A stretch of DNA of 61,131 nucleotides from an uncultured Eubacterium sp. (lineage in GTDB: Bacteria > Bacillota > Clostridia > Lachnospirales > Lachnospiraceae): the NCBI GenBank assembly GCA_947089855.1, contig CAMUML010000022.1:1-61131 (forward strand), given 5' to 3'. Made by a program: the position numbers and the translations under genes. Below are positions 1-61,131 of this stretch, piece by piece (position 1 is the first letter of the stretch; each line of letters opens with the position of its first letter). The notes under the pieces were generated by a model. It saw only the letters and a program-made list of their open reading frames with translations. It searched no databases and was not told where the DNA came from.

Positions 1-74
1 ACTGACCAAATAATTGGATGGTAATTAAGGAATATCTATTCATGCGTTTATCCTGGTCCGGCGCTGCAAGCAGA

Positions 75-104
75 TTTACAATAACCTTTTATTTATGGTA
101 TAAT
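75..104 (+). promoter_or_regulatory. Probable sigma-A promoter of the LysR gene
   Basis: TTTACA at 75-80 is followed after 18 bases by TATAAT at 99-104, which carries an extended -10 TG at 96-97. It would start a transcript near 111 with a leader of about 115 bases before the LysR start codon at 227. This is a motif match only; no transcript data are available. Confidence 0.6.
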
Positions 105-226
105 AAACGCAAACTTGCTCCGCCATTTGCTAATTTCAATTATACTGATTTTTACAGCAATGTACACTATATTGTTTTTATACTGCATAACAATTTATTT
201 ATGCTAAAATTGAAAGGAGATCCCCT

Positions 227-1102
227 ATGGACATGACTCAACTTCAATATTTTAAAGTGATCGCAGAAACCGGTTCGTTGACAAAAGCAGCTAAAACACT
301 GCACGTTTCCCAGCCCGCTATGAGCGCTATGTTAAAAAAATTTGAAGAAGAAATGAATGTAGAATTATTTGACAGGAGCCCAAACCGAATCTTTCTGAAT
401 CAGACTGGTGAAATTGCCTTAGTCCATATCAATAATATTCTGCGAAATGTAGAGCAGATGAAAACAGACCTGTTAAATGCAGCACAACAAAACTTAACAC
501 TTCGTATTGCCTTTTGCGATCCGGGTGTCCGCTGGTTTACTGTTCCAAGATTTACCGTTGCACATCCTGAAATCCAAATAAAAGACGAATTATATGAAGG
601 AACAGAAGCTGCAAAATTTCTGTATGACCGTGTGTATGATCTTATCGTTACGCCAGAAAAAATTCAGCCACATGGCATAGAAAGCCAACCTTTCCTGCCA
701 GATCAGGTTTTTCTCTCTGTCCCGGCAGAAAGCAAACTGGCTGGCCTTGAAAGTGTTTCGTTAAAAGATATACCGGAGCAACCCTTGCTATATCCACAGA
801 TTGGCGGACATTTTCTAACACAGATTGAAAATATCGTCACCCAAAACAGCCTCCCCATCACATTGGTAAAAAACGAATATAATATTACCCAGCACTTAAT
901 CCGTACCACAAATTTCTTGGCTACTATATCCACCCTGTCAAAAGATTTGAGGAATGATGGAACACACAGAATACTCATTCCCCTAAGCGATCCGGAATTA
1001 AAGGTCATGTATTATATTTCTTTTCTAAAAGCTGGAAAAGAGAAAGCAAAAAAAATCCTTCTCTGGTCTAAAGAATGCCAACAAAACATTGAAATTATTT
1101 GA
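227..1102 (+). CDS. LysR-family transcriptional regulator
   Basis: This 291-residue protein has the LysR layout: an N-terminal winged helix-turn-helix (residues about 3-60, with the motif GSLTKAAKTLHVSQPAMS) and a C-terminal substrate-binding-like domain. The length is typical of the family. The start is fixed by AAAGGAGA six bases upstream of ATG 227. It acts as a cytoplasmic DNA-binding regulator, but its effector and target are not visible. It is convergent with the kinase-like gene at 1196-1708, and the divergent partner often regulated by LysR proteins would lie off the left edge. No link to the polysaccharide loci is seen. Confidence 0.9.
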   Translation: MDMTQLQYFKVIAETGSLTKAAKTLHVSQPAMSAMLKKFEEEMNVELFDRSPNRIFLNQTGEIALVHINNILRNVEQMKTDLLNAAQQNLTLRIAFCDPGVRWFTVPRFTVAHPEIQIKDELYEGTEAAKFLYDRVYDLIVTPEKIQPHGIESQPFLPDQVFLSVPAESKLAGLESVSLKDIPEQPLLYPQIGGHFLTQIENIVTQNSLPITLVKNEYNITQHLIRTTNFLATISTLSKDLRNDGTHRILIPLSDPELKVMYYISFLKAGKEKAKKILLWSKECQQNIEII

Positions 1103-1142
1103 AAACGTCCTTGTCTTTCCACAAAACATATCGCCCCGAATT

Positions 1143-1192
1143 GTTGCTATGAGCGGCCTCAAGCCGTGAATAGCAATGCCGTAAATAGCAAC
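1143..1192. repeat. Inverted repeat between convergent genes
   Basis: GTTGCTAT at 1143-1150 is the reverse complement of ATAGCAAC at 1185-1192, and a third copy of the arm (ATAGCAA) lies at 1170-1176. It sits in the 93-base gap between two convergent 3' ends, so it may be a bidirectional transcript end or a REP-like element. There is no convincing T-run on either side. Confidence 0.4.
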
Positions 1193-1195
1193 TAT

Positions 1196-1708
1196 TCAAA
1201 ACGATACGGAATACGCAGTCCCTAACCTATTCAAATACACTTCTGATTCTTCCCTGGACCGGAAGATCATGATTTCTTTCTGTTCATGGTATTTTTCAAC
1301 CAGTGCATAAATCCGGGGCAGGCTTTCTGTAGGGAAATCAATGATAAACTGCCGGAACCCACCATCGAGTTCTGTTTCAAACCACGGCAGGTCCTCCCGC
1401 TTTTTTCCAACCCTGGCTGCAGCGCCCAAAAGGCAGGTTTCTACTGGCAGGTCAAAGAGAAAAACGGTATCGCAGTATTGAAAACGCAGTTCCAGCGTCC
1501 GGTTGTAATTTCCATCGGCGATCCACTGGCTTTTCCTAAGGATACCTTCCAATTTTGTATCAAATTCCTGTTTCGAGACCGTTGTCCGGTCGGGCTTATG
1601 CCATAACCTATCCAGGTAATATAACGGAAGCCCTGTTACATCCCTGAGTTTTCTTGAAAACGTACTTTTGCCAGCGCCGGGGCTTCCAATAACAATTACT
1701 TTTTGCAA
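1196..1708 (-). CDS. P-loop kinase-like protein of the FlaR/topology-modulation type
   Basis: The protein opens with a Walker A motif, GSPGAGKST, and has the small adenylate-kinase-like fold of proteins annotated as DNA topology modulation protein FlaR. Family features visible include a YLDRLWHKP stretch after the P-loop and a W-I-A-D-G-N-Y motif near the middle. The open frame continues upstream to 1750 from a TTG, but GGAGG sits eight bases before the TTG at 1708, so I start there (170 residues). The substrate is unknown; it probably phosphorylates a small molecule in the cytoplasm. Nothing ties it to the polysaccharide genes. Confidence 0.75.
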   Translation of the reverse strand: MQKVIVIGSPGAGKSTFSRKLRDVTGLPLYYLDRLWHKPDRTTVSKQEFDTKLEGILRKSQWIADGNYNRTLELRFQYCDTVFLFDLPVETCLLGAAARVGKKREDLPWFETELDGGFRQFIIDFPTESLPRIYALVEKYHEQKEIMIFRSREESEVYLNRLGTAYSVSF

Positions 1709-1821
1709 CTTTTTGTCCTCCTGCAGATTTAATTTCAAATATCTTTTCAACTTCTAAATTTGTCGGCGAAACCATATCCTCCCTCCACCAATTATTTTTT
1801 CTATGCCCGCAATGCTCATCA

Positions 1822-2109
1822 TCATCTTATAATAGTCCCTTCTCCATTGCAAGAGGCAAACAAATGTTCATAGAACAACTTACACCTCTTGGCAGCTTTT
1901 ACGTTCCAAGCCCCATTTCCTTTTATCTGACACGGATATTTCTTTTCCAAGCTGCATTCCACTAGCTTTAATTCGGTTGCCGCAAAGACCGCATGGCAGC
2001 TCCCAGCAGGCATTTTTACAACATCCCCTACCCCTACCGGAAGTTTGTGCCTATCTATGACTCTGCAAAAACTGCATGAATAGCAGTACTTTAATGCCAG
2101 CCGATACAA
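1822..2109 (-). pseudogene. Broken 3' tail of a manC gene fused to a capsule leader
   Basis: Bases about 1881-2060 are nearly identical to 31442-31626, the 3' end of the intact mannose-1-phosphate guanylyltransferase gene. The peptide shares the cupin-like stretch VGVGDVVKMPAGSC and FAATELKLVE. One base is missing relative to the intact copy (CTGCATTCC versus CTGCACTTCC), which shifts the frame after ELKLVE. The N-terminal residues of the open frame come from unrelated leader DNA that matches the region upstream of the 52.3-kb XRE gene. It is therefore a chimeric relic, probably the scar of a deleted capsule locus whose last gene was manC. Confidence 0.85.
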
Positions 2110-2302
2110 CTACTATCTAGTTTATACAAAACAGCGCCAAAAACGGATACATGTGTTTTGGCGCATTTTCCCCCTTTCGTTTTCTATTACGGGCCGGTTT
2201 TGTATTATTTTTGTTCTTAAAAATTTTGTGGATTTTAAACAAAGAAGATACTGAAATCGTATAAATAGAATATAAATACTGGAAAAATAGATAATTTTTC
2301 TT
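2063..2302 (-). promoter_or_regulatory. Remnant of a capsule-locus leader and invertible-promoter region
   Basis: This stretch aligns with about 52333-52650, the leader and invertible segment of locus B. It keeps the hairpin ACTGCATGAATAGCAGT at 2071-2087 and the block ACATGTGTTTTGGCGCATTT. About 80 bases containing the proximal inverted repeat are missing, and it stops at the locus A legC stop codon, just before the -35 box would begin. It therefore has neither a promoter nor recombination sites and is a non-functional scar. Confidence 0.75.
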
Positions 2303-3439
2303 TTACTTTATCACCTGTTTTACACACCGGACGACCCAGTCCAGTTCCTCATCCGTAATATTTGTACTGCACGGCAAAGTAATAATCCTTTGCCATAAAT
2401 TTTCTGCAGTAACCAAAAAAGATTTCGGCACATCCAGATACGCATCCTGCAAATGCACCGGCTTCCAGAAGGTACGTGCTTCAATACCTTTTTCTTTCAG
2501 CATCGTTATAACAGCACGGACCTCCTCTAAGGACTTTCCGCTTGGCAGCACAATCCCCGAAAACCAGCAGGAAGAACCCTCCGCTGTTGGGAAAAAACGG
2601 ATATTTAATTCCTGCAGCCGACCTGCATAATACATCCTTACATACTTCTTTACTGCTATAAATTCATCCAGGCGTTCCATTTGCGCACACCCGACTGCCG
2701 CCTGAATATTCGTCATACGGTAATTAAAACCAACCATATCAAAATCATACTCCGTTCCAAGACGTGCGGTAGCCGTTAAATGCCGGATCCGGGAAAGCAG
2801 GCCCTTACCATCTCCAACCACCATACCACCACCGCCGCAAGTAACCGTTTTATTTCCATTAAAAGAAATAACCGAAGCATCCGCCAAGCTTCCCAAAGGC
2901 TGTGCATGATATGTTGCCCCAATTGCACAAGCAGCATCCGCAATAAGAGAAAGCTTATATTCATCTGCAATCTGCCGAAACTTATCCATATCTGGAAGAT
3001 TGCCAAGGGTATACACTGGCATAATTGCCGCCACACGCCACCCAGTATCCAAATGGATCCGCTTTCCATCCTTAACCTTTGTTTTCGCCGCAAGCTCACT
3101 ACGGACCATATCAGGATCCAGGCACCAGTCATCCGCCTTTATATCCATCAGCCACGGGGCTGCCCCACAATGGGCTACTGCATTTGCAGTTGCAATAAAA
3201 GTAAAGGTAGGTATTATCACCAAATCCCCTGCTTTGACTCCTGCTGCAACAAGCGCCGCATGCAGCCCCGTTGTCCCCGCTGATGTAGCTACGGCATAGG
3301 ATGCACCCGTCGCCTCTGCCGTCATGTTTTCCAGTTTCGTAACATATGGCCCTACCGATGAAACATAAGTAGTATCTATACAATCATTTAAATATTCTTT
3401 CTCATGGCCCGTAAGATTTGGCACTGCTAATGGTATCAT
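2303..3439 (-). CDS. legC: DegT/DnrJ/EryC1 aminotransferase, LegC-like
   Basis: This PLP-dependent sugar aminotransferase probably converts the 4-keto-6-deoxy product of LegB to the 4-amino sugar, an early step to legionaminic acid. It has the fold-type I pattern, with the PLP lysine in SFNGNKTVTCGGGG and the substrate loop AVATSAGTTGLHAAL. The open frame runs to 3574, but the family N-terminus MIPLAVPNL begins at ATG 3439 with GGGG upstream, giving 378 residues. It is the last gene of locus A, just downstream of LegB. PseC-type stereochemistry is less likely because the neighbouring dehydratase and NeuC point to legionaminate. Confidence 0.85.
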   Translation of the reverse strand: MIPLAVPNLTGHEKEYLNDCIDTTYVSSVGPYVTKLENMTAEATGASYAVATSAGTTGLHAALVAAGVKAGDLVIIPTFTFIATANAVAHCGAAPWLMDIKADDWCLDPDMVRSELAAKTKVKDGKRIHLDTGWRVAAIMPVYTLGNLPDMDKFRQIADEYKLSLIADAACAIGATYHAQPLGSLADASVISFNGNKTVTCGGGGMVVGDGKGLLSRIRHLTATARLGTEYDFDMVGFNYRMTNIQAAVGCAQMERLDEFIAVKKYVRMYYAGRLQELNIRFFPTAEGSSCWFSGIVLPSGKSLEEVRAVITMLKEKGIEARTFWKPVHLQDAYLDVPKSFLVTAENLWQRIITLPCSTNITDEELDWVVRCVKQVIK

Positions 3440-3458
3440 TATTATTTTCCCCACTTTT

Positions 3459-4664
3459 TTACAATTTATTGTCCAATGATTTTCCTGTCTCAATATGTTT
3501 AAAACCCGGTAAGTATGCCGAGATGATCCGTACAACATCCTCTTTTGTAGCAGTTTTACATGCAAACACCTCATCCAATGCAGTAATCAGATTTCTAACC
3601 CCTTCTTTTGGCGGAACCGCTTTTCCCGTAATCACTCCAAGCGATTGAAAACGGCTATGATCCACGGTTTCCACATCGGTATAAAACTCTTCAAAGGTTT
3701 TTTCACCACTAGTATCTGATGCTGAAAAATAGACAGGATATACCTTCCCGCCTGCCTTTAACCCATCCGCCTGTCTGAGCGCTTCCTGCGCACTGCTGCA
3801 GGCATTTATTTCATACCCATGTGCTTTCAACAGCCCTTCTGCTATTTCGTCAAAACTCATCATCTGTGCCTGTTCCAACTTAGGAAAAAATATTTCCCGG
3901 TTGTTTCCAAGCGCTGCAGAAAGCATACAGATCTGCCCCGATTCACCAGGGCTGACAAAATACCTTTTTACATCTGAAGGTGCAGAGATTGGCTGTAATT
4001 TATTGATCCTCTCCAAAAAACCAGCAGGCAACGAACCGTTACTAAATGCCACATTCGCAAACCGCGCAGTTTTTACCGAAAAAATATCGGAATAAGAAAA
4101 AATCAAATCTTCCATAATCCGCTTGCTAGCACCCATAAGATTCACAGGATTTGCTGCTTTATCCGTTGAAACACAAAAATACGTATCCGGCCGGTACGCA
4201 GCCAAAAGCTCTAACAATCCACTTGCATTGACCACATTATTACGCAGCATAGCTTCTACCGAATAAATATCCTTCTCAGAGCGCACATGCTTATGGGCAG
4301 AAAAATTTGCCACCATATCAAAACCACGATGGGCTATAAAAAACCGTTGAAACGTAATAGAACTATAATCCATCGGATAAGGATAATATACAGGCGGAAC
4401 AGATACATTACCTGCCCGAAGATCCCTTGTTAATTCCGTAAGTGCATTCTCGTTCGTATCCACAATATATAACTCTGCCGGTTGAAAAGGAAGGATTGCT
4501 TTTATAAAACTGCTTCCAATGCTCCCAGCCCCACCGATCACAAGAACACTTTTACCCTCTATGGCATCCGACAAGCCAGTAAAATGATTACGAATATCTG
4601 CCTCAAACATACTGCCCGGCCGTTTTGTTACATAAGTATCAATAAATTCCTCTAAATGAAACAA
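3459..4664 (-). CDS. legB: NAD-dependent sugar-nucleotide 4,6-dehydratase, LegB-like
   Basis: This is an extended SDR of the CapD/Polysacc_synt_2 type. It has the dinucleotide motif GGAGSIGSS near residue 45, the family signature STDKAANPVNLMGASK (with the lysine of the catalytic triad; Met replaces the usual Tyr, as in FlaA1/PseB-type enzymes), and a VRSEKD loop. It should act on UDP- or GDP-GlcNAc to give the 4-keto-6-deoxy sugar. In the Campylobacter legionaminate route the substrate is GDP-linked, and the nucleotidyltransferase at 14208 fits that. Its 401 residues are slightly longer than PseB because of an N-terminal helix of about 35 residues. A MITE lies immediately upstream. Confidence 0.85.
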   Translation of the reverse strand: MFHLEEFIDTYVTKRPGSMFEADIRNHFTGLSDAIEGKSVLVIGGAGSIGSSFIKAILPFQPAELYIVDTNENALTELTRDLRAGNVSVPPVYYPYPMDYSSITFQRFFIAHRGFDMVANFSAHKHVRSEKDIYSVEAMLRNNVVNASGLLELLAAYRPDTYFCVSTDKAANPVNLMGASKRIMEDLIFSYSDIFSVKTARFANVAFSNGSLPAGFLERINKLQPISAPSDVKRYFVSPGESGQICMLSAALGNNREIFFPKLEQAQMMSFDEIAEGLLKAHGYEINACSSAQEALRQADGLKAGGKVYPVYFSASDTSGEKTFEEFYTDVETVDHSRFQSLGVITGKAVPPKEGVRNLITALDEVFACKTATKEDVVRIISAYLPGFKHIETGKSLDNKL

Positions 4665-4685
4665 CTTTTCACTCCCATTCTCTAA

Positions 4686-4841
4686 GGAACTGTCCAGAAA
4701 TAACTTTTAATATTGCTTGTCTTTTTCTCCGATAGCACTGTTCAAAAATCAGTTACATAGCCCGCTATGCGCCTGATTTTTGAACAGCACTCTCGAAGAA
4801 AAATCCTGCGCACTATTTAAAAGTTATTTCTGGACAGTTCC
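4686..4841. mobile_element. 156-bp palindromic MITE, copy 1
   Basis: The ends GGAACTGTCC and GGACAGTTCC are the tips of long terminal inverted repeats, and almost the whole element is an imperfect palindrome. It is flanked by TAA on both sides (4683-4685 and 4842-4844), consistent with a 3-bp target duplication. It is nearly the reverse complement of the copy at 25353-25508. It has no coding capacity and would need a transposase elsewhere. Confidence 0.85.
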
Positions 4842-4852
4842 TAATGCTTTCT

Positions 4853-5677
4853 TTATCCGTTCATGATTTTTCTTATTTTACTGTCATCTCCCCATACGGC
4901 CTTTGAATCATATGGCCGGTCTGGAAACGCCCCGTATTGAAGCTTAATATCATATCCATTCTCAAATATAAAACGCTCCACCCGGTCAGATAATTTTTCT
5001 GGCCGTCCGGTACAGATATTAATAACCCCATTAACCTTGCTCTGGCTAACCACAGCCGCAGCCTGCCTGCAAAAATCATGATAATTAATAAAATCAAACT
5101 GATTCAACCCCTGGGTAAATGGAAATACCTTTTTCCCTTCCTTTACCGCAGCAGTAATTTTGGAAAAAATACTGCTTCCATATTCATTGTTCCCTACAAT
5201 ATAATAGCCCCGCAGCCATTGGTACGTAATACCCCTCTGCCCACAAAGCATCTGCGTCAATCCCCGCAACGAATTTTTACTGATACCATAGGGTGTTACT
5301 GGATTACATGGAGTATCTTCTTTAATACTCCCTTCAAAAAACCCTACCTCATGCACCGACCCCATAACCGCTATGCACCCTATCCCTGCGTTTGCAAAAG
5401 ACCTGATAAATTCATAGTGTTTTGGGAGGTCCTCAATATGCGCATTTGAATAATGGACAAACCCATCCCTCCAAGCCAGATGGAGCAGCACATCCGGCTT
5501 TTCAAAATACTGATTTGGATCGGTTATTTCAAAAAGGTCACAAGCCACTTTCTGCGCCCTGGCATCTATACGATCGGTCACAAAATCCGCCGCTACCACC
5601 TCCTGCCCGTTGTCCAAAACCTCCTTAACAATCCCTTGCCCCAAGTACCCATTCGCGCCCGTAATAAGTATCTTCAT
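4853..5677 (-). CDS. NAD-dependent epimerase/dehydratase (extended SDR)
   Basis: The 274-residue protein begins with the Rossmann motif GANGYLGQG and has YGISKN as the catalytic Tyr-x3-Lys, so it is an extended short-chain dehydrogenase. The substrate cannot be read from sequence; context suggests a nucleotide sugar or a nonulosonate intermediate. It is separated from the upstream amidotransferase gene by a terminator-like hairpin (5702-5729) and from LegB by a MITE, so it may be transcribed less than the genes before it. The start ATG at 5677 overlaps no neighbour. Confidence 0.8.
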   Translation of the reverse strand: MKILITGANGYLGQGIVKEVLDNGQEVVAADFVTDRIDARAQKVACDLFEITDPNQYFEKPDVLLHLAWRDGFVHYSNAHIEDLPKHYEFIRSFANAGIGCIAVMGSVHEVGFFEGSIKEDTPCNPVTPYGISKNSLRGLTQMLCGQRGITYQWLRGYYIVGNNEYGSSIFSKITAAVKEGKKVFPFTQGLNQFDFINYHDFCRQAAAVVSQSKVNGVINICTGRPEKLSDRVERFIFENGYDIKLQYGAFPDRPYDSKAVWGDDSKIRKIMNG

Positions 5678-5701
5678 AACAAAATACCTCTCTTTACAAA
5701 G

Positions 5702-5729
5702 AAAAACTGGCCTTATGCAGCCAGTTTTT
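5702..5729 (-). terminator. Intrinsic terminator-like hairpin inside locus A
   Basis: AAAAACTGGC (5702-5711) pairs with GCCAGTTTTT (5720-5729), with an 8-base loop and an A/T run on each side, so it could work on either strand. On the minus strand it falls between the PseA-like gene and the SDR gene. The last three genes of the locus would thus need read-through, antitermination or their own promoter. Confidence 0.65.
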
Positions 5730-5843
5730 AAAATTTCTGATTAATGCAACTCCCACGGGTATATTGATTTTTAATAATTGGATGCCCAAACAGCCGGTTA
5801 TTTTTTTCCTACACTCTAGCATTCTCTTTGCCCTACTTTATTA

Positions 5844-6944
5844 TCATTCTATCGTAAACTTTCGGACCAAACTTCCATGATCCCATTCGAATAAATCTTT
5901 ATTCGTATGTTTCTGCAGTACCTTATCAAATTCTTCCCTTCCCATCTGGAAATAGTCCAAAAACACTGGTATATATTCATCTATCGGTTCGCCATCATAC
6001 CGATTGACAATTTTAATGGCTTCCTCCCTGGACATCCGGCCGCCCCTTATATCAATACATGCATCCTGTAGGCATCTTCCAAAGCCAAACTTCAAATACA
6101 TCATATAAGTGTGGAGTATATACATTGGCGTATCTATCTGGCCAAAATCTGAATATGTCCCTGTATTCCTGCCTTCATTCTCCGCCATGCCATAATACTC
6201 CTTTGCAAAAAGATAATGGGCATATGGATCCCAATCTTCATAATAAGATAAATGGGCAACTTTAAAATCAGCGCGCCGCATATCATTTTCATCCGGGTAA
6301 AGCCATAACCGCAAATCCCCCTCGCTATAATCAGACAAATACCTTCTGGGGTCATTCCCTTCCGTATAGACCTGTATTGCAAAATCCATATCATAATAAG
6401 GGACATACCGTAGTTTTATGGTACCCCCATATTCTGTCTCCCCTTCTTCCCCAAACATTACCAGTGGAATATGAAAATATGTTGCAAAACGGAACATCGC
6501 TGCATTTACACAAGATGTCCATCCATTCAGCGGCCTTCCCTGTCCGATAAAGCATCTTTTATTGATCTTTCTCATAATCTCAGGATCTGGCGTCAATTTT
6601 ATATTAGAAAACCCCTTCTCCAGAAACCTTGCCAAGTTTTTCTGTATAAGCCTTGTTTCCAAAGGCGGCGTAACCGTAATGGTAACCACATTCAGCCCAA
6701 ACTCATTTTTCATCTTATCAGCAACATAGGTTGAATCTTTTCCACCTGAAACGGGAACAATGCAGTCCCACTGGCCCTTTCCTTTGACTGCATCACAAAG
6801 TTCTTCCAGTTCCTTCCTCCGGGTATTCCAATTAATTTCCTTTTTCTTAATATCAGCCCATTCGCAAGCTGGACATAGCCCATTTTCTGTAAATTTTAAC
6901 CGTGGCCTTGTTTCCGGCATCAGACACCTTTTACAGATCTGCAT
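5844..6944 (-). CDS. N-acetyl sugar amidotransferase, PseA/WbpG-like
   Basis: The protein has the two CxxC pairs of the family (C4/C7 and C24/C27) and a PP-loop ATP pyrophosphatase motif, VSGGKDST (residues 65-72). Relatives (PseA, WbpG, LegA-type) help turn an acetamido group into an acetamidino group, working with an ammonia-supplying partner. Here it probably tailors the legionaminate-like sugar to a 5-acetamidino form. No HisH/HisF-type glutaminase partner is visible next to it; the upstream neighbours are a GNAT and a nitrilase-family hydrolase. It starts at ATG 6944, immediately after the GNAT stop. Confidence 0.85.
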   Translation of the reverse strand: MQICKRCLMPETRPRLKFTENGLCPACEWADIKKKEINWNTRRKELEELCDAVKGKGQWDCIVPVSGGKDSTYVADKMKNEFGLNVVTITVTPPLETRLIQKNLARFLEKGFSNIKLTPDPEIMRKINKRCFIGQGRPLNGWTSCVNAAMFRFATYFHIPLVMFGEEGETEYGGTIKLRYVPYYDMDFAIQVYTEGNDPRRYLSDYSEGDLRLWLYPDENDMRRADFKVAHLSYYEDWDPYAHYLFAKEYYGMAENEGRNTGTYSDFGQIDTPMYILHTYMMYLKFGFGRCLQDACIDIRGGRMSREEAIKIVNRYDGEPIDEYIPVFLDYFQMGREEFDKVLQKHTNKDLFEWDHGSLVRKFTIE

Positions 6945-7505
6945 TTATGCTTCCTCCTTCGAGAACTCTTCTTTCAAGATACCATACTGGTAATGATCCT
7001 GCCATTTTCCTTCCAAAAAAAGGGACTGGCGGCTGCACCCCTCCCTCGTAAAGCCGCACCTTTCAAAACACTTTTGCATTGGGACATTTTCCGACGCACA
7101 TCCCCCTGTTAGCCTCCTCATTCCAAGCTTGTCAAACGCATAAGACATTCCTGCCCGCATTGCCTGCACCGACGCACCTTTGCCGCGGAATTCATGCGAA
7201 CCTATCATAATCCCCATATCCGCAATCCTATTTTCCCAATTGATATGCCCGATTTTTAAAGTCCCTATAAATGACCGGTCATAAAATATTTTCAAAAAGC
7301 AGTCATTGGGGCTACGGTTCATAGACCTGATATATTCCCTGGCTTCCTCTGCATCTATTGAAAGAAGGTACTCCCTCCTGCCGATCAGCCGTATGGTATC
7401 ATAGTCGCGGAGCCAGCTATAATACCTGTTAAAATCTTTATCCTGTTCAAGAAACTCCTTTAGCTTTAGCTTGACCTCCTCCCCCCCCCGCGCTATTTCA
7501 AACAC
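6945..7505 (-). CDS. GNAT N-acetyltransferase with a 5' poly-G tract
   Basis: This is a RimJ/PseH-type GNAT of about 186 residues. The acetyl-CoA loop region is SHEFRGKGASVQAMR, and there is a typical C-terminal CFERCGFTREG. It likely N-acetylates an amino sugar in the nonulosonate pathway. The start is uncertain: GTG 7505 overlaps the nitrilase stop, and no ATG follows for many codons. A run of nine G lies at codons 6-8 (7481-7489), so a one-base slip would change the frame if translation begins at 7505. Otherwise the tract lies in the initiation region. Confidence 0.75.
   Translation of the reverse strand: MFEIARGGEEVKLKLKEFLEQDKDFNRYYSWLRDYDTIRLIGRREYLLSIDAEEAREYIRSMNRSPNDCFLKIFYDRSFIGTLKIGHINWENRIADMGIMIGSHEFRGKGASVQAMRAGMSYAFDKLGMRRLTGGCASENVPMQKCFERCGFTREGCSRQSLFLEGKWQDHYQYGILKEEFSKEEA
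7481..7489 (-). repeat. Homopolymer C9 (G9 on the coding strand)
   Basis: Nine consecutive C on the plus strand, lying at the extreme 5' end of the GNAT gene. A tract of this length is a candidate slipped-strand contingency site. Confidence 0.9.
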
Positions 7506-8313
7506 ATCTACCTACCGCCTTTCCACTGCCATTTATTTGCTCATATAAATTACGGTATAGTTTCCAGTTACGGTCATGCCTTGCCGGGAATCTTTTCCGG
7601 TAATCTTGTACATCTGCTTTTAAGTCATACGTTACAGCCCCCTCATTGCCCCCTGCTTCCTGGACGGTATTCCCATCTGGGTCAATCATACAGCTGCCAC
7701 CGGAATAATCCGTTCCATCCATTCTGCCAGTACAGTTAATTCCAGCCACATATACCTGGTTTTCAATAGCCCTTGCCTGCAAGAGCGTTTTCCAATGCCT
7801 GCTTCTTTCCGCTGGCCAGTTCGCAGGGACGATTACCGCTGTTACATAATCGGAAACCGCCTGGAAAACTTCTGGAAAACGTAGGTCATAGCAAAGAAAG
7901 GTTGAAAACTTTATCCCATTTAATTCAAATATACATGTCTTTTCACCGCCATAAAAACGCTTATCCTCTCCGGAATAGGAGAATGGATGGATTTTTATAT
8001 AGTCTGAAACTACAGTACCCTCTTGATTTACAACCGAATAATGGTTTTCACACTTATCCCCGCAGTCCTTCACCCATCCATAACCAATCGAAATGTTATT
8101 TTCTGCAGAAAATTGTTTCATTTTCTGTTCTGTATAGCAACCGCCTTCTTTTGTAATACCTGTATTCATAGAAAAACCGGTAAAACTCATTTCAGGAAAC
8201 AATACCAGCTGCGTCCCTAATATGGCTTGTTCCTGTATGATTTTTTCCGCTTTATTCAGGTTTTTATCTTTATCTTCCCAAATAATCCTAGTTTGGGCTA
8301 ATGCGATCTTCAT
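7498..8313 (-). CDS. Carbon-nitrogen hydrolase (nitrilase superfamily)
   Basis: The nitrilase-superfamily triad is visible: Glu in LFPEMSF, Lys in YIKIHPF and Cys in FLCYDLRFPE. These enzymes hydrolyse or transfer amides. The open frame extends to 8334, but MKIALAQTRI is the usual family N-terminus and AGGGGAT precedes ATG 8313, so I start there (271 residues). Its position just before the GNAT and the PseA-like amidotransferase suggests a role in amide or amidine chemistry on the nonulosonate, perhaps supplying ammonia. That role is inference. The start overlaps the preceding oxidoreductase by 26 bases. Confidence 0.8.
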   Translation of the reverse strand: MKIALAQTRIIWEDKDKNLNKAEKIIQEQAILGTQLVLFPEMSFTGFSMNTGITKEGGCYTEQKMKQFSAENNISIGYGWVKDCGDKCENHYSVVNQEGTVVSDYIKIHPFSYSGEDKRFYGGEKTCIFELNGIKFSTFLCYDLRFPEVFQAVSDYVTAVIVPANWPAERSRHWKTLLQARAIENQVYVAGINCTGRMDGTDYSGGSCMIDPDGNTVQEAGGNEGAVTYDLKADVQDYRKRFPARHDRNWKLYRNLYEQINGSGKAVGRCV

Positions 8314-9310
8314 ATCCCCTGTGAAACCCTCCATCTGTGTCTTCTATCCTTCGAAGCAGTTTCAGCACTTTCATGTCTTTTTCTAAACTATTTGGATAGT
8401 TTGACTCATCTTCTATACCTGACAAAAATGCAGCAATTTCTTCGATATACATATCTTCGCCAATCATAGCACTATATCCATTTTCATGTTTTTGCTCATC
8501 CTGTTTTATAAAACTATGTTTTCCTGTTTGCGCCTGATATACTTCAAGCTGCCTAGTATCCCATCTCCATTGTACCTGCCCTTCCTCAAAGTTAATAATC
8601 AGGTTTCTTGCCGGATACCTGCTCACAACATCTACCAGTAAATTTCCAACCATGCCCCCATAGGACATGCTGCTTGCATAACTATCCTCGATATTGCAGC
8701 CTGTTTTCCCTGTCTGCCTAAAATAACCTTTTATATCCTCTGGAAATCCGAAAATATCAGTAATCCAGGTCAGCTCATAAGGTACAATTTCCCTTGCACC
8801 CCCTGTTTCCCGGCTGCTTACATAGAAATCCTTTACATTTTCCCAAGGATGCCAGTCTGGAAGGTACTGCCCGCTGTGGTAAGAAAAATTACATACCTTG
8901 CCAAATTCACCCGAACGTACTATTTTTTTTATTTCTTTAATCATTGGATGGAAGACAAAGGTACAGGACGGCGCTACAAATATATCCCTGCTTTTTTCTG
9001 CAATTGCTTCCACTTCTGATAATATAACACTGGCTTCAACAAACACTGGCTTGCCGTGCCTTACCGCAATATCAACACCAATTCCATGTTTATCAGGCGG
9101 CAATGACACAATCACAGCCTTTATTTGCCCAAAGTCAACCTCCCGCTCACCAGAAACAATGCGGATTCCATATTTCTCCCTTGCCTCTTCACAGCGCTTC
9201 TGGCACTTATCCATCCCACATATATCTTCCGGTCTTGTACCCAAAGCCAAAAGGCATCTCACACGCCTTTTTCCCATAGATCCCAGCCCAATAACCAGAT
9301 ACTTACTCAT
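8288..9310 (-). CDS. Gfo/Idh/MocA-family oxidoreductase
   Basis: An N-terminal Rossmann domain, with the GLGSMGKRR motif at about residues 8-16, is followed by a Gfo/Idh/MocA C-terminal domain; 340 residues is normal for the family. It should be an NAD(P)-dependent sugar dehydrogenase or reductase. The ATG overlaps the stop of the CMP-sugar synthetase gene by 4 bases, a sign of translational coupling. Gene order next to NeuA, NeuB, NeuC and the CBS-nucleotidyltransferase recalls Campylobacter ptm/leg clusters, but I cannot name the exact reaction. Confidence 0.8.
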   Translation of the reverse strand: MSKYLVIGLGSMGKRRVRCLLALGTRPEDICGMDKCQKRCEEAREKYGIRIVSGEREVDFGQIKAVIVSLPPDKHGIGVDIAVRHGKPVFVEASVILSEVEAIAEKSRDIFVAPSCTFVFHPMIKEIKKIVRSGEFGKVCNFSYHSGQYLPDWHPWENVKDFYVSSRETGGAREIVPYELTWITDIFGFPEDIKGYFRQTGKTGCNIEDSYASSMSYGGMVGNLLVDVVSRYPARNLIINFEEGQVQWRWDTRQLEVYQAQTGKHSFIKQDEQKHENGYSAMIGEDMYIEEIAAFLSGIEDESNYPNSLEKDMKVLKLLRRIEDTDGGFHRGYEDRISPN

Positions 9311-10023
9311 TTTGAACGCTCCTTCATCTTCATTATAGTTTCAATGCATTTGAAATCATATATATCATCTATTTCATAGTTTTGCCACCGCTCTATATAA
9401 TATGGTAACATCTTATCCATATAGATCGTGTGCGATTCCTTAAACCGGTCCGTTTTAATAAGGTATCCAACACCATACGGAAAATATGCTTCATCTTCCA
9501 TCTGCCTTTGATAAAAAGCCTTTCCATTTTCTATATAAGGGACGATATAACCATCTGTGCCCAGCTTTTTTACAATAGCAGGATGCTCCATATGGACGCG
9601 GCCTACCGAAATTACACCATCTGCGTCTGGATGGCCGACAGCAGCTGCAATCATCTTGTCAATATCATCATCCTTACGGAGTGGGGAAGTAGGTTCCAAA
9701 AGGATTACATAATCATAAACTTCGCCCCTGCTTTCCAGCAAATGAATCGTGTATAAAAGCACCTCCATAGATGACGATAAATCTTGGGCCAGTACATCTG
9801 GGCGCAGTTCTGGTACCGGCATCCCATATTCCCCACAAACCGCAGCAATTTCCAAACTATCTGTTGAGATAAATGCCTTGTCCAAATATCTGCTCTTTTT
9901 TATCTGTTCCAGCGTCCATACAATCAATGGCTTTCCATTTAGTTCCAGTATATTCTTTCCTGGCAGGCCCTTCGACCCGCCTCTTGCAGTGACAACAGCA
10001 AGTATCTTTTTATTCTTATACAT
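9307..10023 (-). CDS. legF: CMP-nonulosonate cytidylyltransferase (NeuA/LegF family)
   Basis: The N-terminal motif ARGGSKGLPGKN (residues 13-24) is the nucleotide-binding signature of acylneuraminate cytidylyltransferases, and LEPTSPLR follows near residue 110. The enzyme would activate the nonulosonate with CTP to give CMP-sugar for the glycosyltransferases. At 238 residues it is a single catalytic domain without the extra hydrolase domain of some NeuA proteins. It lies between the class III aminotransferase and the oxidoreductase, in the order expected for a nonulosonate operon. Sialic acid itself cannot be excluded from this protein alone. Confidence 0.88.
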   Translation of the reverse strand: MYKNKKILAVVTARGGSKGLPGKNILELNGKPLIVWTLEQIKKSRYLDKAFISTDSLEIAAVCGEYGMPVPELRPDVLAQDLSSSMEVLLYTIHLLESRGEVYDYVILLEPTSPLRKDDDIDKMIAAAVGHPDADGVISVGRVHMEHPAIVKKLGTDGYIVPYIENGKAFYQRQMEDEAYFPYGVGYLIKTDRFKESHTIYMDKMLPYYIERWQNYEIDDIYDFKCIETIMKMKERSK

Positions 10024-10039
10024 GAAAAATACCCCGACA

Positions 10040-11341
10040 TTAATTATATTTGCGGAATACCGGCTTCATTACATTGCCAAGAATATAATCCTCTGCTTTG
10101 CCATTCAAAGAATCCGAATAAACCCTCATGGCTTTCCTGACTGCCTCCAATGTGATTTCAACCTCTTTTTCCGTGTGCCCATAAGCAATTGAAATATAAG
10201 GCATCAAAATACCTTCTTTTAGCATCTCCTGCATAAATACAGTACGGTATTCCATCGAAGGGAGCTTATCTTTTCCGCAAACAACAAGATTTGGGGAACA
10301 GTTAGCACCTGTAATATAAAAATAATCCTGGAGCAAATATTCCTTTGCAATATCCCTTATGCCGTCACATAATTTCTTTCCGATATTCCATATATGGTCA
10401 GTTACATGCAGCTGCTTATATACATTAACGGTTTCAATAAATGCCCCTAGCCCCATCATCTCCGCACCATGTGTAGTAGAGATCAAAAAGACGCGTTCCC
10501 TGCCAGGAAGCAAGCCGCCCAGCTCCATAATCTCCCTTTTGCCGCCAAGTGCCGTAACAGAAAATCCATTCGCCATGCCTTTTCCATAGGTAACAAGATC
10601 AGGCCTAACATCATAGTACTTACAAGCCCCCAGAAGATCCCAACGGAAACCAGTAATCATTTCATCCAGAATAAATACCACACCATATTCTTTGCATAAA
10701 TTACCAACTTCCTGTAAAAAATTGCCCTTTGGTTCTACTGATTCCGTTGGTTCCATAATCAGGCAGGCTACCTGGCCTTTATATTCTTCAAAAACTTTTC
10801 TAACCGAATGAATATCATTATAATGAAACTGCAGCGTCATTGCGGATATTTCTTCTGGTATGCCGCAGTTCATCACCGTATCGCCGATAAACCAGTCATC
10901 ATACGAAAAAAAAGAATGTTCTTTACACCGGACAATATATTTCTTTCCGGTATAAGCCCTTGCCAGTTTAATTGCCGCAGTTGTAACTGTCGAGCCATTT
11001 TTTGCAAATTTAACCATATCCACCCAGGGAATCAGATCCACAAGTGTTTCCGCTGCATCAACCTCCACTTTGGAAGCTTTGGTTGCTGTATTTCCATTCC
11101 TAATCTGTGAAATGGCCGCTTCTGCTATGCGTTCATAACCATATCCAACTGTTACCGAACGGCAGGCCATCCCATAATCAAGGTACTGGTTGCCATCCAC
11201 ATCCCATGCATATACACCCTTGGTATGGTCAATAACCCTCGGTGCATTCTCTGGAAAAACTTCATCTGTCCTGCTGTAAGTATGGGCACCAGCCGGAATA
11301 AACCGATGCGCCTTCTGCCCATAAATCTCATTCTTTGTCAT
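10040..11341 (-). CDS. Class III PLP aminotransferase (glutamate-1-semialdehyde-mutase-like)
   Basis: This is a fold-type I class III aminotransferase of 433 residues. It has the cofactor aspartate in FILDEMITGFR and the PLP lysine in TYGKGMANG. It resembles glutamate-1-semialdehyde aminomutase but sits between NeuC and the CMP-sugar synthetase, so tetrapyrrole synthesis is unlikely. The substrate is unknown; it may aminate an oxidised nonulosonate or an aldehyde side chain. Locus B carries a second member at 42548 in the equivalent pathway position. Confidence 0.85.
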   Translation of the reverse strand: MTKNEIYGQKAHRFIPAGAHTYSRTDEVFPENAPRVIDHTKGVYAWDVDGNQYLDYGMACRSVTVGYGYERIAEAAISQIRNGNTATKASKVEVDAAETLVDLIPWVDMVKFAKNGSTVTTAAIKLARAYTGKKYIVRCKEHSFFSYDDWFIGDTVMNCGIPEEISAMTLQFHYNDIHSVRKVFEEYKGQVACLIMEPTESVEPKGNFLQEVGNLCKEYGVVFILDEMITGFRWDLLGACKYYDVRPDLVTYGKGMANGFSVTALGGKREIMELGGLLPGRERVFLISTTHGAEMMGLGAFIETVNVYKQLHVTDHIWNIGKKLCDGIRDIAKEYLLQDYFYITGANCSPNLVVCGKDKLPSMEYRTVFMQEMLKEGILMPYISIAYGHTEKEVEITLEAVRKAMRVYSDSLNGKAEDYILGNVMKPVFRKYN

Positions 11342-11389
11342 TTTCCTTATCCCCTTTCCATCCGGCTTATGGACACCGGATGCATTCCC

Positions 11390-12562
11390 CTATTTTTTAT
11401 CAAAATCCAGGTCATAAAATTTCTTTTTCAGGTCAATCCTGCATCTGCATAAATAATCCCTAATAATCCATAAAATTTTATCCGAAGTATTTCCATCCCC
11501 GTAAGGGCTTGCCATCCTTCCAGCACGTTTGCGGAAATCTTCGGACAATGCCTTTTTAATTGCCATCCCGATAGCTTTTCTATCTGGGCTGCATTGAATT
11601 ACTGTATCCCCTTTTATCCTCCCTTTCTGCCGGTCACCGATATTTACCGTTACCGTTCCAAGCGCTGGCGCCTCCATCAACCCACTGGATGAATTTCCTA
11701 TTACAAAATCCGCATAATTTAACGCACTCAAATATCTTTGCATCCCTAAAGAATCAACCAGTTTAAAATCCATATGGGTATTTGCATAGTTTTCCAACAT
11801 CTGATTAATGCCTCTCCCATCCATATCTGCATTCGCTTTTGTAAACAAAAACTTAACACCAGAAGCTCCTTCTAAAGCTGCCAGCAATTCTTCCGTCTGC
11901 CTTCTGGCTGCACCATATTCCAATGTTACTGGATGGAACGTTCCAACTGCATAGTGGGGGCCCAATGAAAATCCTAGATCCTGCTCCAATTCGTGAAGGC
12001 TTAATAATTGCGTATGCCGGGCATTCTCAACGCCCATTGCACCCACATTAAACACACGGTCTGGCGCTTCGCCCATTTGAATCACACGCCTTTTGTATAT
12101 TTCCGTACTTGTAAAATGAAGATAACTCATTTTTGTAATCGCATGGCGTACCGCTTCATCAATCGCACCCTCTGTTGCCTCACCCCCATACAGATGGCAA
12201 ATCGGTATTTTTGCATTCATTGCTGCACAGCAGACCGCCAACGTCTCATACCGGTCGCCCAGCACAACAAGCATATCTGGTTTACAGGCATCAAAATATT
12301 CAGCAAAACTTATAACTGCCAGCCCCATACTCTTTGAAACTGCTACCGGTGTGTCAGAACTAAGGACGATTTCAATTTTTTTATCAATTGGGATATGGTC
12401 ATGTTCTATTTCCTGCACTGTCATTCCAAATTCTGGCGACAGATGTGTTCCGGTAACGGCCAGGCACATATCAAAGTCCGTTGCTTGATGAAATTTTATG
12501 ATCAAGCGCTTTAAAAGCCCGTATTCTGCCCTTGTAGCCGTCAAAATTACTATTTTTTTCAT
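11390..12562 (-). CDS. legG: UDP-sugar 2-epimerase (hydrolysing), NeuC/LegG-like
   Basis: The protein has the family N-terminus MKKIVILTATRAEYG, the nucleotide-sugar pocket GDRYET, and the C-terminal NSSSGLMEAP motif. NeuC-type enzymes release the 2-epimerised free sugar from the nucleotide, giving the mannosamine-type precursor for NeuB. Its 390 residues match the hydrolysing family. The start overlaps the NeuB stop by 4 bases. Together with LegB and LegC it favours a legionaminic-acid-type product over sialic acid. Confidence 0.9.
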   Translation of the reverse strand: MKKIVILTATRAEYGLLKRLIIKFHQATDFDMCLAVTGTHLSPEFGMTVQEIEHDHIPIDKKIEIVLSSDTPVAVSKSMGLAVISFAEYFDACKPDMLVVLGDRYETLAVCCAAMNAKIPICHLYGGEATEGAIDEAVRHAITKMSYLHFTSTEIYKRRVIQMGEAPDRVFNVGAMGVENARHTQLLSLHELEQDLGFSLGPHYAVGTFHPVTLEYGAARRQTEELLAALEGASGVKFLFTKANADMDGRGINQMLENYANTHMDFKLVDSLGMQRYLSALNYADFVIGNSSSGLMEAPALGTVTVNIGDRQKGRIKGDTVIQCSPDRKAIGMAIKKALSEDFRKRAGRMASPYGDGNTSDKILWIIRDYLCRCRIDLKKKFYDLDFDKK

Positions 12563-13554
12563 AACTCTATTAGCTCATCTTCTGCAAAGCTACGCTTCGC
12601 CTTCAATCCAATGACCTCCCTCCATCTCATGGGGCTAATGCCAGTTCCTGGACGTTTGGTTGTCAAATTGTCCATTGTAAATATTTCACCAGCTTCTATA
12701 TCTTTCGCAGCTATAATACTCTTTCGTACCACTGCAAGGTTTGCTTTCTCCATTTCTGTCGGGGCTTTCTGTCCATTTCCCATTGCTTGCGTTACATTCC
12801 TGATTGCCTGGATCATTGCGGCTAGCTCTGCTGGCTCAAGGCTTGCCTTATGGTCCGGGCCCTTCATACACTTATTTATCGTAAAATGCTTTTCGATCAT
12901 TACAGCACCCATTGCTACAGCTGCTATTGCCACTTCAATGCCCTGTGTATGGTCAGAATAGCCAATTTCACACTGACAATGCTCACTAATCAACAACATA
13001 GCTTTTAAATTTACATCCCGCATTTGCACAGGATAATCTGTTGTACAGTGAAGAAGCGTTATCTTACCAGCACCATTGGCTTTTAATACCGCAACCGCCG
13101 CATCTACTTCATCCAATGTACACATACCAGTAGATAGAATCACTGGTTTTCCTGTCTTTGCGATTTCCACCAGATAAGGGTAATTCGTAATCTCTCCAGA
13201 TGGAATCTTCCATAATTCCTGCAAATCATTCAAAAAATGCACACTGTCTATGTCAAATGGTGAAGAAAGAAATATAATCCCAATTTCTTTACAATATTTC
13301 GCCAATGCAACAAACTCATCTTTATTAAGCGCTAATTTTTCGAGCATCGATTGCTGTGGTTCGGAAATGCCCAAATTCTCTTTCTGATATGCAGCCATCT
13401 GTACATATCCACAGGCCAGGCTTTTTGCATGAAATGTCTGAAATTTTACAATATCTGCCCCACACTCTTTTGCTATCCTAGCCATTTTTTTTGCTGTTTC
13501 AATACTGCCATTGTGGTTTACACCTGCTTCTGCAATTACTACAATTTTATTCAT
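12559..13554 (-). CDS. legI: Nonulosonate synthase (NeuB/LegI family)
   Basis: The TIM-barrel synthase domain starts with IAEAGVNHNGS (metal and phosphoenolpyruvate site). It contains LSSPFD, GYSDHTQGIE and IEKHFTINK, and ends with a SAF antifreeze-like domain (KSIIAAKDIEAGE onwards). It condenses phosphoenolpyruvate with a six-carbon amino sugar to make the nine-carbon acid. The 331-residue length is standard. It overlaps NeuD by 4 bases and NeuC by 4 bases, so the three genes look translationally coupled. Confidence 0.92.
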   Translation of the reverse strand: MNKIVVIAEAGVNHNGSIETAKKMARIAKECGADIVKFQTFHAKSLACGYVQMAAYQKENLGISEPQQSMLEKLALNKDEFVALAKYCKEIGIIFLSSPFDIDSVHFLNDLQELWKIPSGEITNYPYLVEIAKTGKPVILSTGMCTLDEVDAAVAVLKANGAGKITLLHCTTDYPVQMRDVNLKAMLLISEHCQCEIGYSDHTQGIEVAIAAVAMGAVMIEKHFTINKCMKGPDHKASLEPAELAAMIQAIRNVTQAMGNGQKAPTEMEKANLAVVRKSIIAAKDIEAGEIFTMDNLTTKRPGTGISPMRWREVIGLKAKRSFAEDELIEL

Positions 13555-14207
13555 TTACGTTTTTCCTGGCCATTCCTATATAATATTGTGCCGCTTGCTA
13601 CATCCCGCAAAACAAGATTTCCTGCCCCGATAATACAATTTGCACCAACCTTCACTCCTTGTATTATGGTAGTGCCTGCTCCAATCAATGTATCATTTTC
13701 AATCGTTACACCGCCGCAAATCGTACTTCCAACCGCTACGTGGGAGAACCCTCCAACATAACAGCCATGTTCAATAATTGCCCCTGTGTTAATAATTGCA
13801 AAATCATCGATCATGGCCTCTGCGTTTACTACCGCACGTTTTCCAATAAACACACCTTTCCCTATTTTCGCTGATTCTGCTATAATTGATGATGGATCTA
13901 TGATTGCTGGAAAAGTAAATCCTATTTTCTGGGCACGTTCAAAAATATTACGCCTTAAGTCTGTTTCTTTAATACTTCCGACGGCAAGGAAAGCTTGGGT
14001 AACCCCGCTTTCATATAATTTAAGCAGCATATGGTCGTCTCCTGCCACCCTGCATCCTAGTATATGCTTCCCCTTTGGCAAAGTAGGGTCTGTAATGAAA
14101 ATATCCATATAAATACCCATACGAAGCACTGTATCAATGACAGATTTACAGTGCCCACCGCCGCCAATCAATACTATTTGTTTCTTACCCACGGATCCTT
14201 TTAACAT
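13551..14207 (-). CDS. NeuD/PglD-type sugar acetyltransferase
   Basis: The N-terminal GGGGHCKSVIDT motif is the Rossmann-like sugar-binding part, and a left-handed beta-helix of hexapeptide repeats follows from about residue 95 to 205. This two-domain layout and the 218-residue length match PglD/NeuD acetyltransferases. In a legionaminate route it would acetylate the 4-amino group made by LegC (LegH role); alternatively it O-acetylates the finished sugar. It is tightly packed between the nucleotidyltransferase and NeuB. Confidence 0.85.
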   Translation of the reverse strand: MLKGSVGKKQIVLIGGGGHCKSVIDTVLRMGIYMDIFITDPTLPKGKHILGCRVAGDDHMLLKLYESGVTQAFLAVGSIKETDLRRNIFERAQKIGFTFPAIIDPSSIIAESAKIGKGVFIGKRAVVNAEAMIDDFAIINTGAIIEHGCYVGGFSHVAVGSTICGGVTIENDTLIGAGTTIIQGVKVGANCIIGAGNLVLRDVASGTILYRNGQEKRK

Positions 14208-15287
14208 TTATTTTACATTCCCACTATGAATACGTTCTTCCATCTTTTTCATTTCCTCAAATTCACCCATATCAAGAAAAGAATTTTCACTGATCGGATA
14301 CATGCCTACCTGTTTTTCCTGGGACATCAGTTTTTCTGCCAGGTCAGTCATATGAAAAACCCTGTTAACTGGTATCCAATCCAGATAATCAGGGTTTACA
14401 ATATACATTCCTGTATTCACAATATACGATAGTTGCGGTTTTTCATACATAGAAGTAATAATCCCATGCTCCTTTGCTTCCAAAACCCCATATGGTATCG
14501 GTATATTTTTCAATGATGAAACAATCGTCATATCGTTTCCAGACGACAGATGGTGTTTCAATATCGCCTCATAATCTGCTTCGATCAGAATATCACAATT
14601 TGTAATCATAACAGGGGTATGGAATTGCTTCTTTATCAACCGCATACTCCCAGCCGTACCAAGAGGCTTTTCTTCTTCAATAAAATGAATTTTATATGGC
14701 AGGTTTACCTCTTTAAAATAAGACTTGATCATTTCCTTCTTATAATTTAGCGTTAAATAAAAATCCCTTGCCCCACAGCTATAAAACTTATTCAGTATCC
14801 GTTCAAGAATAGGTACATCCCCAACTGGAATTAACGGTTTGGGAAGGATTTTTGTATAAGGATATAAACGGGTCCCTTTCCCTCCTGCCATAATAACAAT
14901 GGATGAAGCCGACAAAACCTCACTATATTTTACTGTCCCAGACGCTCCGTGCTCATCCATAAATTTAATCTCTTTTATTTGATGGTTCTGATTTACAACC
15001 GGAACCGAGCTTATTTCATTTAATTTCATGAAATGAATATAATGGTCCGACTCACCCTGCATTAAAAACTTTACATCCCTATACGCTGCATCCCATACTG
15101 TCCCATCCACACTTCCTGTTTTCAGTATCCATCTTCTAATATCACCATCGGATAAGCTGCCATAAAGGCAGCTATTTTTATCAATCACATATACGATTCC
15201 CTTTGCATTTATATCTATCTTTTGCATTGCATCGACCAATGTATCACCATCTTTGCAAAGAAACTTTTCCAATTCCGATTTATCCAT
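14208..15287 (-). CDS. CBS-domain sugar nucleotidyltransferase (PtmE-like)
   Basis: Tandem CBS motifs (about residues 5-115) precede a nucleotidyltransferase domain with the signature MAGGKGTRLYPYTKILPKPL. This fusion resembles Campylobacter PtmE, which makes the GDP-linked aminosugar that feeds legionaminic acid; I infer the same role. The open frame begins with a TTG at 15311, but ATG 15287 is preceded by GAGGGTATAGGGAAG and gives the family N-terminus, so I start there (359 residues). The CBS pair may sense an adenosine ligand. Confidence 0.85.
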   Translation of the reverse strand: MDKSELEKFLCKDGDTLVDAMQKIDINAKGIVYVIDKNSCLYGSLSDGDIRRWILKTGSVDGTVWDAAYRDVKFLMQGESDHYIHFMKLNEISSVPVVNQNHQIKEIKFMDEHGASGTVKYSEVLSASSIVIMAGGKGTRLYPYTKILPKPLIPVGDVPILERILNKFYSCGARDFYLTLNYKKEMIKSYFKEVNLPYKIHFIEEEKPLGTAGSMRLIKKQFHTPVMITNCDILIEADYEAILKHHLSSGNDMTIVSSLKNIPIPYGVLEAKEHGIITSMYEKPQLSYIVNTGMYIVNPDYLDWIPVNRVFHMTDLAEKLMSQEKQVGMYPISENSFLDMGEFEEMKKMEERIHSGNVK

Positions 15288-15307
15288 CTTCCCTATACCC
15301 TCAGTGT

Positions 15308-16804
15308 TCAAAATGCTGCTGGTAATTTATCATACCCAAACCGATACGGATCCTCCTGAATCTCCATCAACGTTTGATACAAGGACTCAGCCAAAAGATG
15401 TATATTTTTTTCAGCCCTGGCATCCTGGGTATGCACATACATATTGCCCTTATATACCGTTCCTAAGACGGAACAAAGGTACTGTATCACGTCCTCCCTA
15501 GCCGGCCTGTGCCAACTAGAAACCGCCGGTAAATACTGCTGGTAAATATCATCCACTTTGATTACGCCTGGTGCATTTTCATAAAAAACATTTCCTGCAA
15601 TAATAACTGGTTTGCGAAGCAACATAGCTTCCCATCCTACGGAACCAGTAAGTGTAGTGACCACATAGGCATATTTCATTAATTCTCTCGAATTTTCCCA
15701 CGGGTCAATCAATACGACATTCGGATATTTTTTCAAAGCAGCATAAAACGATTCTTCACGGTGGCCAATATGCGCATAATGTTCTTTGACATATAAAAGC
15801 GTGTCCGCCGGAAGGCTCTTCGCCCAAGAATCTATAAAAAATAGCTGTTTCTCATATTTCTGCGCACAGACTATCGTTGAAGCCTCCGGCTGATAATGCA
15901 ATGCCATATAAACATACTTTTTTGAAAAATCCGCTTTATGATAGTATTTTTTACATTTGTTATACCTGAAAAAAAACTTCCATTTATCGAAAACCAATCC
16001 ATATTGCTGATAATACATATAAAAATATTTATTATTAAAATGTTTCCCATACCTTGCATGGATATATCTAGGAATTAATGTTGCAACATAACTAGGTTCC
16101 AGGTATGGCTGCGTATCCACATAAGCCATTCCGCTTGCCTTTATATCATGTTCTTCATATCTTTTCAAAAATTCTTCTGCCTGTTTCCAAAGTTTTTCAT
16201 TATACTTTCTATTTTTATAATCAGGATCAGCATGCATATCGTATAAATATGGAACCATTGAGAAAAAATGATGCGAAGCTTCTATTTCCCCTCTGCATAC
16301 CATTTGTGTAAGATACTTTACCCCGTATTTACGGCCAACAATATATGCAACCGCCGAATGCAACGTAGAAACTGCTTCATCATAGTAATAATCTACGTTA
16401 CCATTTTTAAATAATGCTTCCCAAAAAAAGAAATATCCTGCCGTTATTTTTACACAATAGTTAAAATCAGCCTCGATCAAAAACCTATCCATGTAAATAT
16501 ACTTCCAGATTGGAGCACAATTATATTTCTTTTCAAACGCAACAAATTTTTCATAAGTAAATTCATTCCAGTGTTTCTGAAAAAACCTGGAAACCTCAGC
16601 TATTTTGATCCCTAATTCCCCTTTCAAATATCCCTTCACATCATTGGTTTCTTTTGCATCCGATGTAATAAAGATCCCTTTTAAACCTGGCAGCCTTTCA
16701 CTTTTTAACTTTTTAAATAAAAGTGAAGAAAAAACATCATAAGATGGCCTAGCTTGAAAGCAAATGGTCAAACCGCCTTTTTTCATATCCTGTTGTGCCT
16801 CCAT
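15308..16804 (-). CDS. Capsule-polysaccharide-biosynthesis-like transferase
   Basis: A large protein of about 498 residues with no standard glycosyltransferase signature in its first half. Its C-terminal third resembles Kdo/capsule synthesis transferases (KpsC/KpsS-like): a helical segment VVTTLTGSVGWEAMLLRKPVIIAG, where the T-G-S-V-G-W-E core and the following hydrophobic strand are typical of the donor-binding site. It may transfer the CMP-activated nonulosonate. Start uncertain: ATG 16804 has a poor ribosome site, while ATG 16786 has GGAGG eleven bases upstream. It lies between Wzx and the nucleotidyltransferase. Confidence 0.65.
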   Translation of the reverse strand: MEAQQDMKKGGLTICFQARPSYDVFSSLLFKKLKSERLPGLKGIFITSDAKETNDVKGYLKGELGIKIAEVSRFFQKHWNEFTYEKFVAFEKKYNCAPIWKYIYMDRFLIEADFNYCVKITAGYFFFWEALFKNGNVDYYYDEAVSTLHSAVAYIVGRKYGVKYLTQMVCRGEIEASHHFFSMVPYLYDMHADPDYKNRKYNEKLWKQAEEFLKRYEEHDIKASGMAYVDTQPYLEPSYVATLIPRYIHARYGKHFNNKYFYMYYQQYGLVFDKWKFFFRYNKCKKYYHKADFSKKYVYMALHYQPEASTIVCAQKYEKQLFFIDSWAKSLPADTLLYVKEHYAHIGHREESFYAALKKYPNVVLIDPWENSRELMKYAYVVTTLTGSVGWEAMLLRKPVIIAGNVFYENAPGVIKVDDIYQQYLPAVSSWHRPAREDVIQYLCSVLGTVYKGNMYVHTQDARAEKNIHLLAESLYQTLMEIQEDPYRFGYDKLPAAF

Positions 16805-16826
16805 TCTACAATTGTTTTGTCATATC

Positions 16827-18266
16827 CTATTTCTCTATTTTGCACACCTTAATCATCAATAATGAAATACCAGACAAATATATCACTGAAAGTATGATGC
16901 CTACATAAATATTAGGAATCAAATAATATAATACTATGGTTGGAAAAACAGATACAAAAACTGGCATCCAGCTGCTTTTTAATAAAACTATTTTCCTCTC
17001 TTCAAATCCGTTGGAAATTTTATTTACCAGCAATAAAGAAAAAGCCGCATAGGAAGTTGCCGTTCCAATTGCAACATTTTCTATATTTCTTCCAAATATG
17101 CTTACTAAACCAACCGAAAATATAATATTAAACAAGCATAAAGCAATGGATGTCCATAAAAGGTCTTTATTCCTTTTTAAAATGCTAAAAATATTGCCAT
17201 AAAGCATCGTAGACCCATAGATTGCGATACCAATCAGCATAATCTGGGCAGCTTCGATACCTGACATATAACCTGGCATAACAATCTTTACAAAAACAGG
17301 CAAAACATAATATCCTGCTACACAAATAATACTCGTACAAATAGAATTGATACATGTATACCTGCTGCATGCCCTAACTAATAACCCTTCATCCCCTGTC
17401 CTTCCATAGTCCCTTGAAATTTTTATATAAAATACCTGGGACACCGACTGTGGGATCAATACCATTGCTGTAAACCCCAATTGAGCCACACTATAGATTC
17501 CAAGCGCTTTCGTATCCATAAATCCTAAAATTACAAACTTATCTATGGATGCTACGGCTGTCCATACAAAGCTGTTCACCATCAGTGGAAATCCCGTCCT
17601 TAAGCATTCTGCTAAAATACTTTTATTTATTTGTAACCGGATCCCTTTCAGTGTTTTGCCATAATACAGCAAAACAGCGGCTAGGCCAGATATGGCAGGC
17701 ATTACATAAAGCCCATAATATCCAGACACCCTAACAGCTATCAGCCCCACTGCAGCTCCAAGCATTGTCCTTATAACCGTTACAAGCGCAGTATAATGGT
17801 AGCCCCCTTCCATCCTCATTGTATTCATTCCAAAATCAGACAGTGTATTCACAATCAACAGCAGCATTGACAGCATATATCCAATATAATATTCTTTTTT
17901 AAAGCTTCCTGACAAATATGCAGCTTCCAATACCACGCCAATTATTATTGTCAGCAGTACATAAATCCCCATAAAAAAAGTAAACGCTGTATTTTTTAAA
18001 TCCCCTAATTTTTCTTCCTGGCCTGCGCCTGCCAATTGCGGATAATCCCGATTATATGCATTTAAAACCCCTAATTGCGCATAGGAAAGGTATGTCTGAA
18101 GCAGAAGGCAGGTAGAATAGATGCCATATTCCAGCGGAGGGACATACCTTCTGGCAAGTACTGTAAAACAAAAATTCAGTGCTGCTGAAATCACTGCAGC
18201 GGCAGATACAATTACAAAGTCTGCATTTCTCAGCTTTTCAGTAATTGTTTTACGTATTTTTCCCAT
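16827..18266 (-). CDS. wzx: Wzx-type polysaccharide flippase
   Basis: The protein is hydrophobic along its whole length, with about 12 or more predicted membrane segments and an N-terminal charged stretch, as in the MATE/PST family of lipid-linked oligosaccharide flippases. It should carry undecaprenyl-linked repeat units across the membrane. The open frame reaches 18293, but ATG 18266 has GGGAAAGG just upstream and gives the more usual N-terminus. It overlaps the acyltransferase gene by 17 bases. Locus B has its own, unrelated-looking Wzx. Confidence 0.85.
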   Translation of the reverse strand: MGKIRKTITEKLRNADFVIVSAAAVISAALNFCFTVLARRYVPPLEYGIYSTCLLLQTYLSYAQLGVLNAYNRDYPQLAGAGQEEKLGDLKNTAFTFFMGIYVLLTIIIGVVLEAAYLSGSFKKEYYIGYMLSMLLLIVNTLSDFGMNTMRMEGGYHYTALVTVIRTMLGAAVGLIAVRVSGYYGLYVMPAISGLAAVLLYYGKTLKGIRLQINKSILAECLRTGFPLMVNSFVWTAVASIDKFVILGFMDTKALGIYSVAQLGFTAMVLIPQSVSQVFYIKISRDYGRTGDEGLLVRACSRYTCINSICTSIICVAGYYVLPVFVKIVMPGYMSGIEAAQIMLIGIAIYGSTMLYGNIFSILKRNKDLLWTSIALCLFNIIFSVGLVSIFGRNIENVAIGTATSYAAFSLLLVNKISNGFEERKIVLLKSSWMPVFVSVFPTIVLYYLIPNIYVGIILSVIYLSGISLLMIKVCKIEK

Positions 18267-18837
18267 ATACCCTTTCCCATCGGCCGCTTTCAAAACTATA
18301 CCTTTTTACTACTTTTGCTGGTATGCCAACAGCGACACTATAATCTGGAATATCTTTTGTAACAACAGCATTAGCCCCTATGATACAGTGCCTGCCAATC
18401 TTTGCACCAAGCACACACACATTTTCGCCAAGCCATGAACCTTCTGCTATCCTCACCTTGCCAATATGATACACACCTTGCCTTAAGACTGGCTGTACAA
18501 TGTCCTCATAATTATGGCCGCAATCTGTTATATATACTTTATCAGCTATCAGGACATTATCTTCAATCGTTACACTATGTTTTGCTATGATATGGGCAAA
18601 ATGCCCGATATGCACCCCATTTCCAATCTTTAGCGTAATATTATTTTTGCTGTTTCCCATAAGCCACGCCCCATGTGCGATCACTGCATAACGGCCAATA
18701 ACAACAGACCTTACATCCGAAAATTGCATCGGTGCAAAAATTACAGATCCCTTTCCAATTTTCTTAAATCTTCTGGCGTATAGATACTTTGTAATGAAAA
18801 GATATTTTATCCAGTTTACCCTATTTATATTTTCCAC
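18250..18837 (-). CDS. Hexapeptide-repeat acyltransferase
   Basis: This is a left-handed beta-helix protein with hexapeptide repeats (I-G-x-x-V-x pattern) from about residue 45 to 170, ending with GIPAKVVKRY, a typical WcaF/maltose-acetyltransferase tail. It likely O-acetylates a sugar of the repeat unit. The start is a GTG at 18837 with AAAGGGA upstream. A MITE lies between it and the polymerase gene. Confidence 0.8.
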   Translation of the reverse strand: MENINRVNWIKYLFITKYLYARRFKKIGKGSVIFAPMQFSDVRSVVIGRYAVIAHGAWLMGNSKNNITLKIGNGVHIGHFAHIIAKHSVTIEDNVLIADKVYITDCGHNYEDIVQPVLRQGVYHIGKVRIAEGSWLGENVCVLGAKIGRHCIIGANAVVTKDIPDYSVAVGIPAKVVKRYSFESGRWERVYGKNT

Positions 18838-18870
18838 ACCAAGTAATCCCTTTCATCTATTCTTGACTAA

Positions 18871-19027
18871 GGAACTGTCGCAAAATAACTTGTGCAGTTT
18901 GCTGGTCTAAATCTCCGATAGCACCCTGCAAAAATCCTCAACATAGCCCACTATGCCTCCAGTTTTTGCAGGGCACTCTCGAAAATTTATCCTCAGCAAA
19001 CTGCACAAGTTATTTCACGGCAGTTCC
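18871..19027. mobile_element. 157-bp palindromic MITE, copy 2 (diverged)
   Basis: It has the same tips as the other copies (GGAACTG at left, CAGTTCC at right) and is flanked by TAA at 18868-18870 and 19028-19030. The internal sequence differs from copies 1 and 3 but keeps the palindromic arms and the CCGATAGCAC and GCACTCTCGA boxes. The wzy stop codon (complement of CTA at 19027-19029) lies on the element/target junction. Confidence 0.8.
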
Positions 19028-20271
19028 TAACACTTACGGCATAAAAATTTCTTCTGCTTCGTCCTATCCGCGGCTTTTGCTATGTTCAATATTAATTGAT
19101 TATACTCACTAGCTATAAACAACATCATAACTGGCATTTCTAAGATGGGTTCTGACATATTTACAGCTACAGTAGTAATAATAAAAATTAGATAACAGTG
19201 TATTTCCTTGTCCTTTTTTTTCAGGTATACAATATTTTTCACCACTGGTACCGCAACTACGAAAAGCCCGCATAAACCCATTGTCATCAAAAAAGCCATT
19301 AAGCCATTGGAACTGCCCCTTGTATCGTAACCTTGAATACGATAAAATTCACTAAAGTTTTGAAATCCACTTCCTGACACTGGATTTTTTAAAAAAGCCA
19401 GGAATCCATTCACAAGGTCATTTACTCTTAACATATAAGATCCGGAAGTATTTTTCTTATGATTCAGTGCCATATACGCTACAAACACAGCCGACAACAG
19501 CATAGGCACAGCTATTATTTTTCTTCCTGGCCTCGTTATCTTAGCTTCAAAAATCATGTACATGGAAAGCAGCATTGCCATTAATCCAATGGCTGTTGTA
19601 GAGAATGTCAGTAGAATATTCATACAATAGAAAACAACCCAGCCTATTTTATTTTTTGTTTTTGCAACAAACAACAAATAATACAATCCAAATATAAGAT
19701 AAATTCCTAATATTCCATGCTCCCAAAAGATCGATGTATACTCGTAAAATTTAAACTCTCCTATTTTTTGCACCACTAAATCTCTAAAATAATATATCCC
19801 AAAATAGTTGCGATACACAACCCCATTGAGCGGATTTCCAATTAATGTATACGAAATACGTACCTGCAAAATATTAATTAAAATATAAAAAACAAAAGAC
19901 CATATACATATTGCAGTTATAATCTTATATAAAATAATAACCAGGTCGATTTGCCTTTTCGTACAATAACGGATAAATCCAAAATATCCTATAAACCAGA
20001 CAATCCGTAAAAGCAACGCAATCCATGTGGCACTATAATGAATAACACAGGCAGTATAATAAATAAACGATATTATAAAAGCTGTTGCCAGTCTTTTTCC
20101 AATACCGCCAGAGATACTGGCAAAGCAGAGCAACCCCAGCAACAGTATATGCAAAAACCCCCGGAGCCCATCATAAGCATTCACCGAGAAAATGACACTC
20201 CCTGACATATATACGGTAATAAATACCGTTAAATAGGCCGTGATCTTGCCCGCAGATATTCTCAGCACCAT
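19027..20271 (-). CDS. wzy: Wzy-type O-antigen/capsule polymerase
   Basis: A 414-residue membrane protein with about 10-11 hydrophobic segments and a long central extracytoplasmic loop, the usual shape of Wzy polymerases, which join flipped repeat units outside the membrane. Wzy proteins are poorly conserved, so the call rests on topology and position beside wzx, wzz-like and glycosyltransferase genes. AGGAGG lies ten bases before ATG 20271. The last codons and the stop are set by a MITE inserted at 18871-19027, so the C-terminus may differ from relatives. Confidence 0.75.
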   Translation of the reverse strand: MVLRISAGKITAYLTVFITVYMSGSVIFSVNAYDGLRGFLHILLLGLLCFASISGGIGKRLATAFIISFIYYTACVIHYSATWIALLLRIVWFIGYFGFIRYCTKRQIDLVIILYKIITAICIWSFVFYILINILQVRISYTLIGNPLNGVVYRNYFGIYYFRDLVVQKIGEFKFYEYTSIFWEHGILGIYLIFGLYYLLFVAKTKNKIGWVVFYCMNILLTFSTTAIGLMAMLLSMYMIFEAKITRPGRKIIAVPMLLSAVFVAYMALNHKKNTSGSYMLRVNDLVNGFLAFLKNPVSGSGFQNFSEFYRIQGYDTRGSSNGLMAFLMTMGLCGLFVVAVPVVKNIVYLKKKDKEIHCYLIFIITTVAVNMSEPILEMPVMMLFIASEYNQLILNIAKAADRTKQKKFLCRKC

Positions 20272-20312
20272 ATTTCAATTTCCTCCTGAATTGCTGCCCA
20301 GCAAACGGGCTT

Positions 20313-21317
20313 TTAATGGATCAGTATCTCACGGATCCAAATAGGTAGTGAATACTTTTCTTCCATTTCCTTTGGCAGCATCACATAATCCTGTTCCAAA
20401 AACTGGCCTGGAACAGAAAACGAGCCTTCATCATAAATATATATATTCGCAGGGTTATAGAAATCTTCTTTTGCCACTAATCTATTATTTGTAACCAATT
20501 TACAATGATGCCCTAGGCTTTCAATGGTACGCATAGTCAAGCCATTTTGTGCTGGGTCAGTATAATCTACCACTATTTTTGACTCGGAATATATCCTGTT
20601 AGTTTCCAGCAGGCCCAATGGTTTGAAAAATATATCCTGTTTGCCCGTATTACTAACAAAACGCTTATCTTTATCCAAATACTTTCTTTTATAATAAATC
20701 AGCTTCTTTACATATATATAAGCAAAATTTCTAATATTCCGCTTGTCTTGCAATTTCTGAATTTCTTCATATATTTTTAAACGTTCTGTGTGCAGGGTAC
20801 AAATATAAGCTATATCAAATTTCCGTTTCTTGCTACACCTCTTTGAAACATAAAATAACGGCCTATAGATCCAATGGAACGTTTCTGCATCTATACGGTC
20901 AAATGTATACTGATAATCAAAGCATTCCGCGATTACTGCTGCATTAGGATTCCGTTTCACGCTATCCCATTGATAAATGATATAACTGCATTTTTTCCAC
21001 CTACTATGCATATCATCCATAATACTTTTATTTAGTGAACTGCCTCTTATTACAAAAACATAATCCATATCCGTTTTTATCTGATTTAGTTTCCACTTAT
21101 AATATATATTTTGTAATACCTTTTCAAAACACTTTACATAAACATGAACAAATCTATATATATAACTGATCCCCTCCAAGTTCTCATAAATAGGATATAC
21201 CTTTGCTTTCTGCCTTTTTAACTCTCTAATAATATAATCCTCGTATCCATGAAATTTAGGTAGGATTAATACAATCCTTTTCCCTGCCAGGTTATTTTTT
21301 TGTTTTTTATAGTTCAT
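20313..21317 (-). CDS. Probable glycosyltransferase (CgeB/Eps5J-like)
   Basis: The 334-residue soluble protein has a Rossmann-like first half and a second half with SESKIVVDYTDPAQNGLTMR, a motif shared by lipopolysaccharide-synthesis proteins of the CgeB/GT1-like group. It probably transfers a sugar to the lipid-linked repeat. Donor and linkage are not visible. The start overlaps the upstream Stealth gene's stop by 4 bases. Base composition is very AT-rich compared with locus B. Confidence 0.6.
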   Translation of the reverse strand: MNYKKQKNNLAGKRIVLILPKFHGYEDYIIRELKRQKAKVYPIYENLEGISYIYRFVHVYVKCFEKVLQNIYYKWKLNQIKTDMDYVFVIRGSSLNKSIMDDMHSRWKKCSYIIYQWDSVKRNPNAAVIAECFDYQYTFDRIDAETFHWIYRPLFYVSKRCSKKRKFDIAYICTLHTERLKIYEEIQKLQDKRNIRNFAYIYVKKLIYYKRKYLDKDKRFVSNTGKQDIFFKPLGLLETNRIYSESKIVVDYTDPAQNGLTMRTIESLGHHCKLVTNNRLVAKEDFYNPANIYIYDEGSFSVPGQFLEQDYVMLPKEMEEKYSLPIWIREILIH

Positions 21318-22330
21318 ATCTCATATCCCGATTTATATGGTAATATCTTATCAAATGCTTCCACTAACTTTTTCTTATTGTACACAAATTCTCTTCTTGC
21401 CATCTCTCCATCATTGACTGCTATCATCTTACCTTTTCGCTCCACAATATATTTATATACCGTGTTTATATTATCCCTGTTCTTTTCAAGGATAAAACTT
21501 TTTCCTATGTTAATATCCCTCGGTTCAAATCTACCGCCTGCAATCTGCCAGTTCCGCATAACCCACTGGGTATAGTCTAACTTACCTCTAAACCTGTTCA
21601 TACAAGTTTCATCAAAAAGTTTTTCTTCTTTTTCCCATAATTCTTTAAATGTACTTTTTAAATATGAATTTGGCAAATGCGGCTGAAAGATTCCTGGAAA
21701 TCTAGGACATGGAAGCAGATACAACGTCCGCAAAAGATACCGCCTGTTTTTAACATTGATCCATTTATTCCAATTTTTGAAAATACTATGATGAAAATCA
21801 AAATATTTATTTACAATACCGATAGCCTGAAAAGATGCATAATTAAAACCAAAGTTTGCATCTAGGCAATGTACATTTAATGCTGCTGCATCACACGGTT
21901 TCCCATTTTTAAAAAAATCAGTTTCAGCCATTTCTGATATTACAAACGTATCATCATTAAAATATACAAATTGTTCTGCCAACCCATTGATTCTATGCAG
22001 ATTATTTTCTATACAATTGCAATTAAACGTCGGCAAATATTTTGATGGAATAAAATCACTATGCTTAACAATATTTAATTTTGGATGATCGGTATTCAGC
22101 CATTTCGGAAGATGGCCATACGTAACAAAATGTATCTTATGAACCCAAGGCGTATACTGCTCTACACCCCGAAACCAATATTGTAAGTTTCCCCAGTCAC
22201 GGTACCTCTGCTCCCTTATATCTGACTGCCACTCTGGCGCATATCGCTCTTTTTCCTTTCTCCAAGCCTGATCATTTCCATCTACCCAAACAATTATAAA
22301 ATCAATTCCTTTTTTTTGTTTTTTCACCAT
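21314..22330 (-). CDS. Stealth-family sugar phosphotransferase
   Basis: Stealth conserved regions are visible in order: IDFIIVWVDGNDQAW (CR1, residues 9-23), a WGNLQYWFRGVEQYTPW stretch (CR2), FVYFNDDTFV (around residue 120), and a C-terminal CR3/CR4 region. Stealth proteins move a sugar-1-phosphate onto another sugar, producing phosphodiester-linked capsules. Its presence suggests the locus A glycan contains a phosphodiester bridge. It is translationally coupled with the GT4 before it (overlap 29 bases) and the transferase after it. Confidence 0.85.
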   Translation of the reverse strand: MVKKQKKGIDFIIVWVDGNDQAWRKEKERYAPEWQSDIREQRYRDWGNLQYWFRGVEQYTPWVHKIHFVTYGHLPKWLNTDHPKLNIVKHSDFIPSKYLPTFNCNCIENNLHRINGLAEQFVYFNDDTFVISEMAETDFFKNGKPCDAAALNVHCLDANFGFNYASFQAIGIVNKYFDFHHSIFKNWNKWINVKNRRYLLRTLYLLPCPRFPGIFQPHLPNSYLKSTFKELWEKEEKLFDETCMNRFRGKLDYTQWVMRNWQIAGGRFEPRDINIGKSFILEKNRDNINTVYKYIVERKGKMIAVNDGEMARREFVYNKKKLVEAFDKILPYKSGYEI

Positions 22331-23765
22331 GCTTTTTCCTCAAAATAACCATATTTGCCAACTCAACAATTTTCAAATAAGAATTTTTCCGATCAAACTG
22401 CCTTTCACACAATTTTCTCGCATTTACACCATATCCTTTTAATTTTACCAGATCTGATAATAACGCAAGAATACTCCTACTGAGAGCCTCTTCATTTTCA
22501 GCTTCCACATTGACACCGATTTTATATACATCCACAAGCCTACAAAATTCAGCATTCTCAAGCGTGTTGATTATCGGCCTTCCTGCTGCCAGATAGTCAC
22601 CGATTTTATTAACAATGCTCTGTGGTGCCCCTTTTGCGAACGAATTTACAAGTATATCAGATTTCATAAGCACCGCCGCCATTTGCGCATGTTCTACATA
22701 CCCCAGAAACTCTACATTTGTACATCTAAGATCCTTCGCTAACTGTTCGGCTTCCTCTTTAAGCGGACCATTCCCCAAAATCTTAAATTTTATCTGATCA
22801 TGCCCTTCCGCTTGCAGCAATCCCGCTGCTTTTACTAAATGGCCAATGGCATAGCTATGTCCAATAGATCCGGCATAGGTAACCCACACTTCATGGCCCG
22901 GCTTCTTAACAGCATCTATATTCCCTTCCGCCTCCTTGTCAAATGCATCTAAATCACATCCAACATACACTGTCCTGTACGGAATATGCCGCCCATTATA
23001 CTTCGATGCCCGCAAACTATATTCTTTCGAAGTCCCTATCACAGCATCCGCATATTGATAAGTTTTTTCTGCATCTCTTTGAAACGGAAAAAAGATCAGT
23101 TTTCGTATTACTGGCTTATCTAAAATCATTGCCATTGCTTCCGGCCATAGATCCTCAATATCAGCAATAAACGGAATGTGATGTTGAAAGCAGTATTTCC
23201 CCACAACCTTACTAATATTGTTTGGCGGCAATGAACAATATACCACATCATAGGCTACTTTACTTTTTTCTAATACCTTCTTAACCTTCCATTCAAAAAC
23301 AAAATTACTTATTTCCCTCCGAAAATCCACATTTTTTTTATAAGATGGACAATCAATATAGATGATATTAAAATTACTGGACAATACCTTATCACGCTGC
23401 ACTTTTTCATGATGTTCAAAACTGCTCGTAATAACCGTTACATCATATCCATATTTCTGAAACATTTTCGCCAAATAATAAAATCTCGTTGGTCCCGCTT
23501 CTTCTGGAAGCCAAAAATATTGTGACGATATAATCGCTATACGTTTCTTAGAATCTAAACTATGTCTATTATTCAATCTTCCATAATCCTTTTTCTGCTG
23601 CCCAAAACAGCTCTTTACACACGCTTTATAACACAACTGCACTGTCAATCCCGCTCCAATGAATAAAAAATTTCTCTTAATCATTAAAAAACAATACCCC
23701 AGCCATCCCCTATCACCGCCTATGCCTGTACCTCTGGGCATGCTCCGCCATCCCCACAGCCCCAT
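22302..23765 (-). CDS. GT4-family glycosyltransferase (WbuB-like)
   Basis: The core from about residue 72 (RIAIISSQYFWLPEEAG) is a WbuB/WcaI-like GT-B transferase, with the donor-site region KGAPQSIVNKIGDYLAAGRP near the C-terminus. The N-terminus is unclear. ATG 23765 has GGAG six bases upstream and adds a short, partly hydrophobic leader; ATG 23684 would start at MIKRNFLF. The hydrophobic stretch FLFIGAGLTVQLCY could be a membrane anchor. It is the first transferase of locus A after the Wzz-like gene. Confidence 0.8.
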   Translation of the reverse strand: MGLWGWRSMPRGTGIGGDRGWLGYCFLMIKRNFLFIGAGLTVQLCYKACVKSCFGQQKKDYGRLNNRHSLDSKKRIAIISSQYFWLPEEAGPTRFYYLAKMFQKYGYDVTVITSSFEHHEKVQRDKVLSSNFNIIYIDCPSYKKNVDFRREISNFVFEWKVKKVLEKSKVAYDVVYCSLPPNNISKVVGKYCFQHHIPFIADIEDLWPEAMAMILDKPVIRKLIFFPFQRDAEKTYQYADAVIGTSKEYSLRASKYNGRHIPYRTVYVGCDLDAFDKEAEGNIDAVKKPGHEVWVTYAGSIGHSYAIGHLVKAAGLLQAEGHDQIKFKILGNGPLKEEAEQLAKDLRCTNVEFLGYVEHAQMAAVLMKSDILVNSFAKGAPQSIVNKIGDYLAAGRPIINTLENAEFCRLVDVYKIGVNVEAENEEALSRSILALLSDLVKLKGYGVNARKLCERQFDRKNSYLKIVELANMVILRKKHGEKTKKRN

Positions 23766-23870
23766 TCCAAGCTCCAGGTCTTCCCTATCCTATACAGGCA
23801 TTTATAACCCCTTCCCTTCTTGTGCAGCCTTCAGACCCCCACTGTCCGTTCCGGTTTTTATCCCTATTTA

Positions 23871-25301
23871 TCATTTATCCTGTGAAAATGCCACCGCCCC
23901 CAATACCGAAATGCCATTATCCAGGTAAAATTCCATCGCATCATCAATCATCTGGCGTGTCGTCGTGCCAATCCTGCATACCAGCAGGACATTCCCCGCT
24001 TCTGCCAATCCATCCCATAAGGCCGTATCCAGGCTGGCATTCTCAGCCATCTCCATCTTTATCCCCCAGCCCGCAAGCTGCCCGGCAATGCTGTCCAAAC
24101 ACTCCTTTTCCTGCTCACCATACAAGAAATCAGACGCCGCATACAGCCATGCCACTCCCTGCTTTTTGCAGGCAAGCCTAATCCGGTTGAGTACCTGCGC
24201 CCGTCTACGGCTATAAGCATCCGGTTCCCCTAGCTTTCCTCCCCCGCCTTTCAGAAAAAGTTCGCCGTAAAATGGAAATTGGTACATCCGTTTCATTTCC
24301 CCTGAGCTTTTTACCGTATCCCGGAACAGGTACAGACACGTAAAAACACCACAGTACGCAAAAATGCCCCCTGCAAACCCAAGAAATATATATTTTATGC
24401 CAAGCCCTTTATTTCCATTGTCCGTATCTTCCTCCTGGCCGTCTTCCCCTTCGTTACCAGCCTCCTCTTGATATGCTTCCATCTGCCCCTTACTAAAAGC
24501 ATCCGTCATTGCCTTTAAACTTGCCTGGTTGGAAGACAGGAGTGCCCGTTTATCACGCTGCTGTGCCTGCAGCCCACTGTCTACCGTCACGCTTTTTGCA
24601 ACATCTACTAGCACCAGCTTATGGCTACCCGACTGCTTCATAACCCTGCCCGCATACGTTTCCAGTACAGACTGCATATCCTTTGCCATCTGCCCTGCCA
24701 TGCTGGCATTTTTCCCTGTTAGTTCTACATAAAAAAGAGCCTCCACCTGCATATTGGCATCCGCCGCATCTTCCACAACCACCTGGTAAGGGGAGCTGTA
24801 TGTTTTCTGATACGCCGTCATTAGCTCCGCCAGATAGCTCTTGTCCATTTTCCAGGCACTACTGCCGGATTTTTTTAGCGCATCCGCAGCTCCGCCATTT
24901 ACAACATAATTCAAATAGCTTTCCATAATCCGCGGCAGCTCCTGCCGTTTTGCATGGTCAATGCAGTAAAGCAGAATAACTTTATCTTTATGGTAGGGGT
25001 CGGCCTGCATCAATATGGAATTTTCCAAATACGCTTCCAGGCTACCCGTTTCTCGTTTCAGCTGCACTGCTTCCGCAACCCCCTGTGCTTCTTCCTCTGT
25101 CAAACTGGCCTCTTCAGCTGTTCCAGGCGCAGCTGCATCCTTGCCGTCTCCGCCCTTCATCCATCCATACCCGCTCAAAACCACGGCACCGGCCACAGCA
25201 CAAGCAGCAGCCTGCTTCCACTTCCTGTAAAGCCTGCGCAACAGGTCCGCCAGGTCAACCTCTATATCTTCTGTCCGTTTCCAAGAATACCGTTTATCCA
25301 T
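23871..25301 (-). CDS. Wzz-like chain-length protein with a degenerate BY-kinase domain
   Basis: Transmembrane segments lie at about residues 29-48 and 304-326, enclosing a long extracytoplasmic helical region, the Wzz/CpsC layout. Beyond the second membrane segment, residues about 365-476 look like the C-terminal half of a bacterial tyrosine kinase (VLLVCRIGTTTRQMIDDAM, then SVLGAVAF), but there is no Walker A GKS/T, no Walker B aspartates and no tyrosine-rich tail. It likely controls chain length as a Wzc-like scaffold without kinase activity. A close paralogue opens locus B at 50396-51844. Start ATG 25301 (MDKRYSWKRT) is supported by the paralogue. Confidence 0.8.
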   Translation of the reverse strand: MDKRYSWKRTEDIEVDLADLLRRLYRKWKQAAACAVAGAVVLSGYGWMKGGDGKDAAAPGTAEEASLTEEEAQGVAEAVQLKRETGSLEAYLENSILMQADPYHKDKVILLYCIDHAKRQELPRIMESYLNYVVNGGAADALKKSGSSAWKMDKSYLAELMTAYQKTYSSPYQVVVEDAADANMQVEALFYVELTGKNASMAGQMAKDMQSVLETYAGRVMKQSGSHKLVLVDVAKSVTVDSGLQAQQRDKRALLSSNQASLKAMTDAFSKGQMEAYQEEAGNEGEDGQEEDTDNGNKGLGIKYIFLGFAGGIFAYCGVFTCLYLFRDTVKSSGEMKRMYQFPFYGELFLKGGGGKLGEPDAYSRRRAQVLNRIRLACKKQGVAWLYAASDFLYGEQEKECLDSIAGQLAGWGIKMEMAENASLDTALWDGLAEAGNVLLVCRIGTTTRQMIDDAMEFYLDNGISVLGAVAFSQDK

Positions 25302-25352
25302 CCCGGCTACCTATCCTCCCCTTCCAGGCCGCAGCCCTTCTGCGTTTGCTAA

Positions 25353-25508
25353 GGAACTGTCCAGAAATAACTTTTAAATAGTGCGCAGGATTTTTCTTCG
25401 AGAGTGCTGTTCAAAAATCAGGCGCATAGCGGGCTATGTAACTGATTTTTGAACAGTGCTATCGGAGAAAAAGACAAGCAATATGAAAAGTTATTTCTGG
25501 ACAGTTCC
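25353..25508. mobile_element. 156-bp palindromic MITE, copy 3
   Basis: Tips GGAACTGTCC and GGACAGTTCC are flanked by TAA at 25350-25352 and 25509-25511. The element is almost exactly the reverse complement of copy 1 at 4686-4841, so the two are close relatives in opposite orientation. It lies between the XRE and wzz-like genes of locus A; locus B has no element at the equivalent place. Confidence 0.85.
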
Positions 25509-25583
25509 TAACCTCAAGCAGTATAACAAATCCCATAACCTTAGCTGCCATACCAAAACCATACACACCGGCCCTAAACCAGA

Positions 25584-25967
25584 CTATGCCTCATTCATAA
25601 TCTCAGCCACCGACTTCATAATCCTGACATACATCGCATAGCTGTCCGCCTGCTCCTCGGTTCCGCACCCATTACATTGCTTTTCCCTAGAACCCTTCCT
25701 GGCACTGCCCCACATGTCGAGCGCTGCCCCAGACGGGCTTGCCTCACCCCAGAGCAGCTCATCTGCCCCGGCATCCAGCACACTGCATATACTTACAAAA
25801 GTATCCATGCTCATAACCCTGCTCCCGCGCTCAATATGCCCCAGAAATGACATACTGATACCGCACCGCTTTGCAAGCTCATCCTGCGACCAGCCCTTTG
25901 CTTTCCTCACCTGGCGTATCCGCATCCCGATTTTGCCATAATCCAATTCCCGCATGATCTTGCCCAT
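25584..25967 (-). CDS. XRE-family regulator, first gene of locus A
   Basis: The 127-residue protein has a Cro/C1 helix-turn-helix at about residues 14-70 (IRQVRKAKGWSQDELAKRCG, then SFLGHIERG) and a short C-terminal tail ending YAMYVRIMKSVAEIMNEA. It is roughly three-quarters identical to the first gene of locus B, tail included, so the tail is probably functional. It is the first gene downstream of the invertible promoter and probably controls its own or the sister operon. ATG 25967 or ATG 25955 are both possible starts; the paralogue does not decide. Confidence 0.88.
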   Translation of the reverse strand: MGKIMRELDYGKIGMRIRQVRKAKGWSQDELAKRCGISMSFLGHIERGSRVMSMDTFVSICSVLDAGADELLWGEASPSGAALDMWGSARKGSREKQCNGCGTEEQADSYAMYVRIMKSVAEIMNEA

Positions 25968-25988
25968 CCTTTACGCCTGCAGCCTGCC

Positions 25989-26007
25989 CCGCTTGCTATA
26001 CAAGCGG
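25989..26007 (-). promoter_or_regulatory. Leader hairpin of locus A
   Basis: CCGCTTG and CAAGCGG form a 7-bp stem with a 5-base loop in the leader between the invertible segment and the XRE start. Locus B and the 2-kb scar have a different hairpin at a comparable place. A role in processive antitermination is possible but unproven. Confidence 0.5.
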
Positions 26008-26057
26008 TTCCTACTGCCTGTCTCATAAATCCTTTTATTCAACTATGCACTATGGTG

Positions 26058-26084
26058 CATAACATTTTATAACAAACTGTTATG
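26058..26084 (+). repeat. Inverted repeat A, operon-proximal recombination site
   Basis: The site has the form CATAACATTTT, a spacer beginning ATAACA, then a right arm ending TGTTATG. The reverse complement of the distal site has the same spacer. The outer arms are palindromic. Confidence 0.85.
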
Positions 26085-26318
26085 TTCAAAATACTGCTTT
26101 TGAATCCCTGGAAGCCTTGATTTATAAGGGTTTTTGAAAAATTTATTATCATTTTAATATTTTAGTTTAATTGCATTTTTCCACCGCTTTATTGTTTATT
26201 TTATTACTTTCTTAGTATGGTTTTCTTTCTAAAATTTGTTGAATTTATACAAAAAATGTAAGATATTTCGCTTATAAAAAGCTAAAACTAGAAAAAATAG
26301 ACAATTTATTCTTTGCAC

Positions 26319-26347
26319 TTGCAAAAATCATCAGTCTGATATAGAAT
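26319..26347 (+). promoter_or_regulatory. Promoter inside invertible segment A
   Basis: TTGCAA (26319-26324), a 17-base spacer and TAGAAT (26342-26347). The start point would be near 26354, directly at the edge of the distal repeat. The same boxes with the same spacing occur at 52655-52683. It currently reads rightward into a region with no recognisable gene. Confidence 0.8.
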
Positions 26348-26355
26348 ATTAAACA

Positions 26356-26382
26356 GATAACATTTTGTTATAAAATGTTATC
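26356..26382 (-). repeat. Inverted repeat A, distal recombination site
   Basis: This is the inverted partner of 26058-26084. Read on the minus strand it is GATAACATTTT, a spacer beginning ATAACA and a right arm ending TGTTATC. It differs from its partner at one internal position and at the outermost base pair. Confidence 0.85.
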
Positions 26383-26691
26383 AATGCGAATTAATAATAG
26401 ATTTGTCTGAATATTCTTTCCAACTATTCAATAGCCATAGTCTAAAATGCCAGAATCCTACTAGGGCAATACTTTTCATAATAAACAGAGGCCTGTTCAA
26501 AAACTCACCATATTGATCATTCCTTTGGAGGTTTGCTTGCGACATAGCTTTATAACAGAAGCCATTTTCTGTCATTTCTCAGGAGGTTATTTTGTGTCGT
26601 TTAAAATTCTAAAAAACAACTGCTGTGGACTTTGCGAAAGATAGGGCTAAACCAAATGTTACATCTATTCATAATAAAAATAATCAAAAAA
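26383..26691. other. Gap right of invertible segment A
   Basis: No recognisable gene. The only translation-like signal is AGGAGG at 26581-26586 followed by GTG 26594 and a 16-codon plus-strand frame ending at 26644 that contains three cysteines. In the present orientation the promoter at 26319-26347 would transcribe this gap. A minus-strand frame at 26381-26575 lacks a ribosome site and resembles nothing I know. Confidence 0.4.
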
Positions 26692-26719
26692 CCTCCCCAG
26701 CCGGGAGCACTGGGGGAGG
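26692..26719 (-). terminator. Rho-independent terminator of locus B
   Basis: CCTCCCCAG (26692-26700) pairs with CTGGGGGAGG (26710-26719). On the minus strand the stem is followed by a T-run (the complement of AAAAAA at about 26686-26691). It lies about 85 bases beyond the last gene of locus B and separates the two loci. Confidence 0.85.
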
Positions 26720-26802
26720 ACAAAAACAATCGTGTATTTATATATTGCATTCATACCCTAACACAAACCGGCTATTTTTTTAATAAAGCCAGCTTCTACC
26801 AC

Positions 26803-27519
26803 TCAAAGCGTACACAAAAATTGATCCTTCTTCGATACAATCACACAAACATGGCTAAGGCCAGGGTAGCTCCCCTCCGCATATGGAATCCTGTTTTTAT
26901 CCAGCACCTTTTTTATATCCCGCACAGTCCGTCGCTCCCCAGCCCGGTTATAATCATCTATCACAACTGCAAAATGCCTCTCTAATATACCAGGAAGAAA
27001 CTCCAATATATCCCGCCTCGACGCACCCCCCCCCGCATATCCATAAGGGGCGTCAATAGAAACCACCGAAAACGTATGCCCGGCAACATCCTTTCCTAAC
27101 CCTTTATACGCATAATAATCGCACCCACGATAATTTTTCGTAACCAATTCCTGCTCCGCTATCTGGCTATAGCTAGATAATGGATGTTTCCGGCAATAAA
27201 ACTGGATCCAATCCCTGTCATGCTCGCAAATCATATGCAAGCCATCTGCTAGCTTTTTTTCTTCAAAATATTTAGAAATCAACGTACTAGATATTCCAAG
27301 CCCAAGGTCTAGGACATGGTGCGGCTCCAATTCATTTAAAATCCTGGACATCACATACAAATAATTATATCCAACCGCACTTCTGCCTGGCGAAATACTT
27401 GGCATATTTTGCAGCCAGCCGATGCCATTGCAGGTCTCCCGCCATACATTCGCCCAGCCCAGTTCCGCATTTTGATCCGATCGTTTTTGCAGATAATTCC
27501 GCACACGCTTTATCAGCAC
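26803..27519 (-). CDS. Class I methyltransferase-like protein
   Basis: The 238-residue protein contains a glycine-rich strand-loop VLDLGLGISSTLIS (around residue 69) resembling the SAM-binding motif I, an acidic residue after the next strand (MICEHDRDW), and a later SIDAPYG motif. It resembles surface-glycan methyltransferases of the Methyltransf_24 type, but the substrate is unknown. It is the last gene of locus B, 5 bases after Wzx, and ends before a strong terminator. A nine-G tract in its coding strand (27026-27034, about codon 163) could shift the frame and remove the last third. Confidence 0.65.
   Translation of the reverse strand: MLIKRVRNYLQKRSDQNAELGWANVWRETCNGIGWLQNMPSISPGRSAVGYNYLYVMSRILNELEPHHVLDLGLGISSTLISKYFEEKKLADGLHMICEHDRDWIQFYCRKHPLSSYSQIAEQELVTKNYRGCDYYAYKGLGKDVAGHTFSVVSIDAPYGYAGGGASRRDILEFLPGILERHFAVVIDDYNRAGERRTVRDIKKVLDKNRIPYAEGSYPGLSHVCVIVSKKDQFLCTL
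27026..27034 (-). repeat. Homopolymer C9 in the methyltransferase-like gene
   Basis: Nine consecutive C on the plus strand, encoding glycines around residue 163 on the minus strand. Candidate slippage site. Confidence 0.9.
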
Positions 27520-27524
27520 TTATT

Positions 27525-29045
27525 TTACCCCCTTATCCGTAACAGCAGCCACTGCACCGATATTTGAAAAATCTTTTGTTTATGGTAAATCAAATAAAAT
27601 AGGGCGGGCGGCAAAAACATACAGACAGCTACCCGCATCAGGAACCCTTCTATACCGCCGCAGGCAACCTTTCCACAGATGCCATAGGCAACACAGCAAA
27701 CAAAAAAAGTAACCCCAAAATACACCGCATGCTCTTTTAAGAATTGCGGCAGGCCAGATTGGAAATACTCACGGAAAAGCACTGCCGACGAGCCGATAAA
27801 ACCAAACAAAAATAACGGCAAAATAGTCGCAATAACCACACCTTCCACACCCCAGGCCTGTACCAGTAAGTAATTCAAAACCAGATTCAAAACGGTTTCA
27901 ATCATTGTGCGGTACCTGTTTTCCCACCACAAACCATTTGCATCGGAATAAACTGCCCGTATATCACCCATTTTCATAATATAAAAATATAACGTAAACA
28001 GCACAGGGACACTGTCTGGCATCAAAAAGCTTTTGCCGACCCACAGCTCCATAAACGGCTGGTATAGGCAGACCATAAAAACCGCACCCCAGCCACTCAT
28101 CAGCATATAGATAAAATTCAGTTTCCGCATATCTTCGTAATTTTTTTCCACCGGTTCGGAAGCAATACTGTTCCCCACGCCTGCCAACAGCGACCCGGAT
28201 AAAATAGACAACATTCCAGATACGCTCGTCATGATATAATAATAATTATTATACATCCCTGTCAGCCTCAATCCAAAAAAAGCCGATAGAAACAGGTTAT
28301 CCAGCGAATTTCTGGATATATTGCATAGTTTCGTAATTAACAGCCCTTTGACCTTATTTTTTAGGTCCGTTATAAATTCCCCAGATACCGTTCCGCGGCA
28401 TTGGTACTGCGGAAACATCCTGTCGGCCTGGTAGGAAATAAGGACGTTATTCCCCACCGTTGCCAAAATGGCGGCGCCAACATAGAAATAATAATTGTGG
28501 AACTTAACTAAAATAAAAATCTGGACAAGGTAGCAAAGCCCCTGGGTAACCAGCGAAATATAATTGATCACATCATACCTTTGGAATGCATGGAACAGGG
28601 ACGATTTGTATGCATAAAGCCAATAGGACAATATCGTATTGATAAGGTACAGGAAAAAAAGGGCCGTTAAATTAACCTGCGGCGGGTAGCTTCCTTTGAT
28701 CAGGTACGGCAAAAAAGGCAGAATAAGGCACCCTGCCACAAGGATAAAAACCCCAATCCACCGGTAGATTTTTTTGTACAAACCGAGCAAGGCGCAGACC
28801 GCTTCTATATCATCGTCTGCAATGGGCTTATACATCCCAAACACAAGCGCACTGCCAACCCCCAGTTCTGCAAGGCTTAGTACCTGCAAAATGGAATTAA
28901 ACACCCCTTTTAGCCCGTTATACTCCGCCCCCATTGACCGGATCATCGCCGTCTGGACAGCAAATGGCAATAAAATCATACAAATTTTATTGACTGTTCC
29001 AGCTAAAATATTTTTTTTCGCATTTTTTGCCCTTTTCAGTTTCAT
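27525..29045 (-). CDS. wzx: Wzx-type flippase of locus B
   Basis: A 506-residue membrane protein with about 12-14 hydrophobic segments and the N-terminal pattern of polysaccharide transporters (KKNILAGTVNKICMILLPF, followed by MGAEYNGLKGVFNSILQVLS). It should flip the lipid-linked repeat unit of locus B. It lies just before the methyltransferase-like gene at the end of the operon. It is not obviously similar to the locus A flippase, in keeping with different repeat-unit structures. Confidence 0.87.
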   Translation of the reverse strand: MKLKRAKNAKKNILAGTVNKICMILLPFAVQTAMIRSMGAEYNGLKGVFNSILQVLSLAELGVGSALVFGMYKPIADDDIEAVCALLGLYKKIYRWIGVFILVAGCLILPFLPYLIKGSYPPQVNLTALFFLYLINTILSYWLYAYKSSLFHAFQRYDVINYISLVTQGLCYLVQIFILVKFHNYYFYVGAAILATVGNNVLISYQADRMFPQYQCRGTVSGEFITDLKNKVKGLLITKLCNISRNSLDNLFLSAFFGLRLTGMYNNYYYIMTSVSGMLSILSGSLLAGVGNSIASEPVEKNYEDMRKLNFIYMLMSGWGAVFMVCLYQPFMELWVGKSFLMPDSVPVLFTLYFYIMKMGDIRAVYSDANGLWWENRYRTMIETVLNLVLNYLLVQAWGVEGVVIATILPLFLFGFIGSSAVLFREYFQSGLPQFLKEHAVYFGVTFFVCCVAYGICGKVACGGIEGFLMRVAVCMFLPPALFYLIYHKQKIFQISVQWLLLRIRG

Positions 29046-29099
29046 TCTATAATCCCATAAGCATCGCTGCCGCCTGCCTTGGCATGTGCCAGGTCCCTT

Positions 29100-30308
29100 T
29101 TACCTGCCCTGTCCTGCCAAATGCCGGGCCAGTTTTAACGCTGCTTCCACAACTACATCTGAATTATAATGCTGATGCCTGCCCCATCTGCCCAGGCCAT
29201 AAATACCCTGGCCCTGGCTATATGTTAGCAGCTGTTTTATAATATCCGGTTTGCCAATGGTATTCAGCGGATATGCATATTCATTGATATAGGTATATTT
29301 TGAAGGCTCTATATCCGGTACCCGTTTCTGGTTTGTTTCTGTCCAATACCCGCTGCCCTGGCTAAAATTATGGCGTACCAGTATCCTGTGGTACGAAACC
29401 CCCTCGTCCGGTTCATAGATCCAATGCGCGTTTGTAGGGATTTGGCCGTTAAAATAGGCTACCTGCAGGGCGGTATGTTTTAACTTGCCTATTGACGCCT
29501 TTAAATCGTCCGGCATCCCCACCGCCTGGAAGGAAGCCCACGGGACTGTTGTAACAATATGTTCTGCCCGGAACCGGCTGCCATCCGCAGCCACTACCTC
29601 CCTTGCCTGAAAATCAATGGCGGATACTTTTTTATGGTAGAGCACCTTGCCTTCTATCCTTTTTGCCATCCGCAGCCACAATTCCCCATACCCATGCTGC
29701 TTGGGATAATAAAACTGCGCATGCCCAGGCTGCCTGCCATATGCTTTTTTTGCCAGGCAAGAACGCAGCGTTTCTTCAAAACTGACGTCCGGCAGTTTTT
29801 CCAGCCAGTAGGTACCAAGCGCATCTAGATCGTCGGCAAACATTTTCCGGTTATAGGGCAGCATATAATCTTCCGCAATCCGTTTCCCCAGCTTCCAGTA
29901 GATCCACTGCGTAAACCGGCCTGGCTTTGGATGGCCGATGTTGCAGCCTGCCGCCGCAATTGATTGTAAATACGCAACCTGGCTATCTATCGGCATCTGC
30001 CAGATGTTTGCTTCGATTGGATGGCTGACCAACGTCCCTTTAAGGCTAATCCTGCTGTCACGGTTAAATAAATTCCACTCATCCTTTGGCAAAAACTGGA
30101 ATAAAAACTGGCATACTTCCGGCCTTTTTACATCCAGGAAATGGCCGCCCCCTATATCCAGCGGCGAACCATCTACTTTGGCAGACCGGCAGAGCCCGCC
30201 AGCCTGTGTTTCTTTTTCCAGAATAAGGAAATCCTCTTCCCCCAGCCCTTTTAACCCCAGCGCAAACGAAAGGCCCGCTGGCCCTGCGCCTAATATTAAA
30301 TACTTCAT
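29100..30308 (-). CDS. FAD-dependent amine-oxidase/UDP-galactopyranose-mutase-like protein
   Basis: The N-terminal dinucleotide motif is GAGPAGLSFALG, followed by an acidic strand end (LILEKETQAGGLCRS), as in protoporphyrinogen-oxidase/UGM-like flavoproteins. The C-terminus GLGRWGRHQHYNSD resembles the FAD-binding tail of that group. Family members in glycan loci rearrange or oxidise nucleotide sugars; the exact substrate is not readable. The open frame reaches 30344, but ATG 30308 (MKYLILGAG) with GAGGGG upstream is the natural start. It overlaps the preceding gene's stop by 4 bases. Confidence 0.78.
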   Translation of the reverse strand: MKYLILGAGPAGLSFALGLKGLGEEDFLILEKETQAGGLCRSAKVDGSPLDIGGGHFLDVKRPEVCQFLFQFLPKDEWNLFNRDSRISLKGTLVSHPIEANIWQMPIDSQVAYLQSIAAAGCNIGHPKPGRFTQWIYWKLGKRIAEDYMLPYNRKMFADDLDALGTYWLEKLPDVSFEETLRSCLAKKAYGRQPGHAQFYYPKQHGYGELWLRMAKRIEGKVLYHKKVSAIDFQAREVVAADGSRFRAEHIVTTVPWASFQAVGMPDDLKASIGKLKHTALQVAYFNGQIPTNAHWIYEPDEGVSYHRILVRHNFSQGSGYWTETNQKRVPDIEPSKYTYINEYAYPLNTIGKPDIIKQLLTYSQGQGIYGLGRWGRHQHYNSDVVVEAALKLARHLAGQGR

Positions 30309-31369
30309 ACGCCTGCCCCTCGTAATATTTCCTGCATTTGCCAAACCCTTTTGGATGTTGCATGCAACTTTAGGAATGCTTCATATGCATCCGGAAATAA
30401 AAACTGGCTGGCAGACAGGGCTTGCTCCAAAACCTGGATAAATTCGTCCTTTGTGCGGACATTCGGGCAGACACTTGCGAGGTTTAACCTATTTGCCTCT
30501 TCGTTTTGCGTATACCGTCCAACCATATAACACCAGTTCGCAGCGCTTTCGTAAAACCTTGGCGTAATAAAATCCATATCGCCAAAATCCGCCTTCCTGC
30601 CGCCGTCTACACAGGGGGAAGATACTAAACTTACCTTGCATTTGCCCATAAGCTTCATATAATTTGCCCTGCCAGCAAATCTCCCTATCTTTCCCCGTTT
30701 CGTAGATACATACGTAAGTGACGCATCCTTTGTTTGGTACACATATTCCACCGATGGATGTTTCCGGCAATATTCCAGCATATAATTGTGTAACACTGCA
30801 TTTTTGCGCCCAAACTGGATCACATCTATTTCTTTTTTAGGAATTTGCTTTTTAATATATTGATCTGGGACGGACAGCGGCAGGTATGCCACCCTGGCAG
30901 ACGGATTTTTTGCTTTTATCCCATAATAGGTATCTAATGCAGTTACAAAATAGACCGGTAGCGGGCGTGTAATCTGCTCAATATACCCACACTCGCCCAT
31001 CGGCGTATCCAGGAAAATGGGCAGCATATTTTTCAGCGGATACTGCCATGCACTGCCTCCGCTGAATATAAATACTACCCCCCCCCTTGCTGATTTATCA
31101 TAGGTAAATTTTTTTCTACTTTTCAACGCCGGAAACCGGCGGTAAACCTTCCATCTTAATTTTTCCATAAATGGCTTACGGACATTTTTCAATTCCAGAT
31201 GCAGCATATCTGCAATCTGGTCTTCCCATTCATAAACAATATGCGCCGAAGGCCAATTTGTCAAGTTCCTTGTCGTTAAAATATTATTTATCCCCATCTG
31301 ACGGACCACCTTATGGTAACTATACCTTATCATTATCGATTTATACTGGCGGGCAGTAAACTTTACCAA
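30305..31369 (-). CDS. Probable glycosyltransferase (CgeB/GT1-like)
   Basis: The protein has a second half typical of CgeB-like transferases (IDVIQFGRKNAVLHNY, then a region ending ITPRFYESAANWCYMVG), which fits a GT-B donor domain. The first half is poorly conserved. The acceptor is unknown. A nine-G tract lies at about codon 95 (31078-31086), and a slip there would truncate the protein early. It lies between ManC and the flavoprotein, with a hairpin (31379-31430) just upstream of its start. Confidence 0.6.
   Translation of the reverse strand: MVKFTARQYKSIMIRYSYHKVVRQMGINNILTTRNLTNWPSAHIVYEWEDQIADMLHLELKNVRKPFMEKLRWKVYRRFPALKSRKKFTYDKSARGGVVFIFSGGSAWQYPLKNMLPIFLDTPMGECGYIEQITRPLPVYFVTALDTYYGIKAKNPSARVAYLPLSVPDQYIKKQIPKKEIDVIQFGRKNAVLHNYMLEYCRKHPSVEYVYQTKDASLTYVSTKRGKIGRFAGRANYMKLMGKCKVSLVSSPCVDGGRKADFGDMDFITPRFYESAANWCYMVGRYTQNEEANRLNLASVCPNVRTKDEFIQVLEQALSASQFLFPDAYEAFLKLHATSKRVWQMQEILRGAGV
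31078..31086 (-). repeat. Homopolymer C9 in the CgeB-like transferase gene
   Basis: Nine consecutive C on the plus strand at about codon 95 of the minus-strand gene. Candidate slippage site. Confidence 0.9.
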
Positions 31370-31378
31370 TAACGCTGG

Positions 31379-31430
31379 CTCACGGGCGTTTGCTGTTTTA
31401 AACTATAAGGCAAATTTTATCGCCCGTGAG
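31379..31430 (-). promoter_or_regulatory. Long-loop hairpin between manC and the next gene
   Basis: CTCACGGGCG (31379-31388) is the exact reverse complement of CGCCCGTGAG (31421-31430). An inner TTTGC/GCAAA pair can extend the structure. It fills most of the 78-base gap between two genes of one operon. No T-run follows, so processing or translational control is more likely than termination. Confidence 0.55.
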
Positions 31431-31447
31431 TACACCATTGTTACAAA

Positions 31448-32779
31448 CTACACCTCTTGGCAGCTTTTACGTTCCAAGCCCCATTTCCTTTTATCTGACA
31501 CGGATATTTCTTTTCCAAGCTGCACTTCCACCAGCTTTAATTCGGTTGCCGCAAAGACCGTATGGCAGCTCCCAGCAGGCATTTTTACAACATCCCCTAC
31601 CCCTACCGGGCGTTTGTGCCCATCTACGACTGTCCATCCCATCCCGCTGATAACCGTCCAAACCTCATCCCGCCTTTCATGGCTATGGTAGTTCATAGAA
31701 TGCCCGGGATTTAACGTAACCTTTATTATAAGGCTTTCCTCCCCCACATCCAATACCTGGAAACTGCCCCAGGATTTCTCGGCAAAACGCACTTCCCGGC
31801 GGATCTGTTCTACCAAAGGCTTTATACGGGAACTTTGCGCTTTATCAGAGACTAAAATCCCTTCCGGCGATGCACTGATTACCATATTATGGGCTCCGAT
31901 AGCAAGGACTGGCAGGTCCAGGCCATTTAATATATGGACATTGCTGCAGCTTTCATCCATCCGCCCGTCTCCAATTACCGCTTCATCCATCGCTTCTGTC
32001 AACGTATTCCAAGTACCAAGGTCTTTCCATATGCCGTCAAACCGTACCACCTGCACCGACGGTTCCTTTTCTACTACTGCATAATCAAAAGAAAGGGCCG
32101 GAAGCGATGCATACTGGCGGTACAGCTCCTTGTAGCTGCAGCATCCCAGCTGCTGTTTGGCCTGCTCCAATACATAAGCGATCTTAAAAGCAAATACACC
32201 GCCGTTCCAAAGGGCGCCCTTACTGATATAGTCAGCCGCTGTTTCCAGGTCCGGCTTTTCCCTAAACATCGATACCGAAGACACTTCCGCCTGGCAGGAT
32301 GGCAGGATATAGCCATATTTTTCACTGGGATAGGTTGGCTGCACCCCCATTAGGAAAAGGTTGGCCTCCCCTTCCCCTGCCCGTACCGAAAGTGCCCGCA
32401 GCGCATTAAAATACCCCGCTTCCACATAAGGGTCCACCGGGCATACGACTACCGGCTGCACCGGGCTAATCTCCTTTACATCAGCCAGATAGGCTACAGC
32501 CAGCGCAATGGCAGGAAAAGTATCCCTTCTGCACGGTTCTGCACAGATTTGCACCGCAGCGCCTAATTGGTTATGGACAGCGGATACTTGTGCCTTACTT
32601 GTAGCAATGGTCACATCTGCATCTGGATCCGCCTCCTGGATCTGCCGGTATACCCTTTGCACCATTGATTCATAGCCATTTTCCGTTTTAAATATTTTGA
32701 GAAACTGTTTAGACCGGACTTCATTGGAAAGCGGCCATAGGCGCTTGCCGGAACCTCCGGAAAGTAATATAAGATTCAT
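31448..32779 (-). CDS. manC: Mannose-1-phosphate guanylyltransferase
   Basis: The N-terminal nucleotidyltransferase motif LLSGGSGKRLWPLSNE is the pyrophosphorylase signature of ManC, and the C-terminal cupin-like part begins around residue 345 (FAEKSWGSFQVLD). The 443-residue length is typical of short ManC forms. It makes GDP-mannose for Gmd and Fcl. Its last ~180 bases are duplicated at 1881-2060 as a broken relic. It sits immediately downstream of Fcl. Confidence 0.92.
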   Translation of the reverse strand: MNLILLSGGSGKRLWPLSNEVRSKQFLKIFKTENGYESMVQRVYRQIQEADPDADVTIATSKAQVSAVHNQLGAAVQICAEPCRRDTFPAIALAVAYLADVKEISPVQPVVVCPVDPYVEAGYFNALRALSVRAGEGEANLFLMGVQPTYPSEKYGYILPSCQAEVSSVSMFREKPDLETAADYISKGALWNGGVFAFKIAYVLEQAKQQLGCCSYKELYRQYASLPALSFDYAVVEKEPSVQVVRFDGIWKDLGTWNTLTEAMDEAVIGDGRMDESCSNVHILNGLDLPVLAIGAHNMVISASPEGILVSDKAQSSRIKPLVEQIRREVRFAEKSWGSFQVLDVGEESLIIKVTLNPGHSMNYHSHERRDEVWTVISGMGWTVVDGHKRPVGVGDVVKMPAGSCHTVFAATELKLVEVQLGKEISVSDKRKWGLERKSCQEV

Positions 32780-32794
32780 AGTAAGCTTCTTTTC

Positions 32795-33757
32795 CTATTT
32801 TTCGAATCCCCGCACATTTTCAGCTGCCAGCTGCTTTTTGAAATCTGCATAGGCCAATTGGATTCCATCCAGCAATCTTGTATGGTAAGACCAGCCCAGC
32901 TTTTTTGCTTTTGAAACATCCAGAAGTTTGCGTGGGGTACCGTTTGGCTTTGCCGTATCCCACAAAATATCCCCTTCATACCCGACCACCTGCGCCACAA
33001 GCCTTGCCAAACCTTTTAACGTGATCTCCTTGCCCGTTCCGGCATTGACCGTCTCATCCCCACTGTAACGCTCCATTAAAAATACACAGAGTTCTGCTAG
33101 GTCGTCTACATAGAGGAACTCCCGCAATGGGCTGCCATCGCCCCAGCAGGTAACGGATCTTGCCCCGCTTTCCTTCGCTTCATGAAAACGGCGGATCAGG
33201 GCAGGCAGCACATGGCTGCGTGTCGGATGGTAATTATCGTTTGGCCCATAGAGGTTCGTCGGCATCACCGATATAAAATCCGTCCCATACTGCCTGTTCA
33301 AATAGGCACAATATTTTAACCCGCTGATCTTTGCCAAAGCATACGCTTCATTCGTCTTTTCCAGCTCTGAGGTCAGCAGGCAGCCTTCTTTCATTGGCTG
33401 CGGCGCCATACGGGGATAAATGCAGGAAGAACCAAGGAACTCCAATTTCCTAGCCCCAGCCTTCCATGCCGCATGGATCACATTCAGTTCCATCAGCATA
33501 TTTTCATACAGAAAATCTGCCGAAGCTTCTGCATTCGCAGCAATACCACCTACCTTCCCTGCGGCATGGAACACATAGGAAGGGCTTTCTTCCCGAAAAA
33601 AATCCTCTACCGTCTCCTGCCTTGTCAAGTCTAATTCTTCGTGTGTCCTTGTTACAATATTCCGGTATCCCTGCTTTTCCAGTTGCCGGACAATGGCAGA
33701 CCCTACCATCCCCCGGTGGCCTGCTACGTATATTTTTGCATCTTTTTCCATCCTCAA
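32795..33757 (-). CDS. fcl: GDP-L-fucose synthase
   Basis: This SDR-type epimerase/reductase carries the motif GHRGMVGSAIVRQL and the catalytic site (SSCIYP, then YALAKISGLK), plus the family signature NLYGPNDNYHPTRSHVLPALIRRF in the middle, which I cite by its NLYGPNDNYHP core. At 320 residues it matches WcaG/Fcl. It finishes GDP-L-fucose from the Gmd product. The order Gmd, Fcl, ManC makes a complete module from mannose-1-phosphate. Confidence 0.93.
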   Translation of the reverse strand: MRMEKDAKIYVAGHRGMVGSAIVRQLEKQGYRNIVTRTHEELDLTRQETVEDFFREESPSYVFHAAGKVGGIAANAEASADFLYENMLMELNVIHAAWKAGARKLEFLGSSCIYPRMAPQPMKEGCLLTSELEKTNEAYALAKISGLKYCAYLNRQYGTDFISVMPTNLYGPNDNYHPTRSHVLPALIRRFHEAKESGARSVTCWGDGSPLREFLYVDDLAELCVFLMERYSGDETVNAGTGKEITLKGLARLVAQVVGYEGDILWDTAKPNGTPRKLLDVSKAKKLGWSYHTRLLDGIQLAYADFKKQLAAENVRGFEK

Positions 33758-33779
33758 CCCCCTCCTGCCCGCAAGCTGC

Positions 33780-34808
33780 TTATTCCGCAGCCACTAGCTT
33801 CCTATCATGCGCGACCATCAACGCGACCAGCTGCTCAAATGACGTCTTCTGTGGATTCCAGCCCAGCTCCTTTTTTGCCTTTTGGGGATTCCCCCAAAGG
33901 TTTACTACATCTGTGGGCCTGTATAATTGTTCCGATACTTCTACCAGCACTCTGCCGGTCCCTTTCTCAACCCCTTTTTCTTCCAGCCCCTGGCCTTTAA
34001 ATTCCAGTTCCATTCCGGCATAATGGAAAGCAAGCGTGCAAAATTCCCGGACAGAATGTTGGATGCCCGTAGCAATTACAAAATCCTTTGGCGTATCCTG
34101 CTGTAAGATCAGCCACATGCATTCCACATAATCTTTCGCATAGCCCCAGTCACGCAGGGACGATAAATTGCCCAGGTACAATTTCTCCTGTTTTCCTTGG
34201 GCAATCCGGTTTGCGGCCAGTGTGATCTTTCTCGTAACAAAAGTTTCTCCACGCCGCTCCGACTCATGGTTAAACAGGATGCCGGAACAGCAAAACATCT
34301 GATATGCCTCCCGGTACTCTTTTATAATCCAATAACCATACTGTTTTGCTACTGCATAAGGGCTGTAGGGATGGAACGGTGTCGTCTCCGACTGCGGGGC
34401 TTCTTCCACCTTTCCATATAGCTCTGAGGTCGAAGCCTGGTAAATCCGGCAGGTTTTTTCCAGCCCGCACAGCCGCACCGCTTCCAGCAGCCGCAATACC
34501 CCAACCGCATCGGCATCCGCAGTAAACTCCGGTACTTCAAAGCTAACCTGCACATGGCTCTGCGCAGCCAGGTTATAGATTTCATCAGGGCGGGCTAGTC
34601 CCACCACACGGACTAGGCTTATGGAATCCCCCATATCCCCATAATGGAGATGAAAATCCCTAAGGCCTTCCAAATGTGCGATACGCCCCCTGAAATCCAC
34701 AGAAGAACGCCTGGCCATGCCATGAACCTCATAGCCTTTTTCCAATAAAAATTCTGCCAAAAAGGAACCGTCCTGCCCGGTAACCCCTGTAATCAATGCT
34801 TTTTTCAT
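33780..34808 (-). CDS. gmd: GDP-mannose 4,6-dehydratase
   Basis: [20 protein letters not shown] is the hallmark N-terminus of Gmd, and the active-site stretch [20 protein letters not shown] and [10 protein letters not shown] follow. The open frame extends to 34943 and would overlap the upstream GT4, but ATG 34808 gives the family start and 342 residues. It converts GDP-mannose to the 4-keto-6-deoxy intermediate used by Fcl. The extension between 34809 and 34927 has no ribosome site worth noting. Confidence 0.93.
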
Positions 34809-34927
34809 ATTTGCCTGCCTGTAGTTATCCTTACAGGCCCCTCCGCTTCGAACTGTTTTCCATACTGCACACCAGTTAAATTTACAGTATAACCCGACTG
34901 CAGACTGCCAGCCAGGCACTTTCTTGG

Positions 34928-36136
34928 TTACATTGCTGTCCATTCTGGCGGCCTGCAGTATAATTTCGTCTGGTACAATTTTATATGTTGCGCTGCTACT
35001 ACATGATCTGCATACTGTCCTTTTAGGTAACCTGTGGCTGCATCTACCAGCCTGTTCCTATATTCTGTATTTTCTACACTGTGCATAGCCTCTGCAATCG
35101 ATGCCGCACTTGTCACGTCACATAAAATACCCCGCTGCCCCCACCCAAGTACTTCCGGTACAGCGCCTGCATCCCTGCCTCCAATACATACCACCCCACG
35201 GGCCATCGCTTCCAATAAGGTATTTCCGAACGTCTCCTCCAAAGATGGATGGACCAATGCATCCGACCGGTCCAGCAGCTTGAAAACCTGGCCATGCCCG
35301 ACCGCACCTGTGAAACGCACGCCTGCAAGCAGGCCCTGCCTTTCACATTTTTGCTTCCAAGCAGAGGTATATCCTCCGGCAAGGATAAGGGACGCATCCG
35401 GATCTTCCTTTCGATACAATTGAAATGCAACTAGCAAGGTATGGATATTTTTCCGCTTTTCCGCAAGCCCCTGGCAGATTGATAAAAATACCCGTCCAGT
35501 ACGTTTTTCTTGGCCATACCCCTCGCGCTTTTCCACGATATATTTCCCCTGGATGGGATTTGGAATGCAGGCCACTTCTTTGTACGGATAAGCTTCTTTT
35601 ATCTTCTCATAGGTATAGTTGGAATTTGCCAAAAAGGAAATCCGTTTGGACTTCATCACATAAGAAAAAAGCAGGCCATTTATAAACCATGAATAACGCT
35701 CCTGCAGCCCGGATGCAAGGGACTTTTGATAAGGGCACCAGTCCCTGACCGTACAAAAGACCGGAAGCAGCTTTTCAAATCCCCTTGCCGCGGCAGCATA
35801 CTCATACGTCCAGTGCGCATGGAGTATATCCAGCTTACGGACATCTCTTTCGATTTCCCTTTTTATCCTTCCTACTACCCTTACATTAGCCATCCCTTTT
35901 GGGCGGAAAACTTTTGATATTACAGACACTTTAAGGGACGCCCCTTTATAAACAACGGTCCTGCCCGGCTGCGCCGATGCCGTATACACAGCTACTTTAT
36001 GGCCCTGTTCCAGTAAAGAAAGTACCAACGTGTTTACCGCTGTAGCATTTCCATTGATCTGTGGAAGCTTTTCCTGGCCAGCCAAATATTCTTTCGCCAC
36101 ATAAGGGTTAAACGGGCTGACAATACCAATATTCAA
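34928..36136 (-). CDS. GT4-family glycosyltransferase
   Basis: This GT-B fold transferase starts with [12 protein letters not shown] and has the GT4 C-terminal site [20 protein letters not shown] (glutamates of the E-x7-E motif). At 402 residues it matches retaining GT4 enzymes. It adds one sugar to the repeat unit; GDP-mannose or GDP-fucose donors are possible given the neighbours. It is close behind the acetyltransferase gene at 36158. Confidence 0.87.
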
Positions 36137-36157
36137 AACGCACCACCATCTTCTTTC

Positions 36158-36727
36158 TTAATCTGCAATCCTTTTTATAAACTGGACTGGATTTCCAGCC
36201 CATATTTCATCCTCTGGTATATCCCTCGTAACTACGGAACCGGCCCCAATAACTGCCCTTTCCCCCACTGTTACCCCTTTTAAGATAATGGTATGGGCTC
36301 CAATAAACGCCCCTTTTTTTATTACGACAGGCGCTGACTGGATTTCTTCTAAAAACATGATACGTTTTTTATAGTCAATAGGATGAAAATCATGATCATA
36401 AATCTTACAGGAACCACCGATAAACACATCGTCCTCAATGACAACCTTTTTTCGCGAGACAATCGTAGAATTTGAAATTCCAACCCTATCCCCAATCTGT
36501 AGGTACCCTCCATCTACCACCAGACGGCACACCGTATCCCCACCGATCAGATTGTGGCCCTTTCCAGAATTAAACACACACCTGCTGCCAATCCGGATTG
36601 CCCCATTTCGGTTTTGGACACAGATGCGCCCGAAAATGCCTAACTTCCCACAACGGATACCATTTTTATGAATTTGAAAACGGTTATATAGCTTATTACA
36701 CAATTCTGCAATTTTTCTAAGAAACAT
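36158..36727 (-). CDS. Hexapeptide-repeat O-acetyltransferase
   Basis: The C-terminal half is a left-handed beta-helix with the CatB/maltose-acetyltransferase pattern: KKGAFIGAHTIILKGVTVGE, then GAGSVVTRDIPEDEIWAGNP. It likely O-acetylates a sugar of the locus B repeat. The open frame goes back to a TTG at 36775, but ATG 36727 has GGGGGG upstream and removes an unlike N-terminus, leaving 189 residues. Confidence 0.82.
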   Translation of the reverse strand: MFLRKIAELCNKLYNRFQIHKNGIRCGKLGIFGRICVQNRNGAIRIGSRCVFNSGKGHNLIGGDTVCRLVVDGGYLQIGDRVGISNSTIVSRKKVVIEDDVFIGGSCKIYDHDFHPIDYKKRIMFLEEIQSAPVVIKKGAFIGAHTIILKGVTVGERAVIGAGSVVTRDIPEDEIWAGNPVQFIKRIAD

Positions 36728-36804
36728 ACGGCCCCCCTGTGGCTGCGTTGCCTTTCTCCCTATCGCTGCTTCCAATCCTTAGGAACTGTCCATCCATGCC
36801 ACTT

Positions 36805-37821
36805 TTAAAAACTGTGTGTGGTATTGATACGTATATCTGGGGAACAAGTTATCTTATTTTTATTTTCATTTAAATAAGCTCCCCAAAATCCAAAAGACGA
36901 ATTAGTAACCACCGCGTGCCTGCACTGTGCCATCAGCTGCATATCACGGAAACTATCAGGCCCTTGGTTCCCCGATACAAATACCATCCGGTCCCGGTGC
37001 CTGTCCAGCCCAAAAACATTCAAATTACTTTTTACCCAGGCTGCACTCTGCGGGTCGCAAAAAAAATAAAAAACCGGGCGTTCCAGCTTCTTTTTCAAAA
37101 AAGACACTGCCCGCTTAAAATAACCGTATTTATAATAATGGCCATTTGCAGACAGCATATCGCCCCTTCTTACATGGACAGCCACGCTGTTGCTTTTTTT
37201 GATTTCCTTTAGCATCCTGCGGTTATAGCCATCTGTAATCTTTGGGAATGTAAATGCTTCCCGAAGCTGCTGATCGATCCTTTCAATCCCCCGCTTCTTA
37301 TAACAAAACTGCAGGGTATGCCCCGTATACTCATCCCGGCTGCTGCTTTGGTACATTTCCCGCGCAGTTACCACCTGGCTTTCAAATAGTTGAAACAAAT
37401 ACCGCTTCAGGGTATATCCTGCCAGCGTCTTGGCAAATGCGCCTGTCCGCCACTGGCGCTGCCCTTGATGCGGCCTGGAATAGACATTGTGCAATACCAG
37501 CCCTTCCCGGCGAAACGCCTCACATACCGTATCCGAATATCTCCAGTTATCCTCCCAAAACGCACTGGCTTCTACATATTCCAGTATCCGTTTCCACTGG
37601 TTGTGGGAAAACAGCTGTTGTACATTGGGCGCATGGATGCCAAACACCCGGTCCAATTCATACCCATTCCACATGCATACTTTGCTGCAGGCCCCTTGGA
37701 TGCCATAAAGGATGGTTTCTATATAGAGGGTTTCCTTCGGATTGGAAACCTGTTCTGCCAGCAGGTCACAATAATCTAACATCTGGTTCCCAAGCCCCGA
37801 CTCGATATGCATCACTTTCAT
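36805..37821 (-). CDS. GT11-like alpha-1,2-fucosyltransferase
   Basis: N-terminal ESGLGNQMLDYC matches the GLGNQ motif, and SVAVHVRRGDM is the HxRRxD donor-binding motif of GT11 alpha-1,2-fucosyltransferases; TNSSFGFWGAYL is the third conserved region. The GDP-fucose pathway in the same operon supplies the donor. Host-like blood-group fucosylation is a possible consequence, but the acceptor is not known. The gene overlaps the polymerase gene at its 5' end by 56 bases. Confidence 0.85.
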   Translation of the reverse strand: MKVMHIESGLGNQMLDYCDLLAEQVSNPKETLYIETILYGIQGACSKVCMWNGYELDRVFGIHAPNVQQLFSHNQWKRILEYVEASAFWEDNWRYSDTVCEAFRREGLVLHNVYSRPHQGQRQWRTGAFAKTLAGYTLKRYLFQLFESQVVTAREMYQSSSRDEYTGHTLQFCYKKRGIERIDQQLREAFTFPKITDGYNRRMLKEIKKSNSVAVHVRRGDMLSANGHYYKYGYFKRAVSFLKKKLERPVFYFFCDPQSAAWVKSNLNVFGLDRHRDRMVFVSGNQGPDSFRDMQLMAQCRHAVVTNSSFGFWGAYLNENKNKITCSPDIRINTTHSF

Positions 37822-38983
37822 CCGCCTTTTCCTGCCCCTTCTGATCTAACAGGACAAGCAGCAGCATGGCAAAAAAGTAGTAGGAGTTAAGCAGCATCGT
37901 ATCCCCTAGCGTTTCTACAATTGTCATAACTGCAAATGCCTGGCCAATAGATCCTTTTTTCAAAACTTTTCCCCGGTATACCCCAAAATACAAACACATC
38001 CCGACAATGCCATACCGGAAGATAATCATACAAAATGTATTGATAAAAAACTGCCCGCTTCCCAATGCCGCCAGCTCCCTGACAAGAGAACCAGCCGGAT
38101 ACGCCCCTGTATTTAGCATCACAAAATCATAAGGCCGGTTATACAGCAGGCCAAATATCCAATCCACCGGTTCCATATACCGGATTAATTCAAATCCCAA
38201 AAACACCCGTACATTTGTTGAACCTCCGCCAGCCAACGTATCCTGGATCTTTGCAACCGCATCTACAGAAAACTGCCACTGCAAAAGCACTGCCCCCATA
38301 ACCGCCATCAAAACGGCAACAACCACCTTATGCTGTATTTTTACATCCCCAAACAGGAACTGCACCAGCCACAACACCCCGGCCAATACCACACCCATTG
38401 TAGAAGTTGAAAGGACGACTGTAACAGTCGCAAGCAAAGACCACTTATAATGTTTCTTATATAAAGAATAAAATAACAACGGCAGCATAGCCTGGGCAAG
38501 CGCGGCTGGTTCACTGAAAAATGACCGGGGCCGGTTCAGCCAGTTTTCATTGGAAAACTCATATCCGGGTATTATGGAAATCCCCTTCGCAGGCTGGTTG
38601 CATACATAGATCAAAAACAAATGGTAAACAAGCCCCGCAGTATAAAAAAGCCCAGATACTTTTAGCCCTTTATAAAACTTTTCCCTATCAAACCTCCTGG
38701 TAGCCAGCACAAGGAACAGGCAGATATAAGCCGCCATCACAACCAGCTTGTGGAAGCTTTCACTCCTGTTTGACTGTCCGAATCCCACGATTAGCAGTTC
38801 TTTTGCCAACACATAGAAAAAAAAAGCCAGAAACGGATAAAGCGCCTTTGGAACCTTTACCCTATATCCCCGTCCTATTAACGTCAATACCGCAAAAATA
38901 CCCATTGCTACAAAATCTAAACTAACGCTATGAAAACTGTACCCGGAAAGCATCGGAAAAAACGGTATTATATACTCAAACAT
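37766..38983 (-). CDS. wzy: Wzy-type polymerase of locus B
   Basis: A 405-residue membrane protein with about 10 hydrophobic segments and a large external loop near the middle, in a locus with Wzx and Wzz-like proteins. Polymerases have little sequence conservation, so topology and context support this. It would polymerise the locus B repeat units. The C-terminus overlaps the fucosyltransferase start by 56 bases, an unusually long overlap for two full-length genes. Confidence 0.75.
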   Translation of the reverse strand: MFEYIIPFFPMLSGYSFHSVSLDFVAMGIFAVLTLIGRGYRVKVPKALYPFLAFFFYVLAKELLIVGFGQSNRSESFHKLVVMAAYICLFLVLATRRFDREKFYKGLKVSGLFYTAGLVYHLFLIYVCNQPAKGISIIPGYEFSNENWLNRPRSFFSEPAALAQAMLPLLFYSLYKKHYKWSLLATVTVVLSTSTMGVVLAGVLWLVQFLFGDVKIQHKVVVAVLMAVMGAVLLQWQFSVDAVAKIQDTLAGGGSTNVRVFLGFELIRYMEPVDWIFGLLYNRPYDFVMLNTGAYPAGSLVRELAALGSGQFFINTFCMIIFRYGIVGMCLYFGVYRGKVLKKGSIGQAFAVMTIVETLGDTMLLNSYYFFAMLLLVLLDQKGQEKADESDAYRVGAWEPDVRLL

Positions 38984-39004
38984 CAGCCCCTATCCGTCCT
39001 CCCC

Positions 39005-40309
39005 TTATATCAAATTTATTACATCCTGCAACGGTAGCCTGGCACCATCCTTTCGGCAGGATGCCAATACTTGATGATACCGCAAAGCCATTTCCTTCCT
39101 TGAAAACTTCAAAGCCATTTCTTTGATAACCCCACGGTCCCAATCCTTTTCCATCGCAGCAAGCAGCCCCTCTGCCAACGCAGCGTCGCTCCTTTGCGCA
39201 ACCATAACCATAGATTCCCGGCCCCCAATATCTGCTACCGCATCCAGGTCAGAAAAAGCCACCGCCGGCAAGCCGAAGGCATACCCTTCCACCACAGGAA
39301 GCCCAAACCCTTCATCGACGCTTGCCATTACCGTATAATCAGCGATCCGATAGTAATTTACCAATTCATCATGGCCAATATTGCCACAGGCAAACAGGTT
39401 TTGGCCCAGTCCATGCTTTTTAATATATTCCCTTAGTTCTTGTTCCTTTGGGCCGCTTCCGGCAAATAATACCTTAACCTTGTTTCTGGCAGGCCCATCC
39501 AGCAACCGGTAGGCACGGGCTACCTGGATCTGGTTTTTTCTGCTGGATATAGATCCTACACACAGAAACGTTTGAGAATCTGCGTCTATCCCAAACTTCT
39601 TTTTTATGAGGCGCTGTTTATTCTCATCCAGCTTTTTCATATCCAGCCCGCAGGAATTAAATACTACCGTAATATTATCCCCTTTGATATGCAAATGTTT
39701 TGTAATCCGCTTTTTAATACCAGAACTGACCGTAGTTACTGGAACCCCATACCGGCTTGCCAAGCGGAAAAACGCCCCTTCCATCTCCCTTTGCTTTTCA
39801 TCCACCATACCAGGGCCCAGGAACGTGGCAAGCCCATGATTGGATACTACAAACGGCTTCCCGCATGTTACCGCTGCGATCAGAAACGGAATGGTATAAA
39901 ATCCGATGGATTGGATATGGACCACATCCGGATCCACTTTTTTTACTATTTTTAGCACATACCCAGTGTTTAAAAAGTAATACAAAACCTTTAGTTTCGC
40001 TGTCCATCCTGCATCATAGCCTTTTAACGCCTTGATGCCAGTCCATACATCTTTGGCCCTTGCATGCAAAAGCACATCAGCCCATCTTTTCGCGGGTACC
40101 GCAATACCGTTTATTTTAAATCCACTGGTAATGGCTGACTGTGTTATTAAATAAACCTGGTCCCCAAAACGGGCCAACGCCCGGCAAGTATCGGATACTG
40201 CATAGGCAAACCCGCTGTTATTTTTTTCAAACCCTTTTTTGCCCCGAAAGTAGGCATACGGGGATAATACCAATACTCTCAAACCTGCCCCTTTTCCAGC
40301 CTTTCCCAT
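39005..40309 (-). CDS. GT4-family glycosyltransferase
   Basis: A GT-B enzyme with a nucleotide-sugar site region SVDEGFGLPVVEGYAFGLP (E-x7-E) and a SISSRKNQIQVARAYRLL helix, characteristic of GT4. The open frame extends to 40429 and overlaps the GNAT, but ATG 40309 with GGGATTGGAT upstream leaves a 16-base gap and gives the normal start (434 residues). ATG 40342 is a less likely alternative. Sugar specificity unknown. Confidence 0.85.
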   Translation of the reverse strand: MGKAGKGAGLRVLVLSPYAYFRGKKGFEKNNSGFAYAVSDTCRALARFGDQVYLITQSAITSGFKINGIAVPAKRWADVLLHARAKDVWTGIKALKGYDAGWTAKLKVLYYFLNTGYVLKIVKKVDPDVVHIQSIGFYTIPFLIAAVTCGKPFVVSNHGLATFLGPGMVDEKQREMEGAFFRLASRYGVPVTTVSSGIKKRITKHLHIKGDNITVVFNSCGLDMKKLDENKQRLIKKKFGIDADSQTFLCVGSISSRKNQIQVARAYRLLDGPARNKVKVLFAGSGPKEQELREYIKKHGLGQNLFACGNIGHDELVNYYRIADYTVMASVDEGFGLPVVEGYAFGLPAVAFSDLDAVADIGGRESMVMVAQRSDAALAEGLLAAMEKDWDRGVIKEMALKFSRKEMALRYHQVLASCRKDGARLPLQDVINLI

Positions 40310-40325
40310 ATCCAATCCCACACAT

Positions 40326-40823
40326 TCAAAAACGCCTTTCATAAATCCGGAAATTCCCCTCGCACCGCTGGTAGCAAAACCCCAGATGTTCTGCAAAAGA
40401 AACCGAACGTAAATTGTCCCTGTGTACACGGATCAGGCAGCAGCCTGCCTGCCAGCAGCCTGCCGCCCAATGGACCACTGCCTGTACGGCTTCCTTGGTA
40501 TAGCCTTTCCCCTGCCAGCCTTCTACGGTCAAATACCCTAATTCTACCTGGCCGCCTGCTAGCTTTGTAGCATTGTATAGGCCAACCACGCTTCCGGATG
40601 TATCATGTATTGCAATCCAATCCATCCTTGTATCCGAACCTAAGTACTGGTTACGGAACCAATCCAGATGTTCCTTTTCCGTCAGTTTATGTGGGGATGT
40701 AAAATACCGGTATATATCCCGGTTGGAACGGATAGCCACAATGGTACCCGTATCCGAGCCATCAATCCCCCTTAGCCACAACCGCTCCGTTTTGATATGG
40801 GTTGTGCTGTAACGCTTATCCAT
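40326..40823 (-). CDS. GNAT N-acetyltransferase (RimJ/RimL-like)
   Basis: The acetyl-CoA site is LTVEGWQGKGYTKEAVQAV, and the fold ends with SFAEHLGFCYQ, the typical GNAT C-terminus. The 165-residue length is normal. It follows the PseI gene with an 8-base overlap. It may provide the PseH-type N-acetylation of the 4-amino sugar or another amino sugar of the repeat; locus B has a second GNAT at 41975 and I cannot assign the roles. Confidence 0.78.
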   Translation of the reverse strand: MDKRYSTTHIKTERLWLRGIDGSDTGTIVAIRSNRDIYRYFTSPHKLTEKEHLDWFRNQYLGSDTRMDWIAIHDTSGSVVGLYNATKLAGGQVELGYLTVEGWQGKGYTKEAVQAVVHWAAGCWQAGCCLIRVHRDNLRSVSFAEHLGFCYQRCEGNFRIYERRF

Positions 40824-41859
40824 AATTGCCTGCCATCTCCTCCGTAACCGGTTCCCCCCTGGTGAATCCCCTAGTACATACTTGCCCTAGGAGCTTTTGG
40901 TAATGCTTCGGTTTTGCACCGTACCCTGGACGGATCACTTTAATATTGTCCCTGGTAAAAACCTCGCCAGCCTGTATATCCTTTACTGCAAAAATACTCC
41001 TGCGCAGCGCCATCGACGCCCGTTCGCCGTCCGTCAGCGTATAGTCAGGGCCTGCTGCTACTTTTTTTGCATTTTTTACGTCTTTTACCATTTGGGCAAA
41101 TTCCTGCATAGGCATACTAAATCCGCTATCGGCGCTTTCCACCCCATCCAGCTTTACATGCTTTTCTATTATACAGGCCCCCAGTACAGCAGCGGCAACT
41201 GGCGCCAGGCTCCCCGGGCTGTGGTCCGATAAACCGACCGGCAGCTGGAACCGCTTTTTCATATCCGGTATATTCCCCAAATGCATATCTTCCCAGGCTG
41301 ACGGATATTCGCTGCAGCATTTTAAAAGCGCGATATTTTCATTCCCAGCTTTTTTACACGCATCAATGGCATCCTGGATTTCCGCAATGCTCCCCATGCC
41401 AGTAGACAGGATCATAGGCTTGCCTTTGGACGCCGCATATTGGATAAGCTCCAGATCGACCAGTTCAAAGCTGGCAATTTTATATGCCTTCGTCCCCAGG
41501 CTTTCTAAAAAATCAACGGCATCCTGGTCAAACGGGGTAGATAAGAAATCAATTCCATATCTGCTGCACGCCTCTTTCACTGCCCCTTGCCATTCATAAG
41601 GCATCCCGGCATCTTGGTAAAGGCTGTAAAGCCTGCGGCCGTCCCATAGGCCGCCTCGGATACGGAAATATTCATTGCCGCAGTCAATGGTAAGGCTGTC
41701 TGCCGTATAGGTTTGTACTTTTAAACAGTCCGCCCCTGCCAAGGCCGCCTGCCTTACGATTTCAAGCGCATGTTCCAGGCTCCCGCCATGATTTGCACTC
41801 ATTTCTGCGATTATATATACTTCATCATTTTCTATTTTGTTATACAAACGAAACATCAT
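40816..41859 (-). CDS. pseI: Pseudaminic acid synthase-like (PseI family)
   Basis: A NeuB-family synthase with IIAEMSANHGGS, FLSTPFDQDAVDF, VGLSDHSPGS and IEKHVKLDGVESADSGFSM, the last being a signature closer to PseI than to NeuB. A SAF domain (RRSIFAVKDIQAGE onwards) ends the protein. It condenses phosphoenolpyruvate with a 2,4-diacetamido-trideoxyhexose. Its 347 residues are usual. Neighbours PseB, PseC and the SpsF-like gene support a pseudaminate-type product. There are 107 bases between the GNAT stop (41975) and the ATG. Confidence 0.9.
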   Translation of the reverse strand: MMFRLYNKIENDEVYIIAEMSANHGGSLEHALEIVRQAALAGADCLKVQTYTADSLTIDCGNEYFRIRGGLWDGRRLYSLYQDAGMPYEWQGAVKEACSRYGIDFLSTPFDQDAVDFLESLGTKAYKIASFELVDLELIQYAASKGKPMILSTGMGSIAEIQDAIDACKKAGNENIALLKCCSEYPSAWEDMHLGNIPDMKKRFQLPVGLSDHSPGSLAPVAAAVLGACIIEKHVKLDGVESADSGFSMPMQEFAQMVKDVKNAKKVAAGPDYTLTDGERASMALRRSIFAVKDIQAGEVFTRDNIKVIRPGYGAKPKHYQKLLGQVCTRGFTRGEPVTEEMAGNYG

Positions 41860-41966
41860 ATCTCCCTAGCTTTTTCCCGGAACGTCTACGGGTTAAAACG
41901 GTACGTTATCATATTACAGTGAATGGTTTTATGTTTCCCTGCCTCCCCTTAAAAACAATGCTTTTA

Positions 41967-41975
41967 CCCCCCCCC
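41967..41975 (-). repeat. Homopolymer C9 after the GNAT stop codon
   Basis: Nine C on the plus strand directly downstream of the GNAT stop (complement of CTA at 41975-41977), in the GNAT-PseI gap. It cannot alter the GNAT protein by slippage but could affect spacing or translation of the next gene. Confidence 0.9.
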
Positions 41976-42529
41976 TAACCTTTTTGCATTTCCCATCTGC
42001 TGCGCATCAGGGCGTACCGGTAGACATCGATATACCTGCCGCAGAAAAATACCTGCCCGCGGAACACACCTTCCCTTTGGAAATGGTTCTTTTCCAAAAC
42101 ACGCAGGCTCCCCTGTGCCAGTTCATACGTCCCGGCTTCCAGCCGGTTCAGTCCAAGCTCCATAAAACCGTACCCGCAGGCAAGCCCAACCGCTTCTGTT
42201 GCAAACCCTTTCCCCCAGCACCTCTTATCTCCGATAAAATAACTAAGGTCTGCATGGTGGTAATGCGGATGGATCTTCCCTATTTTTAAATTCCCGATAT
42301 GCCTGCCTGTCTCATTGCAGATAATGGCAAACAAAATGCTGTCCTTGCTTTCCCTCTGTTCCTGCACAAACTGTTTGATGCTGTCTAGATCCTGTCTGGA
42401 CCATTTGGTCTCCAAATACTGGTTTACCTGTGGGTCATTTAGCCATCTGGCATACGCAGGGCTGCAGTCGTCCAGCGTCAATTGCCGGAGGTACACTGCC
42501 CCCCCCCTAACAATTTTTCCAGTAACCAT
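41975..42529 (-). CDS. GNAT N-acetyltransferase with a 5' poly-G tract (PseH-like)
   Basis: A PseH/RimJ-type GNAT of 184 residues with KRCWGKGFATEAVGLAC at the acetyl-CoA site and a C-terminal FQREGVFRGQVFFCGRY. It probably acetylates the 4-amino group made by PseC. The open frame starts with a GTG at 42538, but ATG 42529 is more likely. A nine-G tract lies at codons 8-10 (42499-42507), so one-base slippage would turn the gene off early. It sits between the class III aminotransferase and PseI. Confidence 0.82.
   Translation of the reverse strand: MVTGKIVRGGAVYLRQLTLDDCSPAYARWLNDPQVNQYLETKWSRQDLDSIKQFVQEQRESKDSILFAIICNETGRHIGNLKIGKIHPHYHHADLSYFIGDKRCWGKGFATEAVGLACGYGFMELGLNRLEAGTYELAQGSLRVLEKNHFQREGVFRGQVFFCGRYIDVYRYALMRSRWEMQKG
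42499..42507 (-). repeat. Homopolymer C9 at the 5' end of the PseH-like gene
   Basis: Nine consecutive C on the plus strand, within the first ten codons of the gene starting at 42529. Strong position for a slipped-strand on/off switch. Confidence 0.9.
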
Positions 42530-42547
42530 ACCTACCACCGGTCCCCT

Positions 42548-43879
42548 TTAATTCAGCCTGCCAAACCCGCTATGGCAGACCGGGCCTTGCAGGTATGCCT
42601 CCACATTTTGGCCAGTCCGGATGATCTTTGCAATTAAGGCAAATACCTCCCCCACGCATTCTAAGTACCCATGAATCATTTCCACCGAATGGGCATAGGA
42701 AGCATAAAATGCATTAGACGCCAGATACCCGCGCTTTAACATTTCCTGCGTAAAAAATGTTTTATAGGCAAGGCTGTCTTGCGGGCCGACAATAGAAAAA
42801 TGGCTTAACGGCCGGATACCTCCGATTTCAATTTCCAGCCTATTTGCCGCCGCTTTTTCCTTCCACCCGCTTTGGACCATGCCGCCATAGGCATCCAGCT
42901 TTTCCCAAACCTTGTATTTTTCATATAATTCTATATTTTTTAACGTTGCGGCAAATGCAGCCCGTTCCGTATAGAAGGTGCTGCTGATAAATGTCCCTTG
43001 GGATGCCTCCATCACTTCTTTCCTGCCCACAACTGCCGATAATGGATAGCCATTTGTCATCCCTTTTGCAAACACCGCAATATCCGGCTCAACCCCTAGC
43101 ACCTTATGGCTGCCGCCGGTGCATAGGCGGAACCCGGCCGTAATTTCATCAAAGATTAGGACCACCCCTGCTTTATCCGCTGCATCCCGTATTTTTTCCA
43201 AAAACCCATCCTTTGGATAGTCATTGCGGACAGGCTCCATTACTACTGCCGCAACCTTGCCTGCCTGCTTTTCCATTAATCCATAAAACCCTTCGATGTC
43301 ATTATAATGGAACGGCAGGCTCGTCCCTGCAAGCTGCTGCGGCACGCCAAGTGGCTCCAGCCCCGCAATATGCTGCCCATCCAACGCATTTTTATTTGAA
43401 AGGTTGGCCGATAAATACCAGTCGTGCCATCCGTGGTACCCGCAAAATACAATAACATCCTTTTTTGTATATGCCCGGGCAATCCGGCAGGCCATTGCCA
43501 TTGCTTCCCCGCCAGCTTTTGCATACCGCACGCCCCCAGCCCACGGATGCAGCTTAATCAGCTTTTTGGCCAAATAAACCTCCTCCGGTGCATTCAGGGT
43601 ACACATGCATCCGCTGTCAATGGCGCCTTTTGCCGCAGAATCCACTTCTTCATTTGCATATCCAAGGACATTTGCACCAATGCCCATATAGCTGGCATCG
43701 ACGTATTCCCTGCCGTCCATATCCCATACCCTAGCGCCTTTTGCTTTTGCATAATAAGCAGGCCACAAATCCGGCAGGAACATCTCCGGCCGTTTGCTAA
43801 GGAGCTGTGTACCGCCAGGTATCACGCCCTTCGCTTCCTGGTACAGCCTCTGCCCTGCCCCAATTTCAATCTTATCCAT
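42548..43879 (-). CDS. Class III PLP aminotransferase (glutamate-1-semialdehyde-mutase-like)
   Basis: A class III aminotransferase of 443 residues, with the cofactor aspartate in LIFDEITAGFRL and the PLP lysine in FAKGMTNGYP. It is only distantly similar to the locus A member at 10040 but occupies the same kind of place, beside the CMP-sugar synthetase. No known step of the classical pseudaminate route needs it. It may add an amino group on the side chain of the nonulosonate or act on a precursor; this is inference. Its start overlaps the synthetase gene by 8 bases. Confidence 0.82.
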   Translation of the reverse strand: MDKIEIGAGQRLYQEAKGVIPGGTQLLSKRPEMFLPDLWPAYYAKAKGARVWDMDGREYVDASYMGIGANVLGYANEEVDSAAKGAIDSGCMCTLNAPEEVYLAKKLIKLHPWAGGVRYAKAGGEAMAMACRIARAYTKKDVIVFCGYHGWHDWYLSANLSNKNALDGQHIAGLEPLGVPQQLAGTSLPFHYNDIEGFYGLMEKQAGKVAAVVMEPVRNDYPKDGFLEKIRDAADKAGVVLIFDEITAGFRLCTGGSHKVLGVEPDIAVFAKGMTNGYPLSAVVGRKEVMEASQGTFISSTFYTERAAFAATLKNIELYEKYKVWEKLDAYGGMVQSGWKEKAAANRLEIEIGGIRPLSHFSIVGPQDSLAYKTFFTQEMLKRGYLASNAFYASYAHSVEMIHGYLECVGEVFALIAKIIRTGQNVEAYLQGPVCHSGFGRLN

Positions 43880-44648
43880 TTGTTTTTTGGTCCCCCTCTG
43901 CCGCTATTGACTGCTGCAATCCTTCATTTCGTTTGTATTTCTTGTTTAAATCCCTGACCTGCGGATGGGCATTTAAAAAATCCAGTATTTCCATATACCC
44001 AAAAACCTCTTTCTTTTCAAAATACAAAAAATGCGCATATATTTCCTCCACAACCGCAAAATCCTCCGGCCCGTCTACCGTCCACCTTTCGCCGCTAAAA
44101 TCCCCTATAGGCGAAGTAATATTTACTTGGCGGAAAAGTTCTGGATGATGGATCATATACTGTGTAACATGTTCCCTTTCATAAGCATGGTCAGCTTCCC
44201 GCCATGCCCGTTCCAAAGCGGAAAATTTGATAACCTCAAAATCCAGCCCATCTGCAAATGTAGGCACAATAGTGTTTGCACAATAGTCCGTATCATCTGC
44301 CATCTGTGAAATAGCATCATCCACCAGCCCCGCATCAATGCATGGGCAATCCCCGGTAACCCTTACAACATACCTGGGCATTAGTAGCCTTGCCGTCTGG
44401 TAAAAGCGGTCTAGCACATCCTCTTCCGACCCTACGCCTACCCGGACGCCAAGCCCGGCACAAAGCTGCAGGATTGGCAGGTTTGCCTTATCAATCGAAG
44501 TAACCACCATTACTTCATCCACCTTGTTACTTCTTTGTACACGTTCAATTACCCATTGCAGCTGCGGCTTGCCGCAAAGGTTTTTCATCACTTTATTCGG
44601 AAGCCTTGTGGAACCACACCGCGCCTGGATCATCACTAAATACTCCAT
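43872..44648 (-). CDS. SpsF/PseF-like nonulosonate cytidylyltransferase
   Basis: The N-terminal motif MIQARCGSTRLPNKVM is that of SpsF/PseF-type cytidylyltransferases, with VTGDCP at the metal site. It should activate the pseudaminate-like product to the CMP form. The open frame runs to 44717, but ATG 44648 (MEYLVMIQARC) gives the family N-terminus (258 residues). It lies between the aldo/keto reductase and the class III aminotransferase. PseF and SpsF are close relatives, so the exact subfamily is uncertain. Confidence 0.82.
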   Translation of the reverse strand: MEYLVMIQARCGSTRLPNKVMKNLCGKPQLQWVIERVQRSNKVDEVMVVTSIDKANLPILQLCAGLGVRVGVGSEEDVLDRFYQTARLLMPRYVVRVTGDCPCIDAGLVDDAISQMADDTDYCANTIVPTFADGLDFEVIKFSALERAWREADHAYEREHVTQYMIHHPELFRQVNITSPIGDFSGERWTVDGPEDFAVVEEIYAHFLYFEKKEVFGYMEILDFLNAHPQVRDLNKKYKRNEGLQQSIAAEGDQKTNG

Positions 44649-44704
44649 CTTTCTGCCCTGCCTATTTTTAATAGCTAAAACCACATTTTTTCCGCCGGAT
44701 CCTC

Positions 44705-45601
44705 CTATGGCTTCCACCGTGCCGGATTTACAAGCCTTTCTTCCACCGTTTCAAATTCCTTTTGGAATTCTTCTGCCATTTCATCTGGTATCCCTTCTGC
44801 CATTACCGCCCGATATTCTTTTAACTGCGCCAGGCTGTCTACTCCGAATACAATGTAGTCAATCCCCATATGTTTTTTGACATACCCAACTGCAGCCCTT
44901 AACGGCGGCTGCCCATATCTATTGCAGATCCTTAAAAAACGCTTAAGGTACCCTTGGGCAAACTGCACCTTCCCTGGCAGCGACTCTGCATCCATCAGCA
45001 AAAGCCCCTGCAGTAACGTACTCCTGGCATAAACTACAACCCCCTTTGCCTTCGCCTCCGCAAAAAAACCGCATTGGTCAAGGCGGTGGTCAAACACATT
45101 ATAAGGGACCTGGATTACTTCCAGCATATCATATTCCAAAGCTTTGCGCGCCTCATCCGGCGTATAGACAGACACCCCGACTTTTTCCGCAAGCCCAGCC
45201 TCCTTTACCTCATACAGTGCCCGGACCGCATCTTTATCGTAGACCATCCCTGCCTGGTGCAGTAAATAAGCCGCAAACCCCGCAAGCCCCAAGGCAGCAA
45301 GGCTTTCCTGCGCCTGGCGCCTTGCCAGCTTCCCCCACTGCCCTTTCCCTGCCTGGCCAAAAGCATCCGGCGCAAGTTTGGAAACCATACGTATTTCCTG
45401 CCTGGCCTGGGCATCCTGTTTTAGATAGCCCCCGACCACACACTCTGCCCTTCCATATGCGCTGGCACTGTCAAACGCATGGATGCCATGCGTTAACGCA
45501 TATTTTATTATCCCATACACTTGGCTGCTGGACGGCCTGCATGCCCCCTGCACGCCATAGTCCATCCCAAACTGTGCTGTCCCTAAACATAGCTCCATCA
45601 T
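44705..45601 (-). CDS. Aldo/keto reductase
   Basis: A TIM-barrel reductase with the N-terminal LCLGTAQFGMDYGVQG, the catalytic FDSASAYGRAE (Asp and Tyr) and the downstream strand AAYLLHQAGM. It uses NAD(P)H to reduce an aldehyde or ketone sugar. It is placed between PseC and the cytidylyltransferase, so the substrate is probably a nonulosonate intermediate or its precursor. 298 residues is a normal size. It starts 4 bases inside the PseC gene. Confidence 0.85.
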   Translation of the reverse strand: MMELCLGTAQFGMDYGVQGACRPSSSQVYGIIKYALTHGIHAFDSASAYGRAECVVGGYLKQDAQARQEIRMVSKLAPDAFGQAGKGQWGKLARRQAQESLAALGLAGFAAYLLHQAGMVYDKDAVRALYEVKEAGLAEKVGVSVYTPDEARKALEYDMLEVIQVPYNVFDHRLDQCGFFAEAKAKGVVVYARSTLLQGLLLMDAESLPGKVQFAQGYLKRFLRICNRYGQPPLRAAVGYVKKHMGIDYIVFGVDSLAQLKEYRAVMAEGIPDEMAEEFQKEFETVEERLVNPARWKP

Positions 45602-46797
45602 TGCCCCCTATAATGCCTTGCGACTTTTTTTACTGCATGGATAACATCTTCTACATCCTGTCCATCCATCCTGGGATACAGCGGTACGCTCATAATCCCC
45701 CTGTATACTTCCTCCGCATTAGGGCACAGTCCTTCCTGATAGCCCAGCCGCCTGTAATATGGAAACCAGTACACCGGCACATAATGTACCTGGCACTGGA
45801 CGTTTTCAGCGCTCATTGCCTGAAAAAACTGGTTCCTGCTGCACGAAAGCTCTGCAAAATCCAGCCGTATAACATAAAGGTGCCTGCAAGTATCCGACTC
45901 CGGAATTTCCTTTTGTACCAAAATCCCAGGAACCCCCTGGAACGCCTGGTTGTACCGGTCCACAATTTCCTGCCGCCTAGCCTTAAAAAATTTCAGCTTT
46001 GACAGCTGGCTTAACAGCAGGGCTGCCTGGATGTCCGTCATCCGGTAGTTATACCCTAGGCACACCTGCTCATAATACCAGATGCCCTCATGCGGGGCCC
46101 CTTCCATCTGCCCTTCGTCATGGGTAATACCGTGTGTCCGGTATAAAACCAGTTTCTGGTACAGTTCTTTGCTGTTTGTCGTTACCGCCCCGCCTTCCCC
46201 AGCCGTAACTGTTTTTACGGGATGGAAGGAAAAACAGGTCAAATCCGCAAGTCCCCCTACCGGCTGCCCGCCATAGCCCGTCCCAATGGCATGGGCCGCA
46301 TCTTCAATCAAAACCAGGCTGTATTTCTTACAAATCTCCCTAATTTTATTGATTTCCACTGCCTGCCCCGTATAGTCAACGGCAATCACCGCTTTTGTCT
46401 TTTCTGTAATATGCGCTTCGATACTTTGTGGGTCAATATTATAGGTTTGTGGGTTAATATCCGCAAATACAGGCTTTGCACCGCAATACAAAATGCAATT
46501 GGCACTTGCTGCAAAGGTCAGCGGGGAAGTAACCACTTCATCCCCCGGGCCAATCCCTGCTGCCATACAGGCACAGTGCAGGGCCGCCGTGCCATTCGAT
46601 ACAGCAACTGCATACTTTGCTCCAGCCATACGCCCAAGCACCTTTTCCAATACTTCCACTTTTGGCCCACAGGTAAGGTAGTCGCTGCGTAGGGTATCTG
46701 CCACTGCGTCAATATCTTCTTCGCTGATCCACTGCCTGCCATAATATATTTTTTCAGACCTGACGGGGTTGCCGCCGTCAATTGCCAGTTTTTCCAT
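45598..46797 (-). CDS. pseC: UDP-4-keto-6-deoxy-sugar aminotransferase (PseC-like)
   Basis: A DegT/DnrJ/EryC1 aminotransferase whose PLP lysine is in CFSFHPVKTVTAGEGG, with the family segment AVSNGTAALHCACMAA. It aminates the 4-keto sugar made by PseB to the altrosamine derivative. The open frame extends to 46830, but ATG 46797 with AGGGG upstream gives MEKLAIDGGNP, the better N-terminus (399 residues). It overlaps the PseB gene by 20 bases, a sign of coupling. Confidence 0.9.
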   Translation of the reverse strand: MEKLAIDGGNPVRSEKIYYGRQWISEEDIDAVADTLRSDYLTCGPKVEVLEKVLGRMAGAKYAVAVSNGTAALHCACMAAGIGPGDEVVTSPLTFAASANCILYCGAKPVFADINPQTYNIDPQSIEAHITEKTKAVIAVDYTGQAVEINKIREICKKYSLVLIEDAAHAIGTGYGGQPVGGLADLTCFSFHPVKTVTAGEGGAVTTNSKELYQKLVLYRTHGITHDEGQMEGAPHEGIWYYEQVCLGYNYRMTDIQAALLLSQLSKLKFFKARRQEIVDRYNQAFQGVPGILVQKEIPESDTCRHLYVIRLDFAELSCSRNQFFQAMSAENVQCQVHYVPVYWFPYYRRLGYQEGLCPNAEEVYRGIMSVPLYPRMDGQDVEDVIHAVKKVARHYRGQ

Positions 46798-47821
46798 AAA
46801 CCCCTGTATCCTTCCTTGCACTGCCTCCATACTTATCCAAGTCTGTCCGTAATTTTTCCTGCAGCTGCTGAACCGTCAGCCATTCCAAATTTGTCCCGGA
46901 ACTATATTCAAATTCTGGCGTTACCAGCGTTCCTCCCGGAACGATATTGTTTTCACCCCACCAGTCATAGTGTGGATATATAATATAATGTTTTTCATAT
47001 TCATACGTATGAAGGGAATCTTCCCTAGTTACCATAACCTCATGCAGCTTTTCCCCCTCGCGGATGCCAACCTCCGGTTTTTCACACCCCGGCATCATTG
47101 CCTCCGCCAGATCCGTCACCTTAAAAGAAGGTATTTTGGAAATAAAGGTCTCCCCTCCGCGCGACTCTTCGAAAGCCTTAATAACCAGTTCGACACCCTG
47201 CTCCAAACTAATCCAAAAACGTGTCATCCTATGATCCGTAATTGGCAGCTTGCTGCCCCCTTTATCAATAATATCCTGAAAAAACGGGATAACACTTCCC
47301 CTGCTGCCTGCCACATTGCCATAACGTACAACCGCAAACCTTGTTCCATCTGCGCCCCCATAAGAATTCGCCGCACAAAACAATTTATCCGAAACAAGCT
47401 TTGTACCTCCATAAAGGTTGATGGGATTGACTGCTTTATCGGTACTTAATGCCACAACTTTCTTTACCCCAGCTGCAAGCGACGCATTGATCACATTCAT
47501 TGCCCCATTTACATTTGTTTTAATTGCTTCGTTTGGATTGTATTCACAAGCAGGCACTTGTTTTAAAGCAGCGGCATGAATGGCATAATCCACCCCGCGC
47601 ATCGCCATCCGCAACCTGTCTTCATCCCTGACATCCCCGATAAAAAAACGCAGGATACCTTCAAATTTTCGGTATTGGTTTTTCATTAAAAACTGTTTAT
47701 ATTCATCGCGGCTATAGATAATGATTTTCTTCGGCCGATAATGCCTTAAGGCAAACGCTACAAAATGGTGCCCGAAAGACCCGGTACCGCCCGTAACTAA
47801 AATTGTTTTATTGTTAAGCAT
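46778..47821 (-). CDS. pseB: UDP-GlcNAc 4,6-dehydratase, inverting (PseB-like)
   Basis: An SDR with the motif GGTGSFGHHF at about residues 11-20, the active-site stretch LSTDKAVNPINLYGGTK, and RYGNVAGSRGSVIPFF, which is typical of FlaA1/PseB. It produces UDP-4-keto-6-deoxy-L-idose-type sugar, the first step of pseudaminate synthesis. Its 347 residues match the family. Ribosome site AGGAG lies upstream of ATG 47821. Confidence 0.92.
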   Translation of the reverse strand: MLNNKTILVTGGTGSFGHHFVAFALRHYRPKKIIIYSRDEYKQFLMKNQYRKFEGILRFFIGDVRDEDRLRMAMRGVDYAIHAAALKQVPACEYNPNEAIKTNVNGAMNVINASLAAGVKKVVALSTDKAVNPINLYGGTKLVSDKLFCAANSYGGADGTRFAVVRYGNVAGSRGSVIPFFQDIIDKGGSKLPITDHRMTRFWISLEQGVELVIKAFEESRGGETFISKIPSFKVTDLAEAMMPGCEKPEVGIREGEKLHEVMVTREDSLHTYEYEKHYIIYPHYDWWGENNIVPGGTLVTPEFEYSSGTNLEWLTVQQLQEKLRTDLDKYGGSARKDTGVYGKTGN

Positions 47822-47867
47822 GGCTTTTTCTCCTCAAACATCCAACCTGCTTTTTGCGCAACTGTGT

Positions 47868-48677
47868 TTATGCCCGTTTTAAATAATATTGGATCTGCTT
47901 CTCACTATACGGATAAGCATCGATCAGGCTCCCCTTTGTGGCATTCCAGATTTTAACCTTTTCCCTCTTTGCGTACTGGTATAGCCTCCTATGCGCATCC
48001 GCACAAAAAGAATAGCAAAACAATTCATTTGCAAATGAAATCTCCTTTTGCGCAGGGCTATCCTGATAGCAATGTTTATCTGTCCGGAACGTAAAGGAAT
48101 TAAAATCACACCCCAACAGTATTATTTTTTGATACCCTATATAAAGTGCCGCCATAATCGCAAAGCAAACTACATTCCCCATAATTGGAAGGTTTTTGCA
48201 AAAATCTATCCTCTTTTTCGGATCAAAATACCCTTCCCACATAAACGCATAATACCTAGTTATCTCTTTGCTGATCCTTCGTTCCGCCTGTGCATAATAT
48301 TTCCCATTCAATAAAAAGACAGCATCTGGAAATGCATCCGCTGCATCGCGGATCAACCTGCCATCCGGGTTTTTATAATCCGTATCATCAATTATGCAAT
48401 AATAAGTAGGGCTGGCCTCCCCAGCATTTTTAAACCGGTAAAAACCATTGACCGCAATGGTATCCCCATTTATTTTGCTAAAATCTACATCCTTTAATGA
48501 CGGCCCAAGGCCAAGGATATAACAAACCTCGCTCTTTTTATGCCGCTTCATTTCCGCATTCCCTGCGATCACATTTTTATGTTCCAAATAAAACGGCAGC
48601 CTTTTTACTTTTACCGCAACCGACGCCAGATCGATCACAGCACGGTCAAATGCAAAAAGCGCATCAAATTTTCCCAT
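47868..48677 (-). CDS. GT42/DUF115-like protein, candidate nonulosonate transferase
   Basis: A 269-residue protein with the motif CYILGLGPSLKDVDFS near residue 52, an aromatic and acidic middle region, and IMGNVVCFAIMAALYIGYQK followed by LLGCDFNSF. This pattern recalls GT42 sialyltransferases (Cst-type) and the related DUF115/MptE-like fold. In a locus that makes a CMP-activated nonulosonate, a role as the transferase is attractive but unproven. A DUF115-type flagellin-glycan transferase is the alternative. GGAGG lies before ATG 48677. Confidence 0.6.
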   Translation of the reverse strand: MGKFDALFAFDRAVIDLASVAVKVKRLPFYLEHKNVIAGNAEMKRHKKSEVCYILGLGPSLKDVDFSKINGDTIAVNGFYRFKNAGEASPTYYCIIDDTDYKNPDGRLIRDAADAFPDAVFLLNGKYYAQAERRISKEITRYYAFMWEGYFDPKKRIDFCKNLPIMGNVVCFAIMAALYIGYQKIILLGCDFNSFTFRTDKHCYQDSPAQKEISFANELFCYSFCADAHRRLYQYAKREKVKIWNATKGSLIDAYPYSEKQIQYYLKRA

Positions 48678-48695
48678 AAGTACCCTCCAAAGCCC

Positions 48696-49367
48696 TCACT
48701 GCCCTTTGGCACGCACAGCCTCCGCCTTTTCTATGAAAACAGGGGCGTCGGCTATATACCTGCCAATACTGCCAAGGTTTTTTCCATGAAGTTCCCACCA
48801 ACGCGAATGTTCCAGCTTTTTTATGGTAGCATCGTCAAACCGTTTACGGATCAAACGTGCCGGAACCCCCCCCCATATTTCATATGGCCCAATATCTTTG
48901 GTAACCACAGAGCCAGCGCCGACCACCGCCCCATCCCCAATCTGGATGCCCGCCTTAACCACAGAATGGGCCCCAATCCATACATCATTTCCTATAACAG
49001 TCCTTTTATATGGACAAAACTCCTGTTTTGCAAAATGCTTATGCAATGGATTCCTCCCATTCAAAAAAACCGGCGATGTCGAGGCAAATGCCAACGGATG
49101 CCCCGCACTGCCAATATTGCAGTAAGAAGCAATCGAACAAAAAGCGCCAATCTTACACTGCGTAACCACCGTATGGCTACTGATATAGGTATACCTTCCA
49201 ACCGTAGTATCTACAACTGTACACCCATCCCAGACCGACGCAGTTTTGCTGATCCTGCTCCCCCTTACCGTAGCAGGGTTAAAGCAATTCCTAATACATT
49301 TACTAATCAAAAACCGCATATTAGATTTCCGTATAACCTTTAGAACCATCTTCCTATCAAATCCCAT
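48696..49367 (-). CDS. Hexapeptide-repeat O-acetyltransferase
   Basis: A left-handed beta-helix acetyltransferase with [17 protein letters not shown] and [20 protein letters not shown], as in CatB-type enzymes. The open frame runs to 49478 and overlaps the GT2; ATG 49367 leaves 44 bases of gap and is the more plausible start (223 residues). A nine-G tract at about codon 164 (48866-48874, coding for the GGVP region) could truncate the C-terminal helix by slippage. Confidence 0.8.
48866..48874 (-). repeat. Homopolymer C9 in the acetyltransferase gene
   Basis: Nine consecutive C on the plus strand at about codon 164 of the gene starting at 49367. Candidate slippage site. Confidence 0.9.
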
Positions 49368-49410
49368 AACAAACCCTACCATCCATCCCGCAGCCTTCCT
49401 TACACAAGGG

Positions 49411-50427
49411 TCACCCCAAAAGCAACTTCGCTGCCTCCATTGCAATGCATTCCAGCAAGTAAAACGGGCTGTACCCATTCCTCTTGTATGCCCGGTACCG
49501 GTCCCTTATCCGCCGAAAGCACATCGTAACATCCTTTTTGTTGCTAATGCCGCCCATCGAAAAGTTTGCTAATACCCGGTTTACCACCCTTATATTTTTC
49601 CTTGCCTTTTTCACACGCAAAAAAAACTCAAAATCGTCATGGATCCCCTCGCACAGAAAACCTCCAAGTTCCTGATAAAGCCCCTTGTACACAAAACTAG
49701 CCGGATGGTTCCAATGGCGGCTTGTCGGAAAATACCCGGCACGCGAATGCTTCACAGCCACATGCCCATCCGCATGGACCAAACGCACATCTGCATAAAA
49801 GTAGTCAAACGGCCTGCGCACATACTCCTTAGCCACCGCTTCAACCGCATCTTTTTCATACCAATCTCCAGCATTGATAAAACCAATAATTTTCCCACAG
49901 GCCAGCTGTATCCCTTTATTCATAGCATCATAAATCCCCTGGTCCGGCTCCGAACAGACCGTATACTTGATCCCACGGGCTTGGAACAAACCCTTATACG
50001 CTTTTGCAACATCCACCGTCCCATCCGCAGATGCCCCATCCACAACCAGGTATTCAAAACAATCAGCCGTTTGGTTTAAAACAGAATCCATTGTCTTGCC
50101 AATCACATCGCGGCTATTGCGGCAAACCGTAATAACTGTAACCAACGTATCTGTTTCCGGTACACAAGCCCTGCGCCCGTCCGCCTCTGTTTTCGCCCGG
50201 ATAACAGCCTTACGGGCCCCGTCATCTACCGCCCGCTTACGTTTCCTAGCACATGTTTGAAAAATACTTTCTGTCAAATGTGTAACACAATTTGCAGTGG
50301 ATTTACGCCAAAAAAACGTTCCAGCAGCGTCTTTACCAGCCCCATAGTCCTTCCCTGCCAATTCTTGCCCATACCAAATGCCTGCCACTTTATATCTAAC
50401 ACCGCCCATCCGAAAATGCCGCAGCAC
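49411..50427 (-). CDS. GT2-family glycosyltransferase (start uncertain)
   Basis: The recognisable GT-A fold starts at about residue 90 ([18 protein letters not shown]) and includes [12 protein letters not shown] and [12 protein letters not shown], so it is a GT2 inverting transferase. The first ~90 residues are unlike GT2 proteins and overlap the wzz-like gene's 3' end by 32 bases, so the true start is unclear; a downstream TTG or GTG is possible. It is the first transferase of locus B after the wzz-like gene. Confidence 0.75.
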
Positions 50428-51844
50428 CCATTACAGATATGCCGCTTTCCAAATAAAAGCCCATAGCATCATCCACCATCCGGTGCGTTGTTGTACCAAA
50501 CCGGCACACCACCAGCACATTGCCAGTTTCCACCAGCCCGTCCCACATCGCAGTATCCATCCCCATATTTTCAACAATTGCCATATCCACCCCACTGCCT
50601 TTTAGCTGCTCCGCAATGGATTCCAGGCACTTTTTCTCCTGCCCTTCAAAAGAAAAATCAGACACTGCGTAAAACGATGTTATCCCATGTGCCTTGCAAA
50701 ACAGCCGGATACGCATTAACAGCTGCCCCTGCTGAACCGCCGGCATCCTTTTTCCGCTTTTCTTTGCACTGCCTTTTGCCCCGCAGCCTTGCATCGGGAT
50801 ATCCCCGTAAAACGGAAAAACATACAGCCGCTTCATTTCCTCCGCACTTTTTACCAAATCACTAAAAAGGTACCTGCATACAAACATACCGCCGTATAAA
50901 AAAATACCTGCCGCAAACCCCAAAACCATGTATTTTATAACCGTCCCAAATCCTGCAGAGCCCCCTATATCCTCCGTTTCCTCTTCTTTCGCTTCCACGT
51001 CGGCCGCGTCCCTATACTGAACCATCTGGGCTTTGGTAAAAGCTCCAGTCATTGCTTCCAAGTTTGCCTGGTTTGCAGAAAGCTGCGCCTTCTTATCATG
51101 CTGTTGTGCCTGCAAACCGCTGTCGATTGCCACACTTTCCACACAGCTTACCAAAGCCAGCTTATGGCTGCCTGCCTGCTTTTTGACCTTCGCTGAATAC
51201 CCCTCCAGCACCTTTTGCATATCCAGCGACATCTGCTGTGCAGATTCCGCATCTTTCCCCGTCACTTCTACGTAAAACAGGGACTCCGAAAGCAGGCTGC
51301 TGTCTGCCGGGCCATCCACAACCACTTGATAAGGGGAACTATATGTTTTCTGGTATGCCGTTATCAGCTCGGCCAAATAGCTTCGATCCACTTTCGCCCA
51401 ACTTCCGCCAGCTTTTTTCAAATCAGCAGCTGCCCCGCCATTTCCTATAAAATTCAGATAGCTTTCCGTAATTTTGGGAAGCTCCTGCCGTTTCGCATGG
51501 TCAATACTATAAAGCATTAAAAACTTCTCTTTATGATACGCATCCACCTGCATCAATACCGAATGGTCCAAATACGCTTCCAAGCTGCTGTTCTCCTTTG
51601 CAAGCTGCACAGCATCCAAAACAGCCCGTTCTTCTTCCACCGTCAACTCCAGCCCTTCTTGACTATCCAGCCTTTCCGCCTCCTTGCTGCCTGCAGCCTT
51701 TAGCCATCCACATCCGCCTAATGCCACAGCGCAGGCCAACGCACAGGCAGCCGCCTGCTTCCATTTCCCGCACAGCTTGCGCATCAAATCCGTCAGGTCA
51801 ACCTCTAATTCTTGCGTCCTCTTCCAAGGGTACTGCTTATCCAT
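50396..51844 (-). CDS. Wzz-like chain-length protein with a degenerate BY-kinase domain
   Basis: This paralogue of 23871-25301 has a membrane segment after the charged N-terminus, a long external helical region, a second membrane segment around residue 305 and a C-terminal domain of ~110 residues with VLVVCRFGTTTHRMVDDAM and SVMGAAAF. No Walker A motif is present, so it is probably not an active kinase. Start ATG 51844 (MDKQYPWKRT) is chosen because it matches the paralogue; the open frame reaches 51901. Together with the XRE gene it forms the conserved opening module of each locus. Confidence 0.8.
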   Translation of the reverse strand: MDKQYPWKRTQELEVDLTDLMRKLCGKWKQAAACALACAVALGGCGWLKAAGSKEAERLDSQEGLELTVEEERAVLDAVQLAKENSSLEAYLDHSVLMQVDAYHKEKFLMLYSIDHAKRQELPKITESYLNFIGNGGAAADLKKAGGSWAKVDRSYLAELITAYQKTYSSPYQVVVDGPADSSLLSESLFYVEVTGKDAESAQQMSLDMQKVLEGYSAKVKKQAGSHKLALVSCVESVAIDSGLQAQQHDKKAQLSANQANLEAMTGAFTKAQMVQYRDAADVEAKEEETEDIGGSAGFGTVIKYMVLGFAAGIFLYGGMFVCRYLFSDLVKSAEEMKRLYVFPFYGDIPMQGCGAKGSAKKSGKRMPAVQQGQLLMRIRLFCKAHGITSFYAVSDFSFEGQEKKCLESIAEQLKGSGVDMAIVENMGMDTAMWDGLVETGNVLVVCRFGTTTHRMVDDAMGFYLESGISVMGAAAFSDGRC

Positions 51845-51900
51845 CCCGATTTCTATCCTTTCATCCAGCCTGGCAGCCAGTATGTAGCCAGCTACCTGCA

Positions 51901-52278
51901 CTATGCTTCATTTAAAATCTCAGCCACTGACTTCATAATACGTACATACATCGCATAACTGTCAGCCTGTTCCCCATCTGCCCTGCACCGCCTTTTGCCC
52001 GCGCCTTTTCCTGCACTTCCCCACATATCCAGTACAGCCGCAGACTGGCCTGCTTCGCCCCAAAGCAGTTCATCAGCCCCAACATCCAGCGCACTGCAGA
52101 TACCCGCAAACGTTTCCATACTCATAACCCTGCTTCCACGTTCAATATGTCCTAAAAAAGACATACTGATCCCGCACTTTTTTGCCAGCTCCTCCTGCGA
52201 CCATCCCTTGGCCTTCCTGACCTGGCGTATCCGCATCCCAATCTTGCTATAATCCAATTCCCGCATACCCTTATCCAT
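51901..52278 (-). CDS. XRE-family regulator, first gene of locus B
   Basis: A 125-residue Cro/C1-type regulator (helix-turn-helix in IRQVRKAKGWSQEELAKKCG and SFLGHIERG) with the same C-terminal tail as the locus A copy (YAMYVRIMKSVAEILNEA). It lies just downstream of the invertible segment B and its leader. AGAGG precedes ATG 52278 by eight bases. It probably regulates the operon, in cis or across loci. Confidence 0.88.
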   Translation of the reverse strand: MDKGMRELDYSKIGMRIRQVRKAKGWSQEELAKKCGISMSFLGHIERGSRVMSMETFAGICSALDVGADELLWGEAGQSAAVLDMWGSAGKGAGKRRCRADGEQADSYAMYVRIMKSVAEILNEA

Positions 52279-52339
52279 CCCCTATACCTCTTGTGGCCAT
52301 ACGCTATATCATTTCTTTCAGGGCAGCCCTTACTGCAAA

Positions 52340-52356
52340 ACTGCATGAATAGCAGT
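52340..52356 (-). promoter_or_regulatory. Leader hairpin of locus B
   Basis: ACTGC and GCAGT enclose a 7-base loop in the leader, followed on the minus strand by TTTT. The same 17-base hairpin survives at 2071-2087 in the scar, so it is conserved between loci. It could be an attenuator or a binding site for a NusG-like antiterminator. Confidence 0.55.
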
Positions 52357-52393
52357 ATTTTACTGCCGGCCTATACAACTACTATCTATCTTG

Positions 52394-52420
52394 CATAACA
52401 TTTTCTATCATATTGTTATG
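52394..52420 (+). repeat. Inverted repeat B, operon-proximal recombination site
   Basis: Left arm CATAACATTTT, spacer CTATCA, right arm ending TGTTATG. Its inverted partner is at 52692-52718. Confidence 0.85.
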
Positions 52421-52654
52421 GCCAAACGCACCATAAAAAAGCCCCGGATGCCTTGATTTATAAGGGTTTGTACAAAATAGAGCCAAAAACTGGCACATGT
52501 GTTTTGGTGCATTTTCCCACTTTTGCTTCCAATTACGGGATTGTTTTGTATTATTTGTGTTTTTGAAAATTTTGTAGATTTTATACAAAAAAAGATACTA
52601 AAATGTATAAATAGAATACAAATATTGGAAAAATAGACAATTTTTTCTTTAGGC

Positions 52655-52683
52655 TTGCAAAAAACGTCCGATTGATATAGAAT
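52655..52683 (+). promoter_or_regulatory. Promoter inside invertible segment B
   Basis: TTGCAA (52655-52660), a 17-base spacer and TAGAAT (52678-52683), at the same offsets as in segment A. In this assembly it reads toward a terminator; after inversion it would read into the XRE gene. Confidence 0.8.
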
Positions 52684-52691
52684 ATTTTTCA

Positions 52692-52718
52692 GATAACAAA
52701 ATGATAGAAAATGTTATC
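52692..52718 (-). repeat. Inverted repeat B, distal recombination site
   Basis: The inverted partner of 52394-52420. Read on the minus strand: left arm GATAACATTTT, spacer CTATCA, right arm ending TGTTATC. One internal mismatch plus the outer base pair. Confidence 0.85.
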
Positions 52719-52828
52719 TATAGGAAATTATATTGTTTTAATAAATAATAAAATAATCCGCATAATTTTACCAACTTCCTATCATGCGAATATGAAGTGA
52801 AACAAAACGGGCATAGCCCGCATCAATT

Positions 52829-52872
52829 CCCCTGACCCCCTCAATCTTGAGGGGAACCGGGGCTTTTCTTTT
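52829..52872 (+). terminator. Rightward intrinsic terminator beyond segment B
   Basis: A GC-rich nested hairpin: CCCCTCAA (52837-52844) pairs with TTGAGGGG (52847-52854), and an outer CCCC/GGGG pair extends it. TTTTCTTTTT follows. It would stop transcripts from promoter B when it points right. No plus-strand gene lies between the promoter and this terminator. Confidence 0.8.
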
Positions 52873-52953
52873 TCCTAAACTTACTTCCTAATACTGCCTT
52901 ATCCAAAAAACAAATCCGCTGCCTTTCTGCCTGTGCTTGCAGGCTCTTTTTTC

Positions 52954-53272
52954 CTAATCCTTCCATTTATAACGTATTTTGTAATTGCAATGCATTCTAT
53001 AATCCAGATAACCCTCTTTTTGCAGCCTTCCTATCACAATGTAAGGCATAACATTCTGTGATTTTGCATATTTCTTAATCATTTCAATAGAAAAGTCGCC
53101 CTCTTCAATAAATGCATCGTAACTTTCCGCAGATAAAAGCATATTCCTGGCAAACAGATCTGCTGCCCTTTCTTTATCCTGATCACTGCCATCGTCTATG
53201 AACCTTGCCGTCCTTCCTATATCGCCATTGACAATATATATACCATCATCTTTCCGGGAAATATATCCCTAT
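52954..53272 (-). pseudogene. Remnant of an ImmA/IrrE-type metallopeptidase gene
   Basis: The last ~100 codons of an open frame encode RAADLFARNMLL, followed by SIEMIKKYAKSQ and IVIGRLQKEGYLDY, the pattern of the C-terminal part of ImmA/IrrE-type (HigA-linked) proteins. No HExxH metal-binding motif is in frame, and the frame is closed by a stop at about 53273. It is therefore a truncated relic. Its former partner is not seen. Confidence 0.65.
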
Positions 53273-53645
53273 ACCGGTGCGCACCTAAACCAGCCTAGCC
53301 AAAAACTTAACCGCGCCATTCCAAAAGACACAATTTCCTATAAAGGAAACAAAGAGCGCCCTGGTTATCCAGGACGCTCCTGTTTCGACCGATCCAGTTT
53401 ACCAGCAGAACGGACGAACTACGGTGGATATATACTTTTCCCAACCTGCACCTATTCCGCTGCATGCCGTTTTGCCTCAAACGAGCCGCCGCCAATATGT
53501 AATAGGGCGAGTCTCAAAACTTACTCAGGATGATAAAATTGCTGCTGTCCAGAGCCAGACGATCCCGGTCGGCACCAAAGGGCTTGCTCGTTTACGGCTA
53601 GGGGATTGGCTTCTTCCTTATCGCTCCCCTGACACACAGGACACG
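53273..53645. other. Gap left of the flavin oxidoreductase gene
   Basis: No gene recognised. A terminator-like hairpin lies at 53354-53379. A long plus-strand frame crosses 53424-53999 but runs antisense into the oxidoreductase gene and matches nothing I know. Confidence 0.4.
53354..53379 (-). terminator. Intrinsic terminator downstream of the oxidoreductase gene
   Basis: GAGCGCCCTGG and CCAGGACGCTC form an 11-bp stem with one mismatch and a TTAT loop. On the minus strand TTTGTTT follows. It lies about 270 bases beyond the gene's stop. Confidence 0.7.
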
Positions 53646-55682
53646 TTAGATATCCAGGCACATCGTATATGCGGACCAAATGCACCCCATCAGGTTCGAC
53701 GGACGTTCAGCATCACCAAGCAGGTGGACATGGTCACCCTTGATTGCATTGTACAGCTCCTGGTTGGAGGCATAGCCGACGGAAACAATCACGGTGTCCG
53801 CCTCTACGGCATCTACTGTTCTGTGGATTCCCTGCAAGCTCTGCTCCAAGGCCCTGCCTCGGATATTAGGCTCGTTATACGTGGTAGTCTCGATATAGGC
53901 TTTTCCATCCTCGTATTTCAGAACTTTGGAGTTCTTACGGATATCGACTTTGTAGTAGTCCATCAGATCCAGCAGGCAGTTATAATTCGCCGCAGATAGT
54001 CCTTCAACATTCAAGATGGTCGGACAAGTTTCTACAAGGGTCACCTTTTTGTTCTTCCTCGCCAAGTCGTATGCCAATTCGCACCCGGTCAGCCCACCGC
54101 CAACGATGACGACATTCTGATCCTGGACGTTCTGGTTGCGCAACACATCCACAGCATAGCGCACAGACGGCTGATCGAAGCCGGGCGTGGGCAGCTTCCT
54201 CTCCGTCGCTCCTGTAGCAACGAGGATATCTTCGTACCCGTCCCTGTTTTCCGGCTTGAATTCTGTGTTCAACAGTACGTGTACGCCTGTGTCCTTCATC
54301 TGCTTGCGGTACCACTCGATCAGTCTACGGTCGTCGTCCTTGAAGTCAAAGGCTGCGGCCGCAATGAAAATTCCGCCCAGCACATCGCTTTTTTCGTAAA
54401 GATCGACGTCATGGCCCCGCAGGGCGCAGACTCTTGCCGCCTCCATTCCTGCAATTCCACCGCCAACGACGGCGATTTTCTTTTTCGTATCGGCTTTGGT
54501 GATATTGTAGTGGTTTTCCATACCACACCGTGGGTTCAGAGCACAGGAAATATCCTTCAGTGCCATTTTCTCAAAGTCGAACTGGGTGATGCGGGCGAGA
54601 CATCCGAAGTGGCAGGCGATACAGGGACGTATATCGTCGAGTTTGTTTTCCCTGAATTTGTTCACGATGTCCGGATCCGCCAGTTGGGGGCGGCCCATGC
54701 CCATCATGTCGATCTTACCCTCTGCAATAGACCGATCCGCCAGAGCGGGATCGTCAAAGCGTCCTGCGCAAATAACGGGGATATCCACTTCCTTCTTAAT
54801 GAGAGCGACGTCCTCCAGGTTAAGCGCCTTTGGCATATACACCGGCGGATGAGGCCAGTACCATGCGTCGTAGGTTCCATTGTCGCAGTCCAGCATATCG
54901 TAGCCAGCATCCTGCAACAACCTGGCGGCTTTCTTGCTCTCCTCGTAGTCCCGCCCGAACTCTTCAAACTCCTCTCCCGGAACGGCTCCCCGGTTGAACG
55001 CCTTCGTGTAGCTCTTAACCGAGTAGCGCAGCGAAACGGGGAACTCCTTCCCGCACTTCGCCTTGATAGCCTGCACGATCTCAGTAGCAAAGCGCAGCCG
55101 GTTCTCCAGCGAGCCGCCGTATTCATCCGAACGCTTGTTGAAGGAGGAAATGGCGAACTGATCCAGCAGATACCCTTCATGGACCGCATGAACTTCGATA
55201 CCGTCAATCCCGGCATCCTGAGCAGCCTTCGCCCCGACAGCGAACCACTCCACGTACTGATGGATCTCCGCCCTGGACATCTCCCTCTGCACTTCCCTTG
55301 GATCCCACACATTCGGGAGGACAGAAGCCGCCGGTCCTCCTGGCGTACCAGATCTTCCCGACATAGCTGAGATCATGACGAATACTTTCGAGCCATACTT
55401 GTGTACGCCGTCTGCCAAATACTTCATGTTCTTGGTGTATGTGGCGGGATCGTTTACGATGGAGGGCAGAAACTCGCCCGGCGGAATGGGAGCAATCCCG
55501 GTGATGATTAGCCCGGTACCGCCCTTTGCCCGCTCAATATAATAATCAGCGCCATCCTTGGTGTACGAGGCGTCGTGGTTCATCATACGGGCGGAGAGCA
55601 CGCCCATCGGCATCAGTGCGACCCTGTTAGGAATCTCCACACCGCCGATTTTTATGGGTGAAAACAGATGATTGTATGCCAT
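53646..55682 (-). CDS. Old-yellow-enzyme/2,4-dienoyl-CoA-reductase-like flavoprotein
   Basis: A 678-residue multidomain enzyme. It has an N-terminal FMN TIM barrel (HLFSPIKIGGVEIPNRVALM), a cysteine cluster for an iron-sulphur centre (CIACHFGC around residue 355, with a further Cys ~15 residues on), and an FAD/NAD(P) domain (AVVGGGIAGMEAARVCALRG). This is the layout of 2,4-dienoyl-CoA reductases, BaiCD/BaiH-type bile-acid reductases and related NADH-dependent reductases. The substrate cannot be assigned. GGAGG precedes ATG 55682. The gene is visibly GC-richer than its neighbours, which suggests transfer. Confidence 0.88.
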   Translation of the reverse strand: MAYNHLFSPIKIGGVEIPNRVALMPMGVLSARMMNHDASYTKDGADYYIERAKGGTGLIITGIAPIPPGEFLPSIVNDPATYTKNMKYLADGVHKYGSKVFVMISAMSGRSGTPGGPAASVLPNVWDPREVQREMSRAEIHQYVEWFAVGAKAAQDAGIDGIEVHAVHEGYLLDQFAISSFNKRSDEYGGSLENRLRFATEIVQAIKAKCGKEFPVSLRYSVKSYTKAFNRGAVPGEEFEEFGRDYEESKKAARLLQDAGYDMLDCDNGTYDAWYWPHPPVYMPKALNLEDVALIKKEVDIPVICAGRFDDPALADRSIAEGKIDMMGMGRPQLADPDIVNKFRENKLDDIRPCIACHFGCLARITQFDFEKMALKDISCALNPRCGMENHYNITKADTKKKIAVVGGGIAGMEAARVCALRGHDVDLYEKSDVLGGIFIAAAAFDFKDDDRRLIEWYRKQMKDTGVHVLLNTEFKPENRDGYEDILVATGATERKLPTPGFDQPSVRYAVDVLRNQNVQDQNVVIVGGGLTGCELAYDLARKNKKVTLVETCPTILNVEGLSAANYNCLLDLMDYYKVDIRKNSKVLKYEDGKAYIETTTYNEPNIRGRALEQSLQGIHRTVDAVEADTVIVSVGYASNQELYNAIKGDHVHLLGDAERPSNLMGCIWSAYTMCLDI

Positions 55683-55711
55683 AGATACCTTCCTCCTATT
55701 CCTTACTATTT

Positions 55712-55831
55712 TTAGAGTTCTTCTGGAACATGGTCAAGGTTCTTCTCCACAGTGACCCAGTTCCCCTTGAACATGAGCCAATTGCACAGGATGGTGACAG
55801 GCAGCAGCAAGAGGATAAATACATCCTGCAT
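55712..55831 (-). pseudogene. C-terminal remnant of a membrane transporter
   Basis: A 39-codon frame encoding one hydrophobic segment (VFILLLLPVTILCNWLMF) and a short acidic tail ending VPEEL. An in-frame stop lies just upstream of the ATG. It looks like the last membrane helix of a permease, cut off from its gene, between the two catabolic genes. The family is not identifiable. Confidence 0.5.
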
Positions 55832-55970
55832 AGAGGAAACCTTTTCAAAAAACTAAATTTGTATACGACCGGCTTACAACAAGCCGGAGGCTACCGGGGT
55901 TTTACCCTGTTGCCGGGCCTTTTCGGGTTTATCCGGCATCCTGCATCTTCGGATACCACGTTTGATATTT

Positions 55971-57140
55971 TTACGAATGGCTCTCCAGCCACCTCACCGC
56001 GCAGTGGGCCAGACTCCCGGCTCCAATGGGACAGACGTCCTCATTAAACCGAACCTTGGGGTTATGGGCGGGCGCGTCTCCGCGCTCATCCATGTACCCT
56101 GCGGAGAGATACATATAAGCGGTCGGGACCCGCTCCGCCACAGAGGCAAAATCCTCCGAAGCGCTGGCGGAGATGCCAGGAATGGGCGTCAAGCCGGGGA
56201 TGTCCTGCTCTTTCATATAGCCCACCATCTCATCAGTGAGTTTGGCGTCGCAGATCATAGGCGGTACCTCAGAAATCATCTCCACCTCCACCGAGCCGCC
56301 GTAAACTTCGGCTGTCTTCGCAGAGGCCTCTTTCATCCGGCGCACGAGCAGCTCCCGGCTGGCCTTGTCATTAGAGCGGATGGTACCCTGCAGCACAGCG
56401 GTATCCGGGATGATGTTGGCTGCGGAACCGGCTGAAAAATTCCCGACGGTTATCACGCAGGACTTTCCTGGATCCACTTCCCGGGCAATCAGAGCCTCCA
56501 GGGCCAGATAGATGTGGACGCCGATGTTGATAGGATCAATAGCGTTCTGGGGATATGCGCCGTGGGACCCCCGGCCTCTTACCGTGATCCGGAAGCCGTC
56601 CACAGAATACATCATGGTCCCGCCGCTGTTATACATGAAGAGTCCTAAGGGCATGCGGCCTGATCCCACATGAAACGCCAAGGCTGCGTCCACGCCCTCC
56701 AAAATGCCGTGCTCAATCATGTTTTTTGCGCCCTCGAAGGTCTCCTCGGCGGGCTGGAACATGAATTTGACAGTACCCGTCAGTTCATTCTCATGCTCCT
56801 TGAGCATTTTGGCGGCGGTAAGCAGCATGGCCGCATGGAAGTCGTGGCCGCAGGCGTGGGCCTCTGTACCAGTGGGGCATGCGAAAGGTTCGCCGCTCTC
56901 CTCTGCCATGGGCAGTGCATCCATATCCGCCCGGAGCAGCAGCGTTTTCCCTCCTTTGCCCAGGGTGGCGGTAACGCCCTCTCCGCAAGCCTGCGGCGTC
57001 AGTCCACACTTCGCCAGGCGTTCCATAACATAGGTCTGCGCCTTGGGCATATGCAGGCCCACCTCCGCATTGGTGTGAAACCAGCGCCGGTTTGCGACGG
57101 TCTCCTCCCTGAGTTCCAGCGCTCTCTTATAATAGTTCAT
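55971..57140 (-). CDS. M20D-family amidohydrolase
   Basis: A 389-residue metallo-amidohydrolase of the HipO/N-acyl-amino-acid-hydrolase type. The metal ligands are in AHACGHDFH and QPAEETFEGA, a dimerisation domain (RGRGSHGAYPQNAIDP) lies in the middle, and the C-terminus PAHNPKVRFNED is typical. It cleaves N-acyl amino acids or related amides in the cytoplasm. Like the flavoprotein beside it, it is GC-rich relative to the polysaccharide genes, and the two probably arrived together. Confidence 0.9.
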   Translation of the reverse strand: MNYYKRALELREETVANRRWFHTNAEVGLHMPKAQTYVMERLAKCGLTPQACGEGVTATLGKGGKTLLLRADMDALPMAEESGEPFACPTGTEAHACGHDFHAAMLLTAAKMLKEHENELTGTVKFMFQPAEETFEGAKNMIEHGILEGVDAALAFHVGSGRMPLGLFMYNSGGTMMYSVDGFRITVRGRGSHGAYPQNAIDPINIGVHIYLALEALIAREVDPGKSCVITVGNFSAGSAANIIPDTAVLQGTIRSNDKASRELLVRRMKEASAKTAEVYGGSVEVEMISEVPPMICDAKLTDEMVGYMKEQDIPGLTPIPGISASASEDFASVAERVPTAYMYLSAGYMDERGDAPAHNPKVRFNEDVCPIGAGSLAHCAVRWLESHS

Positions 57141-57371
57141 ATACTTCCTTCTTGATCTTCTTTCACTTCAGGCATATTTTTTTTGCTCCAATTGTCCAAA
57201 GTGTACCATATGAGCCAGGAGTAGTCAACGTTAAATCTGAAACCACCACCTATTCATTTATTTTTTATGATCATAGCATCTTTGTATTAGGCTGCATAGG
57301 AAGTAACCAATCATAAGCCACCTCTGCTTTGGTATAATGGAATCCCCTGCTCTGTGTTCCGTTGGGGCTGT

Positions 57372-57530
57372 TTATTCAGCCCCTTTGTTCTGCTTGTCCA
57401 GATCCGGCTTGTACTGTTCCTCGCCTGTCTCAATGTAGAGGATAAAATCATTGATTTTCTTCTCGCTCCATCCTGCGGACCTCAAACCCAAAACCAATCG
57501 TGCATTTTCCTGCATGTTCATTTCGTTCAT
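57372..57530 (-). CDS. Small hypothetical protein (52 residues)
   Basis: This small frame has GGAG five bases before ATG 57530 and encodes a mostly charged protein with SAGWSEKKINDFILYIETGE in its centre. I do not recognise a family beyond similar short proteins common in Lachnospiraceae. It ends inside a hairpin (GGGGCTG/CAGCCCC at 57364-57383). It is plausible as a real gene because of the ribosome site and the codon pattern. Confidence 0.6.
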   Translation of the reverse strand: MNEMNMQENARLVLGLRSAGWSEKKINDFILYIETGEEQYKPDLDKQNKGAE

Positions 57531-57648
57531 GTATGCTCCAATCTCCCTTCCGGGTTATTGCCCGCTGTTCCCTTTGGACAATTATATAATACACCACTTT
57601 CAATGTACTCTCAATAGGTTTTTACATTATTTTTAAAGTTTCTCTATT

Positions 57649-57855
57649 TTAATCATCGCTGACATATTTTATAATGTTTCCGGGTTGCATGTCTAACAGC
57701 CTGCAGATTTTTTCAAGGGCAATGATTCCTACCATTTCCCCATGCCGCAAAGACTGTATTGCGTTTTCTCCTAACAGCTTTTCTTTCCGCAGTCTTGTTG
57801 TATTATATCCGCACTCTTTCAGATTTTCCAACACATCAAATTTATACACAAACAT
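57649..57855 (-). CDS. Small XRE-type helix-turn-helix protein
   Basis: 68 residues from ATG 57855, which has GGAGG eight bases upstream. The sequence contains YNTTRLRKEKLLGENAIQSL and IIALEKICRLLDMQPGNIIK, the pattern of a compact Cro/C1-type DNA-binding domain. It probably acts as a small repressor; its target is unknown. Upstream is the small gene at 57372-57530, downstream the AAA-ATPase-like gene. Confidence 0.75.
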   Translation of the reverse strand: MFVYKFDVLENLKECGYNTTRLRKEKLLGENAIQSLRHGEMVGIIALEKICRLLDMQPGNIIKYVSDD

Positions 57856-57959
57856 TTTCATCACCTCCAATATACCCATTTATATTATACATTATTTTTA
57901 AATCCATTTCAAGGGCTTTACATTATAAATAATGCACAAAACTCATATAATAAAACGCT

Positions 57960-59750
57960 TTATTTTCGGTGTTGATGATTTGCAAAATAACAGTGAATTT
58001 TATGATGGTCCGTACCGTCTTGTTTCCAGCGGTTATATAAAGATTTCACACCTATTATATTCCCTCCACCAATCAATACCCGCTTCCCTTTAAATGCAAA
58101 ACCATACACCCGTATCTTATCCCTGCTGATACCTTTTGCTTCCAAAGAAGCAGCATACTTCTTACTAAGGATCTGCTGGATGGCTGCATCCACAGTAGCT
58201 TCCAGCCCCCCCCGTTCTGTTTTATCGTCATAAACCTTAAATTCCAGGATCATCCCATCATCCCCAGCTTTTAACGGCTCCAAAAGTACGTCATACCTTC
58301 CCAGGCCGCTTTCCCTATTCGACGTAACTACATACCTGCCTTTCAGCTCAACAATTAACCCCAGCACAAATCCATGATAAAAACGTTCCGGCTCCGCTTC
58401 GCAAGAAGGATGCCTCCCAGTATCAAAACTACTGAACGTATGCAATGCAACTTTATTCATATAAAGATTCATCCCCTCCACGTCACCTGCCAGCAAAGCC
58501 TCCACAAAATTATTATAGTTTTTCTTCTCTTTTGAAAACCATCCCTTTGCCATAGCTGCAAACACCTGCTGCGCTTCTAGATTCACTAATGAAAGCGTAT
58601 ATTCCGGTATATTATCCCAGCCTAATTGGTAATGGTCGACTTTTAAATACCCGCTTGCCAAAAGCAGGCCCCAAATAGCATCTTCATCACGATCCAGCTG
58701 GTCAAACACTACATCTTCGTTAATAGCTGCATGGATTGATTTTCCATTCAACAAATCCTCAACTGCCTGCTTTACCTCAACCGCCCCATTCCGTATCAAG
58801 TCGCCTACCAGCTTGTTGGAACTGGTATTTGACCAATAAGCCAAAAGCTCTTTCTCATCTAAAAAATTTATAATTGACCATGGATTATAAATACTCCCGC
58901 AACCCCCAAACCGGTAGCCATCATACCAATACCGTACCTCATCTTCCCTATCTTTCAGCCCAAACTCTTCCAAGGCATGGATCACTTCATCCTCAGTAAA
59001 TCCAAACGCTGCCGCGTATTTTTTCGATGTAGCCGAAACCACCTTTAAATTATTCAGTCCAGAAAAAAGCGATTCCTTACTGATACGTGTAATACCAGTC
59101 ATAACCCCACGTTCCAAATATGGATTGTCTTTCAAAGCACTGCCAAATATCAAACGCATAAAACCAGCAAGTTCGTCCCAATATCCATTGATATAAGCCT
59201 CCTGCATAGGCGTATCGTATTCGTCCAATAAAATAACTGCCTTTTTACCGTAATATTGCGACAGGAATTTTGACAAATAATAAATTGCCCGCGATGCATC
59301 AATATTGTCCATATCCCGCGAAACCCTTTTAAAAAACATAACATCCTCTTCTTCGAGGAACCCTTCCCTTATCAGGAATTTATTGTCAACATATAAATCT
59401 AAAAGCGTCTGGCATATCTTTTTCCTGGCATCAGCAAAACAAACCTCCTTAATATCGGCAAAGCTTAAAAAAATTACCGGATACGTACCCTGCATTTCCC
59501 TGTACGTTTCTTCTGCCCAAATAGACAAGCTATAAAATAGATCGCTGCGGCCCGCATACTTTACAGAAAAAAAATGCTCCACCATACTCATAAAAAGCGT
59601 TTTGCCAAACCGCCTTGGTCGGGTAATCAAGGTAACTTCATCGCCATTTTCCCACCATTCTTTTATAAATTCCGTTTTATCGACATAAAAGTAATTATTT
59701 TCTATTAATTTGCTAAAATCGGTTATCCCAATTGCCACCCGCCTTGCCAT
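57960..59750 (-). CDS. AAA-ATPase-like/PD-(D/E)XK nuclease-like protein
   Basis: A 596-residue protein with a family N-terminus (GITDFSKLIENNYFYVDKT), an ATPase site region (TRPRRFGKTLFMSM), AVILLDEYDTPMQEAY as the Walker B and C-terminal PD-(D/E)XK-like segments (MILEFKVYDDK). This layout is the AAA-ATPase-like/DUF1703 group. Function is unknown; such genes are often multi-copy. The open frame runs to 59852, but ATG 59750 has GGGAGGG upstream. A C8 run at 58206-58213 is in the C-terminal part. Confidence 0.85.
   Translation of the reverse strand: MARRVAIGITDFSKLIENNYFYVDKTEFIKEWWENGDEVTLITRPRRFGKTLFMSMVEHFFSVKYAGRSDLFYSLSIWAEETYREMQGTYPVIFLSFADIKEVCFADARKKICQTLLDLYVDNKFLIREGFLEEEDVMFFKRVSRDMDNIDASRAIYYLSKFLSQYYGKKAVILLDEYDTPMQEAYINGYWDELAGFMRLIFGSALKDNPYLERGVMTGITRISKESLFSGLNNLKVVSATSKKYAAAFGFTEDEVIHALEEFGLKDREDEVRYWYDGYRFGGCGSIYNPWSIINFLDEKELLAYWSNTSSNKLVGDLIRNGAVEVKQAVEDLLNGKSIHAAINEDVVFDQLDRDEDAIWGLLLASGYLKVDHYQLGWDNIPEYTLSLVNLEAQQVFAAMAKGWFSKEKKNYNNFVEALLAGDVEGMNLYMNKVALHTFSSFDTGRHPSCEAEPERFYHGFVLGLIVELKGRYVVTSNRESGLGRYDVLLEPLKAGDDGMILEFKVYDDKTERGGLEATVDAAIQQILSKKYAASLEAKGISRDKIRVYGFAFKGKRVLIGGGNIIGVKSLYNRWKQDGTDHHKIHCYFANHQHRK
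58206..58213 (-). repeat. Homopolymer C8 in the AAA-ATPase-like gene
   Basis: Eight consecutive C on the plus strand at about codon 513 of the gene from 59750. Slightly shorter than the C9 tracts of the polysaccharide loci. Confidence 0.85.
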
Positions 59751-60037
59751 TGCGCCCTCCCTGTTTCCCAAAAACACTTCCATTACCATCATTCTATACT
59801 GCCCCCACAGAGAATGCAAGGCTAAATCCCAACACCCAAATCTATTTTCCAAAAGTATTTTTTACCACTACTTTTACACTAATACAAAACTCCTCCCTGC
59901 ATTTCCTATTTATCATCCATATACGATATAATGAAAATCCCGCAATAGCTGTATATTATCAAACCACAACAGCAAATTTAATTTTCAGTGAATCTGCGGA
60001 GGATAAAACCCAAAAATACAAATGAGGAGGATCACAC

Positions 60038-60958
60038 ATGATGAACACACAGACGCATATTACTAACTACTTAAAATATTGTAAGGGGCAAAAACTGCTG
60101 GATGAAAAAACATTAAAAGCATACCAGATTGACCTGATGCAGTTCCATTCAAAAATAGCAGGTACGGATATTTCTAAAATAACGCCTGGTATGCTGGAAG
60201 ATTATATTGGCAGCCTGCATCTAAATTATAAGCCCAAAACTGTAAAACGAAAAATCGCTTCCGTAAAGGCCTTTTTCCACTATTTAGAATACAAAGATTT
60301 GATTGGCTGGAACCCTTTTTGCAAAATACATGTAAAATTCCGTGAAGCAGCTACACTGCCAAAGACAATACCGCTCCATACGGTAGAAAAATTTCTGGCC
60401 ACTGTTTATAAGCAGCACGCACAAGCCAAAACAGCCCATCAAAAGAAAACATCTCTAAGGGATATTGCAGTTACGGAACTGCTCTTTTCCACTGGTATGA
60501 GGATTTCTGAACTCTGCTCATTAAAAGCTGGTGACGTAAACCTAACCGATAAAAGCATACTGATTTTCGGAAAAGGGGCCAAAGAACGTAAAATACAGAT
60601 TGGAAGTGAGGATGTTATCTATATCCTTACAGAATATAGAAATGCTTTCCTGGATGAAATACAATCTTGCGGGCATTTCTTCGCAAGCCGGGCCAACCGT
60701 GCATTATCTGACCAATCTGTACGCAGGATGATCAATAAGTACACTGCAATTGCGGCTATAGAAATGCATATTACGCCGCATATGTTCCGCCATACTTTCG
60801 CTACAAGCCTGCTGGAAGCGGATGTGGACATCCGTTACATCCAGGAAATGCTTGGGCACAGCTCTATAAACATTACCCAAATATATACCCATGTTGCTAT
60901 GTCCAAACAAAGGGATATTCTTGCAACGAAACATCCTAGGAAGGATTTCCATTTTTAA
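60038..60958 (+). CDS. Tyrosine recombinase/integrase (XerC/XerD-like)
   Basis: The protein has an N-terminal SAM-like core-binding domain (residues ~5-95) and the catalytic domain with R155 (STGMRISEL), H248 and R251 (PHMFRHTF), H274 (MLGHSS) and the nucleophile Y283 (TQIYTH), so all essential residues are present. The 306-residue length fits XerC/D. GAGGAGG lies upstream of ATG 60038, and TATAAT at 59927-59932 may be its -10. It is a reasonable candidate for the enzyme that inverts the two promoters 7 and 34 kb away, but this is unproven. It might instead be the chromosomal Xer or a mobile-element integrase. Confidence 0.88.
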   Translation: MMNTQTHITNYLKYCKGQKLLDEKTLKAYQIDLMQFHSKIAGTDISKITPGMLEDYIGSLHLNYKPKTVKRKIASVKAFFHYLEYKDLIGWNPFCKIHVKFREAATLPKTIPLHTVEKFLATVYKQHAQAKTAHQKKTSLRDIAVTELLFSTGMRISELCSLKAGDVNLTDKSILIFGKGAKERKIQIGSEDVIYILTEYRNAFLDEIQSCGHFFASRANRALSDQSVRRMINKYTAIAAIEMHITPHMFRHTFATSLLEADVDIRYIQEMLGHSSINITQIYTHVAMSKQRDILATKHPRKDFHF

Positions 60959-60968
60959 GTCTAGTTGT

Positions 60969-60996
60969 CTGCTGCACATGTGATATGGTGCAGCAG
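60969..60996 (+). terminator. Hairpin downstream of the recombinase gene
   Basis: CTGCTGCAC (60969-60977) pairs with GTGCAGCAG (60988-60996), followed by CTTTGAAATTTG. It lies 10 bases beyond the stop. Probably a weak intrinsic terminator. Confidence 0.55.
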
Positions 60997-61131
60997 CTTT
61001 GAAATTTGTTTGATAATTAATGTACTACTTAATTAATATTTTGTTGAATTGCAGTTTTAATTTAATAAAAATAATAGATAATACTGAATTATCCGTTAAA
61101 AACTGAATAGATTATTATTTTAACAAATTAT

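Follow-up and report, generated by a model that had tools for sequence, protein, structure and literature searches.

A 273-bp segment (26084..26356) in front of a polysaccharide locus, here called locus A, in the 61,131-nt stretch of uncultured Eubacterium sp. DNA that we analysed (the window) is very probably a phase-variable invertible promoter, assembled in its OFF orientation and belonging to a genus-wide family; we put the probability of this reading at about 0.86. It draws on comparisons of sequence, in which we found paired sites, cores that match within pairs, a conserved promoter, and relatives assembled in both orientations. We propose that a tyrosine recombinase encoded elsewhere would bind the two 9-bp arms (ATAACATTT and AAATGTTAT) of each 25-bp site, and that strand exchange across a shared 7-bp core, TATAACA, would invert the segment. 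As assembled, the promoter would fire outward and leave locus A OFF; after inversion it would adjoin the XRE-side site and transcribe the XRE gene, a Wzz/Wzc-like gene and the nonulosonate polysaccharide operon behind them. The 11 other XRE genes that we found in this genome are preceded by the same design, the purpose of which would presumably be variation of surface glycans.

Repeats, promoter and genes of locus A

The proximal, XRE-side repeat (26059..26083, plus strand) and the distal repeat (26357..26381, minus strand), both putative recombination sites, are 25 nt long, inverted, complementary at 24 of 25 positions (96%) and separated by 273 nt. Both are near-palindromic, the right one reading ATAACATTT-TATAACA-AAATGTTAT on the minus strand, and the 7-bp centre is identical in the two. 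The preliminary description of this DNA had reported near-palindromic 27-bp inverted repeats 271 bases apart with a common central spacer; these are the same pair with one extra base on each side, and the spacer corresponds to TATAACA. A scan of the window for pairs of 25-mers that match inverted at 23 or more of 25 positions, with starts 100–500 bp apart, gave five places: the locus A pair, a sister pair at 52395/52693, and three palindromic intergenic hairpins. A cut of 20/25 gave 76 overlapping matches in the window, while seven of eight first-order Markov resamples gave none and one gave 12.

Between the repeats lies a sigma-A-like promoter, TTGCAA-17-TAGAAT (26319..26347, plus strand), which faces away from the XRE gene, as had been claimed earlier, and which is a conserved feature of type I elements at this position. 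Promoter-like matches in the locus A region are not clearly above chance (8 versus 4.7 ± 2.3 expected), and the promoter is credible because the same block recurs at the same place in sister elements, not by its consensus match alone. This 60-nt block, which ends at the repeat, has the consensus ta.t.ccAATTTTtt..Tt.gt.TTGCAAAA.a.aaaaAatTggTaTAgAATACTT..AG over 82 rows. A promoter-bearing segment thus lies between inverted repeats, the arrangement of an inverton. Near the segment end opposite the promoter we found a box, CCTTGATTTATAAGG (26115..26129), that recurs in many elements of this genome.

Locus A begins with a gene for an XRE-family regulator (25584..25967, minus strand; HTH_3/HTH_31), followed by a gene for a Wzz/Wzc-like polysaccharide co-polymerase (23871..25301, minus strand). 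The product of the latter has no Pfam match of its own at E 0.001, and its predicted fold resembles Wzc (Foldseek E 2.5e-8, with pLDDT 78.6, pTM 0.43 and a TM-score of only 0.26), so that the wzz gene previously placed second in the operon is upheld as Wzz/Wzc-like by predicted fold. The second gene after the XRE is of this kind in this genome and in one other (G010); one member of the second-gene family matches Wzz weakly, below the cut-off (E 0.0025), and two hydrophobic segments are present in three of the four Wzz/Wzc-like members shown. According to Pfam, the rest of the locus (2303..23765, minus strand) encodes a glycosyltransferase, Stealth, a flippase, an NTP transferase, a PglD-like acetyltransferase, NeuB, a UDP-GlcNAc 2-epimerase, a CMP-sugar synthase and aminotransferases, together with frames that have no Pfam match. 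With the NeuB, epimerase, CMP-sugar synthase, flippase and glycosyltransferase genes all present, the earlier assignment of locus A to a nonulosonate (legionaminate-type) polysaccharide is strongly supported.

Locus A also contains three copies of a palindromic, MITE-like hairpin of about 158 bp (25352–25509, 4685–4842 and 18870–19028), the first two of which are 99.4% identical. The copy at 25352–25509 sits between the XRE and the Wzz/Wzc-like gene, where it could limit read-through and with it the proposed switching of the whole 24 kb; the surrounding stretch, 25335–25520, folds at about −96 kcal/mol.

The sister switch, in front of locus B, has its proximal repeat at 52395..52419 (plus strand; core TCTATCA), its distal repeat at 52693..52717 (minus strand) and its promoter at 52655..52683 (plus strand). 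The latter faces away from the XRE regulator gene that heads locus B (51901..52278, minus strand), and the switch is accordingly OFF. Locus B likewise encodes NeuB, a CMP-sugar synthase and glycosyltransferases.

Paired sites and orientations across the genus

A DNA search of the genome itself returned further copies of the element, including the one at 52395–52717, and all 12 P0001-like XRE genes found in this genome (E 1e-20) have a repeat pair upstream, the pairs spanning 287–299 bp start to start. One locus, L046 (contig 2, 56061–56432), has an XRE gene with an internal TAG stop and may for that reason be impaired.

We searched 13 genomes of the genus, among which G000 is this genome, G004 is E. 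plexicaudatum ASF492 and G005 is 'Eubacteriaceae bacterium' B36_36_MI_H, which we take to be a cultured isolate. XRE relatives numbered 144 in 11 of the 13, with none in G008 and G011, and the fetched loci gave 146 tblastn hits. A named scan confirmed 136 relatives; the 80 of these that are listed by source come from ASF492, B36_36_MI_H, and uncultured Eubacterium or Lachnospiraceae MAGs. Elements were sought only upstream of XRE genes, and a pairing was counted if its repeats agreed at 19 or more of 25 bases and its cores at 6 or more of 7. The resulting 111 rows were reduced to 109 pairings by dropping two split hits (L218, L219), and these represent 108 physical elements, one in L201 having been counted for two XRE genes. 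About 108 elements thus occur in ten of the 13 genomes, 12 of them in this genome, with 5 to 19 pairings in each of the nine others; the preliminary description had made no mention of so large a family. Element size ranges from 227 to 407 bp start to start.

Of the 146 XRE hits, 35 had no counted pair: 19 (including L155) were short of upstream sequence and 16 gave none despite having it, which indicates that not every XRE gene has a switch. At L372 (G012 contig 69, 5511–5829) we observed a switch for which a reading of the frames in the surrounding 10 kb revealed no recognisable XRE gene; its promoter faces a 644-codon frame, and switch sites may therefore not be tied to XRE genes.

The arm pattern ATAACA-N13-TGTTAT was matched in 12 of the 13 genomes, with 0–25 sites per genome compared with 0–2 for the reversed-pattern control. 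The strict site form, ATAACATTTT-N5-AAAATGTTAT, the only form sought in 397 genomes drawn from the family, occurred in two of them, both among the three genomes of this genus that the draw held. Outside the genus, a search with the whole segment gave one short, weak match in each of 5 of 48 genomes.

The mechanically called genes behind the XRE form clusters of 89, 26, 12 and 5, plus five singletons. Ten second-gene representatives were scanned, yielding eight glycosyltransferases, one aminotransferase and one weak Wzz match; it is on these ten, together with loci A and B, that the glycan role of the loci rests. An overlap of 4–11 bases between the XRE gene and the second frame, seen in many loci outside this genome, suggests that the two form one operon.

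To characterize the cores, the best site pair before each XRE gene was chosen by its outer arms alone, blind to the centre. A pair was found for 116 of the 146 hits, 110 of them distinct, and in 97 of these 110 the 7-bp cores are identical when read inverted; none is identical in direct orientation, and the maximum among 20,000 shuffles was 12. Two of the 13 non-matching pairs differ by one base, and the others are apparently mispaired, in most cases with poor arms. Exact cores are found in 12 of 12 pairs in this genome, 8 of 8 in G001, 8 of 9 in G006, 12 of 12 in G010, 10 of 10 in G007, 14 of 16 in G003, 15 of 18 in G005, 10 of 12 in G004, 5 of 8 in G009, 3 of 4 in G002 and 0 of 1 in G012. 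Among the 89 best-armed pairs, 85 cores are exact, and core mismatch is 0.019 within loci versus 0.464 between them, compared with 0.107 and 0.138 for the arms. Strand exchange across the core would account for cores that match within pairs while the arms barely do better than between loci. The pairs used for the orientation counts below are not independent evidence on this point, since they were selected for cores that agree at 6 or more of 7 bases.

Tyrosine-recombinase sites consist of two inverted arms around a 6–8 bp overlap that must match between partners, and inverted arms around a pair-matched 7-bp core are what we found. Serine-invertase sites, such as those of Mpi or Hin, have 12-bp arms around a 2-bp crossover and are of even length, whereas the sites described here are odd 25-bp dyads with 6–7 bp matched within pairs rather than 2. 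A serine enzyme is disfavoured because of this geometry, and the sites point to one of the tyrosine class.

Several further features of the sites were observed. The core TATAACA is common to 26059–26083 and L050 (contig 29 of this genome), and two other cores are also shared within this genome; recombination between loci is conceivable for those with the same core. The idea that the core is a barcode specific to each locus was not supported, as 15 same-core pairs occur within genomes versus 10.6 expected for 105 elements. In several genomes (not in G006) no half-site is better conserved than the outer half of the XRE-side site, which averages 0.08 mismatches in this genome versus 0.83–1.92 for the other halves and may have a second function. 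At L159–L163 and L165, all six G001 loci with a recognised promoter and all OFF, the ends are of the TTAACA type at the distal site and of the ATAACA type at the proximal one, L160 having GTAACA at one end of its distal site; judging from these ends, a switch may have one site stronger than the other.

Orientation was scored with position matrices built from away-facing rows. The promoter faces away from the XRE gene in 98 of the 109 pairings and toward it in 8; the remaining 3 have no recognised promoter. On the XRE side the ON rows score 28.7–50.4, and on the opposite side their scores are negative. Four are single elements (L115 in G010, L126 in G009, L148 in G003 and L169 in G007) and four lie within duplicated structures of G005 (L190, L195, L199 and L201); at L195 the copy closest to the XRE gene is OFF, and the one that faces this gene is an inverted copy farther away. 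We consider confidence in the switch slightly lowered because half of the ON rows sit in such structures. The preliminary description had proposed a search of other genomes for the two orientations: homologous elements do show both, in the 8 of 109 that are ON and in the paired segments of G005, but no inverted copy of the window's own locus A switch was seen in the genomes compared. All 12 elements of this genome are OFF, as are all 10 counted in ASF492. A second type of promoter, with motifs such as CGAATAGAATACTTATAGGC, was observed in 18 of the 109 pairings (L126, L139–L144, L147, L148, L198–L201, L215 and L216), in segments of 312–344 bp start to start.

In G005, three segments, of 251, 299 and 287 bp, are assembled both ways round with 100% identity, as is a fourth with 99.7% over 336 bp. 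These repeated XRE-switch units resemble two forms of a single locus that the assembler has joined up; should they be true duplications, a segment has inverted there too. Furthermore, a contig ends within 200 bp of the XRE gene on the switch side in 18 of the 146 hits, in some cases at the repeat itself, and on the other side in only one. Contig ends at the switch would be expected if reads of both forms forked the assembly, which makes them indirect evidence.

These results also bear on whether the palindromes could instead be fixed XRE operators that flank the promoter and repress it by looping, with no inversion. Palindromes of similar length are bound by XRE proteins; the sites here are all near-palindromic, and their pairs were found in front of XRE genes. 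Fixed operators, however, need no pair-specific inverted core, and would not account for cores that match inverted in 97 of 110 pairs and directly in none, for the promoters of L115, L126, L148 and L169 that face the XRE gene, or for three G005 segments in both orientations at 100% identity. The G012 switch with no recognisable XRE gene within 10 kb likewise speaks against such operators, which we regard as highly improbable.

Somewhat less improbable, though still not favoured, is a two-way selector, in which the outward promoter drives a distal gene or an antisense RNA. In L201 (G005 contig 47, 41746–42082), two divergent XRE genes flank one switch at the end of a contig, which may be either such a selector or an assembly artefact. 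Against a general role of this kind, in the 102 rows with enough flank (9 further rows were too short) the longest distal frame runs away from the XRE gene in 44 and with it in 49, and 9 have no 90-codon frame. The distal side offers no consistent target for the outward promoter. In the window, the frames taken as the nearest distal genes (26803–27519 and 53646–55682, both on the minus strand) read toward the switches.

Candidate recombinases

Apart from the gene at 60038–60958 of the window and one on contig 43, none of a first set of recombinases that we collected had a match within the fetched loci. The best candidate invertase for an invertible promoter of this family is, on sequence grounds, a group of recombinases of about 190 aa, present in 7 of the 11 genomes that have XRE loci and absent from both genomes that lack them; ASF492 has two copies. 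They resemble the tyrosine-type DNA invertase models PRK09870 and PRK09871, presumably of FimB/FimE type, at scores well below the cut-off. Six genomes each have a single copy of one form that is 87–100% identical to the query; judged by eye, its downstream neighbour is the same throughout, and its upstream neighbour is the same in G003, G004, G005 and G009. The small recombinase is absent from the assemblies of G000, G001, G006 and G012, and cores still match in the first three of these; either those four genomes use another enzyme or the gene lies in missing sequence.

It is in this light that we weighed whether the elements of this genome are locked OFF after loss of the invertase, with only relatives still switching. 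All 12 are OFF, the small recombinase is missing from this assembly, and several sites have worn arms. However, all 12 cores are exact under arms-only pairing, which would be unexpected after long inactivity, and the assembly is only 89.7% complete. ON forms account for 8 of 81 elements in genomes with the small recombinase versus 0 of 25 in those without, a difference that is not significant (Fisher p = 0.19). We therefore consider a locked state unlikely, if the least unlikely of the alternatives to a switch that is still active.

Other recombinases were considered and set aside. The window encodes a stand-alone XerC/D-like tyrosine recombinase (60038–60958), whose family occurs in part of the genus: relatives of 62–73% identity are found in G001, G002, G004, G007 and G010, matches of only 31–32% in G003, G005, G006 and G012, and none in G009 at E 1e-25. 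As a general invertase it was rejected, since relatives also occur in both genomes without XRE loci (64–65% in G008, 68% in G011). The gene for an XerD-like enzyme (contig 6) keeps its synteny across the genus and has a counterpart in G011 (63%), and none turned up in G008 or G009 at the cut-off applied; an XerS-like enzyme (contig 65) is 84–90% identical to those of G001, G006, G009, G012, G008 and G011. Either as the invertase is possible but unsupported. Among the recombinase families compared, G001 and G012 share only these two and one 70%-identical pair, which by its look we take for ICE integrases. Resolvase-family enzymes (PF00239) are present in all 13 genomes and hence uninformative, and a classical dif site, tried for comparison with the arms, gave fewer matches than the reversed-pattern control in most genomes.

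Tyrosine recombinases use their sites for integration as well, and with a XerC/D-like gene in the window the repeats might be mobile-element remnants or integrase attachment sites rather than a regulatory switch. Such an origin would leave unexplained the narrow size range of the elements (99 of 109 within 265–325 bp), their placement before XRE/glycan operons and the conserved promoter beside one repeat, and the distribution of the window recombinase, with relatives in two genomes without XRE loci and distant or no matches in G003, G005, G006, G009 and G012, does not fit it either. We give this explanation the least credence of all.

Relation to known switches

The best-known case of capsule switching at many loci through promoter inversion is Bacteroides, in which the first gene of the capsule loci encodes a small regulator, the UpxY antiterminator. 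B. fragilis is described as having invertible promoters at seven of eight PS loci (PMC10939037), and Mpi as a serine-type master recombinase for at least 13 scattered regions (PMC5903667). As in the PSA–PSH/Mpi system, many polysaccharide loci per genome each stand behind their own putative invertible promoter here. As an invertible promoter, the locus works like the Bacteroides capsule switches, with another site type and another first gene: in contrast to the Mpi/UpxY system, the first gene encodes an HTH XRE protein, the core is an odd, pair-matched 7 bp and not a serine-type 2-bp crossover, and the host is a member of the Clostridia. The same architecture with another site and regulator in a Clostridia genus would constitute a convergent solution to pressure from phages, immunity or niche, if we infer its purpose correctly. 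A more elaborate proposal, that independently of Bacteroides a whole Clostridia genus has evolved up to about 20 phase-variable surface-glycan loci served by one small unlinked tyrosine invertase, with XRE proteins acting in trans on all switches to keep few loci ON at once, seems doubtful to us when all its parts are taken jointly; the DNA-binding region of the XRE proteins is nearly invariant between paralogues.

Our search of the open-access literature, judged by titles and the openings of abstracts, found no paper on this switch family, and neither 'invert' nor 'inversion' appears in the main text of a paper on the altered Schaedler flora (PMC9600240). The genus includes a member of that flora, E. 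plexicaudatum ASF492, and because it is a defined flora used in mice, the switches, the enzyme and the XRE hypothesis are directly testable.

Among Clostridia, the C. difficile pdcB switch (Cdi2) is an invertible promoter of 174 bp with 19-bp repeats, for which that report did not identify a recombinase (PMC9286219), and the cwpV and flagellar switches use the tyrosine recombinase RecV (PMC5903667). The elements described here resemble the C. difficile switches (cwpV, flg, cmr, pdcB) in host class, short imperfect inverted repeats and probable recombinase class. Compared by description, they differ in forming one homologous family before XRE-led operons, where C. difficile has seven switches before diverse genes. 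In the hCom2 community, a Clostridia inverton group (139) has been tied to a tyrosine recombinase group (35), in a report whose main text is without Lachnospir-, Eubacterium or XRE (PMC11892184). Nearly all members of group 139 are described in a figure legend of that report as having this invertase nearby, unlike the elements found here, the comparison again being one of descriptions.

Finally, the candidate recombinases recall FimB/FimE of the fim switch in their size of about 190 aa and their similarity to tyrosine-type invertase models, but their genes do not adjoin the switches counted here.
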